Shown: piece after piece, positions 1 through 64,000 of the stretch
Position numbering within the stretch: the stretch's first letter is position 1
How the letters are laid out: each line of letters opens with the position of its first letter
Assembly (NCBI GenBank): GCA_037349105.1
Contig: JAYJMM010000123.1
Coordinates: 5,952,001 to 6,016,000 of the forward strand
Reading direction: 5' to 3'
DNA: 64,000 nucleotides
From: Limnomonas spitsbergensis
Lineage: Eukaryota; Chlorophyta; Chlorophyceae; Chlamydomonadales
The notes under the pieces: generated by a model
What the model was told of the DNA's origin: nothing
Databases searched by the model: none
What the model saw: only the letters and a program-made list of their open reading frames with translations
Made by a program: the position numbers and the translations under genes

Positions 1-311
1 ATGAGGAGTGAGGGAAAGGAGGGGTGAGGGAAAGGAGGGGTGAGGGAAAGGAGGGGTGAGGGAAAGGAGGAGTGAGGGAAAGGAGGAGTGAGGGAAAGGA
101 GGAGTGAGGGAAAGGAGGGGTGAGGGAAAGGAGGAGTGAGGGAAAGGAGGGTTGAGGGAAAGGAGGGTTGAGGGAAAGGAGGGGTGAGGGAAAGGAGGAG
201 TGAGGGAAAGGAGGGGTGAGGGAAAGGAGGGATGAGGGAAAGGAGGGGTGAGGGAAAGGAGGGGTGAGGGAAAGGAGGGGTGAGGGAAAGGAGGAGTGAG
301 GGAAAGGAGGG
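1..311. repeat. 16-bp G-rich minisatellite
   Basis: About 19 head-to-tail copies of GTGAGGGAAAGGAGGG fill the left edge, with G/A variation near the end of the unit. The array is cut by the window edge. The unit begins GTGAGG, like a splice donor, but no exon is visible beside it. Confidence 0.95.
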
Positions 312-887
312 GTAGGCGCAGGGGTAGCAATTTGTTAGCAATCTATTAGCAAGGATGGACTTGTTTCATCTCCTATTCCTCTCATTTTCATGGTTGGGAA
401 ATGTTATTCACCCCTTTCGTGTCAATTATTCATGATTGAAAAGAGAGGTGATTTCTGTTTCCCCGCAGAACACTAGTTTAGGGTGAAGGTTTAGGGTTGA
501 CGGTTTCCCCTCCTGAACCCTGTAACGCGTAAGACATCCAACGCTGTCGTCTTATCTATCTCATTATCCATATGTGAGTGGTCGTGGCCGGTAAATGTGA
601 CCACTTTTGTGCCAATTATTCATGGTTGGGAATGTTAACCACTTTTCTGACATTTCCCCCCGTCAAAAGCGTCAACTCTTTTACGTCATTTTTTTATGGT
701 TCGACAAAGTTACCTCTTTCCGTGGGCCATGGTTGACAGCAGGCATCCCGTCCGTTCGTTCCAGTTGAGGATGACCGTGTGCCCTTCCTGCACATGGTAC
801 CCATAGTGGATGTTTCAGGTTAGGATGATTGGTTAGGTTAAGCTCCAACCCCTAAAGGCCATGAGCCGTGACATAGCCGAATTGCAG
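312..887. other. Unique spacer, no gene recognised
   Basis: This is ordinary-complexity sequence with short direct repeats around a GCCAATTATTCATGGTTGGG-like motif near 421 and 611 and one telomere-like TTTAGGGT patch near 478-500. I see no convincing exon. Confidence 0.5.
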
Positions 888-1035
888 CTGACTTGCACCT
901 GGCTCGCAGCTGGCTTGTAGCTGGCTTGTAGCTGGCTTGTAGCTGGCTTGTAGCTGGCTTGTAGCTGGTTTGTAGCTGGCTTGCAGCTGGCTTGTAGCTG
1001 GCTTGTAGCTGGCTTGTAGCTGACTTTTAGCTGAA
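888..1035. repeat. 11-bp AGCTGGCTTGT minisatellite
   Basis: About 13 copies of AGCTGGCTTGT lie here. The minus strand is open across the array only because 11 bp x 3 makes an 11-residue repeat; I do not call a protein. The core TGTAGCTG recurs in the dispersed motif described in the findings. Confidence 0.9.
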
Positions 1036-1310
1036 GCGTGGTTAAGTAATCATGGTAGGCCACATCTGCAGAGAATTTTGTTCCCTCTGATTGACCTAAA
1101 AACATATCATCTTATCGTCATATTGTCCTTGAAGGCTCAGCATCTACATCACCTACAGCCTAACAACCTAACAAGCTTGTTCAAGCTTCCTGCTGGCTCC
1201 CTAGCCATTTTTTTGTCGCCTGGAAACTTCTACCTGGCTCCTGTGCCCCTACAGACCTCCTGCCTCTCCTGCCTCTCCTGCCTGCACTTTCCCTCATACC
1301 TCTATTGGCT
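1036..1310. other. Pyrimidine-rich lead-in to the large satellite
   Basis: The sequence becomes increasingly C/T-rich, with CTCCTGCCT repeats near 1256-1285, and grades into the 49-bp array. No exon is recognised. Confidence 0.4.
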
Positions 1311-4300
1311 TCTCGTCCTGCCCCTCCTATGTGTACAGTCCGTACTGCCCCTGCTAGCTGCTCGTCCTGCCCCTCCTGTCTGTACTGTCCGTACTGTCCC
1401 TGCTCGCTGCTCATACTGCCCCTCCTGTCTGTGCTGTCCGTACTGTCCCTGCTCGCTGCTCGTACTGCCCCTCCTGTCTGTACTGTCCGTACTGTCCCTG
1501 CTCGCTGCTCGTACTGCCCCTCCTGTCTGTACTGTCCGTACTGTCCCTGCTCGCTGCTCGTACTGCCCCTCCTGTATGTGCTGTCCGTACTGTCCCTGCT
1601 CGTACTGCCCCTCCTGTCTGTGCTGTCCGTACTGTCCCTGCTCGTACTACCCCTCCTATCTGTGCTGTCCGTACTGTCCCTGCTCGCTGCTCGTACTGCC
1701 CCTCCTGTCTGTGCTGTCCGTACTGTCCCTGCTCGCTGCTCGTACTGCCCCTCCTGTCTGTACTGTCCGTACTGTCCCTGCTCGTACTGCCCCTCCTATC
1801 TGTGCTGTCCGTACTGTCCCTGCTCGCTGCTCGTACTGCCCCTCCTGTCTGTGCTGTCCGTACTGTCCCTGCTCGCTGCTCGTACTGCCCCTCCTGTCTG
1901 TGCTGTCCGTACTGTCCCTGCTCGCTGCTCGTACTGCCCCTCCTGTCTGTGCTGTCCGTACTGTCCCTGCTCGCTGCTCGTACTGCCCCTCCTGTCTGTG
2001 CTGTCCGTACTGTCCCTGCTCGCTGCTCGTACTGCCCATCCTGTCTGTACTGTCCGTACTGTCCCTGCTCGCTGCTCGTACTGCCCCTCCTGTCTGTACT
2101 GTCCGTACTGTCCCTGCTCGCTGCTCGTACTGCCCCTCCTGCCTGTGCTGTCCGTACTGTCCCTGCTCGTACTGCCCCTCCTGTCTGTGCTGTCCGTACT
2201 GTCCCTGCTCGTACTACCCCTCCTATCTGTGCTGTCCGTACTGTCCCTGCTCGCTGCTCGTACTGCCCCTCCTGTCTGTGCTGTCCGTACTGTCCCTGCT
2301 CGCTGCTCGTACTCCCCTCCTGTCTGTACTGTCCGTACTGTCCCTGCTCGTACTGCCCCTCCTATCTGTGCTGTCCGTACTGTCCCTGCTCGCTGCTCGT
2401 ACTGCCCCTCCTGTCTGTACTGTCCGTACTGTCCCTGCTCGCTGCTCGTACTGCCCCTCCTGTCTGTACTGTCCGTACTGTCCCTGCTCGTACTGCCCCT
2501 CCTATCTGTGCTGTCCGTACTGTCCCTGCTCGTACTGCCCCTCCTGTCTGTGCTGTCCGTACTGTCCCTGCTCGTACTACCCCTCCTATCTGTGCTGTCC
2601 GTACTGTCCCTGCTCGCTGCTCGTACTGCCCCTCCTGTCTGTGCTGTCCGTACTGTCCCTGCTCGCTGCTCGTACTGCCCCTCCTGTCTGTACTGTCCGT
2701 ACTGTCCCTGCTCGTACTGCCCCTCCTATCTGTGCTGTCCGTACTGTCCCTGCTCGCTGCTCGTACTGCCCCTCCTGTCTGTGCTGTCCGTACTGTCCCT
2801 GCTCGCTGCTCGTACTGCCCCTCCTGTCTGTGCTGTCCGTACTGTCCCTGCTCGCTGCTCATACTGCCCCTCCTGTCTGTGCTGTCCGTACTGTCCCTGC
2901 TCGCTGCTCGTACTGCCCCTCCTGTCTGTACTGTCCGTACTGTCCCTGCTCGCTGCTCGTACTGCCCCTCCTGTCTGTACTGTCCGTACTGTCCCTGCTC
3001 GCTGCTCGTACTGCCCCTCCTGTATGTGCTGTCCGTACTGTCCCTGCTCGTACTGCCCCTCCTGTCTGTGCTGTCCGTACTGTCCCTCCTCGTACTACCC
3101 CTCCTATCTGTGCTGTCCGTACTGTCCCTGCTCGCTGCTCGTACTGCCCCTCCTGTCTGTGCTGTCCGTACTGTCCCTGCTCGCTGCTCGTACTGCCCCT
3201 CCTGTCTGTACTGTCCGTACTGTCCCTGCTCGTACTGCCCCTCCTATCTGTGCTGTCCGTACTGTCCCTGCTCGCTGCTCGTACTGCCCCTCCTGTCTGT
3301 GCTGTCCGTACTGTCCCTGCTCGCTGCTCGTACTGCCCCTCCTGTCTGTGCTGTCCGTACTGTCCCTGCTCGCTGCTCGTACTGCCCCTCCTGTCTGTGC
3401 TGTCCGTACTGTCCCTGCTCGCTGCTCGTACTGCCCCTCCTGTCTGTGCTGTCCGTACTGTCCCTGCTCGCTGCTCGTACTGCCCATCCTGTCTGTACTG
3501 TCCGTACTGTCCCTGCTCGCTGCTCGTACTGCCCCTCCTGTCTGTACTGTCCGTACTGTCCCTGCTCGCTGCTCGTACTGCCCCTCCTGCCTGTGCTGTC
3601 CGTACTGTCCCTGCTCGTACTGCCCCTCCTGTCTGTGCTGTCCGTACTGTCCCTGCTCGTACTACCCCTCCTATCTGTGCTGTCCGTACTGTCCCTGCTC
3701 GCTGCTCGTACTGCCCCTCCTGTCTGTGCTGTCCGTACTGTCCCTGCTCGCTGCTCGTACTCCCCTCCTGTCTGTACTGTCCGTACTGTCCCTGCTCGTA
3801 CTGCCCCTCCTATCTGTGCTGTCCGTACTGTCCCTGCTCGCTGCTCGTACTGCCCCTCCTGTCTGTACTGTCCGTACTGTCCCTGCTCGCTGCTCGTACT
3901 GCCCCTCCTGTCTGTACTGTCCGTACTGTCCCTGCTCGTACTGCCCCTCCTATCTGTGCTGTCCATACTGTCCCTGCTCGTACTGCCCCTCCTGTCTGTG
4001 CTGTCCGTACTGTCCCTGCTCGTACTACCCCTCCTATCTGTGCTGTCCGTACTGTCCCTGCTCGCTGCTCGTACTGCCCCTCCTGTCTGTGCTGTCCGTA
4101 CTGTCCCTGCTCGCTGCTCGTACTGCCCCTCCTGTCTGTACTGTCCGTACTGTCCCTGCTCGTACTGCCCCTCCTATCTGTGCTGTCCGTACTGTCCCTG
4201 CTCGCTGCTCGTACTGCCCCTCCTGTCTGTGCTGTCCGTACTGTCCCTGCTCGCTGCTCGTACTGCCCCTCCTGTCTGTACTGTCCGTACTGTCCCTGCT

Positions 4301-7300
4301 CGCTGCTCGTACTGCCCCTCCTGTCTGTACTGTCCGTACTGTCCCTGCTCGCTGCTCGTACTGCCCCTCCTGTCTGTACTGTCCGTACTGTCCTTGCTCG
4401 CTGCTCGTACTGCCCCTCCTGTCTGTGCTGTCCGTACTGTCCCTGCTCGTACTGCCCCTCCTATCTGTGCTGTCCGTACTGTCCCTGCTCGTACTACCCC
4501 TCCTATCTGTGCTGTCCGTACTGTCCCTGCTCGCTGCTCGTACTGCCCCTCCTGTCTGTGCTGTCCGTACTGTCCCTGCTCGCTGCTCGTACTGCCCCTC
4601 CTGTCTGTACTGTCCGTACTGTCCCTGCTCGTACTGCCCCTCCTATCTGTGCTGTCCGTACTGTCCCTGCTCGCTGCTCGTACTGCCCCTCCTGTCTGTG
4701 CTGTCCGTACTGTCCCTGCTCGCTGCTCGTACTGCCCCTCCTATCTGTGCTGTCCGTACTGTCCCTGCTCGCTGCCCGTACTGCCCCTCCTATCTGTGCT
4801 GTCCGTACTGTCCCTGCTCGCTGCTCGTACTGCCCCTCCTGTCTGTGCTGTCCGTACTGTCCTTGCTCGCTGCTCGTACTGCCCCTCCTATCTGTGCTGT
4901 CCGTACTGTCCCTGCTCGCTGCTCGTACTGCCCCTCCTATCTGTGCTGTCCGTACTGTCCCTGCTCGCTGCTCGTACTGCCCCTCCTGTCTGTGCTGTCC
5001 GTACTGTCCCTGCTCGCTGCTCGTACTGCCCCTCCTGTCTGTGCTGTCCGTACTGTCCCTGCTCGCTGCTCGTACTGCCCCTCCTGTCTGTGCTGTCCGT
5101 ACTGTCATTGCTCGTTGCTCGTACTGCCCCTCCTATCTGTGCTGTCCGTACTGTCCCTGCTCGCTGCTCGTACTGCCCCTCCTATCTGTACTGTCCGTAC
5201 TGTCCCTGCTCGCTGCTCGTACTGCCCCTCCTGTCTGTGCTGTCCGTACTGTCCCTGCTCGTACTGCCCCTCCTGTCTGTGCTGTCCGTACTGTCCCTGC
5301 TCGTACTACCCCTCCTATCTGTGCTGTCCGTACTGTCCCTGCTCGCTGCTCGTACTGCCCCTCCTGTCTGTGCTGTCCGTACTGTCCCTGCTCGCTGCTC
5401 GTACTGCCCCTCCTGTCTGTACTGTCCGTACTGTCCCTGCTCGTACTGCCCCTCCTATCTGTGCTGTCCGTACTGTCCCTGCTCGCTGCTCGTACTGCCC
5501 CTCCTGTCTGTGCTGTCCGTACTGTCCCTGCTCGCTGCTCGTACTGCCCCTCCTGTCTATGCTGTCCGTACTGTCCCTGCTCGCTGCTCATACTGCCCCT
5601 CCTGTCTGTGCTGTCTGTACTGTCCTTGCTCGCTGCTCGTACTGCCCCTCCTATCTGTGCTGTCCGTACTGTCCCTGCTCGCTGCTCGTACTGCCCCTCC
5701 TATCTGTGCTGTCCGTACTGTCCCTGCTCGCTGCTCGTACTGCCCCTCCTATCTGTGCTGTCCGTACTGTCCCTGCTCGCTGCTCGTACTGCCCCTCCTA
5801 TCTGTGCTGTCCGTACTGTCCCTGCTCGTACTGCCCCTCCTATCTGTACTGTCCGTACTGTCCCTGCTCGCTGCTCGTACTGCCCCTCCTGTCTGTGCTG
5901 TCCGTACTGTCCCTGCTCGTACTGCCCCTCCTGTATGTGCTGTCCGTACTGTCCCTGCTCGTACTACCCCTCCTATCTGTGCTGTCCGTACTGTCCCTGC
6001 TCGCTGCTCGTACTGCCCCTCCTGTCTGTGCTGTCCGTACTGTCCCTGCTCGCTGCTCGTACTGCCCCTCCTGTCTGTACTGTCCGTACTGTCCCTGCTC
6101 GTACTGCCCCTCCTATCTGTGCTGTCCGTACTGTCCCTGCTCGCTGCTCGTACTGCCCCTCCTGTCTGTGCTGTCTGTACTGTCCCTGCTCGCTGCTCGT
6201 ACTGCCCCTCCTGTCTGTGCTGTCCGTACTGTCCCTGCTCGCTGCTCGAACTGCCCCTCTTGTCTGTGCTGTCCGTACTGTCCCTGCTCGCTGCTCGTAC
6301 TGCCCCTCCTGTCTGTGCTGTCCGTACTGTCCTTGCTCGCTGCTCGTACTGCCCCTCCTATCTGTGCTGTCCGTACTGTCCCTGCTCGCTGCTCGTACTG
6401 CCCCTCCTATCTGTGCTGTCCGTACTGTCCCTGCTCGCTGCTCGTACTGCCCCTCCTATCTGTGCTGTCCGTACTGTCCCTGCTCGCTGCTCGTACTGCC
6501 CCTCCTATCTGTGCTGTCCGTACTGTCCCTGCTCGCTGCTCGTACTGCCCCTCCTGTCTGTGCTGTCCGTACTGTCCTTGCTCGCTGCTCGTACTGCCCC
6601 TCCTATCTGTGCTGTCCGTACTGTCCCTGCTCGCTGCTCGTACTGCCCCTCCTATCTGTGCTGTCCGTACTGCTCGCTGCTCGTACTGCCCCTCCTATCT
6701 GTGCTGTCCGTACTGTCCCTGCTCGCTGCTCGTACTGCCCCTCCTGTCTGTACTGTCCGTACTGTCCCTGCTCGTACTGCCCCTCCTATCTGTGCTGTCC
6801 GTACTGTCCCTGCTCGCTGCTCGTACTGCCCCTCCTATCTGTGCTGTCCGTACTGTCCCTGCTCGCTGCTCGTACTGCCCCTCCTGTCTGTACTGTCCGT
6901 ACTGTCCCTGCTCGTACTGCCCCTCCTATCTGTGCTGTCCGTACTGTCCCTGCTCGCTGCTCGCACTGCCCCTCCTATCTGTGCTGTCCGTACTGTCCCT
7001 GCTCGCTGCTCGTACTGCCCCTCCTATCTGTGCTGTCCGTACTGTCCCTGCTCGCTGCTCGTACTGCCCCTCCTGTCTGTGCTGTCCGTACTGTCCTTGC
7101 TCGCTGCTCGTACTGCCCCTCCTATCTGTGCTGTCCGTACTGTCCCTGCTCGCTGCTCGTACTGCCCCTCCTATCTGTGCTGTCCGTACTGTCCCTGCTC
7201 GCTGCTCGTACTGCCCCTCCTATCTGTGCTGTCCGTACTGTCCCTGCTCGTACTGCCCCTCCTATCTGTGCTGTCCGTACTGTCCCTGCTCGCTGCTCGT

Positions 7301-8798
7301 ACTGCCCCTCCTATCTGTGCTGTCCGTACTGTCCATGCTCGATGCTCGTACTGCCCCTCCTATCTGTGCTGTCCGTACTGTCCCTGCTCGCTGCTCGTAC
7401 TGCCCCTCCTGTCTGTACTGTCCGTACTGTCCCTGCTCGTACTGCCCCTCCTGTCTGTGCTGTCCGTACTGTCCCTGCTCGCTGCTCGCACTGCCCCTCC
7501 TATCTGTGCTGTCCGTACTGTCCGTACTGCTCGCTGCTCGTACTGCCCCTCCTATCTGTGCTGTCCGTACTGTCCTTGCTCGCTGCTCGCACAACCCCTC
7601 CTATCTGTGCTGTCCGTACTGTCCGTACTGCTCGCTGCTCGTACTGCCCCTCCTATCTGTGCTGTCCGTACTGTCCCTGCTCGCTGCTCGCACTGCCCCT
7701 CCTATCTGTGCTGTCCGTACTGTCCGTACTGCTCGCTGCTCGTACTGCCCCTCCTATCTGTGCTGTCCGTACTGTCCTTGCTCGCTGCTCGCACTGCCCC
7801 TCCTATCTGTGCTGTCCGTACTGTCCCTGCTCGCTGCTCGTACTGCCCCTCCTATCTGTGCTGTCCGTACTGTCCCTGCTCGCTGCTCGTACTGCCCCTC
7901 CTGTCTGTGCTGTCCGTACTGTCCTTGCTCGCTGCTCGTACTGCCCCTCCTATCTGTGCTGTCCGTACTGTCCCTGCTCGCTGCTCGTACTGCCCCTCCT
8001 ATCTGTGCTGTCCGTACTGTCCCTGCTCGCTGCTCGTACTGCCCCTCCTATCTGTGCTGTCCGTACTGCTCGCTGCTCGTACTGCCCCTCCTATCTGTGC
8101 TGTCCGTACTGTCCCTGCTCGCTGCTCGTACTGCCCCTCCTATCTGTGCTGTCCGTACTGTCCCTGCTCGCTGCTCGTACTGCCCCTCCTATCTGTGCTG
8201 TCCGTACTGTCCCTGCTCGCTGCTCGTACTGCCCCTCCTATCTGTGCTGTCCGTACTGTCCCTGCTCGCTGCTCGTACTGCCCCTCCTGTCTGTACTGTC
8301 CGTACTGTCCCTGCTCGTACTGCCCCTCCTGTCTGTGCTGTCCGTACTGTCCCTGCTCGCTGCTCGCACTGCCCCTCCTATCTGTGCTGTCCGTACTGTC
8401 CGTACTGCTCGCTGCTCGTACTGCCCCTCCTATCTGTGCTGTCCGTACTGTCCTTGCTCGCTGCTCGCACTGCCCCTCCTATCTGTGCTGTCCGTACTGT
8501 CCGTACTGCTCGCTGCTCGTACTGCCCCTCCTATCTGTGCTGTCCGTACTGTCCCTGCTCGCTGCTCGCACTGCCCCTCCTATCTGTGCTGTCCGTACTG
8601 TCCGTACTGCTCGCTGCTCGTACTGCCCCTCCTATCTGTGCTGTCCGTACTGTCCTTGCTCGCTGCTCGCACTGCCCCTCCTATCTGTGCTGTCCGTACT
8701 GTCCGTACTGCTCGCTGCTTGTACTGCCCCTCCTATCTGTGCTGTCTGTACTGTCCGTACTGCTCGCTGCTCGTACTGCCCCTCCTGTCTGTGCTGCT
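1311..8798. repeat. 49/42-bp pyrimidine-rich satellite, about 150 copies
   Basis: The array is built of a 49-bp unit and a 42-bp form lacking one heptamer (CTCGCTG). Both lengths are multiples of seven. Key words are GTACTGCCCCTCCTGTCTG and GCTGTCCGTACTGTCCCTG. Variants with CCTATCTG become common toward the right end, and near 6665, 7510 and 8060 units lose or gain a few bases at TCCGTACTG. In the units I read, A on the plus strand is followed almost only by C or T. Plus-strand stop codons are therefore missing and all three plus frames stay open for about 7 kb. That is a composition effect; no coding function is inferred. Confidence 0.95.
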
Positions 8799-9665
8799 TA
8801 GGCCCCTGCCCAGTGAATTTGTTTACATTTGCCAGTATTGCTGCCAGCGATCGTCCAGCAAGACCACCGTACCACAGGCCACAGCGCTGTATCCGGATAT
8901 TAAGCCTTTTGGCCACTGCAGCCGCGAATTTCCCGGATTTCAGGAATGTTGTTTTCACAGAAGAGGTGACGCTACCACCCACAGCCTTTCTTCGAAGGAG
9001 CCACGCAGAGCAAACCCAAGATTTTAGGGGTTAGGGTTTAGGGGAAACACTGGCAGAAACAGGAGCGCCGTGCGTTCTTGCAGGAGGGTCTCAGCTCTTG
9101 ATGACACTCCGCAGTCTATGAGTCAAAGGCCGAGGACTCTTCCATACTGCGTTTCTGTAACAATGGAACTTGAAAATGACTATACTAATCACTGCCCCTG
9201 AACCCACCTTGAGTACAGGGAAGGTCCATAAATCCTGAACCCACCTTGAGTACAGGGAAGGCCCCCTAAACCCTAAACCCTAGGCCCTAAACCCACCTTG
9301 AGTACAGGGAAGGTCCCGTTCCTGACATTCCGGAAAGTGCCCTTGACCTCCTCAGTCACAACGCCTAAACCACATCAGAGCAGGGTTTAGGGATATGCGT
9401 TGAGAGTGTAGGGTTTAGGCTAAAGGTTTTAGGGTTTAGGGATATGCGTTGAGGGTTCAGGGTTCTACCCTTACGCATCCTTGACCTCCTGAGTCACGAT
9501 GCTTAAGCAACATCGGAAACAGGGCTTCGAATCCCCCCGCGTGAATGCTCGCCAATGAAGTGGCACCTTCATAAGGATTTTCAGACCCTTCATCCAATTG
9601 CTGGGGCAGGTGGGTGCAACCCACATGCCAAGGGATTCCATGGACTAACTGGATCCCTCTAGAGG
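8799..9665. other. Spacer with small direct duplications
   Basis: Positions 8805-9030 are unique. The satellite is followed at once by GCTGCTTAG, the first AG after the AG-free array, so an exon could begin there, but I cannot assign a frame. Positions 9220-9320 hold three copies of an AACCCACCTTGAGTACAGGG motif. Positions 9343-9385 and 9481-9522 are a duplicated segment starting TGACCTCCT. TTTAGGG heptamers are scattered. Confidence 0.5.
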
Positions 9666-9669
9666 GGTT

Positions 9670-11190
9670 AAGGGTTTAGGGTGAAAGAAGGGGGTCAGGA
9701 TCAGGGTCAGGGTCAAGGTTCAGGAAAGGGGGAGGGGGGCGGGGGGTCGGGGTTTAGGGTGAAGGGAGGGGGTCAGGGTCAGGGTCAGGGTCAGAGCCAA
9801 GGTTCAGGAAAGGGGGATGGGGAGGGGGTTCGGGGTTTAGGGTGAAAAAAGGGGGTCAGGGCCAGGGTCAGAGCCAAGGTTCAGGAAAGGGGGAGGGGGA
9901 GGGGGTTCAGGGTTTAGGGTGAAAGAAGGGGGTCAGGGTCAGGGTCAGAGCCAAGGTTCAGGAAAGGGGGAGGGGGGGTTCAGGGTTTAGGGTGAAAGAA
10001 GGGGGTCAGGGTCAGGGTCAGAGCCAAGGTTCAGGAGAGGGGGAGGGGGAGGGGGTTCAGGGTTTAGGGTGAAAGAAGGGGGTCAGGGTCAGGGTCAGAG
10101 CCAAGGTTCAGGAAAGGGGGAGGGGGGGTTCAGGGTTTAGGGTGAAAGAAGGGGGTCAGGGTCAGGGTCAGAGCCAAGGTTCAGGAGAGGGGGAGGGGGG
10201 GGGTTCAGGGTTAAGGGTGACAGAAGGGGGTCAGGGTCAGAGTCAGAGCCAAGGTTCGGGAAAGGAGGAGGGGGAGGGGGTTCAGGGTTTAGGGTGAAAG
10301 AAGGGGTCAGGGTCAGTGTCAGAGCCAAGGTTCAGGAAAGGGGGAGGGGGGGGGGTTCAGGGTTTAGGGTGAAAGAAGGGGGTTAGGGCCAGGGTCAGAG
10401 CCAAGGTTCGGGAAAGGGGGAGGGGGAGGGGGTTCAGGATTTAGGGTGAAAGAAGGGGGTCAGGGTCAGGGTCAGAGCCAAGGCTCAGGAAAGGGGGAGG
10501 GGGTTCAGGGTTTAGGGTGAAAAAAGGGGTCAGGGTCAGGGTCAGAGCCAAGGTTCGGGAAAGGGGGAGGGGGAGGGGGTTCAGGGTTTAGGGTGAAAGA
10601 GGGGGGTCAGGGTCAGGGTCAGAGCCAAGGTTCAGGAAAGGGGGAGGGGGAGGGGGTTCAGGGTTTAGGGTGAAAGAAGGGGGTCAGGGTCAGGGTCAGA
10701 GCCAAGGTTCGGGAAAGGGGGAGGGGGAGGGGGTTCAGGATTTAGGGTGAAAGAAGGGGGTCAGGGTCAGGGTCAGAGCCAAGGCTCAGGAAAGGGGGAG
10801 GGGGTTCAGGGTTTAGGGTGAAAAAAGGGGGTCAGGGTCAGGGTCAGAGCCAAGGTTCAGGAAAGGGGGAGGGGGGGGGGGTTCAGGGTTTAGGGTGAAA
10901 GAGGGGGGTCAGGGTCAGGGTCAGAGCCAAGGCTCAGGAAAGGGGGAGGGGGAGGGGGTTCAGGGTTTAGAGTGAAAGAGGGGGGTCAGGGTCAGGGTCA
11001 GAGCCAAGGTTCGGGAAAGGGGGAGGGGGAGGGGGTTCAGGGTTTAGGGTGAAAGAGGGGGGTCAGGGTCAGGGTCAGAGCCAAGGTTCAGGAAAGGGGA
11101 AGGGGGAGGGGGTTCAGGATTTAGGGTGAAAGAAGGGGGTCAGGGTCAGGGTCAGAGCCAAGGTTCGGCTAAGGGGGAGGGGAGGGATTC
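9670..11190. repeat. 77-bp G-rich satellite with TTTAGGG motifs
   Basis: About 20 copies of a unit of roughly 77 bp each contain GGGTCAGGGTCAGGGTCAGA, CCAAGGTTCAGG, runs of G5 and one GGGTTTAGGGTGA. Copies differ mainly in G-run length. The G-runs on the plus strand give strong G-quadruplex potential. Confidence 0.93.
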
Positions 11191-11500
11191 AGGGCGGTAG
11201 CTAGGGCTGGCGGGTGGCGTATATGGATTATGGAGCATATACGTATATACGGCGTAAATGGAGTATATAGGTATATACAGCGTACCGTATATACGCGTAA
11301 AAGTTTGTACTATATACCGCCGGTAGCAGGTTCTCAGGCCCCTCCCACACATAAGTCCTCAGCATACCAGTGTTTGTTTGTTTGCCGATGGTCAGCCAGC
11401 ACTGGATTTTGATCGGGATTGATTCTGGGCCGGCATACGGCTGGTGGCAATAAGGAGCAAGGCTTGCTGCACCGGGCCGTCAGTCAAGTTATTCCCCTAG
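11191..11500. other. Spacer with a TATAC-rich patch and a SINE-like fragment
   Basis: Positions 11218-11310 are rich in GTATATAC and CGTATATAC with partial inverted symmetry. Around 11455 is GGCTTGCTGCACC, a piece of the dispersed family reported in the findings. Confidence 0.4.
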
Positions 11501-11504
11501 GCCT

Positions 11505-11680
11505 GAGGAGTCGAATCTGAGTCAGTCATCGGAGTCAACACTGTGTCAAAACCGAGTCAACACTGAGTCAAAACTGTGTCAAAATAGAGTCAAAACCGAG
11601 TCAAAACGGAGTCAAACTGTGTCAAAACTGGGTAAAAACCGAGTCAAAATGGAGTCAAAACTGTCGAAACAGAGCCCAGA
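11505..11680. repeat. 10-11-bp GAGTCAAAAC minisatellite
   Basis: About 15 imperfect copies of (C/T)GAGTCAAAAC and TGTGTCAAAAC lie on the downstream (minus-strand 3') side of the membrane-helix exon at 11690-11806. Confidence 0.88.
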
Positions 11681-11689
11681 CAAGGCTAT

Positions 11690-11806
11690 GTCAATCCTGG
11701 TTGCCGCGTACAGCCCCCTCCCCCCGGCCGCACCGAGGAAGATTGCAAACGTGAACATTCCGAGGTAGTACACGAACAGTACCAACGCGGCGCTAAGGGG
11801 ACCCGG
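11690..11806 (-). CDS. Candidate exon encoding a membrane helix (possible last visible exon of the membrane-protein gene)
   Basis: Read on the minus strand, the frame gives ALVLFVYYLGMFTFAIFLGA followed by a Gly-rich turn, a clear membrane segment in GC-rich exon-like sequence. An acceptor after GGGGAG at 11807 would start the exon in phase 0, matching the end of the exon at 19750. Acceptors at 11819 or 11793 would not match. The donor is unclear, and the frame stays open into the GAGTCAAAAC repeat until 11612. Upstream (11820-12400) lie decayed copies of its acceptor region. It could instead belong to a separate gene running off to the left. Confidence 0.4.
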
Positions 11807-11819
11807 CTCCCCGGAGATG

Positions 11820-12400
11820 CTCATTCCGGGTAGGCCTGGAGGGGGGGGGGGTCAAAGGTTATTTTATCATGGGAAAGGGGTTCTTGATGACGACACGCGT
11901 TATTCCGGGCAGGCCTGGAGGGAGGGGGGGGGGGGTCAAGGCACACTATAAGATATGGATATCATGTGGAAAAGGCGGGAAAATAGTTATTTGGGGAAAT
12001 CACCGCTTGCAAAACCAGGGCTTGAAATGGGGACCCGGCTCCACAGAGAAGCTCATTCTGGGCAGGTCTGAAAGGAGGGGGTGGATCAAGGCACACATGA
12101 AGAGATAGATATTATGGGGGAAAGGGTTATTTGGGGAAATATCTGGTTACGGGTTCAGGGTTCAGGGTTCAGGGTTCAGGGTTCAGGGTTCAGGGTTCAG
12201 GGTTCAGGGTTCAGGGTTCAGGGTTCAGGGTTCAGGGTGGATTCATCCATGGCAGATAAGGGGACGAGGCACCTCGAAAGTGAAATTCATTCCGGGCAGG
12301 TCTGGAGGGAAGGGGTGGATCGAGGCACACTTGAGAATAAGGTTTATGGAAACAAGTGTTCTTTGGGGGATTAGTGCTTCACCTGTTTTCAAATTTAGGG
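11820..12400. repeat. Imperfect copies of an exon-acceptor junction
   Basis: The motif CATTCCGGGCAGGTCTGGAG recurs near 11822, 11902, 12052 and 12290, twice preceded by GGGACCCGGCTCC-like exon sequence (near 11798 and 12030). The following stretch GGATCAAGGCACAC...AGATAT is also repeated. The copies look like old tandem duplications of the junction in front of the exon at 11690-11806. Confidence 0.65.
12151..12238. repeat. (GGGTTCA)n telomere-variant array
   Basis: About 12 perfect copies of GGGTTCA, one base from TTTAGGG, are inserted within one of the junction copies above. Confidence 0.95.
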
Positions 12401-12790
12401 CTGATGAGGCGACCAGGTTAAAACCGTGAACCCTGCCTCTCGGTCAATGGAGGGGGCAGGGTTTAAACCCGCAACCCATCTCTTGAGTGATGAAGGGGCT
12501 GAGTTTAAACTGTAAACCCATAACCGAACGCACATTTGATGAGAAGCCAGGATTTCAAACCTTAATCCTAACTAATGGTTTACGATGAGCCAGGTTTCAA
12601 CCCTTAACCCTAACTAAGGGTTCATGAGAGGCCAGGGTTTCAACCTAAACCCTACTTCATGGTTTATTAGGAGCCAGTGTTTCAACCCTACATGCTCACT
12701 GATGGTTTATAAGGAGCCAGCAGTTTAAACCTAATCCCAGGACTCACGATTGATGAGGAGCCAGAACTTGAGATAGGACTCCTGAGAATG
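12400..12790. repeat. Degenerate ~55-bp repeat with GAGCCAGGGTTTCAA core
   Basis: Seven or so decayed copies each have TGATGAGGAGCCAG, a TTTCAAACC block and CCTAACT. It is old and too diverged for exact boundaries. Confidence 0.7.
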
Positions 12791-13361
12791 CACAAGACAG
12801 GCAGGGGCGACAGATCACTGTGCGTTTGAATTCAAATTGAAACATGCAGGGGCGACAGATCACCGTGCGTTTGAATTCAAATCGAAACAGGCTAAGCAGC
12901 GCAAGCGGAGGCAGAGCAGAGCGCCACCGGCGCTGCAGCCAGCGTTACCGCCCAGATTGTGGTGACAAGGTCTACAGCCTAGCAATTGTATTCCTTGCGC
13001 TGTTAGAGACGGCGTCACTGCCCAGATTTTGATCAGGATCGCAATGCCCGGATAATCTACCTCCACACGCGCGGATTGGTGGTGTCCCCGCCCAGATTTC
13101 AACCACAATATAATCGGCAGCCGATTAAAGCCAGAAGTGTTTTCCAAGCCAGAAGTGTTGGCCCGGCTTCAAAGCGCAAATCGTCAAAACACGGCACGTG
13201 CGAGTGTTCGTTTATTCACAAATGTGGCCATTGGTGGTGCCACAGCGCAGGTTGCGATTGAAACCTTGGCGGCTGAAGAGGAAACGCGGGACCGGTCTGG
13301 CACCGTCGAAAAATGCAAAGCCCTTACAGCCCTGAACCCTCACACACACCACTTGATTACA
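12791..13361. other. Spacer with a 46-bp direct repeat
   Basis: The segment around GCAGGGGCGACAGATCAC and GTTTGAATTCAAAT is duplicated at 12798 and 12846. The phrase CGCCCAGATTT recurs near 12950, 13018 and 13089. I see no exon. Confidence 0.5.
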
Positions 13362-13553
13362 CGTTAGCTTCACCCTCAGCTACACGTTAGCTTCACCCTC
13401 AGCTACACGTTAGCTTCACCCTCAGCTACACGTTAGCTTCACCCTCAGCTACACGTTAGCTTCACCCTCAGCTACACGTTAGCTTCACCCCCAGCTACAC
13501 GTTAGCTTCACCCTCAGCTACACCTTAGCTACATGCAAGTGACCCAGTGGGTA
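13362..13553. repeat. 23-bp CAGCTACACGTTAGCTTCACC minisatellite, related to an intron of the WD40 gene
   Basis: About seven near-perfect 23-bp copies end in TTAGCTACATGCAAGTGAC, then CCAGTGGGTA. The same repeat and the same closing phrase occur at 56225-56402 between two exons of the WD40 gene. That makes this block a displaced copy of that intron, or the two share a source. Confidence 0.9.
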
Positions 13554-13599
13554 CCTTAAAGCCCTAAACCCTCACACACCTCTTGATTCCATCCGAAGC

Positions 13600-13885
13600 C
13601 AAAACCCTAAAAATCCACACCCTAAAAATCCACACATCCAAAACCCTATAAATCCACACATCCAAAAACCTATAAATCCACACATCCAAAACCCTATAAA
13701 TCCACACATCCAAAACCCTATAAATCCACACATCCAAAACCCTGTAAATCCACACATCCAAAACCCTTTAAATCCACACATCCAAAACCCTATAAATCCA
13801 CACATCCCAAACCCTACAAATCCACACATCCAAAACCCTATAAATCCACACATCCAAAACCCTATAAATCCACACATCCAAAACC
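13600..13885. repeat. 24-bp CCTATAAATCCACACATCC minisatellite
   Basis: About 12 copies lie here, with one stray partial copy at 14640-14690. The unit length is divisible by three, so open frames run through it. I regard these as non-coding. Confidence 0.93.
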
Positions 13886-14995
13886 GACACATGGTAACAG
13901 GGCTGTGCAGGTTGAGGACTTGAGGTAGCCTCCCATGTTGGCTGTAGAGCATGGGACCGGGATATTATTAACAATTACAGGCCGGCCAGTTACCGGGCAG
14001 AAAATATGGTATGAAAAATGTGAAACAAATCGGCGGGAACAAATTTGAAGAAAAAAATGGTGGAAAAAAATCTTTGTCCCCGTTGGCACAAGCTGGGGCC
14101 TGAAGCAAAAAAACAAAAACGGATGTGTAGCTGTAGGCCATTTTCCCCCCAGATGTAGCTGGGGGTCTTTTTTTACCTGGACTTGGTCCACTCTTCGGCT
14201 AGCTGGGGACCATTTTTTCCCCAGATATACCAGGGCAGCTACAGTTGTGTATATCTTCCTTTTTCCCCAGATGCACCTGGGCATTTTTACCCAGACTCGT
14301 ACACTCTTCGACCTTCCCTAGAGCTATCAGACTGTGATCGAGCAGGCCGGCGAGTTCCTGCCTGAAGGTGCCGAGAGAGCCGTTGCTAACGTCTAAACTG
14401 CCGAGGTGCCTGAGAGGGCGTCGCAAATTCATACTTTTCCACACTTCCGGGGGGGAAATCGTGGAACGTGACAAGTGCACAAAGTACAACTCGGACAAGT
14501 CAGGTAAACATATATAAGAGGCTTCCAGGCGTTCTCAAGAGTTTAGGGTTTAGGGTCTAGAGTATCAGGCCCAGGCGTTCTCGATGGTTTTCAAGAAGGG
14601 CATCATAGAGCCCTGAATGGCGCAAGGCTACCGGTCCCCTGAAATCCGAAACCTTATAGATCCACACATCCAAAATCCACACATGTCTCAGGCTTGGCTT
14701 CGGCCACCATCCTGCAACACCAACGGCTGCAGAGGGTCAGATGCAGCAGGGCCCCCTGCTGGGGGCCAGTCGCAACCTCAGGCCAGTCCAGGCTCGGTCC
14801 CTCAAGTCGCGGCTGGAAATGAGCTGAAGGTAAAGAATAGCAATTTTGACGAAAGCCTGCTAAAACACAAATAAGGCAACTTCGGTTGGCGCTGAAACAT
14901 TTGAAAATGTCGTCTTCTTGCCTGGTCCGGGTCGGCTCAGTGGCGGCCGCCAGACAGGCCCCAATCCTCTCTACCCCAAAGGTGACCTGTCACTG
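13886..14995. other. Spacer with one weak exon-like frame
   Basis: On the minus strand, 14470-14330 encodes LRHLGSLDVSNGSLGTF, which faintly resembles a leucine-rich repeat. Splice sites are weak and no neighbouring exon supports it. A CCATTTTCCCCCCAGATGTAGCTGGG motif is repeated at about 14139 and 14208. The rest shows nothing recognisable. Confidence 0.35.
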
Positions 14996-14999
14996 CGGA

Positions 15000-15440
15000 A
15001 AACAAAGCTTCCACTGATGTGACATTTTGAAACCCTTAACCCTGAAGCCTAAATAACGCTTGCACTCATTTCACATTTTGGAACCCTAAACCCTAAACCC
15101 CTAAACAACGCTTGCACTGATGTGACGATTTTTAACCCAGACCCTAAACCCTAAACAAACCCCTAAACAACGCTTGCACTGATGTGGCGATTTTTAACCC
15201 AGACCCTAAACCCTAAACAAACCCCTAAACAACGCTTGCACTGATGTGACGATTTTTAACCCAGACCCTAAACCCTAAACAAACCCCTAAACAACGCTTG
15301 CACTGATGTGACGATTTTTAACCCAGACCATAAACCCTAAACAAACCCCTAAACAACGCTTGCACTGATGTGACGATTTTTAACCCAGACCCTAAACCCT
15401 AAACAAAACCCTAAACAACGCTTGCACTGATGTGACATTT
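15000..15440. repeat. 62-bp repeat with GCTTGCACTGATGTGAC and CCCTAAA
   Basis: Five to seven copies each have AACGCTTGCACTGATGTGAC, ATTTTTAACCCAGACC and CCCTAAACCCTAAAC. Confidence 0.92.
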
Positions 15441-15526
15441 CTTCTTCTTCTCAAACCAGTGCCGGAGGTTCAGCGCACCGGCACCAAAACGACCCGCGGA
15501 ATTCAAACAGCCACACGTTTCTGAGC

Positions 15527-15712
15527 GCACTTCGGGCCTGGACCAGTCCTTCTTCCTTCGTGACTCAGCTACGCACTTCGGGCCTGGACCAGTCCTTCTT
15601 CCTTCGTGACTCAGCTACGCACTTCGGGCCTGGACCAGTCCTTCTTCCTTCGTGACTCAGCTACGCACTTCGGGCCTGGACCAGTCCTTCTTCCTTCGTG
15701 ACTCAGGTACAC
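15527..15712. repeat. 46-bp tandem repeat, four copies
   Basis: Four almost identical copies contain CGCACTTCGGGCCTGGACC and TTCCTTCGTGACTCAGCTA. The near-identity suggests recent expansion. Confidence 0.93.
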
Positions 15713-15895
15713 ATGTCTGGCCCTGTCTGCGGTCAGCCATGCTACTTTGGCCACCACTCATAAGCCAGTCCAGGTTTGTTCCCAATCGGGCCTTTGACGG
15801 CCGCGGGGCGGGGACTGTCAAAGGTGGCCTTGTAGCCGGGAAGAAAGATACGCTGCACTCCGGCGGATGCCGTCGTTGGACATTTAGCCGACCAC

Positions 15896-16116
15896 TTAGG
15901 GGTCGGTCAGACTATTGCGTTTGGTGGGTTGCGTTTGACATTCATAATCGTAAATAGCCTATCAGACGATACGGGCGCAGTTGATTCCATTTAAACATAC
16001 TAATGTTGTATCCAAACGCTAACCCCCCCCCCCCCCCCCCCTGCGTTTCGCGTCTGCGTTTGCGTTTGGAAGTCCAAACGCAACCTCAAACGCAACGCAG
16101 TCTGACCTACCCCTTC
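15896..16116. mobile_element. 221-bp MITE-like element with terminal inverted repeats and 9-bp target duplication
   Basis: The left end, TTAGGGGTCGGTCAGAC, and the right end read inversely, GAAGGGGTAGGTCAGAC, match for most of their length. The inverted similarity continues inward through GCGTTTGG and GGTTGCGTTTG blocks. Both sides are flanked by GCCGACCAC (15887-15895 and 16117-16125), a perfect 9-bp target duplication. Short terminal repeats with a 9-bp duplication are typical of Mutator-like elements; that assignment is an inference. There is no coding capacity. A 19-base C run lies inside. Confidence 0.75.
16023..16041. repeat. C19 homopolymer
   Basis: Nineteen consecutive C lie within the short inverted-repeat element. 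The length may be unreliable in the assembly. Confidence 0.9.
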
Positions 16117-16173
16117 GCCGACCACGTGCTGCGGTCTAACTGAAGGCTCCCACCCACAAGGTCCTCTCACCCC

Positions 16174-16257
16174 TCAGTCGTTCTTGTTCAGCATTTGGTA
16201 AACGAGCGTTATAAGCCGACCCCACGCTAAACAACGACCCAAGGCTTCCACCAGGAC
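16174..16257 (-). pseudogene. Decayed copy of exon 3, or alternative terminal exon
   Basis: On the minus strand CGCTCGTTTACCAA...AAGAACGAC then TGAGGGGTGAGAG parallels the end of exon 3 (CGCTCCTCTACCACA...AAGAAGGAC then CTTGGGGTGAGAG). It therefore looks like an old duplicate of that exon end and its donor at the far side of the array. It is open from an acceptor at 16258 in the correct phase, so it could also serve as a real last exon ending MLNKND. Confidence 0.55.
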
Positions 16258-19200
16258 CTGGCGTCCACCCCCCACCGCTCTCACCCCCCACCGCTAACAC
16301 CCCCCACCGCTCTCACCACCCACCGCTCTCACCCCCCACCGCTCTCACCCCCCACCGCTCACATCCCCCACTGCTCACATCCCCCACCGCTCACATCCCC
16401 CACCAATGACACCCCCCACCGCTCTCAACCCCCACCGCTCACACCCCCCACCGCTCACACCCCCCACCGCTCACACACCCTACCACTCACATCCCCCACC
16501 GCTCACACCCCTACCGCTCACACCCCCCACCGCTCACACCCCCCACCGCTCACATCCCCCACTGCTCACACCCCCCACCGCTCACATCCCCCACCGCTCA
16601 CACCCCCCACCGCTCACACTCCCCACCACTCACATCCCCCACCGATAACACCCCTACCGCTCACACCCCCCACCGCTCTCACCCCCCACCGCTCACACAC
16701 CCCACTGCTCACATCCCCCACTGCTCACACCCCCCACCGCTCTCACCCCCCACCGCTCACACCCCCCACCGCTCACACTCCCTACCACTCACATCCCCCA
16801 CCGATAACACCCCTACCGCTCACACCCCTACCGCTCACACCCCCCACCGCTCTCACCCCCCACCGCTCACATCCCCCACCGCTCTCAACCCCCACCGCTC
16901 TCACCCCCCACCGCTCACATCCCCCACCGCTCTCACCCCCCACCGCTCTCACCACCCACCGCTCTCACCCCCACCGCTCTCACCCCCCACCGCTCACATC
17001 CCCCACCACTCACACCCCCACCGCTCACACCCCCCACCGCTCACACTCCCTACCACTCTTACCCCCCACCGCTCACACCCCCACCGCTCTCACCCCCCAC
17101 CGCTCTCACCCCCCACCGCTCTCACCCCCACCGCTCTCACCCCCACCGCTCTCACCCACCACCGCTCACACCCCCCACCGCTCACATACCCCACCACTCA
17201 CACCCCCCACCGCTCACACCCCCCACTGCTCGCACTCCCTACCACTCTTACCCCCCACCGCACAAACCCCCACTGCTCACACCCCCCAACGCTCTCACCC
17301 ACCACCGCTCTCACCCCCCACCGATGACACTCCCAACCGCTCACATCCCCCACCGCTCTCACCCCCCACCGCTCACACCGCCCACAGCTCTCACCCCCAC
17401 CGCTCTCACCCACCACCGCTCTCACCCACCACCGCTCTCACCCCCCACAGCTCTTACCCACCACCGCTCTCACCCACCACCGCTCTCACCCACCACCGCT
17501 CTCACCCCCACCGTTCTCACCCCCCACCGCTCACATCCCCCACTGCTCTCACCCTCCACCGCTCTCACCCCCACCGCTCACATCCCCCACTGCTCATATC
17601 CCCACCAATCACATCCCCCACCACTCACACCCCCCACTGATGACACCCCCCACCGCTCTCACCCCCCACCGCTCACATCCCCCCCCGCTCTCACCCCCTA
17701 CCGCTCTCACCCCCTACCACCGCTCACACCCCCACCGCTCACACCCCCCACCACTCTCACCCCCCACCGCTCACCCCCCCCCACCACTCTCACCCCCCAC
17801 CGCTCTCACCCCCCACCACTCTCACCCCCCACCGCTCTCACCCCCCACCGCTCACCCCCCCACCGCTCTCACCACCCACCGCTCTCACCCCTACCGCTCT
17901 CATCCCCACAGCTCTCATCCCCCACCGCTCACATCCCCCACCACTCACACACCCCCACCGCTCACACCCCCCACCGCTCACACTCCCTACCACTCTTACC
18001 CCCCACCGCACACACCCCCACCGCTCACACCCCCCACCACTCTCACCCCCCATCGCTCTCACCCACCACCGCTCTCACCCCCACCGCTCTCACCCCCCCA
18101 CCGCTCACATCCCCCACCACTCTCACCCCCCACCGCTCACATCCCCCACCGCTCCTACCCCCACCACTCTTACCCCCCACCGCTCTCACCCCCCACCGCT
18201 CTCACCCCCCACCGCTCTCACCCCCCACCGCTCTCACCCCCCACCGCTCTCACCCCCACCGCTCTCACCCCCCACCGCTCACATCCCCCACCGCTCTCAC
18301 CCCCCACCACTCACATCCCCCACTGCTCACATCCCCCACCACTCACACCCCCTACCGATGACACCCCCCACCGCTCTCACCCCCCACCGCTCACACCCCC
18401 CACCGCTCTCACCTCCTACCGCTCTCACCCCCTACCACCGCTCACACCCCCACCGCTCACACCCCCCACCACTCTCACCCCCCACCGCTCTCACCCCCCA
18501 CCGCTCTCACCCCCCCCCGCTCTCACCCCCCACCGCTCTCACCCCCCACCGCTCACATCCCCCACCGCTCTTACCCCCCACCGCTCTCACCACCCACCGC
18601 TCTCACCCCCACCGCTCTCACCCCCCACCGCTCACATCCCCCACCACTCACACCCCCACCGCTTACACCCCCCACCGCTCACACTCCCTACCACTCTTAC
18701 CCCCCACCGCTCACACCCCCACCGCTCACACCCCCCACCGCTCTCACCCCCCACCGCTCTCACCCCCACCGCTCTCACCCCCACCGCTCTCACCCCCCAC
18801 CGCTCACACCCCCCACCGCTCACATACCCCACCACTCACATCCCCCACCGCTCACACCCCCACCGCTCACACCCCCCACCGCTCTCACCCCCCACCGCTC
18901 TCACCCCCCACCGCTCTCACCCCCCACCGCTCTTACCCCCCACCGCTCTCACCCCCCACCACTCACATCCCCCACCACTCACATCCCCCACCACTCACAC
19001 CCCCCACCGATGACACCCCCCACCGCTCTCACCCCCTACCGCTCTCACCCCCTACCACCGCTCACACCCCCACCGCTCACACACCCCACCACTCTCACCC
19101 CCCACCGCTCTCACCCCCCACCGCTCTCACCCCCCACCGCTCTCACCCCCCACCACTCTCACCCCCCACCGCTCTCACCCCCCACCGCTCTCACCCCCCA

Positions 19201-22200
19201 CCGCTCTCACCCCCCACCGCTCACACCCCCCACCGCTCTCACCCCCCACCGCTCTCACCCCCCACCGCTCTCACCCCCCACCGCTCACACCCCCCACCGC
19301 TCACACCCCCCACCACACACACCCCCACCGCTCTCACCCCCCACCGCTCTCACCCCCACCGCTCTCACCCCCCACCGCTCTCACCCACCACCGCTCTCAC
19401 CCCCCACCGCTCTCACCCCCACCGCTCACATCCCCCACCACTCACACCCCCCACCGCTCACACCCCCCACCGCTCACACTCCATACCACTCTCACCCCCA
19501 CCACTCACACCCCCCACCACTCACACCCCCCACCACTCACACCCCCCACCGCTCTCACCCCCCACCACTCACACCCCCCACCACTCACACCCCCTACCAC
19601 TCTCACCACCCACTACTCACACCCCCCACCGCTCTCACCCACCACCGCTCACACCCCCCACCGCTCACACCCCCACCGCTCACACTCCCTACCGCTCTCA
19701 CCCCCCACCGCTCACACCCCCCACCGCTCACACACCCCACCACTCTCACCCCAAGGTCCTTCTTGGTGATCTTGTGGTAGAGGAGCGCAAATAGGATGTT
19801 GAAGGGAAGCTGCACGGCAAGTATTTGCAAGCATAGGTAAGAGAATGAGCATGGGCAAAAGGGCAAGAAAGGGCAAGCATGGGCTAGAACGTGAGAATGG
19901 GCAAAGGGGCAATAAAGGGCAAGCATGGGCTAGAACGTGAGCATGGGCAAAAGGGCAAGAAAGGGCAAGCATGGGCTAGAACGTGAGAATGGGCAAAAGG
20001 GCAAGAAAGGGCAAAAGGGCAAGAGAGTGAGAATGGGCAAGCATGGGCTAGAGGGTAAGAATGGGCAAAAGGGCAATAAAGGGCAAGCATGGGCTAGAAC
20101 GTGAGAATGGGCAAAAGGGCAAGAAAGGGCAAGCATGGGCTAGAACGTGGGAATGGGCAAAAGGGCAATAAAGGGCAAAAGGGCAAGCATGGGCTAGAAC
20201 GTGAGCATGGGCAAAAGGGCAATAAAGGGCAAGCATGGGCTAGAACGTGAGAATGGGCAAAAGGGCAAGAAAGGGCAAAAGGGCAAGAGAGTGAGAATGG
20301 GCAAGCATGGGCTAGAGGGTAAGAATGGGCAAAAGGGCAAGAAAGGGCAAGCATGGGCTAGAACGTGAGAATGGGCAAAAGGGCAAGAAAGGGCAAGCAT
20401 GGGCTAGAACGTGAGAATGGGCAAAAGGGCAATAAAGGGCAAAAGGGCAAGCATGGGCTAGAACGTGAGCATGGGCAAAAGGGCAATAAAGGGCAAGCAT
20501 GGGCTAGAACGTGAGAATGGGCAAAAGGGCAAGAAAGGGCAAAAGGGCAAGAGAGTGAGAATGGGCAAGCATGGGCTAGAGGGTAAGAATGGGCAAAAGG
20601 GCAAGAAAGGGCAAGCATGGGCTAGAACGTGAGAATGGGCAAAAGGGCAAGAAAGGGCAAGCATGGGCTAGAACGTGAGAATGGGCAAAAGGGCAAGAAA
20701 GGGCAAGCATGGGCTAGAACGTGAGAATGGGCAAAGGGGCAAAAAAGGGAAAGCATGGGCATAAGGGTGAAAATGGGCAAAAGAGCAAGAATGGGCAAGA
20801 CAATGAGAATGGGCAGGCACGGGCAGGAGGGCAAGAATGAAAAGTTACACGAGAGCTCTGACACCAAACGCTTGTGGGGGAGCTATGCCACCAAACACAA
20901 GCAGCGGAGCCTTGGCCGAGATCTGAGCCTGGCACCCATCGCTCCATCCTATTAACAAAAGAGCCCCCTCCCCTGTACTGCATGAATCGTCTCCTCCTAT
21001 TCCTTTCAGCCTCCTTATTTTATGCCTAAACCCTCCGTTTCCCTAAACTCTCTTTGTTATTGACTAAACCCTCCTTATTTCCTGAACCAGACCTCTTCCA
21101 ATAAACCTCCGGCTTCTGAACCCTCCGTCGTCTTAACCTTCCGTCGACTAAGCCCTCCGTTGTCTAAATCCTTCGTCACCTTAACCCTCCATTGTACCCC
21201 CTTCGTCGCCTAAACCCTTCATCGCCTAAACCCTTCGTCGCCTAAACCCTTCGTCGTCAAAACCCTTCATCGCCTAAACCCTTCGTCGCCTACACCCTTC
21301 GTCGTCTAAACCCTTCGTCGCCTAAACCCTTCATCGCCTAAACCCTTCGTCGCCCTAACCTTCCGTCGCCTAAACCCTTCGTTGCCTAAACCCTTCGTTG
21401 CCTAAACCCTTCGTCGCCTTAACCCTTCGTCGCCTAAACCCTTCGTCGCCGAAATCTTCCGTTGTTTAATCCCTTCGTCGCCTAAACCCTTCGTCGCCTA
21501 AACCCTTCGTCGCCTAAACCCTTCGTCGCCTAAACCCTTCGTTGCCAAAATCTTCCTTTGTTTAAACCCTCGGTCGCTTAAACCCTTCATCACCTAAACC
21601 CTTCGTCGCCTAAACCCTTCGTCGTCAAAACCCTTCATCGCCTAAACCCTTCGTCGCCTAAACCCTTCGTCGTCTAAACCCTTCGTCGTCTAAACCCTTC
21701 GTCGCCTTAACCCTTCATCGCCTAAGCCCTTCGTCGCCTTAACCCTCCGTTGTCTAAACCCTTCATCGCCTAAACCCTTCGTCGCCTAAACCCTTCATCG
21801 CCTAAACCCTTCGTCGCCTAAACCCATCGTCGCCTAAACCCTTCGTCGCCTAAACCCTTCATCGCCTAAAGCCTTCGTCGCCTAAACCCTTCGTCGCCGA
21901 AATCTTCCGTTGTTTAAACCCTTCGTCGCCTAAACCCTTCATCGCCTAAACCCTTCGTCGCCGAAATCTTCTGTTGTTTAAACCCTCAGTCGCCTACCCC
22001 CCACCCTTGACTAAACCCTCCGTCACATGAAACCTCCGTCGCCAAAACCCTTTCTGCGTCACTCACCCCAGCCGCCAGCACCATGACAATCTTGACCAGC
22101 AGGCTCTCCGTGCTGAAGGCGGTCAGGGCCAGCATGAACTTCTCGAGAGCCAGGTCCATCATGACCCTCCCAGCAGTCAGGGCGCCGGGGCCGAAAACAG

Positions 22201-24630
22201 TTGCTGCGGGGAGAGAATGGCGGCTGCAAGGTAAAATTATGATACACACGATGGATCCGGGTAAACAATAGTGACCCCAGGGCGATTGGTGCCCCCCCCA
22301 CCACCACCAATGATTAAGCCTGTGTTAAAAACAGGGTAAACAGCAACAACAGCAGCAGGTCAGTAGGTCAGCAGGTTTAATATGTTTTTTGCAGGTAAAG
22401 AAACGTCGTCTCCCGGGAAAAGAACATCGGCCACAGGGCAATCGGTCGCTCCAGAGCAGAAAACGGTTACCCCCAGGGTCTAGAACATCCGGTGTGTTGT
22501 TGAGGGTCAGTAGAAACAGCAGGATTTGCAGAGTAAGGTGTAGGGTTTAAAAGCCTTAACCCTGAACCCTAGTAGAAACAGGGTTTGCAGAGTAAGGTGT
22601 AGAGTTTAAAACCCTAAACCCTGAACCCTAGTAGAAACAGGGTTTGCAGAGTAAGGTGCAGGGTTTAAAACCCTAAACCCTCAACCCTAGTGAAAACAGG
22701 GTTTGCAGAGTAAGGTTCAGGGTTTAAAACCCTAAACCCTCAACCCTAGTCGGCACAGGGTTTGCAGAGTAAGGTGTAGGGTTCAAAACCCTAAACCCTG
22801 AACCCTAGTAGAAACAGGGTTTGCAGAGTAAGGTGGAGGGTTTAAAACCTTAAGCCCTCAACCCTAGCAGAAACAGTGTTTGCAGAGTAAGGTGTAGGGT
22901 TTAAAACCATTAAGCCCTCAACCCTAGTAGAAACAGTGTTTACAGAGTGAATCAGTGTCAGCTCCACTGGAAAAAGTGGCTGTGGCGTAAAAACTTGATC
23001 TCCAGGGCAAGGGAACGTTGGCTTTGGTTTCTTTGAGTTAGGAGCGATGTCTAAAGGCCTTTTGTGCTGAAGGGCGGAGGCATACGATGGATCGGGCTTC
23101 TGGCCCAACTTACCCTCTTTCATCAGGCAGGGCGTAGTGAGGCTCGGTGTGTGCGTGTTATTTTATGGATAAGGTTTTGTAGGGTTAAGGTTTTAGTTTT
23201 AAGGGTTTTAGATCGGTGTGTGTGTGAGAGTTTTCGTTGAGTGATATTTGAAGTTCATAGATCCTTACCTGTGGTAGTGATACTCTGGACAGGGCCGCGC
23301 TGCAGGCGCCCAAAAAATCATAAACTGGACCTCGGCATCGCCAAATCCATTGTTTCATCACCATTTCGGCTACAAGTCTTTGCAATTACCACTGAAAGTA
23401 ACCACTGACAGAAAGAAATAAAGAAAGACTACTCCTCCGCCGAAGCAGGAGGCGTTAGAAACCATTGACAGTCGCCACTGAAAGTAACACTGGTGCTGAT
23501 GCTTGGTGTTTCTTTGGGTGCGTGCCAGGCCAGTAAGGGGGGGGGGGGGGGGGGGGGCACTGAGCTGATGACGACCAAACCTGGACCGGCTTATGGTAAG
23601 CAGCAGGGCTTGCTGTAACGGGTACCTCCCCAACAACGGCCATGATGCAGCTGAATTGTAGCTGAAACACCTCCGAGTTAATGGTGAGAATGGGCTGGAT
23701 CTTGCGAGGGGGGTAGCTGCCTCTCACGCCATAGCGGGACTGTGATGTTCTGTAAGTGTGGGGACTGTGATGTTCTGTAAGTGTGGGGACTGTGATGTTC
23801 TGGAAGTGTGGGGACTGTGATGTTCTGGAAGTGTGGGGAATGTGATGTTCTGGAAGTGTGGGGACTGTGATGTTCTGGAAGTGTGGGGTTAATTTTGAGA
23901 CACTGGGTAGCTCTGTCCATGACCCCTGAAGTGGAGGAAGTGTGATAAAGTGTGGAGTGGTGTGGGACGGTGGGTAGCTCTGTCTGTGTCACAAAGATAT
24001 GGAGGAAGTGTTTTCTCATCCGGTAGAGGCGCAATTCACCACGAGCGCCCAATTAGGGACCCCAACAGGCAGAGACCCCCCCCCTGCCCCCCTCCCCTGT
24101 TGGCTGATACGCAGCCGCATGGACAACTCACTGGCGATCGTGGACAGCACGTCTGGTCTTGTGATGGACAGGCACAGCATGACCGCCGCGATCCAGCCGC
24201 CCCAGAACGAGAACCATCCCATGATACCACCGCCAGGACGCGTCGGCAGCACCTTCACCTTGACTTCCTTGGCACCCGCGGCGTCTTTGGCAGCCGCGGC
24301 TTCTCCAGAGGCGGGCTTCTCGCCCTTGGGGGGAATGCCACCGGCACCGCTGGCTGCTTCGTTGCCACCGTCGTCCATGCTGGCGCGGCAGGCGACGCCG
24401 CCATGCGCCCGCCCAGCAGCGGCAGCAGCTGTGGCTGCAGCTGTTCGCAGCGCGGAGAGCAATAGCATGGGTGCGCCGACATGTTGGATGAGTCTGCCCA
24501 TCAGGAGCGGAGAGGCAGCCGAGGCAGCAGAGGGGGGGGAGCTTCCGAGCCCTGGGGCACCAACTCGGGGGCGCCGGGGCAGGAGGAGGTGGCTCGGCCG
24601 CGATGATGCAAGTCGGTTGGATGAGGACAT
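16174..24630 (-). CDS. Multi-pass membrane protein gene with transit-like N-terminus (gene model)
   Basis: Exons 24630-24132, 22203-22067 and 19809-19750 join with matching phases (1/2 then 0/0) at strong sites: donors GTGAGT, GTGAGT and GTGAGAG; acceptors CCCCGCAG and CGTGCAG. They give 232 codons. Residues 1-110 are Ser/Ala/Arg-rich with few acids, starting MSSSNRLASSRPSHLL, like a plastid transit peptide. Then come a charged Ala/Lys/Gly stretch and a membrane segment (GWFSFWGGWIAAVMLCL). Further hydrophobic helices include SLLVKIVMVLAAG and LPFNILFALLYH. The end is uncertain. A phase-0 acceptor at 16257 leads to 27 codons and TGA at 16174, giving 259 aa, but that segment may be a decayed copy of the 19750 exon. 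Alternatively the gene continues to the helix at 11806. The family was not recognised. Its introns hold four large minisatellites. Confidence 0.6.
16258..19748 (-). repeat. 3.5-kb intronic array of a 16-bp splice-donor-like unit
   Basis: More than 200 copies of a 15-17-bp unit fill virtually the whole intron after exon 3. On the gene strand the unit is GTGAGAGCGGTGGGGG (CTCTCAC...CCACCG on the plus strand), alternating with GTGTGAGCGG forms. The unit includes the donor GTGAGAG. The plus strand is nearly stop-free in all three frames and gives Thr-Pro-His-Arg-Ser-rich open frames; the 16-bp period explains this without coding. Confidence 0.95.
19750..19809 (-). CDS. Membrane-protein gene, exon 3 (60 bp)
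   Basis: Exactly 20 codons form a hydrophobic helix ending in HKITKKDLG. The acceptor is CCGTGCAG. The donor GGG/GTGAGAG at 19749 runs straight into the 16-bp array, whose unit repeats the donor. Confidence 0.65.
19826..20850. repeat. 46-bp minisatellite with 264-bp higher-order repeat
   Basis: About 20 copies contain GCATGGGCTAGAACGTGAG and AATGGGCAAAAGGGCAAGAA, with half-units inserted. Identical patterns recur every 264 bp (for example starting 19930, 20194 and 20458), showing duplication of multi-unit blocks. The array lies in intron 2 of the membrane-protein gene. Confidence 0.93.
20851..21004. other. Short unique intron segment
   Basis: No exon with supported splice sites is seen between the two intron-2 arrays. 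Confidence 0.4.
21005..22055 (-). repeat. 16-bp array CGACGAAGGGTTTAGG beside a splice donor
   Basis: About 60 copies of CCTAAACCCTTCGTCG (plus strand) lie here, decaying toward both ends. On the gene strand the first intron bases after exon 2 (GTGAGTGACGCAGAAAGGG, then TTTTGGCGACGGAGG) already resemble the unit. The array therefore seems to have grown from the donor-proximal sequence. The unit contains a telomere-like GGGTTTA. Confidence 0.93.
22067..22203 (-). CDS. Membrane-protein gene, exon 2
   Basis: The exon lies between acceptor TCTCCCCGCAG and donor GTGAGTGAC. It starts with two bases completing the phase-1 codon of exon 1 and ends in phase 0. It encodes an amphipathic stretch, LEKFMLALTAF, and a hydrophobic helix, LVKIVMVLAAG. 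Confidence 0.65.
22204..22500 (-). other. Intron sequence upstream of exon 2
   Basis: Unique sequence with a pyrimidine-rich acceptor tract at 22204-22216. Nothing else is recognised. Confidence 0.4.
22505..22950. repeat. 59-bp repeat with telomere-like palindrome
   Basis: About eight copies each contain GTAGAAACAGGGTTTGCAG, AGTAAGGTGTAGGG and the near-palindrome GGGTTTAAAACCCTAAACCC. Confidence 0.92.
22951..23536. other. Unique intron sequence
   Basis: A good donor (CCACAG/GTAAGG on the minus strand near 23272) ends a short open stretch, but no phase fits between exons 1 and 2. No exon is called. Confidence 0.4.
23537..23557. repeat. G21 homopolymer
   Basis: An uninterrupted G run next to a SINE-like copy (23567-23680). 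The length may be an assembly estimate. Confidence 0.9.
23567..23680 (+). repeat. SINE-like dispersed repeat copy
   Basis: It contains ACCAAACC, GCAGGGCTTGCTGTAACGGG and the tail GATGCAGCTGAATTGTAGCT followed by GAAACACC. Related copies lie at 29750-29870 and 32560-32700, with weaker ones at 11420-11490 and 31180-31300. Confidence 0.55.
23738..23890. repeat. 25-bp minisatellite
   Basis: Six copies of ACTGTGATGTTCTGGAAGTG plus TGGGG lie in intron 1 of the membrane-protein gene. Confidence 0.93.
24132..24630 (-). CDS. Membrane-protein gene, exon 1
   Basis: The exon opens at the ATG at 24630, the first in a favourable N-terminal context, although the frame is open further upstream to 24801. 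It encodes a transit-like region, a Lys/Ala-rich linker and the first membrane segment. It ends GCCA before GTGAGT at 24131, leaving phase 1. Confidence 0.65.
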
Positions 24631-25287
24631 TGTGAGTACTGGCCCGGGCTTGCAGGGCGCGCCTATGATCGACGCACGCATCGCGCTCGTCATCGGCCGG
24701 CTTCTTTGCCTGGCGCTGCTTCCTAGACCTATGATCGTTCCTCGCGGATTTGAACTTGTCGGGATGTCGGGTAGGAGCGGGGCTGGGTGCTCATGTGTCA
24801 CTGGATTTTGTTTCAGGGCGGGTGTGAAAATCTGTCAGTTTGCACAGATCTGGAAACCGGATCGCCACTTCAGATTGCGTGTAGCACGTGTCAATCAGCA
24901 GCTGCAGATCAAGGCTCGGGCGTTATATGAAGCGCAATGTTGCTGCCCTAACCGCTGTGGGCGTTAGACCTGTTCAGTCGATGCGGGAGGATCACCAGTT
25001 AAGAAATGAGTACACAAGAAAAGTGAGGGCAGGTTGTCATTACACGTCAGACATACGCCCTCAGATTTGCGCCCGTGCGACGGGGATGTCACTCCAGGCA
25101 GGATTGAAACCCTAGACCCCCCCCTGCTGAACCCTGGGCCAGGCACACAAATCTCCCGCAAAACTGGGCAGATAATGAAGTAGTCCGGTACCGGCACCAG
25201 GGCCGGTGCAATAGACCGGTGCAGACTGCCCCCACCACCAGACCCACACTTTCCGTTTCAAAATCGGCGGTGGGGCGACAGGCAGAG
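24631..25287. other. Upstream region of the membrane-protein gene
   Basis: GC-rich, unique sequence between the start codon at 24630 and the transposon-like element. No TATA box or second gene is recognised; promoter sequences for the minus-strand gene are expected here by position only. Confidence 0.35.
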
Positions 25288-25642
25288 ATCGATCTCCCTT
25301 AAAAACGTACTTTTACTCTCCAACGTTTCAGTCAAATGACATGGCATTACTTGCCAACGTTGGCAAGTGAGTGACGTCATTTTTCCCTAAGTCCGTCATC
25401 TTTGAAGAGGAGCGCATGACATTAAATATGCATTACTTGTTATTTATCGACCTTGATTCCGATCGTATTAAGTGCCCAGAGGACTAATCGCTGCTGCGGC
25501 CCATCCTGAGGCACGATTATCTAAAGCTGCAGGTCCTACTTTTACTAGTATAAAGCGTGCCTGAACCTTAGCCTGCTACAAGAGCATTCACTGCATTTTG
25601 GTGTGCAGTTTCGGCCCACATGCACAGCATTGAGCCAGCGAA
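25288..25642 (+). repeat. Left terminal inverted repeat
   Basis: About 355 bp, inverted against 28349-28743. It ends inward at GAGCCAGCGAA. Confidence 0.88.
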
Positions 25643-25774
25643 TGAACACATCATCGGCCATGCCCTTTGTTTCATGATGTTTGAGGCACCTTCATTTTGC
25701 TTGATACGCACAAGACATGCCTCTCAAGTAGTGCTTTGAGCGGGGCTTCTGACTGAAATCTTGGTTTCCTGTTT

Positions 25775-26430
25775 TCACCTCGAAAATTGCCACTCTAGGA
25801 GACCCAAGCAAGGCTGAATACTGAACCTTAATTATGCTGATGCGCCCTAGACATGCCACTCTAGGAGACACAAGCAAGGCTGAATACTGAACCTTAATTA
25901 TGCTGATGCGCCCTAGACATGCCACTCTAGGAGACCCAAGGAGGTCTCTAGCCTGAAATCTTAATTATGCTGATGCGCCCTAGACATGCCACTCTAGGAG
26001 ACACAAGCAAGGCTCGATACTGAATTTTAATTATGCTGATGCACCCTAGGTATGCCACACTAGGAGACCCAAGCAGGGCTCAATACTGAATCTTAATTAT
26101 GCTGATGCACCCTAGACATGCCACTCTAGGAACCCAAGCAGGGTCTTAGACTTGAATCTTAATTATGCTGATGCGCCCCAGACATGCCACTCTAGGAGAC
26201 CCAAGCAATGCTGTAGACTGAAATCTTAATTATGTTGAGCCACAAGCATGCCACTCGAGGAATCCCAAGCACGGGGTTAAACTGAAATCTAATTTGTGTC
26301 AATGCCCCCCAGGCTTGCCACTCTAGGAGACCCAAGCACGGCTGTAGACTGGAATCATAAATGCACTGATGCACCCCCAGCATGTCACTCTACAAGACCC
26401 AAGCTGGATTGAAGGTTGAAATCTTGAGTG
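25775..26430. repeat. 66-bp minisatellite inside the transposon-like element
   Basis: About ten copies, progressively diverged to the right, have AATTATGCTGATGCGCCC, GACATGCCACTCTAGGAGAC and CCAAGCAAGGCTG. Confidence 0.93.
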
Positions 26431-26510
26431 TAGATCCCTGTGATACTGTTATGCCATTGAGGGATACTGTTGCTAAGCCACTTTCACTGGGTAATGCTGT
26501 TGAGTCAAGT

Positions 26511-27167
26511 TCAAAACCACTGTATATTACATGACGGAAACCTCAATATTGGCGGAAATACGAGACAAGCATAGACAACTGAAGACAGGCTGAAGTTTTT
26601 TGTCACTTCGCAAAGAATCGCTCCCCTGACTCCTTCTCCCTCTTTACTCATATGGTGCACAAAGTACCGCACGCACAGAAGGAAAACAATATGAGACAGG
26701 TATCCGCAGTTGCTCTCCAAACTCCTGATTAGTTTTGGTGAGTGCCCGGAGCGGTCGCTGCGCATCCTAGCGAAAGCAGCCCTCAAGTCATCAAGCTTCT
26801 CCTCAGAGATACCAGCAGAGTAGCTGCTGTCTTGCACGAGGGCTAGCCGTGATATACAGTGGCTATGGTCCTGGACAAAGCATCTGTCCTTGAAGCTTGA
26901 CCCCAAAACATGCGGCGCCTCAAGATCTGCCAAACAAGGGGCCGCGATGCAACACCGGTCCTGGTGAAAGCAAATTGTGATACCATCATACTGCTGCATG
27001 ATGACGTCAAGCGTGGCACGCTGAAAGAGCGGCGACTCGTTGCTAAGCAAGCGCTGCTTTGCTGTTGCAACAACGGCCGCAGTGACCTCTATGGAGCCTG
27101 TCATAGGCACTATGTGATACCTTCTAAGGGCATGAATGGTAGAACTGAGCAAATGGAGCAGGTGCAA
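26511..27167 (-). CDS. Hypothetical protein inside the transposon-like element (218 aa)
   Basis: An uninterrupted frame in non-repetitive DNA runs from ATG at 27167 to a stop at 26511. The composition is mixed and protein-like: an N-terminal MHLLHLLSSTIHALRRYH, a Cys/His-containing middle (FHQDRCCIAAPC, QDHSHC) and a charged segment, EEKLDDLRAAFARMRSDRSG. No family is recognised. The Cys/His content could mean metal binding, but spacing fits no finger I know. It may be an exon of the element's own gene, a captured host exon, or chance. Intron borders cannot be excluded. Confidence 0.35.
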   Translation of the reverse strand: MHLLHLLSSTIHALRRYHIVPMTGSIEVTAAVVATAKQRLLSNESPLFQRATLDVIMQQYDGITICFHQDRCCIAAPCLADLEAPHVLGSSFKDRCFVQDHSHCISRLALVQDSSYSAGISEEKLDDLRAAFARMRSDRSGHSPKLIRSLESNCGYLSHIVFLLCVRYFVHHMSKEGEGVRGAILCEVTKNFSLSSVVYACLVFPPILRFPSCNIQWF

Positions 27168-27377
27168 TGTGCCAAACCTTGACCATCATACGGCCGGTGG
27201 CCCGGGCAAAACAGGGATTGATGCACGTGGATCCCCGGGCCTTAGCTGAATCACAGCAGAGGCTCCCTAAAATAAACACGTGTAGAATACCCTGGGTTGC
27301 ACCTTTTTGTTTGCAAGTGGCAGTTCAGGATATCTGACTGACCTGAGCAGCAAGTTGCGGTAGAAGTTCCATCAGCC

Positions 27378-27800
27378 GATACATTGCGCTGACCAGTCAC
27401 ACATGACCTCATATGAGAAGCAGCACATGGGGCTGTACCTAAGCGGGGTAAGGGAAAGAGAAATTGATACATTACAAAGGCTTGATCCATGGCATGCTCT
27501 GTTTAAATCCACTTGTGATGTACATTTGCCCCTGTTTATAGAAAAGCTTGGGGTTAGCGAATTTACAGTCTAGCCCAGGGAAAATGTACCTCAGCAAGGA
27601 GAGCTCTGATCCATCTGCCTCGAAACGCCCAGGCGGGATAAAAGCATGGTGCATACGGGTATGCAACTTGACCTACAGCAGTCCACCCAACCTGAAGACG
27701 CCACGTCATGTCAGGCAGCTTCTGGTCCCCCCACGAGATATGGCCGCATGTCTGGCCACACCTCTTTGCAGAGCAGCTGTGAGTCGTTAGCCCCTCCTCT
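27378..27800 (-). CDS. Possible spliced exons inside the transposon-like element
   Basis: On the minus strand a stretch from about 27686 begins after an acceptor-like CTGCTGTAG and reads MHHAFIPPGRFEADGSELSL to a donor CTGAG/GTACAT. It could join at a CCGCTTAG acceptor near 27437 to YSPMCCFSYEVMCDWSAQC and a stop near 27378. A preceding piece (WGDQKLPDMTWRLQ) ends CTTCAG/GTTGGG. The phases are compatible but no homology is recognised, so this is speculative. Confidence 0.25.
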
Positions 27801-28033
27801 GTCATGGATCACGCAGTGAAATCATCGCCGGTATTCTCGCAGATGCGGACCAGATCCCCCCGTGAACTGCAGCCAGTGAGAATGTTCATGACTCGTGGAT
27901 CCTTGGCTGGGTTCTCTAGCATTCAGTCACGAGAGGTGCTGCGATATTGGCAGGCGGGGGGTAGTGCGTATGCGGGCGGGGTGTTTGCATGTGGGAAGGA
28001 GCTGAGAATGCAGGTGGAGGGTCGCGAGCGCGG

Positions 28034-28320
28034 CTACGTGATGTGAATGCAAGCGAGGACCTGTGCATGCAAGGAATGCGCATGCGTGTGGGGCGCTCTG
28101 CAAGCAGGAGGGATGCTGTGCATGTGGGCAGGGGTGTGTGCATGTAGGCAGTGTGCATGTGGGTGGGAGCTGTGCATGCAAGCGGTGCGCATGCGGCCGG
28201 GGGGTAGTCCGGTACTCCAGTAGTGCATGCAAGCGGGCGGGGTAACGTGCATGCATGCGGGGGGCTGGACATGCATTCGGGGGCTGCCAGTGCTGGTGGA
28301 AGCAGCGCATGCATGTAAGA
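28034..28320. repeat. Degenerate GTGCATG(T/C) repeat
   Basis: Irregular units around GTGCATGTGGGC and GCATGCAAGCG, about 20 bp each, lie inside the right part of the element. Frames here are low-complexity Cys/His/Ala and are not called. Confidence 0.75.
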
Positions 28321-28348
28321 TGTTGCCATCAAAGGGTGGGATGCTGTG

Positions 28349-28743
28349 TTCGCTGGCTCAATGCTGTGCATGTGGGCTGAAACTGCACCAAAATGCAGTG
28401 AATGCTCTTGTAGTAGGCGAAGGTTCAGGCACGCTTCATACCAGTAAAAGTATTACCTGCAGCTTTAGATAATCGCTCCTCGTCAGGATGGGCTGCAGCA
28501 GCGATTAGTCCACCCTCGCATGCAAAACCCCCGCTTCCATGGAGGCCCTCTGGGCACTTGGTACGATCGAAATCAAGGTCGATAAATAACAAGTAATGCA
28601 TATATTTAATGGCATGCGCTCCTCTTCAAAGATGACGGACTTAGGAAAAAATGACGTCACTTATTTGCCAACGTTGGCAAGTAATGCCATGTCATTTGAC
28701 TGAAACGTTGGAGAGTAAAAGTACGTTTTTAAGGGAGATCGAT
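28349..28743 (-). repeat. Right terminal inverted repeat
   Basis: About 395 bp, inverted against 25288-25642. The extra length is one internal segment near 28521-28556. Confidence 0.88.
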
Positions 28744-29167
28744 ACCGCCATCCGACAGGGCCTAGTCGCTGGGTCCAGGCCTACCTTCACCATGATGGAT
28801 GCCGCCATCTTTTAAAATTTACCGCGTGGTTTTTTTACACCCGCATTTCTGACTTGATGCTCTCTGTCACATGACATTCCCCTTAACAATTTACCTAACG
28901 ACTTTCCCAGAAACCCCGAGAGCTAATCTTGAGACTCTCCGTAATAGCGCAGTCCATGGGTGGCGAATGGCGCCCACCCTCCATTCCAACTTATCCGATG
29001 CATGCACCGGCAGACTTTGGGGAGGAATTCACGGTGAAACTCGGACCTCCGGAACTCCCGCATTCGTAGGGTTTTTTACGTCAGCGTTACCGTACCTTCT
29101 TCCTGCCTGCACCCGTTCACTATTTGTGTTTGCAATACGATTGTCTCGCAGAAGGCAATCGGCGAGG
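28744..29167. other. Upstream region of the lipase gene
   Basis: Non-repetitive sequence in which the lipase frame is open from 28871. The start is placed at 29168 because the signal peptide follows it directly. No core promoter motif is clear. Confidence 0.35.
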
Positions 29168-29249
29168 ATGGTGGCAATGTCAAGTATCCTCTTCTTGCTC
29201 TTTACAGCTGCTAGTACAGGCGGCATAGTGCGGGCATCAAACGCTACAG
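29168..29249 (+). CDS. Lipase exon 1 (signal peptide)
   Basis: ATG at 29168 is followed by a hydrophobic core LFLLFTAAS; cleavage is likely near IVRA. The donor ACAG/GTACGA leaves phase 1. Confidence 0.65.
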
Positions 29250-32200
29250 GTACGAGTGGCCATGCCATGATGACCATAAATCCCATTTTTTAGTGTCACG
29301 ATCCTGAATGAAGTATCTGGGTTGTCCTTGAATGTCATTGTATACCACGTATGACATATATACTACAGAGATGCAGCTCAGGTACCTTTGAAGGTGGCTG
29401 ACAGGCCTTCCATGATTCCATGATTCTATGCAGCTTGGCCATGCAGCCTAGCTATGCAGCTATGCCATGCGGCTATGTCATTCATTCCTGCCATGCAGCT
29501 ATGCCATGTAGCCTTGCCATGCAGCTATGTCAAGCAGCCATAGCATACAGCTATGCCATGCAGCCATGCCATGCAGTTATGCCATGCAGCCATGTCATGA
29601 AGCAATACCATGCAGCTATGCCATGCAGCCATATCATGCAGCCATGCTATGCAGCTACGCCATGCAGCCATGCCATGCACCTATGTGGACTACTGGACTC
29701 ATATCATTTATTGTAAGCATTCCATACCACCTTGGCGGTGCACCTGGGCGGCCACCACTGGGCTTGATAGGCGCACTGCTGGTAGCCCAGGGCTTGCAGC
29801 ATTTAGCCCTGTCGCCCGTAGGCCGGATTACAGCTGAGGTGCAGCTGAAGCTGAAACACCCTAAAGCAGCAGTGATGCTGGCACGCCATGCATATCGCTA
29901 GCCATGATCGCCATGCTTGCTCTCAATTGATACATGCCTGTGCTCCACAAACATCAAATTTCCCATCCACCTCTCTGTCCATTCGGTTTGTGCCGCCTTG
30001 CCCTGGCAAACAAGGTTTATGGGGGGATGCGTCCCAGACGGTGGTACATCTGTCGGTGATGTTACATCTCTGAGTGGTGATGAAAATATAAAAAGGAACC
30101 GGGGGGGGGGCCCAACCCTAACATTTACCCAAGGGGCCCCGCCCAAGGCGATGGACCTAAGCCGCCCAATTGGGCACCAATACATGAGTTCACACTTTCA
30201 GCTACCTCGCTTGTAGGCTAACATCAGTAGCCCTAAACCCTAAACCCTGGCTGTTCACAGACTCCGCTGCAGACGCGGCCAAGCCACTGGCCAAGGGCGG
30301 TCGCTGGAATGGGAGCTGGCCCGAAAGCTTCGACAACTTGTGGATCGCGGCCCACCTTTGCTACGGAGTGTACCTGAAGAACGGAAGCGAAGCTCGCGGT
30401 GCATACGAGGCGAGGCTACAGGCGGACATGATTGGCCGCGGGGGGGCCACGAGAGTCATGTGAGTAGCTGTGACAGCATTTGCGTCATGGACCCTGGGTT
30501 TAGGGTTAAGGGTCAAGGGTCAAGGGTTGAGGGTTAAGGGTTAAGGGTTAAGGGTTGAGGGTTTTGGTTTCTGCGCCAGGGCTTAGGGTTTAGGCTTCTG
30601 CACCAGATTTCAGGTTTATGGTTGAACGTGAGGGTTCAGGGTTCAGGGTACTGCGCCAGGGTTCAGGGTTTGGGATTTCATGTCAGGGTTCAGGGTTCAG
30701 GGTTCTGCGCCAGGGTTCAGGGTTCAGGGTTCTGACCCAGGGTGCGGGGTTTAGGGTTCTGCGCCAGGGTTCAGGGTTTGGGAATCCATGTCAGGGTTCA
30801 GGGTGTAGGGTTCTGCGTCAGGATTCAGGGTTTAGAGTTCTGTGCCAGGGTGCAGGGTTCAAGTTTCTGCGCCAAGGTTGAAGTTGTGGGGTTCTGTACC
30901 AGGGTTGATGGTTTAGAGCTCTGTGCAGTGTAAAGGTTTAGGGTCCTGCATCGGAGTTTAGGGTTTAGGGTCCTGAGTCAAGGTATAGGTTAAGGGTTCT
31001 GCGCAGGGTTCGGGGTTAAGATTTCTGCGCCACAGACTCTGCAGAACCACGCAACAGTTGTTTTCCAAGGGCTGGACTAGAGCAAACCAGAGCTCGTTGT
31101 AGGCTTCAGCGCACAGCCAAAGCAGAGCTCGTTGTAGGCTTCAGCGCACAGCCAAACCACTGTGAGTAGATGCCCGATTGACAGGCCACTACGCAACTAC
31201 AGCTAGGCTGAGGGGGGGCAAACCTTGACCTGCACAAGGCGCCCAAGCAGCAGGGCATGCTGCACCAGCCCCTCTTCACATGGCGGCCTATGGCCGTGAC
31301 AGTCAACACCCTCACGGCCGTATGCCTTGTTGTAGCCAAATTAAAGCTTTGAAACGCCTGAAGCAGAAAGAAATGTAAAGGGGAGCAAGTCTTCACCTCA
31401 TGCAAGATCACACGCTGGTGGCTCTCACAGTTCACACGGACCTACAGCTGTAACGTGTACCGCATGTACCGCATGTACCGCATGTACTGTCTGTACACAG
31501 TACAGCTCCGTTGCTCGGTGCCCTGCATGCGCATGACAGGTGGGCATGAGCAAGTTTGCAAACATGAGCAAGTTTGCAAACATGAGCAAGTTTGCCATCC
31601 ACATGGAAGTGTGGTGTGTGTGTGTGCGGGGGGGGGGGTGATGGTGGGCTTCCCATGATACTACCATTGTATGATTGACACTTTAATGGATTCAATTGGG
31701 GGCGGCTCCCAAATGGCCACGGTCACTAAACCCTGCCGTGACACCCTCTCCCTAAGCCACACACTCGATGGCAGCGTTGCAACCCGCACTCCATGTCTGG
31801 AGCAGTACGCAGGATGTCCTTTGCCAGCAGTACCGTACAGCCGAATGGTATAAGAGTGGGGCTGACGACCCATCCCTCCTTGCGCTCCGTTGCAAATCCA
31901 CGTCAATGGGCGTTGACTTGAGCTGTGATGCGGGTGATGCGGGGGCTCGGGTGATAGTTGTGCCGTTAGAAATAGGCTAGACGGGCTAGACGCCTGGGAG
32001 GTCCTTGGATACCTGTGGCCTTTGAACAACTGTTAAATTAGCCTTCGAACAGCCTTCGAATAGCCTATGAAAACGATTCGGAAATTTTAAGAACAGACTT
32101 AGGATGCGGTAGCATGTGAAAATTGTGTTCCCTTAACCCTGGACTCTAAACCCTAAACCCTAAACCCTAAACCCTGAACCCTAAACCCTAAACCCTAAAC

Positions 32201-35200
32201 CCTTAACCCTTAGTGTGCGCCGCACCTTGAGCTGCTCCCCAGATTCATGCCGGAAGGGAATCGCTCAAACACGCTCGTCGGTGACAATCTGGCCATCGTC
32301 GAGACCGCGGACTCGCTCATGATCGCATGGCGAGGCTCGCAGGATTTATCTGACTGGTTGGCCAGCCTGGCCTCGGTCTCGCCGCTCAGCATTACGGGCA
32401 ATCAGACGCGAGACGTCTTTGGCGGCGACGGGCCAAACGTTCCCCTTGGGTTTTTCAGCGCATTCAAAGAGTGAGCACATCTATCCGTGCTAATAGCAAG
32501 GCCCGTTTGACCGGGCCTCTTTCAGTGCGCCTGTATCATGCCCCTTTGAGGGACGATAGGCAGCCACTGTTGGGCTGATGGGGATTGAGGACCAAACCGT
32601 AAGGCGGGTATACCAACCTTTAGAGCTTGCTGTGCCAGGCCTCCTCGGCTGCTTGCTGTGATGTAGCTGAATTGTAGCTGAAACCACCAGGGCCTTGGGG
32701 GCCCTGCACAGCATGTCCCGCTGCTGCCGGAGACACCGCCGCCCGGTCAAGGCTTATTCTCCGTCGACCCTCTAACAAGCTGTGGATGAGGAGCCTCAAG
32801 GGAACCCTGAAACCCTGGACTATAAACACCGAACCCTGACTCTAAACCCTGAACTCTTAACCCTGAACTCTTGAACCTGGACTCTTAACCCTGACCCTAA
32901 ACCCTAAGGAGGGCTGCCTCGCTGAAATAATCTCATTTGCAAAACAGCGATGCACTGATAAGGCACCTCAGTTAGTTTATTATTCTCCTGCGTCTTTATA
33001 CCATGATTCCCATCCCATGGTGGCACAATCTGTTTTTAACAAGTGCCGCACCGTGCCGTATCGTGCTACCTTGGTTGTACAATCCGACTTAACTGTGCCG
33101 TATCATTCTACCTTGGTAGTACAATCCGGCTTCACCTGTTCTGTATCGTATTACATTGGTAGTACAATCCGGCGTGATCTTTGCCACATCTTGCTACCTT
33201 GGTAGTGCTATCTGGCTTCATCTGTGCCGTATTATGCTACCTTGGTAGTACAGTTCGGCTGAACCTGTGCCTGATCAACACCTGAGAATAACTTCTCATA
33301 CCTTCTCAAGGCCTGCTCATACTTGCTCAACACCTTTTCATACTTGCCCTGCTGTTCCCACACCTCCAACAGGGTCTGGGGTGCATTTTTAAAGGAGCAG
33401 ATGGAGGGCATGTTGCGGCGCCGGGCCCACAAGTTTGTGTACGCCATGGGTCACAGCCTGGGCGCAGCCCTTGCACAATACACCGCAGCCGCTCTGGCCA
33501 ATGCAGGTGAGTTGTATGGGCCCTGTGGTGAAGAAAGGTGAATTGCGAGGGTTACGGGTGAGTTGTGTGAGGTGTGTGAGTTGTATGACGAGTTGTGTGA
33601 TGAGTTGTGTGAGTTGTGTGATGAGTTGTGTGAGCTGTGCCCTGGCTTATATGGGTGATTTGTGCGAGTTGTGCGGGGCGTGTGCGTTGGCTAATACAGT
33701 CAAGTTGTGTGGGTCATGTAGTTACCGTTCTCTTCATGCAATGCTCAAGTTTTCTCACACAAGTGTGATGACAAGGACAATTTGCTATGGGCTTATTCCC
33801 CATTGCAGCAGCGTCCTTTTTTAAACCCTCTGGTACGGAAGCATGTAGTATATGTGGAAATTGGCGAATGCAGGTAGGTTGTTGGCCCTTGCTATTTGTT
33901 TCAAAGTGACACATCCTCGCAACTCCTAGGTTGGGGGTAAGAAGCCCCCTGCCAGCACACTTCCTGGGTTAAATATTTTTGGCAAGCGACCTCATTTTAT
34001 ATTTCCGGCAAGCGACCTCCTGTTATGGTCCTTGGTGTGGCATTGGGCTCAAAGGTCACCAGGCTGGACTCGCCGTAGTGCCAGGTCACCAGGCTGGACT
34101 CGCCGTAGTGCCAGGTCACCAGGCAGGCCTGGCCGTAGTGCCAGGTCACCAGGCTGGCCTGGCCGTAGTGCCAGGTCACCAGGCTGGCCTGGCCGTAGTG
34201 CCAGGTCACCAGGCTGGCCTGGCCGTAGTGCCAGGTCACCAGGCTGGCCTGGCCGTAGTGCCAGGTCACCAGGCTGGCCTGGCCGTAGTGCCAGGTCATC
34301 AGGCTGGCCTGGCCGTAGTGCCAGGTCACCAGGCTGGCCTGGCCGTAGTGCCAGGTCACCAGGCCGGCCTGGCCGTAGTGCCAGGTCACCAGGCTGGCCT
34401 GGCCGTAGTGCCAGGTCATCAGGCTGGCCTGGCCGTAGTGCCAGGTCAACAGGCTGGCCTGGCCGTAGTGCCAGGTCAACAGGCTGGCCTGGCCGTAGTG
34501 CCAGGTCACCAGGCTGGCCTGGCCGTAGTGCCAGGTCACCAGGCTGGCCTGGCCGTAGTGCCAGGTCACCAGGCTGGCCTGGCCGTAGTGCCAGGTCACC
34601 AGGCTGGCCTGGCCGTAGTGCCAAGTCACCAGGCAGGCCTGACGGTAGTGCAAGATTAATATGAGTTGTCAACTCGTAAGGATGTGTGACCGTGTGCATG
34701 CTTACAGACTCGTAGCTAAATTGTAGCTGAGTTCAAGTTAAATTGCAGCTGAGTTGTGGCTGCGTTGCAGTAGTTGCAGCCCAGTTTTGGCTGAGTTTTG
34801 TTTCGATTTCAGATAAATAAATTGGTTTTTTTTTTACTGCTCCGCAGCCTTGAGTGCGGATGGAGTAGATGTGTTTGCATATGAAAATAAAAGATACCAG
34901 TAATATTAAATAATAAATATTAAATATTAAATACATCATGGTTTGCCTATCACCTGCTGCTCCACAGCCATGAGGGTGGATGGAGTATATGTGTTTGCAT
35001 CTCCTCAAACTGGATCCAGCGGCGACCAGGATTCAAACTCAGCACACAGCTGGGTGAAACGCTACTCGTGAGTGGATCCCTAAACACAAAAAGCTGGATG
35101 GAAGGCATGTGCTTTGCCTTCTAGCTTGTGAATAATTTTGCTTAATTTTGCTAGAATTCAGACGGAAATCCTGAGTTTCGGTTCGGGAAATGCCTCTAGG

Positions 35201-36185
35201 GCAGGGTGAGAAAATCCCCCCAATCCAAATAGACCTCGGGCTGAGGGAGCAAACCTTCCTCATGAACAACCCGCATTTGGTCAATTATTTTCTTAAGCAA
35301 AGCCAAAGCGATGAATCGTGGCCGCAGATAATATCCCAGTTGTGCCCCTCAGGCCCTCTGTCACATTATTGACGCTGCCCTCCCCCCTTCTGGCCTCCGC
35401 CCACCCTGGCAGGCCGCAGGCAACGTTTCTTATTGACGTTGCCCCCCCCTCCCTATAAATCGACAGAGACCTAGGGCTGAGCGAGAAGACATTCCTCCTC
35501 AACAACCCAGACGACATCGTTCCCCGCGTGCCGCTCGGGAGCCTGGACCCCGACACGGTGCGGTTCGCGCAGGTCTCAGCCGTTCGTTTCAACCCCGTGT
35601 CAACCTCTGCAGACGACTGCCCCTTCGCCCAGCCAAGCTGTGAACGCAAGCCCGCAGTGGACGATGCAGGTGTATCCGGCGACTACGAAGACGGATGGCT
35701 CGGCGACGTGCCGCTCATCGGCGACGCGATCGACACGGTTCGGGATTTCTTGGAAGACAAGGTGAAGAAGATCAAGGACGAGCTTGGAGCCAAATCGAAG
35801 CGGATCAAAGCACTCCTCGAGGATCCAAAGGAGCAGGTGCAGCAGGGTTAAGGGTTTATGGTTACGGCTTAAGGGTTCTGGTTGTAGGGTTTAGGGTTCT
35901 GGGTGTAGGGTTGAGGGTTTAGGGTTACGGTTCTGACACCGTAAGAGGGACATGGACGTGACGTACGACGGTTTGTTACACCTTAAAACAGGTAAATTTG
36001 GACTGGAGAATCGTGAAATATTTGAAGCACTGTCACCACCGTCAATCGCCAACTCTGTCCAGGTGTCGTGGGAGCATTCGATGGAGCGTTACGTGTACCA
36101 GCTGGGTGCCATGTGTAACGTCCCCAAGACCGATCCGCTTTGGGACTTTGTTTGGCCCTCTCGAGAGCCCGTCGCCGGGCCTTGA
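29168..36185 (+). CDS. Secreted class-3 lipase (alpha/beta hydrolase), six exons
   Basis: Exons 29168-29249, 30261-30459, 32243-32470, 33373-33506, 35469-35836 and 35946-36185 join with consistent phases and give 416 aa plus TGA. Exon 1 is a signal peptide (MVAMSSILFLLFTAASTGG), pointing to secretion. Exon 3 carries IAWRGSQDLSDWLASL and PLGFFSAFKE, typical of the fungal-type lipase fold near the lid. Exon 4 has the nucleophile elbow MGHSLGAALA, with Ser as nucleophile. Exon 5 has NNPDDIVPRVPLG with the likely catalytic Asp, and exon 6 has WEHSMERY with the likely His. The family would hydrolyse acylglycerols or related esters. The usual beta-strand motif (TFGxPRVG) between elbow and Asp is missing, so an exon in the 33507-35468 interval may be unrecognised or lost. 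The donor at 35837 (GTGCAG) and the acceptor at 35945 are weak. Confidence 0.75.
29410..29690. repeat. 13-bp CCATGCAGCTATG minisatellite in lipase intron 1
   Basis: About 20 copies with (C/T)CATGCAGC(T/C)ATG. The donor-proximal intron (GGCCATGCCATGATGACC) is similar, suggesting local origin. Confidence 0.92.
29750..29870 (+). repeat. SINE-like dispersed repeat copy
   Basis: It contains GGGCTTGCAGCATTTAGCCC and a tail with CAGCTGAAGCTGAAACACC, matching the copy at 23567-23680. Confidence 0.5.
30261..30459 (+). CDS. Lipase exon 2
   Basis: The acceptor is CTGTTCACAG and the donor is CAT/GTGAGTAG. The exon encodes a soluble N-terminal region including NGSWPESFDNLWIAAHLCYG. Two first bases complete an Asp codon with exon 1. 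Confidence 0.7.
30488..31040. repeat. GGTTCAGGG / TTCTGCGCCAGGG mixed repeat in lipase intron 2
   Basis: Irregular copies of TTCTGCGCCAGGGTTCAGGG with telomere-like GGGTTTAGGG. The first intron bases of exon 2's donor (TTTGCGTCATGGACCCTGGG) already resemble the unit. Confidence 0.85.
31084..31156. repeat. 36-bp direct repeat
   Basis: Two copies of AGAGCTCGTTGTAGGCTTCA followed by GCGCACAGCCAAA. Confidence 0.9.
31440..31610. repeat. Two short minisatellites
   Basis: Four copies of GTACCGCATG near 31458-31490 and three of CATGAGCAAGTTTGCAAA near 31545-31600. The remaining parts of lipase intron 2 (31041-32132) are unique apart from a weak SINE-like piece around 31180-31300. Confidence 0.88.
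32133..32213. repeat. Interstitial telomere-like tract (CCCTAAA)n
   Basis: About ten CCCTAAA or one-base variants end 29 bp before the acceptor of lipase exon 3. The tract is short, interrupted and internal, so it is not a chromosome end. Confidence 0.93.
32243..32470 (+). CDS. Lipase exon 3 (central fold, substrate-lid region)
   Basis: The acceptor CTGCTCCCCAG directly follows an interstitial telomere-like tract. The exon encodes VETADSLMIAWRGSQDLSDW and ends AAAGA/GTGAGC. Confidence 0.78.
32560..32700 (+). repeat. SINE-like dispersed repeat copy
   Basis: It contains ACCAAACC, AGCTTGCTGTGCCAGGCC and the tail GATGTAGCTGAATTGTAGCT then GAAACCACC. It lies in lipase intron 3. Confidence 0.55.
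33030..33275. repeat. Degenerate ~52-57-bp repeat in lipase intron 3
   Basis: Four to five copies contain GTGCCGTATC(G/A)T and CTACCTTGGTAGTACAATCC. Confidence 0.85.
33373..33506 (+). CDS. Lipase exon 4 (GHSLG nucleophile elbow)
   Basis: The acceptor is CACACCTCCAACAG and the donor GCAG/GTGAGTTG. The active-site serine lies in GHSLGAALAQYTAAALANA. Confidence 0.82.
33507..33900 (+). repeat. Decaying copies of lipase exon 4 end plus its splice donor
   Basis: The exon end GGCCAATGCAG/GTGAGTTGTATGGG is echoed at 33684-33713 (GGCTAATACAGTCAAGTTGT) and 33860-33889 (GGCGAATGCAGGTAGGTTGT). Between them, 33558-33640 is an array of GTGAGTTGTGTGA, the donor itself. Confidence 0.75.
34062..34650. repeat. 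30-bp minisatellite in lipase intron 4
   Basis: About 20 nearly identical copies of CAGGTCACCAGGCTGGCCTG plus GCCGTAGTGC. The unit is divisible by three and lacks stops in several frames, so long frames exist on both strands, but no splice sites link it to the lipase. Confidence 0.95.
34837..35000. repeat. Direct duplication around an AT-rich core
   Basis: CTGCTCCGCAGCCTTGAGTG and GGATGGAGTAGATGTGTTTG at 34837-34880 recur at 34950-35000. They are separated by an ATTAAATAATAAATATT stretch. Confidence 0.85.
35195..35290 (+). pseudogene. Decayed copy of the start of lipase exon 5
   Basis: It reads IDLGLREQTFLMNNPHLV against DLGLSEKTFLLNNPDDIV in the real exon about 250 bp downstream. The DD-IVPR catalytic segment is lost and the downstream frame is unrelated, so it is taken as a non-functional tandem duplicate of the acceptor and exon start. 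Confidence 0.75.
35469..35836 (+). CDS. Lipase exon 5 (catalytic Asp region and basic coiled segment)
   Basis: The phase-matched acceptor is at 35468 (GACAGAG/AC). After NNPDDIVPRVPLGSLDPD comes an insertion with LIGDAIDTVRDFLEDKVKKI and KSKRIKALLEDPKEQ, a Lys/Glu-rich helix. Confidence 0.72.
35946..36185 (+). CDS. Lipase exon 6 (catalytic His and C-terminus)
   Basis: The frame runs to TGA at 36183-36185, with VSWEHSMERYVYQL supplying the likely catalytic His and ending WPSREPVAGP. An optional intron (GTAAAT at about 35993 to CTGTCCAG at about 36061) is possible, but the read-through frame is open and in phase, so none is assumed. Confidence 0.62.
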   Translation, partial: RDMDVTYDGLLHLKTGKFGLENREIFEALSPPSIANSVQVSWEHSMERYVYQLGAMCNVPKTDPLWDFVWPSREPVAGP

Positions 36186-37859
36186 GAAGCATCCTGTCCA
36201 GCCCGAAGGACGAAGCTTAATATCCTGTGTTATAAGGCAGTGTGCTGTACTGCCTGGGTATGACATACATGTACCCTGCAGGTACAACATGAAACAGACA
36301 CGCATAGGATGTAGGACATGCATATCATGTGCAGGTACACATTCAATGACCCATCAGGGTCCCAGAAAAATACTAGAGCTCGAAGGGAATGATGGGGGAC
36401 TGTACTTCCCAGTACTGGGCCTGAGGTTCAGGTACCATGCAGGTACAGGTAGCATACAGGTACAGCATGCTGTGCACAGGTTCACTAGGGATCCCACGCC
36501 TACTGCATTATGATTTACAAATGGTGATAGGGAACCATGTAAGGAAGACGCAACACATGTATGAACAAACGAACGGAAGCTGGTTCTGGAGCCCTCCCTC
36601 CTAAGACACCAAGGCAGCATTTTACCTGCATATTGAGATACAGGTGAAAGGGGGTTGTATCTGAAGGCAAAGGGGTTAGATCCAGGTATGAGGATTAATT
36701 CAAAAAATGGCATGTGTGTGCCCTGATTTAACTCAGGGTGTAAGGTTAATATCCAAGTAAAAGGGGATGTATCCCAAGTTAGTGGGGTGGAGGAAATCAA
36801 GGGCTCAGGGTTTAGGGGAGCGTGTGCGAATCTAGGATCAAGGGTTTAGATGAACATGTGACATGTAGGGTTGAGGTTTGAGGGAGTTGGAGAAAATATA
36901 GGGTTATGGGTATAGGCGAGCTTGTGGGAACATAGGATTCTCATTGGTTTTGTGAGTGGTACGACCGACGGCGATCTTGCATGCCTATGCATTCTAGGCC
37001 TGTCAAACCCTTACAACTGGTGAGTGGTCATGTGCACTTGAATCTCAATGAAGAGGCTCGGCCTCAGCGGAGACTCCCAAGTTGGGACCCGCCTCTCGTG
37101 TGGTTTTACGAGTTCATAAACAGCCAGGGTTCTAGTGGACGACCTGTATTACTCAGGTATCTTTAGTTCTGTTTTCCCAGTCGTTCTACACTTCCAGGGT
37201 GGCAAGGGACTCCAATAGTCAATTTTCCGAACAAGAGTATTTGCAAGCTTATTCTGCATCTCATCACCGGATTTGCAGGCCTGGGGGGAAAGTCAATGTT
37301 GTATCACCTCTGGGCCCTGCTCAAAAGCTCGGCCGCATGGGCCCCTCACCGGTCAGTGATCGAAGTGGCGCATTATGTTTAATGTGTTGTGTAATCTGTG
37401 GAACAATACCAGTATGAGAGGCACATGAGGCCGCACCCATCCAAACCTAGTCCTGAGAAATTGGAAACAAACTCGTGATGCGCCATAAAAGACGGAGGGT
37501 CACTGAGAAGCAGGCCGATGATCCAGTTTTTCATTGACGCAATATAGATATGCAAATGATTCGCTCCCTCCAGTCTGGTACCCTCCATTTCAAACTACTC
37601 CATACACAGAGTATAAAATCTGGAAATCTCAAACCACGACGCCACCCTGGACACGCACGCTATCATTAGCAGCCAGAGACTCCGGACCCCTTCTCTCGGT
37701 TGAAGATGGGGTCGTCTTTCAAAACAATGAAATCAGAAACAGAAACAGGTGCCCCGGCTCAGCTGGGGAGACGCAAATGAGGCCTGCCAATCGTAACCGC
37801 GATATGCAACAACAAGACTCTCTGTTGATGATCGACTTGTCTATCAAAATATATGCCGT
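36186..37859. other. Intergenic region between converging lipase and WD40 genes
   Basis: Positions 36230-36490 have several GCAGGTACA phrases. The rest is unique without a supported exon. Both neighbouring genes end toward this interval. Confidence 0.45.
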
Positions 37860-38037
37860 GCATTCTGGACCAGGCCCCCCTCCAGCAACATGGCATTCTG
37901 GACCAGGCCCCCCTCCAGCAACATGGCATTCTGGACCAGGCCCCCCTCCATCAACATGGCTTTCTGGACCAGGCCCCCCTCCAGCAACATGGCATTCTGG
38001 ACCAGGCCCCCCTCTAGCAACATGGCATTCTGGACCA
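37860..38037. repeat. 33-bp minisatellite
   Basis: Between five and six copies of CATTCTGGACCAGGCCCCCC plus TCCAGCAACATGG lie here. A plus-strand frame (37534-38088) gives an 11-residue HSGPGPPPATW repeat; without splice or homology support it is not called as a gene. Confidence 0.93.
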
Positions 38038-38376
38038 GTTCATTCATCAACGCCTGCTTTATACAATGCAAGTTGGGTTTGGGATTGAAACAAACATGGC
38101 CCCTACTTCCACCCCTGCCAAATGCTTTTCAAAACACCCATCCCCTCCTCTATCAAAAATGTTCCAAGCCCTGACGAGCTAGTGGCTCGCACAAAGGCAG
38201 CCGTTTGGCAACTTAAAAGCGTACGTCGCCGACCGCAAAATTATGGGCAGTGACGCAGGGTGGAGAAATGTAAGAGGGCTACAAAATCATGCATTGGTTT
38301 CTTTCATTCCGTCAGGCATCACGCCCGCACGGTTCCAGCTGTTGGAAAAAACGAAACGTGGTGTGGTAGCCCAGAG

Positions 38377-39901
38377 CTACCACAGACCTGTTGCAGCGGA
38401 TCGGCCGCCAGCGCCAGCGCCAACGCCCCGGCGCTTCAGCCTCAGCGGCGTGTTAGAGACGACGGAGATCCACCCTTGCTGAGTCGCCGGCTCCTCCGAA
38501 ACAGACGCAAGCAGCGCGGCGCCGTCAAACTTGTTGCAAACCACCTCGACACCATCGTAAGCGGTGTACAGCGCCAGCGTGGCAGCCGTCGACTGTGCGC
38601 CAATCAGCGCCATGATCCTCGCGGTGTTGTCGTAGCTGCCGGTGGCAAGCTGCTGGCCGTCCGGGCTGAAGGCGACGCTCGTCACCCAATGCGTGTGGCC
38701 GTCGAGCGTGGTGATGACACGGTCAGAGACAATGTCCCACACCTTGGCTGTCATGTCGTTGCTGCCGGTGGCCAGCTGCTGGCCGTCGGGGCTGAACGCG
38801 ACACACGCCACGCCGTCGCTGTGGCCCTCGAGCAGCACGAGCGACTCGCCGCTCACCACGTCCCACACGATGGCGGTGCAGTCATAGCTGCTGGTCGCCA
38901 GCTGCGTGTCGTCGGGGCTGAACGCGAGGCACGTCACGCTACTCGTGTGCTCAGCCAGGATGCTTCGCAGCGTGGCCGTAGCAGAGATGGGCAGAGTGGC
39001 CTCTTGCTGGCGGACGGACGCTGCAGCTGATGCCCCCGCCCCGGACACGGCATTCACTGCTCTGTCCACCATGTTGCCCCTGCTGTCAGCATGGGCAGCC
39101 TCGGGCACCGCTGCAGCGATGCTCCGGTCCAAGCGGGCCGCCCATTCGTCGGGACAGCTCTGCGCAGTCGTCAAGCTTGCGGTGGCGGAGTCGTCCCTGA
39201 TCACCTTGCCGCCAGAGCCTCGTCCCATGAACGCCATAACTGGCTGGTTGTGGTTCTGCCCGTTCAACCCCGTCGCCTTGCCCCCCGTGCGCGTCCGGTC
39301 GGGCACACTGCCACGCCCGCTGCTCTTAGTACCGACGTACTTAGACCAGGCCCGGCCGCCGGTCACGCGAACGTCCCACAGCCGCGCCGAGTTGTCATTG
39401 CTGCCGGTCGCAAGCGACTTGCCGTCGCTGCTGAACGCGATGCACGTTATCCCGTTCGAATACGTCAGCAGCGTCGTTATCAGCGCGCCGGTCGACGAGT
39501 CCCACAGCTTCACCGTGTTGTCAGAACTTCCGGTGGCAAGCAGGTGCCCGGACGGGTAAAACGCGACGCTCGTCACGGCGTCGGTGTGGCCGGTCAATGT
39601 CACACATCCCCCCACACTTGGCCGCGCACAGCTGGCGACGTCCCACACTTTTGCCGTCTTGTCGAAGCTGCCGGTCGCGACGCGCTTGCCGTCTGGGGTG
39701 AACACGACCGACGAAACCCAGTGCGAGTGCCCCTTCATGGTCGCCACCATCGCGCCGGACAGCGTATTCCACAGCCGCGCAGTGTTGTCATTGCTGCCGG
39801 TCACGAGGATCTTGCCGTTGGGACTAAACGCGAGACTGGTGACTTCCTTCAGCTGGGTCTCGGGCACGAACGAGGCGGTGCAGCTCTCAATGTCCCACAC
39901 C
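38377..39901 (-). CDS. WD40 gene, terminal exon with seven blades
   Basis: The acceptor CGCTTGTAG at 39902 supplies the third base of an Arg codon. Four blades, a Ser/Gly/Ala-rich linker (near 39350-39000) and three blades follow. The last WD repeat lacks its final strand (DNTARIMALIG replaces RIWD), and a 75-residue tail runs to TAG at 38377. Confidence 0.85.
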
Positions 39902-42900
39902 CTACAAGCGCAAATGTTTAAAGAGTGGAAGTGAGTGAGGGGTGTGGCGCAGATGTGCAAATAGTGGGAGTGAGTGAGGTGTGTGGGACATCGAAATCCA
40001 CAACCCTAAACATTCACCGGACCCTTCCCTGCTGTCTTGCCTATACAGACAGGGTTAAGGGTTTAGAGGCTTTAGGGTTTAGGGTTTAGAGGGTTTAAGA
40101 GATTCAGCATCATGCCCAAACCTGGTCGTTTTGCCAGAACTGCCCTTGCCAACGAGGCAGTTATTGGACGGGCAGGAATCAGAGATTAGGACGAGGATTA
40201 AGGTTTACAGGCCTGGTTTTAGAGTTTTGGCATCCGGCGCCTACCTAAACAACTCGTGGCTGCTCATGGCGACGTGGTGCTTGTAGGACGGTTATTACTG
40301 CGATACTCTATGACTCGATATGCAACGTCATGAACAGAGCGATACAGTTTGGGGACATATTTTAGGGCTGAACAAGAAGAATGCTGAAGAGATGACGCGC
40401 TGATGGGAAGAAACTAGATTCAGGGTTTAGGGCTTAGAACTCAGGGTGAATGGGTGACGTTATCCCCTACACCTGGACGCGCCTGCTCTCCGCTATTTTC
40501 AACGACCTCAGGGTGCTTCTCCCACCTTTGCTTAAGACTTCCTCGTGTGGCCAGTAGGGGGTACCTCACTATCTGGTCAAACCCGCCAATAGGGGGTACC
40601 TCACTATCTGGTCAAACCCGCCAGTAGGGGGTACCTCACTATCTGGTCAAACCCGCCAATAGGGAGTACCTCACTATCTGGTCAAACCCGCCAATAGGGG
40701 GTACCTCACTATCTGGTCAAACCCGCCAACAGGGGGTACCTCACTATCTGGTCAAACCCGCCAGTAGGGGGTACCTCACTATCTGGTCAAACCCGCCAAT
40801 AGGGGGTACCTCACTATCTGGTCAAACCCGCCAGTAGGGGGTACCTCACTATCTGGTCAAACACGCCAATAGGGGGTACCTCAGTATCTGGTCAAACCCG
40901 CCAATAGGGGGTACCTCACTATCTGGTCAAACCCGCCAATAGGGGGTACCTCACTATCTGGTCAAACCCGCCAGTAGGGGGTACCTCACTATCTGGTCAA
41001 ACCCGCCAGTGGCGACTTGCCATTCAACAGGCATGCAGAAGGCTGCCGAGATGGCACTGTTGGGAGAGCCTAGTTCAAACCCGCCAGTGGCAACTTGCCG
41101 TTCAACAGGCATGCAGAAGGCTGACGAGATGGCACTGCTGGAAAAGCCAAGTTCAACCCGCCAGTGGCGACTTGCCGTTCAACAGGTATGCAGAAGGCTG
41201 CCGAGATGGCACTGTTGGGAGAGCCTAGTTCAACCCGCCAGTGGCGACTTGCCGTTCAACAGGCATGCAGAAGGCAACCGAGACGGCACTGTTGGGAGAG
41301 CCTAGTTCAACCCGCCAGTGGCGACTTGCCGTTCAACAGGTATGCAGAAGGCTGCCGAGATGACAATGTTGGGAGAGCCTAGTTCAAACCCGCCAGTGGC
41401 GACTTGCCGTTCAACAGGTATGCCGAAGGCTACCGAGATGACACTGTTGGGAGAGCCTAGTTTAACCCGCCAGTGGCGACTTGCCGTTCAACAGGCATGC
41501 AGAAGGCTGCCGAGATGGCACTGTTGGAACAGCCTAGTTCAACCCGCCAGTGGCGACTTGCCGTTCAACAGACATGCAGAAGGCTACCGAGATGACACTG
41601 TTGGAACAGCCTAGTTCAACCCGCCAGTGGCGACTTGCCGTTCAACAGGCATGCAGAAGGCAACCGAGACGGCACTGTTGGGAGAGCCTAGTTCAACCCG
41701 CCAGTGGCGACTTGCCGTTCAACAGGCATGCAGAAGGCTGCCGAGATGGCACTGTTGGGAGAGCCTAGTTCACACCTGCCTGTGGTGACTTGCCATTCAA
41801 CAGGTCTGCAGAAGGCTGCCGAGATGACAATGTTGGGAGAGCCTAGTTCAACCTGCCAGTGGCGACTTGCCGTTCAACAGGTATGCAGAAGGCTGCCGAG
41901 ATGACACTGTTTAAACAGCCTAGTTCAACCCGCCAGTGGCGACTTGCCGTTCAACAGACATGCAGAAGGCTACCGAGATGACACTATTGGGAGAGCCTAG
42001 TTTAACCCGCCAGTGGCGACTTGCCGTTCAGTAGACATGCAGAAGGCTGCCGAGATGGCATTGTTGGAACAGCCTAGTTCAACCCGCCAGTGGCGACTTG
42101 CCGTTCAGCAGGCATGCAGAAGGCTGCCGAGATGGCACTGTTGGAACAGCCTAGTTCAACCCGCCAGTGGCGACTTGCCGTTCAACAGGTATGCAGAAGG
42201 CTGCCGAGATGACAATGTTGGGAGAGCCTAGTTCAAACCCGCCAGTGGCGACTTGCCGTTCAACAGGTATGCCGAAGGCTACCGAGATGACACTGTTGGG
42301 AGAGCCTAGTTTAACCCGCCAGTGGCGACTTGCCGTTCAACAGGCATGCAGAAGGCTGCCGAGATGGCACTGTTGGAACAGCCTAGTTCAACCCGCCAGT
42401 GGCGACTTGCCGTTCAACAGACATGCAGAAGGCTACCGAGATGACACTGTTGGAACAGCCTAGTTCAACCCGCCAGTGGCGACTTGCCGTTCAACAGGCA
42501 TGCAGAAGGCAACCGAGACGGCACTGTTGGGAGAGCCTAGTTCAACCCGCCAGTGGCGACTTGCCGTTCAACAGGCATGCAGAAGGCTGCCGAGATGGCA
42601 CTGTTGGGAGAGCCTAGTTCACACCTGCCTGTGGTGACTTGCCATTCAACAGGTCTGCAGAAGGCTGCCGAGATGACAATGTTGGGAGAGCCTAGTTCAA
42701 CCTGCCAGTGGCGACTTGCCGTTCAACAGGTATGCAGAAGGCTGCCGAGATGACACTGTTTAAACAGCCTAGTTCAACCCGCCAGTGGCGACTTGCCGTT
42801 CAACAGACATGCAGAAGGCTACCGAGATGACACTATTGGGAGAGCCTAGTTTAACCCGCCAGTGGCGACTTGCCGTTCAGTAGACATGCAGAAGGCTGCC

Positions 42901-45900
42901 GAGATGGCATTGTTGGAACAGCCTAGTTCAACCCGCCAGTGGCGACTTGCCGTTCAGCAGGCATGCAGAAGGCTGCCGAGATGGCACTGTTGGAACAGCC
43001 TAGTTCAACCCGCCAGTGGCGACTTGCCGTTCAACAGGTATGCAGAAGGCTGCCGAGATGACAATGTTGGGAGAGCCTAGTTCAAACCCGCCAGTGGCGA
43101 CTTGCCGTTCAACAGGCATGCAGAAGGCTGCCGAGATGACACTGTTGGGAGAGCCTAGTTCACAACTGCCTGTGGTGACTTGCCATTCAACAAGCATGCA
43201 GAAGGCTGCCGAGATGACACTGTTGGGAGAGCCTAGTTCAACCTGCCAGTGGCGACTTGCCGTTCAACAAGTATGCAGAAGGCTGCCAAAATGACACTGT
43301 TGGAACAGCCATGTTCAACCCGCCAGTGGCGACTTGCCGTTCAACAGGTATGCAGAAGGCTACGAAAATGAAACTGTTGAAAAGCATAGTTCAACCCGCC
43401 AGTGGCGACATGCCGTTCAACAGGTATGCAGAAGGCTACCAAAATGACACTGTTGGAACAGCCATGTTCAACCCGCCAGTGGCTACTTGCCGTTCAGCAG
43501 GCATGCAGAAGGCTGCCAAAATGACACTGTTGAAACAGCCAGGTTCAACCCGCTAGTGGCGACTTGCCGTTCAACAGGTATGCAGAAGGCTACCAAAATG
43601 ACACTGTTGGGATAGCCTTGTTCAACCCGCCAGTGGCGACTTGCTGTTCAACAGGTATGCAGAAGGCTACCGAGACGGCATTGTTGGGGAAGCCTAGTTC
43701 ACACCTGCCTGTGGTGACTTGCCGTTCAACAGGCATGCAGAAGGCTGCCGAGATGACACTGTTGGGAGAGCCTAGTTCAACCCGCCAGTGGCGACTTGCC
43801 GTTCAACAGGCATGCAGAAGGCTACCAAAATGACACTGTTGGAACAGCCAGGTTCAACCCGCTAGTGGCGACTTGCCGTTCAACAGGTATGCAGAAGGCT
43901 ACCAAAATGGCACTGTTGGGATAGCCTTGTTCAACCCGCCTGTGGCGACTTGCTGTTCAACAGGTATGCAGAAGGCTACCGAGACGGCACTGTTGGGGGA
44001 GCCTAGTTCACACCTGCCTGTGGTGACTTGCCGTTCAACAGGCATGCAGAAGGCTGCCGAGATGACACTGTTGGGAGAGCCTAGTTCAACCCGCCAGTGG
44101 CGACTTGCCGTTCAACAGGTATGCAGAAGGCTACGGAAGTGACACTGTTGGGAGAGCCTAGTTCAACCCGCCAGTGGCGACTTGCCGTTCAACAGACATG
44201 CAGAAGGCAACCGAGACGGCACTGTTGGGAGAGCCTAGTTCAAACCCGCCAGTGGCGACTTGCCGTTCAACAGGCATGCAGAAGGCTGCCGAGATGGCAC
44301 TGTTGGGAGAGCCTAGTTCACACCTGCCTGTGGTGATTGGCCATTACACAGGCATGCAGAAGGCTGCCGAGATGACAATGTTGGGAGAGCCTAGTTCAAC
44401 CTGCCAGTGGCGACTTGCCGTTCAACAGGTATGCAGAAGGCTGCCGAGATGACACTGTTGGAACAGCCATGTTCAACCCGCCAGTGGCGACTTGCCGTTC
44501 AACAGGTATGCAGAAGGCTACCGAGATGACACAGTTGGAACAGCCTAGTTCAACCCGCCAGTGGCGACTTGCCGTTCAACAAGCATGCAGAAGGCTACCA
44601 AAATGACACTGTTGGAACAGCCATGTTCAACCCGCCAGTGGCGACTTGCCGTTCAACAGGTATGCAGAAGGCTACCAAAAAGACACTGTTGGAAGAGCCT
44701 AGTTCAACCTGCCAGTGGCGACTTGCCATTCAACAGATGTGCAGAAGGCTACCGAGATGGCACTGATGGGAGAGCCTAGTTCAACCCGCCAGTGGCGACT
44801 TGCCGTTCAACAGGTATGCAGAAGGCTACCGAGATGACACTGTTGGGAGATCCTAGTTCAAACCCGCCAGTGGCGACTTGCCGTTCAACAGGCATGCAGA
44901 AGGCAACCGAGACGGCACTGTTGGGAGAGCCTAGTTCAAACCCGCCAGTGGCGACTTGCCGTTCAACAGGCATGCAGAAGGCTGCCGAGATGGCACTGTT
45001 GGGAGAGCCTAGTTCACACCTGCCTGTGGTGACTTGCCATTGAACAGGCATGCAGAAGGCTGTCGAGATAACACTGTTGGGAGAGCCTAGTTCAACCTGC
45101 CAGTGGCAACTTGCCGTTCAACAGGTATGCAGAAGGCTGCCGAGATGACACTGTTGGAAGAGCCTAGATCAACCCGCCAGTGGCGACTTGCCGTTCAACA
45201 GACATGCAGAAGGCTACGAAGATGACACTGTTGGAACAGCCTAGTTCAACCCGCCAGTGGCGACTTGCCGTTCAACAGGCATGCAGAAGGCTACCGAGAT
45301 GACACTGTTGGGAGAGCCTAGTTTAACCCGCCAGTGGCGACTTGCCGTTCAACAGGCATGCAGAAGGCTGCCGAGATGGCACTGTTGGAACAGCCTAGTT
45401 CAACCCGCCAGTGGCGACTTGCCGTTCAACAGGTATGCAGAAGGCTACCGAGATGACACTGTTGGGAGAGCCTAGTTCAACCCGCCAGTGGCGACTTGCC
45501 GTTCAACAGGCATGCAGAAGGCTGCCGAGATGGCACTGTTGGAACAGCCTAGTTCAACCCGCCAGTGGCGACTTGCCGTTCAACAGGCATGCAGAAGGCT
45601 GCCGATATGACAATGTTGGGAGAGCCTAGTTCACACCTGCCTGTGGTGAATTGCCGTTCAACAGGCATGCAGAAGGCTGCCGAGATGACACTGTTGGGAG
45701 AGCCTAGTTCAACCCGCCAGTGGCGACTTGCCGTTCAACAGGTATGCAGAAGGCTACCGAGATGGCACTGTTGGAACAGCCTAGTTCAACACGCCAGTGG
45801 CGACTTGCCGTTCAACAGGTATGCAGAAGGCTACCGAGATGACACTGTTGGGAGAGCCTAGTTCAACCCGCCAGTGGCGACTTGCCGTTCAACAGGCATG

Positions 45901-48900
45901 CAGAAGGCTACCAAAATGACACTGTTGGGAGAGCCTAGTTCAACCCGCCAGTGGCGACTTGCCGTTCAACAGGTATGCAGAAGGCTACCAAAATGACACT
46001 GTTGGGAGAGTCTTGTTCAACCCGCCAGTGGCGACTTGCTGTTCAACAGGTATGCAGAAGGCTACCGAGATGACACTGTTGGGAGAGCCTAGTTCACACC
46101 TGCCTGTGGTGACTTGCCGTTCAACAGGCATGCAGAAGGCTGCCGAGATGACACTGTTGGGAGAGCCTAGTTCAACCCGCCAGTGGCGACTTGCCGTTTA
46201 ACAGGTATGCAGAAGGCTACCGAGATGACACTGTTGGAACAGCCTAGTTCAACCTGCCAGTGGCGACTTGCCGTTCAACAGGCATGCAGAAGGCTGCCGA
46301 GATGGCACTGTTGGAAGAGCCTAGTTCACAACTGCCTGTGGTGACTTGCCGTTCAACAGACATGCAGAAGGCTGCTGAGATGACACTGTTGGGAGAGCCT
46401 AGTTCAACCCGCCAGTGGCGACTTGCCGTTCAACAGGTATGCAGAAGGCTACCGAGATGACACTGTTGGAACAGCCTAGTTCAACCCGCCAGTGGCGACT
46501 TGCCGTTCAACAGGTATGCAGAAGGCTGCCGAGATGGCACTGTTGGAAGAGCCTAGTTCACAACTGCCTGTGGTGACTTGCCGTTCAACAGGCATGCAGA
46601 AGGCTGCTGAGATGACACTGTTGGGAGAGCCTAGTTCAACCCGCCAGTGGCGACTTGCCGTTGAACAGGTATGCAGAAGGCTACCGAGATGACACTGTTG
46701 GAACAGCCTAGTTCAACCCGCCAGTGGCGACTTGCCGTTCAACAGGTATGCAGAAGGCTACCGAGATGAAACTGTTGGGAGAGCCTAGTTCAACCCGCCA
46801 GTGGCGACTTGCCGTTCAACAGGCATGCAGAAGGCTACCAAAATGACACTGTTGGAACAGCCATGTTCAACCCGCCAGTGGCGACTTGCCGTTCAACAGG
46901 TATGCAGAAGGCTACCAAAATGACACTGTTGGAACAGCCATGTTCAACCCGCCAGTGGCGACTTGCCGTTTAACAGGTATGCAGAAGGCAACCGATATGA
47001 CACTGTTGGGAGAGCCTAGTTCAAACCGCCAGTGGCGGCTTGCCGTTCAACAGGTATGCAGAAGGCTACCGAGATGACACTGTTGGGAGAGCCTAGTTCA
47101 ACCCGCCAGTGGCGACTTGCCGTTCAACAGGTATGCAGAAGGCTGCCGAGATGGCACTGTTGGGAGAGCCTAGTTCACACCTGCCTGTGGTGACTTGCCA
47201 TTGAACAGGCATGCAGAAGGCTGTCGAGATAACACTGTTGGGAGAGCCTAGTTCAACCTGCCAGTGGCGACTTGCCGTTCAACAGGTATGCAGAAGGCTG
47301 CCGAGATGACACTGTTGGAAGAGCCTAGATCAACCCGCCAGTGGCGACTTGCCGTTCAACAGACATGCAGAAGGCTACGAAGATGACACTGTTGGAACAG
47401 CCTAGTTCAACCCGCCAGTGGCGACTTGCCGTTCAACAGGCATGCAGAAGGCTACCGAGATGACACTGTTGGGAGAGCCTAGTTTAACCCGCCAGTGGCG
47501 ACTTGCCGTTCAACAGGCATGCAGAAGGCTGCCGAGATGGCACTGTTGGAACAGCCTAGTTCAACCCGCCAGTGGCGACTTGCCGTTCAACAGGTATGCA
47601 GAAGGCTACCGAGATAACACTGTTGGAACAGCCATGTTCAACCCGCCAGTGGCGACTTGCCGTTTAACAGGCATGCAGAAGGCTACCGAGATGGCACTGT
47701 TGGAACAGCCTAGTTCAACCCGCCAGTGGCGACTTGCCGTTCAACAGGCATGCAGATGGCTGCCGAGATGACACTGTTGGGAGAGCCTAGTTCACAACTG
47801 CCTGTGGTGACTTGCCGTTCAACAGGCATGCAGAAGGCTGCCGAGATGACACTGTTGAGAGAGCCTTGTTCAACCCGCCAGTGGCGACTTGCCGTTCAAC
47901 AGGCATGCAGAAGGCTACCGAGATGACACTGTTGGGAGAGCCTAGTTCAACCCGCCAGTGGCGACTTGCCGTTCAACAGGTATGCAGAAGGCTGCCGAGA
48001 TGGCACTGTTGGAAGAGCCTAGTTCACAACTGCCTGTGGTGACTTGCCGTTCAACAGGCATGCAGAAGGCTGCTGAGATGACACTGTTGGGAGAGCCTAG
48101 TTCAACCCGCCAGTGGCGACTTGCCGTTCAACAGGTATGCAGAAGGCTACCGAGATGACACTGTTGGAACAGCCTAGTTCAACCCACCAGTGGCGACTTG
48201 CCGTTCAACAGGTATGCAGAAGGCTACCGAGATGAAACTGTTGGGAGAGCCTAGTTCAACCCGCCAGTGGCGACTTGCCGTTCAACAGGCATGCAGAAGG
48301 CTACCAAAATGACACTGTTGGAACAGCCATGTTCAACCCGCCAGTGGCGACTTGCCGTTCAACAGGTATGCAGAAGGCTACCAAAATGACACTGTTGGAA
48401 CAGCCATGTTCAACCCGCCAGTGGCGACTTGCCGTTTAACAGGTATGCAGAAGGCAACCGATATGACACTGTTGGGAGAGCCTAGTTCAACCCGCCAGTG
48501 GCGGCTTGCCGTTCAACAGGTATGCAGAAGGCTACCGAGATGACACTGTTGGGAGAGCCTAGTTCAACCCGCCAGTGGCGACTTGCCGTTCAACAGGTAT
48601 GCAGAAGGCTGCCGAGATGGCACTGTTGGGAGAGCCTAGTTCACACCTGCCTGTGGTGACTTGCCATTGAACAGGCATGCAGAAGGCTGTCGAGATAACA
48701 CTGTTGGGAGAGCCTAGTTCAACCTGCCAGTGGCAACTTGCCGTTCAACAGGTATGCAGAAGGCTACCGAGATGACACTGTTGGAACAGCCTAGTTCAAC
48801 CCGCCAGTGGCGACTTGCCGTTCAACAGGTATGCAGAAGGCTGCCGAGATGGCACTGTTGGAAGAGCCTAGTTCACAACTGCCTGTGGTGACTTGCCGTT

Positions 48901-51900
48901 CAACAGGCATGCAGAAGGCTGCTGAGATGACACTGTTGGGAGAGCCTAGTTCAACCCGCCAGTGGCGACTTGCCGTTCAACAGGTATGCAGAAGGCTACC
49001 GAGATGACACTGTTGGAACAGCCTAGTTCAACCCGCCAGTGGCGACTTGCCGTTCAACAGGTATGCAGAAGGCTACCGAGATGAAACTGTTGGGAGAGCC
49101 TAGTTCAACCCGCCAGTGGCGACTTGCCGTTCAACAGGCATGCAGAAGGCTACCAAAATGACACTGTAGGAACAGCCATGTTCAACCCGCCAGTGGCGAC
49201 TTGCCGTTCAACAGGTATGCAGAAGGCTACCAAAATGACACTGTTGGAACAGCCATGTTCAACCCGCCAGTGGCGACTTGCCGTTTAACAGGTATGCAGA
49301 AGGCAACCGATATGACACTGTTGGGAGAGCCTAGTTCAACCCGCCAGTGGCGGCTTGCCGTTCAACAGGTATGCAGAAGGCTACCGAGATGACACTGTTG
49401 GGAGAGCCTAGTTCAACCCGCCAGTGGCGACTTGCCGTTCAACAGGTATGCAGAAGGCTGCCGAGATGGCACTGTTGGGAGAGCCTAGTTCACACCTGCC
49501 TGTGGTGACTTGCCATTGAACAGGCATGCAGAAGGCTGTCGAGATAACACTGTTGGGAGAGCCTAGTTCAACCTGCCAGTGGCAACTTGCCGTTCAACAG
49601 GTATGCAGAAGGCTGCCGAGATGACACTGTTGGAAGAGCCTAGATCAACCCGCCAGTGGCGACTTGCCGTTCAACAGACATGCAGAAGGCTACGAAGATG
49701 ACACTGTTGGAACAGCCTAGTTCAACCCGCCAGTGGCCACTTGCCGTTCAACAGGCATGCAGAAGGCTACCGAGATGACACTGTTGGGAGAGCCTAGTTT
49801 AACCCGCCAGTGGCGACTTGCCGTTCAACAGGCATGCAGAAGGCTGCCGAGATGGCACTGTTGGAACAGCCTAGTTCAACCCGCCAGTGGCGACTTGCCG
49901 TTCAACAGGTATGCAGAAGGCTACCGAGATAACACTGTTGGAACAGCCATGTTCAACCCGCCAGTGGCGACTTGCCGTTTAACAGGCATGCAGAAGGCTA
50001 CCGAGATGGCACTGTTGGAACAGCCTAGTTCAACCCGCCAGTGGCGACTTGCCGTTCAACAGGCATGCAGATGGCTGCCGAGATGACACTGTTGGGAGAG
50101 CCTAGTTCACAACTGCCTGTGGTGACTTGCCGTTCAACAGGCATGCAGAAGGCTGCCGAGATGACACTGTTGAGAGAGCCTTGTTCAACCCGCCAGTGGC
50201 GACTTGCCGTTTAACAGGTATGCAGAAGGCTACCAAAATGACACTGTTGGAACAGCCTAGTTCAACCCGCCATTGGCGACTTGCCGTTCAACAGGTATGC
50301 AGAAGGCTACCGAGATGACACTGTTGGAACAGCCTAGTTCAACCCGCCAGTGGCGACTTGCCGTTCAAAAAGCATGCAGAAGGCTACCAAAATGACACTG
50401 TTGGAACAGCCATGTTCAACCCGCCAGTGGCGACTTGCCGTTCAACAGGTATGCAGAAGGCTACCAAAAAGACACTGTTGGAACAGCCATGTTCAACCCG
50501 CCAGTGGCGACTTGCTGTTCAACAGGTATGCAGAAGGCTACCGAGATGACAATGTTGGAACAGCCTAGTTCAACCCGCCAGTGGCGACATGCCGTTCAAC
50601 AGGTATGCAGAAGGCTACCGAGATGACACTGTTGGAACAGCCTAGTTCAACCCGCCAGTGGCGACTTGCCGTTCAACAGGCATGCAGAAGGCTACCGAGA
50701 TGGCACTATTGGGACAGCCTAGTTCAACCCGCCAGTGGCGACTTGCCGTTCAACAGGTATGCAGAAGGCTACCAAAATAACACTGTTGGAAGAGCCTAGT
50801 TCAACCTGCCAGTGGCGACTTGCCATTCAACAGATGTGCAGAAGGCTACCGAGATGGCACTGATGGGAGAGCCTAGTTCAACCCGCCATTGGCGACTTGC
50901 CGTTCAACAGGTATGCAGAAGGCTACCGAGATGACACTGTTGGAACAGCCTAGTTCAACCCGCCAGTGGCGACTTGCCGTTCAAAAAGCATGCAGAAGGC
51001 TACCAAAATGACACTGTTGGAACAGCCATGTTCAACCCGCCAGTGGCGACTTGCCGTTCAACAGGTATGCAGAAGGCTACCAAAAAGACACTGTTGGAAC
51101 AGCCATGTTCAACCCGCCAGTGGCGACTTGCTGTTCAACAGGTATGCAGAAGGCTACCGAGATGACAATGTTGGAACAGCCTAGTTCAACCCGCCAGTGG
51201 CGACATGCCGTTCAACAGGTATGCAGAAGGCTACCGAGATGACACTGTTGGAACAGCCTAGTTCAACCCGCCAGTGGCGACTTGCCGTTCAACAGGCATG
51301 CAGAAGGCTACCGAGATGGCACTATTGGGACAGCCTAGTTCAACCCGCCAGTGGCGACTTGCCGTTCAACAGGTATGCAGAAGGCTACCAAAATAACACT
51401 GTTGGAAGAGCCTAGTTCAACCTGCCAGTGGCGACTTGCCATTCAACAGATGTGCAGAAGGCTACCGAGATGGCACTGATGGGAGAGCCTAGTTCAACCC
51501 GCCAGTGGCGACTTGCCGTTCAACAGGTATGCAGAAGGCTACCGAGATGACACTGTTGGGAGATCCTAGTTCAAACCCGCCAGTGGCGACTTGCCGTTCA
51601 ACAGGCATGCAGAAGGCAACCGAGACGGCACTGTTGGGAGAGCCTAGTTCAAACCCGCCAGTGGCGACTTGCCGTTCAACAGGCATGCAGAAGGCTGCCG
51701 AGATGGCACTGTTGGGAGAGCCTAGTTCACACCTGCCTGTGGTGACTTGCCATTGAACAGGCATGCAGAAGGCTACCGAGATGACACTGTTGGGAGAGCC
51801 TAGTTCAACCTGCCAGTGGCAACTTGCCGTTCAACAGGTATGCAGAAGGCTGCCGAGATGACACTGTTGGAACAGCCTAGATCAACCCGCCAGTGGCGAC

Positions 51901-54900
51901 TTGCCGTTCAACAGACATGCAGAAGGCTACGAAGATGACACTGTTGGAACAGCCTAGTTCAACCCGCCAGTGGCGACTTGCCGTTCAACAGGTATGCAGA
52001 AGGCTACCGAGATGACACTGTTGGGAGAGCCTAGTTTAACCCGCCAGTGGCGACTTGCCGTTCAACAGGCATGCAGAAGGCTGCCGAGATGGCACTGTTG
52101 GAACAGCCTAGTTCAACCCGCCAGTGGCGACTTGCCGTTCAACAGGTATGCAGAAGGCTACCGAGATGACACTGTTGGGAGAGCCTAGTTCAACCCGCCA
52201 GTGGCGACTTGCTGTTCAACAGGTATGCAGAAGGCTACCGAGACGGCACTGTTGGGAGAGCCTAGTTCACACCTGCCTGTGGTGACTTGCCGTTCAACAG
52301 GCATGCAGAAGGCTGCCGAGATGACACTGTTGGGAGAGCCTAGTTCAACCCGCCAGTGGCGACTTGCCGTTTAACAGGTATGCAGAAGGCTACCGAGATG
52401 ACACTGTTGGAACAGCCTAGTTTAACCCGCCAGTGGCGACTTGCCGTTCAACAGGCATGCAGAAGGCTGCCGAGATAACAATGTTGGGAGAGCCTAGTTC
52501 ACACCTGCCTGTGGTGACTTGCCGTTCAACAGGCATGCAGAAGGCTGCCGAGATGACACTGTTGGGAGAGCCTAGTTCAACCCGCCAGTGGCGACTTGCC
52601 GTTTAACAGGTATGCAGAAGGCTACCGAGATGACACTGTTGGAACAGCCTAGTTCAACCCGCCAGTGGCGACTTGCCGTTCAACAGGTATGCAGAAGGCT
52701 ACCGAGATGACACTGTTGGAACAGCCTAAGTCAACCCGCCAGTGGCGACTTGCCGTTCAACAGGTATGCAGAAGGCTACCGAGATGACACTGTTGGGAGA
52801 GCCTAGTTTAACCCGCCAGTGGCGACTTGCCGTTCAACAGGCATGCAGAAGGCTGCCGAGATGGCACTGTTGGAACAGCCTAGTTCAACACGCCAGTGGC
52901 GACTTGCCGTTCAACAGGTATGCAGAAGGCTACCGAGATGACACTGTTGGGAGAGCCTAGTTCAACCCGCCAGTGGCGACTTGCCGTTCAACAGGCATGC
53001 AGAAGGCTGCCGAGATGGCACTGTTGGAACAGCCATGTTCAACCCGCCAGTGGCGACTTGCCGTGCAACAGGCATGCAGAAGGCTTCCGAGATGACATTG
53101 TTGGGAGAGCCTAGTTCACACCTGCCTGTGGTGACTTGCCGTTCAACAGGCATGCAGAAGGCTGCCGAGATGACACTGTTGGAAGAGCCTAGTTCAACCC
53201 GCCAGTGGCGACTTGCCGTTTAACAGGTATGCAGAAGGCTACCGAGATGACACTGTTGGAACAGCCTAGTTCAACCCGCCAGTGGCGACTTGCCGTTCAA
53301 CAGGTATGCAGAAGGCTACGGAGATGACACTGTTGGGAGAGCCTAGTTCAACCCGCCAGTGGCGACTTGCCGTTCAACAGGCATGCAGAAGGCTACCAAA
53401 ATGACACTGTTGGGAGAGCCTAGTTCAACCCGCCAGTGGCGACTTGCCGTTCAACAGGTATGCAGAAGGCTACCAAAATGACACTGTTGGGAGAGCCTTG
53501 TTCAACCCGCCAGTGGCGACTTGCTGTTCAACAGGTATGCAGAAGGCTACCGAGACGGCACTGTTGGGAGAGCCTAGTTCACACCTGCCTGTGGTGACTT
53601 GCCGTTCAACAGGCATGCAGAAGGCTGCCGAGATGACACTGTTGGGAGAGCCTAGTTCAACCCGCCAGTGGCGACTTGCCGTTTAACAGGTATGCAGAAG
53701 GCTACCGAGATGACACTGTTGGAACAGCCTAGTTTAACCTGCCAGTGGCGACTTGCCGTTCAACAGGCATGCAGAAGGCTGCCGAGATGACAATGTTGGG
53801 AGAGCCTAGTTCACACCTGCCTGTGGTGACTTGCCGTTCAACAGGCATGCAGAAGGCTGCCGAGATGACACTGTTGGGAGAGCCTAGTTCAACCCGCCAG
53901 TGGCGACTTGCCGTTTAACAGGTATGCAGAAGGCTACCGAGATGACACTGTTGGAACAGCCTAGTTCAACCCGCCAGTGGCGACTTGCCGTTCAACAGGT
54001 ATGCAGAAGGCTACCGAGATGACACTGTTGGGAGAGCCTAGTTCAACCCGCCAGTGGCGACTTGCCGTTCAACAGGCATGCAGAAGGCTACCAAAATGAC
54101 ACTGTTGGAACAGCCATGTTCAACCCGCCAGTGGCGACTTGCCGTTCAACAGGTATGCAGAAGGCTACCAAAATGACACTGTTGGAACAGCCATGTTCAA
54201 CCCGCCAGTGGCGACTTGCCGTTCAACAGGTATGCAGAAGGCTACCAAAATGACACTGTTGGAACAGCCTAGTTCAACCCGCCAGTGGCGACTTGCCGTT
54301 TAACAGGTATGCAGAAGGCTACCGAGATGACACTGTTGGAACAGCCTAGTTCAACCCGCCAGTGGCGACTTGCCGTTCAACAGGCATGCAGAAGGCTGCC
54401 GAGATGACAATGTTGGGAGAGCCTAGTTCACACCTGCCTGTGGTGACTTGCCGTTCAACAGGCATGCAGAAGGCTGCCGAGATGACACTGTTGGGAGAGC
54501 CTAGTTCAACCCGCCATTGGCGACTTGCCGTTTAACAGGTATGCAGAAGGCTACCGAGATGACACTGTTGGAACAGCCTAGTTCAACCCGCCAGTGGCGA
54601 CTTGCCGTTCAACAGGTATGCAGAAGGCTACCGAGATGACACTGTTGGGAGAGCCTAGTTCAACCCGCCAGTGGCGACTTGCCGTTCAACAGGCATGCAG
54701 AAGGCTACCAAAATGACACTGTTGGAACAGCCTAGTTCAACCCGCCAGTGGCGACTTGCCGTTCAAAAAGCATGCAGAAGGCTACCAAAATGACACTGCT
54801 GGAACAGCCATGTTCAACCCGCCAGTGGCGATTTGCTGTTCAACAGGTATGCAGAAGGCTACCGAGATGACACTGTTGGGAGAGCCTAGTTCAACCCGCC

Positions 54901-57900
54901 AGTGGCGGCTTGCCGTTCAACAGGTATGCAGAAGGCTACCAAAATGACACTGTTGGAACAGCCATGTTCAACCCGCCAGTGGCGACTTGCCGTTCAACAG
55001 GTTTGCAGAAGGCTACCGAGATGGCACTGTTGGAACAGCCTGGTTCAACCCGCCAGTGGCGACTTGCCGTTCAACAGGTATGCAGAAGGCTACCAAAATG
55101 ACACTGTTGGAACAGCCATGTTCAACCCGCCAGTGGCGACTTGCCGTTCAACAGGTAAGCAGAAGGCAAAAGAGATGACACTGTTGGAACAGCCATGTTC
55201 AACCCGCCAGTGGCGACTTGCCGTTTAACAGGTATGCAGAAGGCCACCGAGATGGCAATGTTGGAACAGCCTAGTTCAACCTGCCAGTGGCGACTTGCCG
55301 TTCAACAGGTATGTAGAAGGCTACCGAGATGGCACTGTTGGGACAGCCTAGTTCAAGGTTAAGGGCTTTGGACTTGAGAATCGGGGGTTAAGGATCAAAA
55401 TCCTAGATGTTCAAGTAACCTGTCCGGCCCCTACCTTGCAGTCTAGGCTAAGCTACTAGTTATGGGTCAAGAATCAAGGTTTTAGGGGTAAGGATCCAAA
55501 TCTCTTATCTTGTGGTCTAGACAGAGCTGCTGGTTTCGGGTTGATGGTTTAAGGCTTAGGGTTCAGCGTTGATCATCCAAATCCCTTACCAATCCCTTAC
55601 CATTCCCTTACCAATCCCTTACCATTCCCTTACCATTCCCTTACCAATCCCTTACCATTCCCTTACCAATCCCTTACCAATCCCTTACCATTCCCTTACC
55701 AATCCCTTACCAATCCCTTACCATTCCCTTACCATTCCCTTACCAATCCCTTACCAATCCCTTACCATTCCCTTACCAATCCCTTACCAATCCCTTACCA
55801 ATCCCTTACCAATCCTTTACCAATCCCTTACCATTCCCTTACCAATCCCTTACCAATCCCTTACCAATCCCTTACCTTGCAGTCTTGACAACCTGCTGGT
55901 TTAGGGTTGCGATTGAAGGGTTAAGGGTTAAGGTTACAGGATCCCAATCCCCTACCTTGCAGTCTTGTCAAAGCTGCCAGTAGCGACGTGCTGCTCGCTC
56001 GACGGGCAAAAGGCAACGGAAATGACGCCACTGGGATGGCCCTCAAGGGTGGCCAGCGCGGCGCCCCCGGCCTTAGCGTCCCATACTTTAGCGGTGTTGT
56101 CCATGCTGGCGCTGGCGAGCTGCCGCCCGTTGGAGCTGAAGGAAACGCTCGTGACCCGGTGTGTGTGGCCCTCAAGCGTTAGACAGGGCCTGTGCAGCGT
56201 TCAGTCATGCCATTTATCAGCGCACTTCAGCTACACCCTCAGCTACACGTTAGCTCCATGTTAGCTTTACCCTCAGCTACACATTAGCTCCAAGGTAGCT
56301 TCACCTCAGCTCCACCTTACCTTCACCCTCAGCTACACGTTAGCTACACGTTAGCTTCACCCTCAGCTACACATTAGCTACATGCAAGTGACACAGTGGG
56401 TATCGCCTTCGGGCGTCAGACACGGCCAATGCACAGTCTGCAACGTTGAGCAATCGTGTCATTTGAAGCACACTTCAGCTACATGGCAGCCGCATTTTGG
56501 CCCGTGGCCGGGAGGGGTGTGGGTCTGTGGGACTTTAATACTGCGCCCGGGGTGCAGCATGCGCCACAGCCCCTCCACCCCATCCTGCTCCAGAAGGTGT
56601 GAATCCTGTGAGGAGTAATCCTAAGGAGTAATCAAAATCCAGGAAAACGTGAAAATAAGGATTCACTCCAGAAGAAGTGGACCCTGTGAGGAGCATGGCA
56701 TGTCCCTTTCTGTTTCACAATTCTAGTAGGAAACTGCTAGTTTCAGCTCCTCTGCTAGTGTGGAAGGGAATAAGGAGGCTTTGCCCCTCACCTAGAAACC
56801 AATCCCTCAACCCTCAACCCCTCACCTAGAAACCACCCCCTCAACCCAAAAACCCTCACCTAGAAACCACTCCCTCAACCCTTAACTCCTCACCTAGAAA
56901 CTACCCCCTCAACCCTCAACCCCATACCTACAAACCGCTCCCCAAACCCCAAGCCCTCACCTAGAAACCGCTCCTGGGATGCAGCACGCCACGACGTCCC
57001 ACACCATGACCATGTTGTCGTGGCTGCCCGTCGCCAGCCGCTGGCCGTCGGCGTCGAACGCGACGCTCGTCACGCTGTTGGCGTGGCTCGCCAGGCAGGC
57101 CGCCTCGGCGCCGTACACCAGGTCCCAGAGCCGCGCGGTCCGGTCGTTGCTGCCGGTCGCCAGCAGTAGCCCGTTGGGGTTGAAAGCGACGCTCGTCACC
57201 ACGTTGGTATGGCCTTCGAGCGTAAGTGTCGTACATCCCAGTACGACGTCCCACACCTTTGCGGTTTTGTCGCTGCTGCCGGTCGCCAGGTGCGACCCGT
57301 CGGGGCTGAAGGCGACGCTGTTTACCATGCTTGTGTGGCCCTGCATGTTTCAGCATCCAGATTTAAGGGGTCAAGGAAGGGGCCTGTCACTGAGGGGGTC
57401 GGACGAGTCCCCCGACAACGGCATTCGACCCATGGGATGGGGTCTTCCCGCACAAAAACTTTACTGGCGTCCAGGACTTAAGCTTTTTAATTTCGAAGGA
57501 AACTTAGTTTATTTTCCTGTCGAGCTTTTTGGGTGGAAAGGCTCCGTCCCGGCCGACCCCCCTTGTTTGGGGGGACTCGTCCGACCCCCGAAGTGACAGG
57601 CCCCTTGGGCAAGGTTGAGGATTCAGGGTTTCACGTCAAATGTAGTTTTGAAGGTTAAGGGTTAAGGGCAGAAGGCGACGTTGTTGACCAAGCTGGTACG
57701 GCCCTGCTTAGTACATAGGTTTCAGAGTTGGAGGTTCAGGCGTGCAATAAAAAAAAGCAGCTGGGGTGAATCAACACACCTTGAGCGTCACCGTACTCTG
57801 TCCGCTGGTCAGGTCCCATATCCTGGCAGTCTTATCTTCGCTGCCAGTGGCCATCTGCCGCCCGTCGGCACTGAAAGTGACAGCCTTGACGGACTCTGTG

Positions 57901-60409
57901 TGGCCCTGGTAGTGGCGGAACAGTTATGGTTCAGCTACACTTCAGCTACATCACGGCCCTGACAGTGGCGGAACAGTTATGGTTCAGCTAGACTTCAGCT
58001 ATATCACGGCCCTGGCAGTGGCAGAACCTTTAGCACAGTTTAAATTATCATGGTTCAGCTACATGTCAGCTACATCACGGCCTGCTGTGGCCGGGAGGAC
58101 CTGCCGCGGCAAGGCCCCGCTATGCCTGGGCTGCTGGCGGCGGCGGCCCCCCCCCAAGGTAGACCGGTGCACCCTGAAAATATTAACGCTTTGCGCCCCT
58201 CTCAAGCCTCACCAAACTCACCTGGACCCTAAACCCTAAACTCACCTGGAAGCTTAACCCTGAACTCACCTGGACCCTAAATCCGTAACCCTTAACCCAC
58301 CTGGACCTGGTTCATGTATGCGCGTCAGGTGTCAGAGCTTCATGTTCTCGCTGCATCCTAAGCCAGTCACCCTCACCCTCAACCCTTAACCCTCAAGAAA
58401 CCCTTGACTCACCTTAACTGTCAGCATGTTCTGCCCGCTTGCCAGGTCCCAGAGCCGCGTGTCCTCGCTGCACGTCGCCACCTGCCGCCCGTCGAAACTG
58501 TACGCCACGCACCTGACGGCCTCCTCGTGACCCTGCAACAGAAGATGAGGGCAGAAAATGAGGGTTCAGGGCTAAGAGGAGGGGCAGAGGATGAGGGTTC
58601 AGGGCTGACGGGAGGGGCAGAGGATGAGGGTTCAGGGCTGAGGGGAGGTACAGAGGATGAAGGTTCAGGGCTGAGGGGAGGGGCAGAGGATGAGGGTTCA
58701 GGGCTGAGGGGAGGTACAGAGGATGAGGGTTCAGGGCTGAGGGGAGGGGCAGAGGATGAGGGTTCAGGGCTGAGGAGAGGTACAGAGGATGAGGGTTCAG
58801 GGCTAAGGGGAGGTACAGAGGATGAGGGTTCAGGGCTGAGGGGAGGTACAGAGGATGAGGGTTCAGGGCTGAGGGGAGGTACAGAGGATGAGGCTTCAGG
58901 GCTGCGGGGAGGGGCAGAGGATGAGGGTTCAGGGCTGAGGGGAGGTACAGAGGCCAGACGGGCAAGAGGTCAAGGCTTGAGCCTGGGATCCTGTGGGCTG
59001 TACTCTGACTTAGCATTTTTAGGTCAACAGGCTGGGTTTCGTGAACCTGACGAGTGATCTACACCATCTGTTACACATAGACGCATGCGATCCACACCAT
59101 ATCTCACACATCACACACACATGTGATCCACACCACTTCTCACACATCACACACACATGTGATCCACACCATCTCTCACACATCACACACACATGTGATC
59201 CACACCACCTCTCACATCACACAAGAGATCCACACCACCTCTCAAGCACATACCCGCATGACCATGATGTCTGCCGGCCAGCCCTGTTGGCCACCCAGTC
59301 GCCTAGCGCACACCCATTGCCGCCGAAACCGACCAGCTGCCTCGCGGTACTTGGGGCTGGCCAGCAGCGGGCTGCCGGCGTCGTCGAGCGTCGTCGCCTC
59401 GATCGCATCGGGCTCGGCCTCAAAGGCGTTGAAGTAGCGGCGCAACCACCTGGAGCAGGGTGCAGGGCAGCAGATAAAGGTTCCAGGGTTACAGCTCACC
59501 CCCCACTCAGCATGTCCTCTGCACAGGGGTAAAGGGCAGCAGATAAAGGTTCCGGGGTTACAGGGCCATGCTCACCCCCCACTCAGCATGTCCTCTGCAC
59601 AGGGGTAAAGGGCAGCATATGAAGGTTTCAGGGTTACAGCTCACCCCCCACTTAGCATGTCCTCTGCACAGGGGTAAAGGGCAGCATATGAAGGTTTCAG
59701 GGTTACAGCTCATCCCCCACTCAGCATGTCCTCTGCACAAGGGTAAAGGACAGCATATGAAGGTTTCAGGGTAACAGCTCATATATATTCCCAAATAGAT
59801 AATTTTTTAATAATTTAGATCTCTTTATGATATTGAGTAACACCCACTTAGCATGTCCTCTGCTCAGGGTAAAGGGCAGCATATGAAGGCTTCATGGTTA
59901 CAGCTCACTCCCCACTCAGCATGTCCTCGGCACACTCTTTTAGGGGCAAAGGGGGGTGTACTTGTTTTGTACAGTCAATGTTCGCGGGCATGCCCTTGCT
60001 CCCACCCACCTCAGCTTGTCCTCAGCATACCCTTTTGAGGGCCAGGGTGGGGGCGTGTTTTATTTTCTAGTCAAAGTTTGGGGCGGGGTTTTGAGGGCGA
60101 GCACTCGCCACCTACCCACCTCAGCATGCTCTCAGCCCACTCTTCCGAGGTCCCTATTGGTTATGTTTCTTGTTTTATGTCTTTAATAGAAAGCCAATGG
60201 TAGAAGGTATGGGGGGATGCCCTCGCCCCCGTACACATCAGCGGCATAAGCCAGCCTGTCCTTGTCCTTAAGGGTATATAGTCAAGGTTTGGGGGCATGC
60301 ACTCGCGCCCAGCCCCCCACCCACCTCAGCACGTCCTTGGCATTAGCCGCGGCCTGTCCTCGTCCTTAATGGGTTCAGGGTTCAGGGTTGAGGTTTGAGG
60401 GTTGGGGGT

Positions 60410-60441
<32 letters not shown>

Positions 60442-63400
60442 GGCTTAGGGTTCAGTTTTAAAGGTTACCGTAAGGGTCTTACCCACCTCAGCGTGTCCTC
60501 GGCATAAGCGGGCCTGTCCTTGTCCTTCATGCCTCCGAGCGCCTTGACGATGCACGCGCCGTGTCCCGCGCGGAAAACACACTGTATGAAGCCCCACTCG
60601 GAGAGGGCTGCGGGGTGTGAACGGGTGCGGACGATGGACAGGGTCAGGGTTGACACCGTGTTTCAGACGGCATGCATCTTTAAGCTCATCGGCGCTTAAA
60701 AACACAAGCGCTTTGTCCGGCACGGAAAGCAAACCGTAAGAAGCCCCACCTGGGTGGCAGGGCATAGTTGTAGGGTGTGAACAGGTGTGAATTATGGGTT
60801 CTTTTAGGTTCCGTGAGTTTCAGATTTCATATATTCCCCTGCCCTGGGGGGAGCACGCTGGATGTCAAGTCCGAGTCAAGAGGTAGCTGCGGTGTGTCAG
60901 AATGGGTGTGAACGACAAGGCTTCACAGAGAATCCTCCCTTGCCCACTCCTTCCAATTCTCCATCGTCCAGTATGCAAGCACAGGCTCCCCCCCCCCCTC
61001 CCCAACACACCTTCCTTTCCTCCTCCACTTCCCTCCCTTACGATACTCCCACACCCACTCAATCTCCTATACCCTCTACTCCACCGTATATTTCTTTCGC
61101 TTGCACTTGACAAAGTGTGAGGCCGGCCGCCCAAGCCTAGGAAAATGGAGTGCCGCTCGGGAGCCTGGACCCCGATGCGGTGCGATACGCACAGGTCTCA
61201 GCCATCTGGAGGCGCGAACACAAAAAATGCCTGGGTGCGGTTTACGCTCACCGTCCCTCCCTCTCTCCCACCCAACCATTCCCTCTCTCCCACCCAACCA
61301 TTCCAACTCACCTGCCGTGAGCGGCAACACCACCTCCTCTCCGCCCTGGGCCAAGTGCAGCACCACATACTTCGACGTGTAGGCTGGAAGCTGCGGAGAG
61401 GTTGAGGAAACTGCGGATAATCCGAACAAGCTCCGCCTCGCGCCGTGCGCACTCTTGTCCCCGCCGCCGAGGCGGAAACTGGTACCGCTGACGCCGTGTC
61501 CGCTCCTGTTCCCGATCGGCACCACGTTTGTTTCGCTGCCGCCCCAGTGCACGCTCTTGTCGTCAGGGCCAGCGATGCTGCGATCGCTGTTGCGCTGAGC
61601 GCGCTTCTCCGTAGATTTGAGGTTGTTGCACCTAACTCCCCTCTCCGCGGATGCCTTGCAGCTTTCGCCGTATGCCGAGCTGTCCTTCCCCGACGCGTGA
61701 GGGCTTATGTCCGACGCGATCGGGTCCTTTCCCCTCGCCAAAGTACCCTTGCCCGATGCGTTTGGGTCCCTGCGTCGCACCGAGGACCGGCCCGCATCTC
61801 GCTCCTCTTCGTCCATGGGAAAGCTCGTCCGTCTGTACGCCTTTTTTATCTGCTGAAGCGACGGCCGCGACGTCTCCGGCTGCAGGCCGGCCCGACTGTT
61901 TTCCATCGCGGCGCCCGGAAGCTGCGGACCCGTGATCGAGGCGTCCAGGCTTGCCCAGCCCGCCCGCTGCAGCTCTATACTCACGGCGCTCTTGAGAGCC
62001 CCACGCATACTTTTGAGGCCAGGCTTGACAGTGGCCAGCGCCAGCACGTCGCGCAGCAGGTGCATGCCCATGACGCGGTGGCCGACGGCAACATCCACAA
62101 CATGGTGTCCGCTCTTGGCTCCGTCCATGAGCCAATCGCTGTAAAGACAGAGGGGGCAGCAGAGGGGTGGGTGAGTGTGTGGGGGGGGGCTGAGGAGAGA
62201 GGGTTCCTATGGGACGGGAGAGGGAGTGTGTTGGGGGGCAGATGGAAAGGAGGAGGGGAGGTGTGTGCTTTGAGAGGCAGCATGTAGTAGGGGGAAAGCA
62301 TGGAAGGGCAGGCAAATAAGGGGAGGGGTGCATGCGGGGAGTGGAGGGGGGGAAGGAAGGGGAGGAATCTGGTGGGGCAGCGGGGAGTGACTCTGGGGGG
62401 ATGGGGCCATGGGGGCCATGTTTCTTGTGATGGATGGGGGTGCGCCAGGACAGGAGCGCAGCGCCCAAATGGCGAACAAAGCTGAACTAACAGTGGAAGG
62501 ACAAAATTCGGGAGCAGACACAGGGCAGAGACCGCGAGGCGACAACTTGAAGACAGCTTTCAGAGCTTAGGGTTTAGGGTTTGAGGCTGACTGAGCTGTG
62601 GAGGAAAAAAGGACCAGTGACGGACACGGGGCATACCATGTAGTGCCAGTTTTCCAGTGGCTTGCTGCGGCAGCAACTCCAGGTTTGGGCCCCACTAGTA
62701 TGGAGGTATGCAGTTTTGACAGAAACGGGTCCCTCTGCAGGTGCAGGTGCAGAAGCTGCTGCCTGGCATTTACGATGATCGGGATTTTGCGGATTTTAAG
62801 CATTGAACCCTTAACTAGGCCTTCAGTAACTGATTTTTTTTCTGTACCTGGGCACCTCGAGTAGGAGCAGGGTGTGGAGTTTAGGCGCGGAACCCCGAAC
62901 TGGAGCTGTGTACCTGAAGGACTGAAGTGTGGATTGATGTGTGGGGTTGAGGCTCTTCGCCCCTACCCAGGCCTTCAAACCTGAGCGATTTGTGCAGCAG
63001 GTACACATGGTGGTCCGCCAGGTAGAAGAGACAGCCCCAGCCCGGCAGGGACTCCAAGTGGCTTGCGATCCCCAGGAGCTGCAGCATCGAGTGAGACAGA
63101 GGCTCCTGGGCAGCCATCAGAACCTAGACGCAGCAGAGACAGCGTATCAGTCAGAGTCAGTGGGTGTCGGTGTAACTGGCATTTGAATGTGAAGTTACAG
63201 TGTCAGTGTCAGAGTCAGCGAGTGTCGGTGTGAGTGCCATTTGAATTTGTTTTGGATTTTTAGTGTCATTGTCAGAGGCAGTGAGCGTGGGTGAAAGTGT
63301 TATTTCAATTATCATAGGCAGTGCCAGAGTCAGTGAGTGTCGGCGTGAGTGTCATTTGAATTTGAATTATCGGAGTCAGTGCCATTTTAATTTGAATTAT

Positions 63401-63647
63401 CGGAGTCAGTGTCTGTCTGACCCCTCATACCCGTGACCCACACCCCTTGGTCAGATTCGCCCACCTGCAGCAGCTTTGTGGGTCCGTCTAGTTTAGGATT
63501 CAGGACTTCAGGGTTTAGGCTCAATTCACTCACCTGCAGCAGCTTGGTGGACCCGTCCGTCAGCGGGTCGCGATCAAACACCGCTCGGTAAGCGCCGTAC
63601 ACCGCCAGCAGCGGGTTGCAGCCCTCAGCCGAGAGGTCCATCAAGCG
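38377..63647 (-). CDS. STAND/NACHT-type WD40-repeat protein, 3' part (ten exons)
   Basis: Exons 63647-63534, 63123-62981, 62138-61312, 60607-60487, 59449-59254, 58532-58413, 57905-57780, 57340-56961, 56189-55956 and 39901-38377 join with matching phase at all nine junctions. They encode 1,261 aa and TAG. Residues from the first exons (EPLSHSMLQLLGI, LPGWG, VYLLHKSL, then DWLMDG) are the helical arm that in NACHT-WD40 STAND ATPases follows the nucleotide-binding domain, which would lie off the window. Next comes a helical region with a Ser/Gly/Lys-rich low-complexity insert. Then 14 WD40 blades follow (one, one, three, two, four and three in successive blocks, with a linker of about 115 residues before the last three), enough for two seven-bladed propellers. 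STAND proteins act as switchable scaffolds or sensors; no ligand can be inferred. The sixth-to-last introns carry repeats copied from exon ends, and the last intron is 16 kb. Confidence 0.8.
40545..40998 (-). repeat. 36-bp array derived from an exon end and splice donor
   Basis: Twelve to thirteen near-identical copies contain ACTATCTGGTCAAACCCGCC and AGTAGGGGGTACCTC. Compared with the end of the 55956 exon (plus strand CCTACCTTGCAGTCTTGTCA, AAGCTGCCAGTAG) it matches through TACCT...TC(T/G)...GTCAAA...GCCAGTAG. Confidence 0.93.
40999..55352 (-). repeat. 14.4-kb, 77-bp satellite derived from a WD40-coding exon
   Basis: About 186 copies of 77 bp (some 78) contain CCGCCAGTGGCGACTTGCCG, TTCAACAGG(T/C)ATGCAGAAGG and GAGATGACACTGTTGGGAGA. 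Aligned without gaps to 55973-56041 of the WD40 exon, about 45 of 69 positions agree by hand count. The reverse strand still reads like a blade (VISAAFC-PVERQVATGGF against VISVAFCPSSEQHVATGSF). Blocks of 849 bp and larger are repeated within the array (for example 41318-42160 against 42167-43010). Confidence 0.95.
55429..55535 (-). pseudogene. Two decayed copies of an exon end plus donor
   Basis: CTACCTTGCAGTCTAGGCTA at 55431 and TCTTATCTTGTGGTCTAGAC at 55502 are diverged echoes of the functional CTACCTTGCAGTCTTGTCAA at 55952. Each is followed by a degraded GCTGCCAG. Confidence 0.65.
55565..55878 (-). repeat. 11-bp array of the splice donor GTAAGGGATTG
   Basis: About 28 copies of TCCCTTACC(A/T)A (plus strand) read GGTAAGGGATT on the gene strand. 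That is a copy of the donor-proximal sequence CAAG/GTAGGGGATTG. A further exon-end copy abuts it at 55869-55900. Confidence 0.93.
55956..56189 (-). CDS. WD40 gene, blades 6-7 exon, source of the 77-bp satellite
   Basis: The acceptor GCTGCACAG supplies the single base needed after the previous exon, giving PCLTLEGHTHRVTSV. The second blade (GHPSGVISVAFCPSSEQHVA) ends FDKTA, then AG/GTAGGG, and is completed by RVWDIE in the next exon 16 kb away. Confidence 0.82.
56220..56480 (-). repeat. CAGCTACACGTTAGCT repeat with a duplicated exon-acceptor junction
   Basis: Copies of CAGCTACACGTTAGCTTCACC run from 56225 to 56390. They are followed by AGTGACACAGTGGGTATCGCC and GCGTCAGACACGGCC, a decayed copy of the start of the 55956-56189 exon and its acceptor. 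Positions 56481-56774 are mostly unique. Confidence 0.75.
56780..56960 (-). repeat. ~34-bp array of exon end plus splice donor
   Basis: CTCACCTAGAAACC recurs at about 56787, 56821, 56855, 56890 and 56924, then at 56957 as the functional junction (gene strand GGTTTCTAG/GTGAGG). Each copy is followed by CCCTCAACCC. Confidence 0.85.
56961..57340 (-). CDS. WD40 gene, blades 3-5 exon
   Basis: Three blades each have a GH...VAF...ATGS-D...WD signature. The acceptor is AACATGCAG and the donor TCTAG/GTGAGG in phase 2. Confidence 0.85.
57377..57606. mobile_element. 230-bp MITE-like element in a WD40-gene intron
   Basis: The left end AAGGGGCCTGTCACTGAGGG and the inverted right end AAGGGGCCTGTCACTTCGGG match, and the match continues through GGTCGGACGAGTCCCCC, giving terminal repeats of about 38 bp. 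Flanks GGTCAAGG and GGGCAAGG could be an 8-bp target duplication with one mismatch. There is no coding capacity. Confidence 0.75.
57780..57905 (-). CDS. WD40 gene, blade 2 exon
   Basis: Forty-two codons cover GHTESVKAVTFSADG to RIWDLTSGQSTVTLK. The acceptor is CACTACCAG and the donor AAG/GTGTGT. Confidence 0.82.
57906..58085 (-). repeat. ~56-bp duplication of the blade-2 acceptor
   Basis: The junction GGCCCTGGTAGTGGCGGAAC followed by AGTTATGGTTCAGCTACA recurs at about 57955 and 58010, and weakly at 58078. The intervening TTCAGCTACATCACGGCC is the reverse complement of the SINE-like tail. Confidence 0.8.
58216..58312 (-). repeat. CTCACCTGGACCC(TAAA) short array
   Basis: Four to five copies read GGGTCCAGGTGAGT on the gene strand, a donor-like unit. 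None adjoins a recognised exon. Positions 58086-58215 are GC-rich and low-complexity. Confidence 0.75.
58413..58532 (-). CDS. WD40 gene, blade 1 exon
   Basis: Forty codons cover GHEEAVRCVAYSFDG to LWDLASGQNMLTVK. The acceptor is TTCTGTTGCAG and the donor AAG/GTGAGT. Confidence 0.82.
58545..58960. repeat. 33-bp minisatellite next to the blade-1 acceptor
   Basis: About 12 copies of GCTGAGGGGAGGTACAGAGG plus ATGAGGGTTCAGG. The unit is divisible by three, so frames are open on both strands; it lies within an intron. Confidence 0.95.
59050..59253 (-). repeat. ~36-bp array grown from the donor of the 59254 exon
   Basis: Five copies contain GATCCACACCA(T/C)CTCTCACA and CATCACACACACATG. The last one runs into the functional junction (CCACCTCTCAAGCACATACC, then CGCATG), so the unit is the donor-proximal intron. 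Confidence 0.85.
59254..59449 (-). CDS. WD40 gene, exon before the propellers
   Basis: The acceptor CTGCTCCAG completes an Arg codon to give LRWLRRYFNAFEAEPDAIEA. It ends DIMVMR before GTATGT in phase 0. Confidence 0.75.
59490..60370 (-). repeat. About eleven decayed copies of the EDTLR exon end plus donor
   Basis: The plus-strand phrase CCACTCAGCATGTCCTCTGC recurs at about 59500, 59579, 59648, 59718, 59841, 59911, 60003, 60108, 60241 and 60319. It parallels the real junction CCACCTCAGCGTGTCCTCGG at 60484. The four leftmost form a tidy 69-bp array. Some copies keep the upstream coding part (GGCCTGTCCTTGTCCTTAA). Positions 60371-60480 are TTGAGGG-type repeats. Confidence 0.85.
60487..60607 (-). 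CDS. WD40 gene, exon ending EDTLR
   Basis: The acceptor is CACCCCGCAG and the donor AG/GTGGGTAAG. It encodes LSEWGFIQCVFRAGHGACIV and RPAYAEDTL. Its end is the source of at least ten decayed copies in the following intron. Confidence 0.75.
60640..60790 (-). pseudogene. Decayed copy of the LSEWGF exon
   Basis: The gene strand GGTGGGGCTTCTTACGGTTT and GCTTTCCGTGCCGGACAAAGC parallel GAGTGGGGCTTCATACAGTG and TTTTCCGCGCGGGACACGGC. The reading frame no longer matches. It sits just upstream of the real exon, so the acceptor side was duplicated too. Confidence 0.65.
60791..61148. other. Intron sequence, C/T-rich
   Basis: Around 60880-60910 is another faint acceptor copy. Positions 60985-61090 are C-rich low complexity. 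No exon is called. Confidence 0.4.
61150..61203 (+). pseudogene. Displaced fragment of a lipase exon inside a WD40-gene intron
   Basis: The 54 bp match 35528-35581 of lipase exon 5 at 49 positions by hand count. They still read VPLGSLDPDAVRYAQVSA on the plus strand (VPLGSLDPDTVRFAQVSA in the lipase). It lies antisense within the intron between the 61312 and 60607 exons, with no other lipase exon nearby. Confidence 0.8.
61254..61308 (-). repeat. Short CTCTCCCACCCAACCATTCC repeat at a donor
   Basis: Two to three copies of CCCTCTCTCCCACCCAACCATT lie directly inside the intron next to the donor of the 61312 exon. Confidence 0.8.
61312..62138 (-). CDS. WD40 gene, long exon with low-complexity insert
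   Basis: It opens after CTGTCTTTACAG with DWLMDGAKSGHHVVDVAVGH. About 170 central residues are Ser/Gly/Lys/Arg-rich with loose ASGK and GNRSGHG repeats. It closes KYVVLHLAQGGEEVVLPLTA before G/GTGAGT. The central part could contain an unrecognised intron, but the frame is open throughout. Confidence 0.72.
62139..62980 (-). other. Intron between the HKSL and DWLMDG exons
   Basis: G-rich on the plus strand near 62160-62400 (GGGGAGG runs), otherwise unique. No further exon with matching phase is seen. Confidence 0.45.
62981..63123 (-). CDS. WD40 gene, exon with LPGWG...LLHKSL motif
   Basis: It starts VLMAAQEPLS and carries the HKSL that continues as S-DWL in the next exon. The acceptor is GCGTCTAG; the donor GTTTGA is weak but phase-correct. 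Confidence 0.75.
63440..63490 (-). pseudogene. Tandem copy of an exon end and donor (possible alternative splice site)
   Basis: GACGGACCCACAAAGCTGCT then GCAG/GTGGGC repeats the real GACGGGTCCACCAAGCTGCT, GCAG/GTGAGT. The added 69 bp are open and in frame, so use of the second donor (63464) would insert 23 residues ending DGPTKLLQ. Confidence 0.75.
63534..63647 (-). CDS. WD40 gene, first visible exon (STAND helical arm)
   Basis: The acceptor is TGTGTGCAG and the donor CTGCAG/GTGAGT. It has 38 codons including GCNPLLAVYGAYRAVFDRDP and ends STKLLQ in phase 0. A second donor copy lies 69 bp downstream. Confidence 0.75.
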
Positions 63648-63778
63648 CTGCACACAGTGGGGAGGGGGGGGTGCAGGGTCAGCTGGCATGACGAGGAGGC
63701 GGGGATGCAGGGCCAGCTGCCTTGGCGAATGCGAGGGGTTTTCAGTGCAAGCTGACTAGTGCCTTGGCGAGGGAGCAG

Positions 63779-63855
63779 TTGCAGCCCTCAGCAGAGGGGT
63801 CCATCAAGCGCTGAACATTGTGGGGACGGGGGGGTGCAGGGTCAGCTGGCATGGC
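63779..63855 (-). pseudogene. Duplicated acceptor half of the first visible WD40-gene exon
   Basis: GTTGCAGCCCTCAGCAGAGG and GGTCCATCAAGCGCTGAAC copy 63615-63652, and the similarity continues through GGGTGCAGGGTCAGCTGGCA. The acceptor AG is altered (TGAACATTG for TGCACACAG). Confidence 0.75.
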
Positions 63856-63857
63856 GA

Positions 63858-64000
63858 GGAGTAATTTTACCAGGGGTCTTAGTGAATTTTACAAGAGGTC
63901 TTAGTAATTGTATTGTTGTGTACCGGTAAGTAATCTTACCAGAGTGTTAGTAATTCTTCCAGGGGCGTTGGTAAATTTACCAGAGGTGTTAGTAATTCCA
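63858..64000. repeat. Minisatellite with TTACCAGAGGTGTTAGTAAT, cut by the window edge
   Basis: Five imperfect copies about 25 bp long lie here; the array continues beyond the right edge. Confidence 0.85.

Follow-up and report, generated by a model that had tools for sequence, protein, structure and literature searches.

The window analysed here, a stretch of 64,000 nucleotides of the Limnomonas spitsbergensis genome, carries on its minus strand a gene of the NACHT-WD40 type. A ten-exon model with GT/AG borders comprises 1261 codons without a stop and stays open across the junction 55956->39901, a sequence-level join at a predicted splice. The first-pass annotation had placed a repeat array in the intron right after its source exon, between phase-matched splice sites at 55956 and 39901, and this predicted arrangement agrees with the open model and its GT/AG borders. 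In the host gene, an NTPase P-loop is followed by a WD40 propeller, as in STAND NTPases with NACHT and WD40. The P-loop motif VLAGAGTGKST was spotted by eye upstream, in L031, and the exons linking it to exon 1 lie outside the model. A protein search with 150 N-terminal residues returned 13 matches, the named ones all from chlorophytes; another protein search returned 7896 WD40 matches, with few named ones among the best 120 of the 7896. Homologues with NACHT-type names or Pfam WD40 domains occur, among the matches listed, in Chlamydomonas eustigma, C. sp. UWO 241 and Cymbomonas. Ten ORFs from other parts of the window had no Pfam match at a cut-off of 0.01. While the remaining modelled introns of the host gene are all shorter than 1.1 kb, intron 9 spans 16 kb.

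Table 1. Features of the host gene and of its introns (positions in the window; I0 is the intron preceding exon 1).
Feature	Position	Strand	Description
Exon 1 start + acceptor copy	63778..63817	-	In preceding intron (I0); 37/40; 0/200 shuffles
Exon 1 end + donor copy	63451..63488	-	In intron 1; 32/38; 0/200 shuffles
Exon 4 start + acceptor copy	60720..60779	-	In intron 3; 43/60; 0/200 shuffles
Exon 4 end + donor copy	60319..60365	-	In intron 4; 40/47; 0/200 shuffles
69-bp tandem (TRF)	59570-59781		Same motif as exon 4 end + donor copy, by eye
Exon 8 start + acceptor copy	57666..57707	-	In intron 7; 35/42; 0/200 shuffles
34-bp array (TRF)	56784-56974		Includes exon 8 end + donor copy
Exon 8 end + donor copy	56850..56873	-	In intron 8; 22/24; 0/200 shuffles
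Exon 9 start + acceptor copy	56388..56433	-	In intron 8; 34/46; 0/200 shuffles
Exon 9 (source)	55956..56189	-	WD40 blade 6 and start of blade 7; open ten-exon model, WD40 matches
Intron 9 (predicted)	39902..55955	-	16054 bp; ~94% made up of three arrays
Exon 9 end + donor, single copy	55864..55896	-	30/34 identical; 0/20 shuffles
11-bp array	55580..55876	-	27 copies of TAAGGGATTGG (TRF); matches intron +2..+12 (TAGGGGATTGG)
Exon 9 end + donor, single decayed copy	55476..55530	-	40/55 identical
Exon 9 end + donor, single decayed copy	55428..55460	-	28/33 identical
77-bp satellite	41000..55356	-	186.0 copies, 91% matches (TRF); unit from exon 9 positions -86..-6
35-bp array	40550..41008	-	13.1 copies (TRF); from exon 9 end + donor, -28..+7; 24/35 identical
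Satellite unit, weak remnant	40378..40422	-	Score 33; reached by 2/400 shuffles
Exon 9, weak remnant	40259..40291	-	Score 30; reached by 4/400 shuffles
Exon 9 end + donor + intron start, decayed copy	40086..40174	-	58/91; score 38; 0/400 shuffles; downstream of arrays
Exon 10	38379..39901	-	Remainder of blade 7, more WD40 blades, ends at stop codon; exon model, Pfam WD40

Most of intron 9 consists of a 77-bp satellite (Table 1). Cutting the array yielded 186 units, of which 151 have 77 bp, 34 have 78 bp and one has 76 bp, in line with the about 186 copies proposed initially. The units share a mean pairwise identity of 0.911, compared to 0.645 between unit and exon, and 104 of the 186 are distinct. 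Exact internal repeats measure 969, 635 and 473 bp, at lags of 849, 616 and 2315, respectively, and runs of up to 12 consecutive identical units occur at two places. A higher-order repeat, for which TRF offers 463 bp, was rejected, because identity at lag 6 (0.909) was not above that at other lags and only scattered unit runs were present. Identity to the exon showed no gradient along the array (Spearman -0.07, p 0.36); thus, the array itself does not tell in which direction or order it grew. The 77-bp consensus has stops in every frame on both strands, and an expressed in-frame repeat is therefore unsupported, as had been argued before from the sequence. The longest stop-free stretch inside the array, on the plus strand, has 121 codons. 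Scans of the window for RNA families (Rfam) and tRNAs gave 0 matches each, so the array is not a known ribozyme-type satellite.

The unit can be traced to exon 9. A hand alignment had counted about 45 of 69 identities over 55973-56041; recomputation gave exactly 45/69, and over 55961-56041 unit and exon align without gaps at 53 of 81 positions. The local score of this match is 50, while dinucleotide shuffles, a form of the check named beforehand, had a mean of 17.9 and a maximum of 34, none of 2000 reaching 50. On its minus strand the unit reads NSVISVAFCIPVERQVATGGLN*, where the exon counterpart is SGVISVAFCPSSEQHVATGSFD. The two are identical at 14 of 27 residues; a blade-like peptide had been described for this strand. 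The first-pass annotation had a coding blade turn into a satellite: the exon origin stands, but the whole blade does not, as the unit corresponds to 27 codons of blade 7. Source and arrays aside, the next-best score in the window (33) belongs to the weak remnant in the tail of intron 9, followed by 30 at a plus-strand site near 24000, which does not belong to the blades of the host gene. The other blades of the gene score at most 26 against the unit, about half the value of exon 9, and a random sample of blades from eight other loci at most 23. A search of the 260-Mb genome with the unit gave 186 matches, all of them at the host locus among the matches listed. Since the unit is just 65% identical to the exon, its ancestor cannot be dated.

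The intron had been described as holding one satellite. Indeed the 77-bp array is there, but two further arrays and single copies derived from the same junction accompany it, and all three arrays match the exon 9/intron 9 junction. The 35-bp unit reaches a local score of 30 against the junction, compared to a null maximum of 29 (0/2000 shuffles reach 30). It adjoins the 77-bp array at a common stretch, CCACTGGCGGGTTTGA, and near 41000 the order of the arrays matches the order of the source parts in the exon. The 77-bp and 35-bp units are alike in 16 of 20 columns and agree with the exon in 13 and 17 of them, respectively, a pattern compatible with origin from one copy or from separate ones. 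The 11-bp unit matches the intron start at 10 of 11 bases, as judged by eye and without a shuffle test, and its array follows immediately upon a copy of the exon end with its donor. Extra copies of the exon end are present on both flanks of the arrays.

Exon edges were also found duplicated in other introns of the gene. In the corrected exon model, 8 of 19 edges recur in the intron that they border, compared to 1/19 on the reverse strand and 0/19 in another intron; this count varied from 8/19 to 9/19 between runs, the I6 acceptor being borderline, and intron 9 was represented only by 1500 bases at its start or 700 at its end. The list of eight edge copies was drawn up with exon 1 off by 2 and 3 bases and exon 4 by 1. 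All eight listed copies span a splice site, on the donor side in I1, I4, I8 and I9 and on the acceptor side in I0, I3, I7 and I8. Random windows from introns 1-8 had a copy in their own intron in 52/96 cases, on the reverse strand in 7 and in another intron in 8. Duplicated windows were distributed unevenly (4/38 in intron 2, 5/32 in intron 3 and 28/32 in intron 5), so the average of 52/96 is carried by repeat-rich introns, and the idea of a common duplication rate for edges and for introns in general was dropped for this reason. Exon-interior windows compared with the adjacent introns had a copy in 3/86 cases. Coding 52-mers were copied elsewhere in their own coding stretch in 2/39 cases for exon 3 and 2/18 for the non-blade part of exon 10, none of these copies reaching z >5.

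Other genes of the genome were sampled by domain, with domain ends used in place of exon ends. Across nine WD40 stretches (the host gene and eight others), 23 of 94 blade/intron tests scored above all 100 shuffles, compared to 0/94 on the reverse strand. Here gaps were truncated to 3000 bases, and those of <150 bases omitted. Other gaps were positive in 2% of cases on average, and another gap outscored the own one in 3 of 23 rows with z >4. For kinase introns, 2/16 tests were positive (reverse strand 0/16), and the best of seven other introns likewise beat the shuffles in 2/16 (46 and 33). Of 53 tandem repeats that the WD40 stretches contain, 5 matched a blade of their own locus, and 2 cross-locus matches were seen. 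Repeats overlapping coding blades were omitted from this comparison, which excluded the 98-bp array of L045. In that second, younger array, exon end and donor occur seven times downstream of the exon, once every 98 bp. Judged from these sequences, the 77-bp array is the extreme of an apparently wider process, with putative exon-derived copies and arrays also in other sampled genes.

The edge copies in 8/19 and 23/94 tests, with 0/94 on the reverse strand, indicate that local tandem duplication crosses predicted splice sites and thereby enlarges introns in the host gene and in several of the sampled genes. The satellite itself is very probably an exon-derived intronic minisatellite born by such local tandem duplication. 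Initially, a duplication tract would have crossed the 3' end of exon 9 together with the donor site, leaving an edge copy within intron 9. With the outer, authentic splice sites still in use, this copy would be spliced out and remain unseen by selection; presumably, splicing hides the intronic copies in general. The copy would then have decayed while sub-segments amplified in exon order, the 77-bp exonic part followed by the 35-bp exon end and donor, and the 11-bp piece of the intron start may have amplified next to another copy. Finally, unequal exchange or slippage would copy multi-unit runs and keep identity among the units at about 91%. This process appears to act, unevenly, in other introns of the host gene as well, and in other genes. 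Directly observed are the homology and arrangement of the copies, the frame that stays open across intron 9, the recurring unit runs and the outcome of the shuffle, reverse-strand and other-intron controls; we infer the order of the steps, the mechanism of exchange, neutrality and the use of the outer splice sites.

Alternatively, the array could stem from a once-functional extra blade, that is, from a translated tandem exon duplication that later lost its frame and was amplified. The unit retains the most conserved blade motifs VISVAFC and VATG, 14 of its 28 differences from the exon lie at third codon positions (chance 0.02), synonymous changes account for 6 codons (chance 0.087), and the residue identity given above has a chance of 0.046. 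The third-position and residue bias is a weak hint that part of the divergence, of the copy or of the exon, took place under coding constraint. However, this weak bias would equally result from synonymous changes in the lineage of the exon itself, and instead of whole blade exons only edge fragments were found as copies, all eight listed ones spanning a splice site. We thus regard an extra blade as unlikely, although it is the best of the alternatives. A role of the array in splicing, transcription timing or chromatin would fit the size of intron 9 relative to the other modelled introns, and the unit is homogenised, but the window has no Rfam match, no sign of a function was seen, and such a regulatory giant intron seems improbable. 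Even less can be said for a donor store, in which the array and ghost copies would serve gene conversion that diversifies the WD40 blades of an NLR-like gene: the plan of NACHT followed by many WD40 blades and the partial blade copies adjoining exons would suit it, but the same copies occur at the non-blade exons 1 and 4 and in 2/16 kinase tests, ordinary intron windows are duplicated too and the consensus has stops, which makes this reading highly improbable. That the resemblance reflects chance or general WD40 similarity, with a satellite from elsewhere, can practically be dismissed, since, alike as WD40 blades are (exon 9 itself scores 31 to 62 with the gene's remaining blades), no shuffle in 2000 reached the score of the unit, the gene's other blades gave about half of it and those of other loci 23, and the genome matches listed all fall at the host locus.

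A local tandem duplication of exon edges has a known counterpart in the amphioxus 'mirage' minisatellites, and the array is therefore less unprecedented than first implied. Mirage repeats are described for Adh3, the globins BflGb6 and BflGb9, troponin C and PGBD5 (PMC3087553, PMC3902484), as exon-intron boundary duplications in the intron beside the authentic boundary, at 5' and 3' edges, with units of 10-160 bp spanning the splice site; those of BflGb6 evolve in concert and number 3 and 6 in its two haplotypes (PMC3087553). The algal copies likewise lie in the intron beside the authentic boundary, affect both 5' and 3' boundaries and form concerted units, more alike among themselves than to the exon and with exact multi-unit runs. 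As to undisturbed regular splicing, a further mirage trait, the algal gene shows an open frame in its predicted spliced model. The boundary is spanned by the 35-bp unit and by 8/8 edge copies, but not by the 77-bp unit, which ends at -6. Unlike mirage repeats, the algal array has 186 copies over 14.4 kb, its main unit derives from exonic sequence alone, ending 5 bases before the junction, that junction also gave two sister arrays, and a chlorophyte alga is the host. In short, the algal array is larger and mostly exonic. Boundary minisatellites in green algae were not reported in any of the literature matches listed, which were mostly open-access.

Related cases are known. Tandem duplication over splice-like sequence can make exonic sequence intron with the protein unchanged (review PMC3443670), and in a potato RdRp the duplicated stretch crosses an intron-exon boundary (PMC4974935). 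A new intron is gained in such cases, whereas in the alga an existing intron appears enlarged. In human duplicated genes, exon-edge minisatellites (mean 30-bp units x 4) lengthen introns (PMC2812944). They differ from the algal array in being small, recent and located in segmental duplications, and most also have a known transcript that retains the repeat in an exon. Drosophila Y genes are reported to have megabase-sized giant introns which, like algal intron 9, are filled by satellite DNA (PMC6508621).

The origin of a satellite is seldom traceable; here the source coding exon still adjoins the array. The copies still resemble WD40 blades to a profile built from the host gene's own blades, and gene prediction may be confused at such genes for this reason. 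Intron growth by splice-site-spanning duplication is countable, at 8/19 edges in one gene, which makes a genome-wide test of intron lengthening and tandem-repeat birth feasible. A broader possibility, to which we tentatively assign somewhat less than an even chance, is that introns in this alga grow largely by splice-site-blind local duplication, so that copies of the adjoining exons routinely come to fill them. Satellites would then arise from a gene's own coding sequence, and splicing would free exon edges to duplicate like intron DNA while exon interiors stay single-copy.

Joined on the minus strand, the ten exons of the host gene model give 1261 codons without a stop, and Pfam places nine WD40 matches within the C-terminal 579 residues. 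Blade 7 is complete only through the in-phase join of exon 9 (..GSFDKTA) to exon 10 (RVWDIES..), and the joined model remains open. At the level of sequence this bears out the first-pass annotation, which had placed a satellite between phase-matched splice sites at 55956 and 39901, in the intron right after its source exon. With the 150 N-terminal residues as query, matching proteins came from Chlamydomonas eustigma (66% over 81% of the query), Chlamydomonas sp. UWO 241 (65% over 57%) and Cymbomonas (50% over 67%). A NACHT-like P-loop (VLAGAGTGKST) was recognised by eye in L031, upstream of the modelled exons. Judged by best matches, the host organism is most likely a chlorophyte and the gene most likely a NACHT-WD40 STAND gene. 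The N-terminal domain of this gene is perhaps encoded by an open minus-strand stretch with YFVSHAW and WIDCIAINQ (L032, 8605-8880), which lies upstream of the NACHT region.

Features of the host gene and exon-derived copies (window positions unless stated)
Feature	Position	Strand	Remarks
Exon 1	63647-63534	minus	ten-exon model
Exon 2	63123-62981	minus	ten-exon model
Exon 3	62138-61312	minus	ten-exon model
Exon 4	60607-60487	minus	ten-exon model
Exon 5	59449-59254	minus	ten-exon model
Exon 6	58532-58413	minus	ten-exon model
Exon 7	57905-57780	minus	ten-exon model
Exon 8	57340-56961	minus	ten-exon model
Exon 9	56189-55956	minus	ten-exon model
Exon 10	39901-38379	minus	ten-exon model
11-bp array	55580-55876		before 77-bp array on minus strand; TRF, 27 copies
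77-bp array	41000-55356		intron 9; TRF, 186 copies
35-bp array	40550-41008		directly after 77-bp array on minus strand; TRF, 13.1 copies
Single copy, exon 9 end and donor	55864-55896		intron 9
Single copy, exon 9 end and donor	55476-55530		intron 9
Single copy, exon 9 end and donor	55428-55460		intron 9
Single copy, exon 9 end and donor	40086-40174		intron 9
Weaker copy	40378-40422		intron 9; 2/400 shuffles reach score
Weaker copy	40259-40291		intron 9; 4/400 shuffles reach score
Exon-derived array	L045 (C106:799001-809000) 7740-8530	minus	WD40 blade end and donor, then copies

The 77-bp consensus aligned without gaps to 55961-56041 with 53 of 81 bases identical. Within 55973-56041, where about 45 of 69 identities had been counted by hand, the alignment gave exactly 45, and the estimate of about 186 copies agreed with TRF. 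The match to exon 9 scored 50, a value reached by none of 2000 dinucleotide shuffles (mean 17.9, maximum 34), so the claimed likeness does exceed that of shuffled sequence. The next-best match in the window lay in the tail of intron 9 (score 33); another, near 24000 on the plus strand, scored 30. The other blades of the host gene scored at most 26, and randomly sampled blades of eight other loci at most 23. A search of the whole genome (260 Mb, 124 contigs, the window being C123:5952001-6016000), which skips very common words, returned 186 matches, equal to the copy number, and those listed were all at the host locus.

All three arrays are located in intron 9 and take up 15,104 of its 16,054 bases. 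Counted from the exon 9 donor, the 77-bp unit spans exon positions -86 to -6. The 35-bp unit crosses the splice site, from -28 in the exon to +7 in the intron (24/35 identical), and the 11-bp unit corresponds to intron +2 to +12 (10/11 bases, read by eye). For the 35-bp unit the score against the exon end was 30, reached by 0/2000 shuffles, with the null maximum close below at 29. The transition from the 77-bp to the 35-bp array falls within the stretch common to both units; exon order is therefore kept in array order.

Mean likeness among the 77-bp units, 104 of them distinct, is 0.911, while single units are 0.58-0.70 identical to exon 9, with no trend found along the array. Exact repeats (969 bp at lag 849, 635 bp at lag 616 and 473 bp at lag 2315) recur, as do, at two places, runs of up to 12 consecutive identical units. 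This would fit growth by copying of multi-unit blocks, and nothing in the unit identities and repeats points to simple one-ended growth. Every frame of the consensus, on either strand, contains a stop, so that an expressed in-frame repeat is not supported. Third codon positions carry 14 of the 28 differences between unit and exon (chance 0.02), and the two share 14 of 27 residues (chance 0.046), a weak hint of a coding history. Change on the exon 9 side would account for both biases equally well. No evidence of a function of the array was seen in this analysis.

The window also carries a 49-bp minisatellite (1308-8796; ~158 copies, 7.5 kb), in which two plus-strand frames are stop-free for >2500 codons, and a C-rich 16-bp minisatellite (16266-19752; ~219 copies, TRF). 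An open plus-strand stretch at 35462-35851 resembles a lipase-type exon by eye (NPDDIVPRVP) and had no Pfam match at 0.01.

Exon-derived copies were also sought elsewhere, in small samples picked by domain. A PF00400 genome search gave 150 scored matches from 877 candidates, and eight 10-kb WD40 stretches plus the host gene provided 47 between-blade gaps (94 tests). In 23 tests all 100 shuffles were beaten, in 18 at z > 5; the controls gave 0/94 on the reverse strand and 2% on average for other gaps, and another gap outscored the own gap in 3 of the 23 rows listed at z > 4. Stretches L043 and L047 had no blade/gap test at z > 5. In the L045 array, a younger stage of exon-derived array formation, a blade end and its donor are followed by seven copies spaced 98 bp apart, which have diverged little from the exon. 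Three WD40 exon-start copies are present in L042 (C16:1071001-1081000; minus-strand offsets 6278, 6382 and 6487), in the intron preceding the exon at 6704 (TRF period 100). Among 53 tandem repeats in the nine stretches, five matched blades of their own locus and two those of other loci. On C89, three 311-aa ORFs with WD40 matches (859164, 868813 and 878381; ~9.6-kb spacing) are perhaps a tandem gene cluster.

In eight kinase introns 2/16 tests were positive (reverse strand 0/16), one being an exact 18-base match. The other is a decayed copy (34/42) of the exon for the HRDL region of a protein kinase, within the following intron (L053, C16:1172500-1174900). Since the highest-scoring of seven other introns likewise beat the shuffles in 2/16 tests, exon-derived copies in kinase introns are only suggestive.

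Within the host gene, 19 exon edges, each taken as 40 bases of exon and 12 of intron, were compared with their own introns. With 200 shuffles per edge and 20 for intron 9, eight beat every shuffle, all eight spanning the splice site; the corrected gene model gave 9/19, the ninth borderline, in one run and 8/19 in a second (controls in the second: reverse strand 1/19, another intron 0/19). Of 96 random 52-base windows inside introns 1-8, 44 in the first of these runs and 52 in the second were duplicated within the intron they came from (second run: reverse strand 7/96, another intron 8/96). Exon-interior windows matched adjacent introns in 3/86 cases in each of two runs, and second copies within the coding stretch were found for 2/39 windows of exon 3 and 2/18 non-blade windows of exon 10, none at z > 5. 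Duplication is far commoner at exon edges than in the coding interior, which selection on the protein may keep single-copy. Some introns are heavily duplicated and others hardly: intron 5 (58533-59253) almost wholly (28/32 windows), intron 3 in 5/32 and intron 2 in only 4/38.

Tandem duplications of exon-intron boundaries that resemble minisatellites have been named mirages; in amphioxus they were reported for Adh3 and globin genes (PMC3087553) and for troponin C and PGBD5 (PMC3902484). For the globin mirages the authors reported regular splicing and length instability, and they proposed mirages as a source of new introns (PMC3087553). No report of boundary minisatellites in green algae was found in a limited literature search. 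Compared with these mirages, the 77-bp array is larger, its unit is exonic and stops short of the splice site, its intron holds the sister 35-bp and 11-bp arrays, and its host is most likely a chlorophyte. The 77-bp array is confirmed as exon-derived, and is explained as an extreme outcome of a known kind of process.
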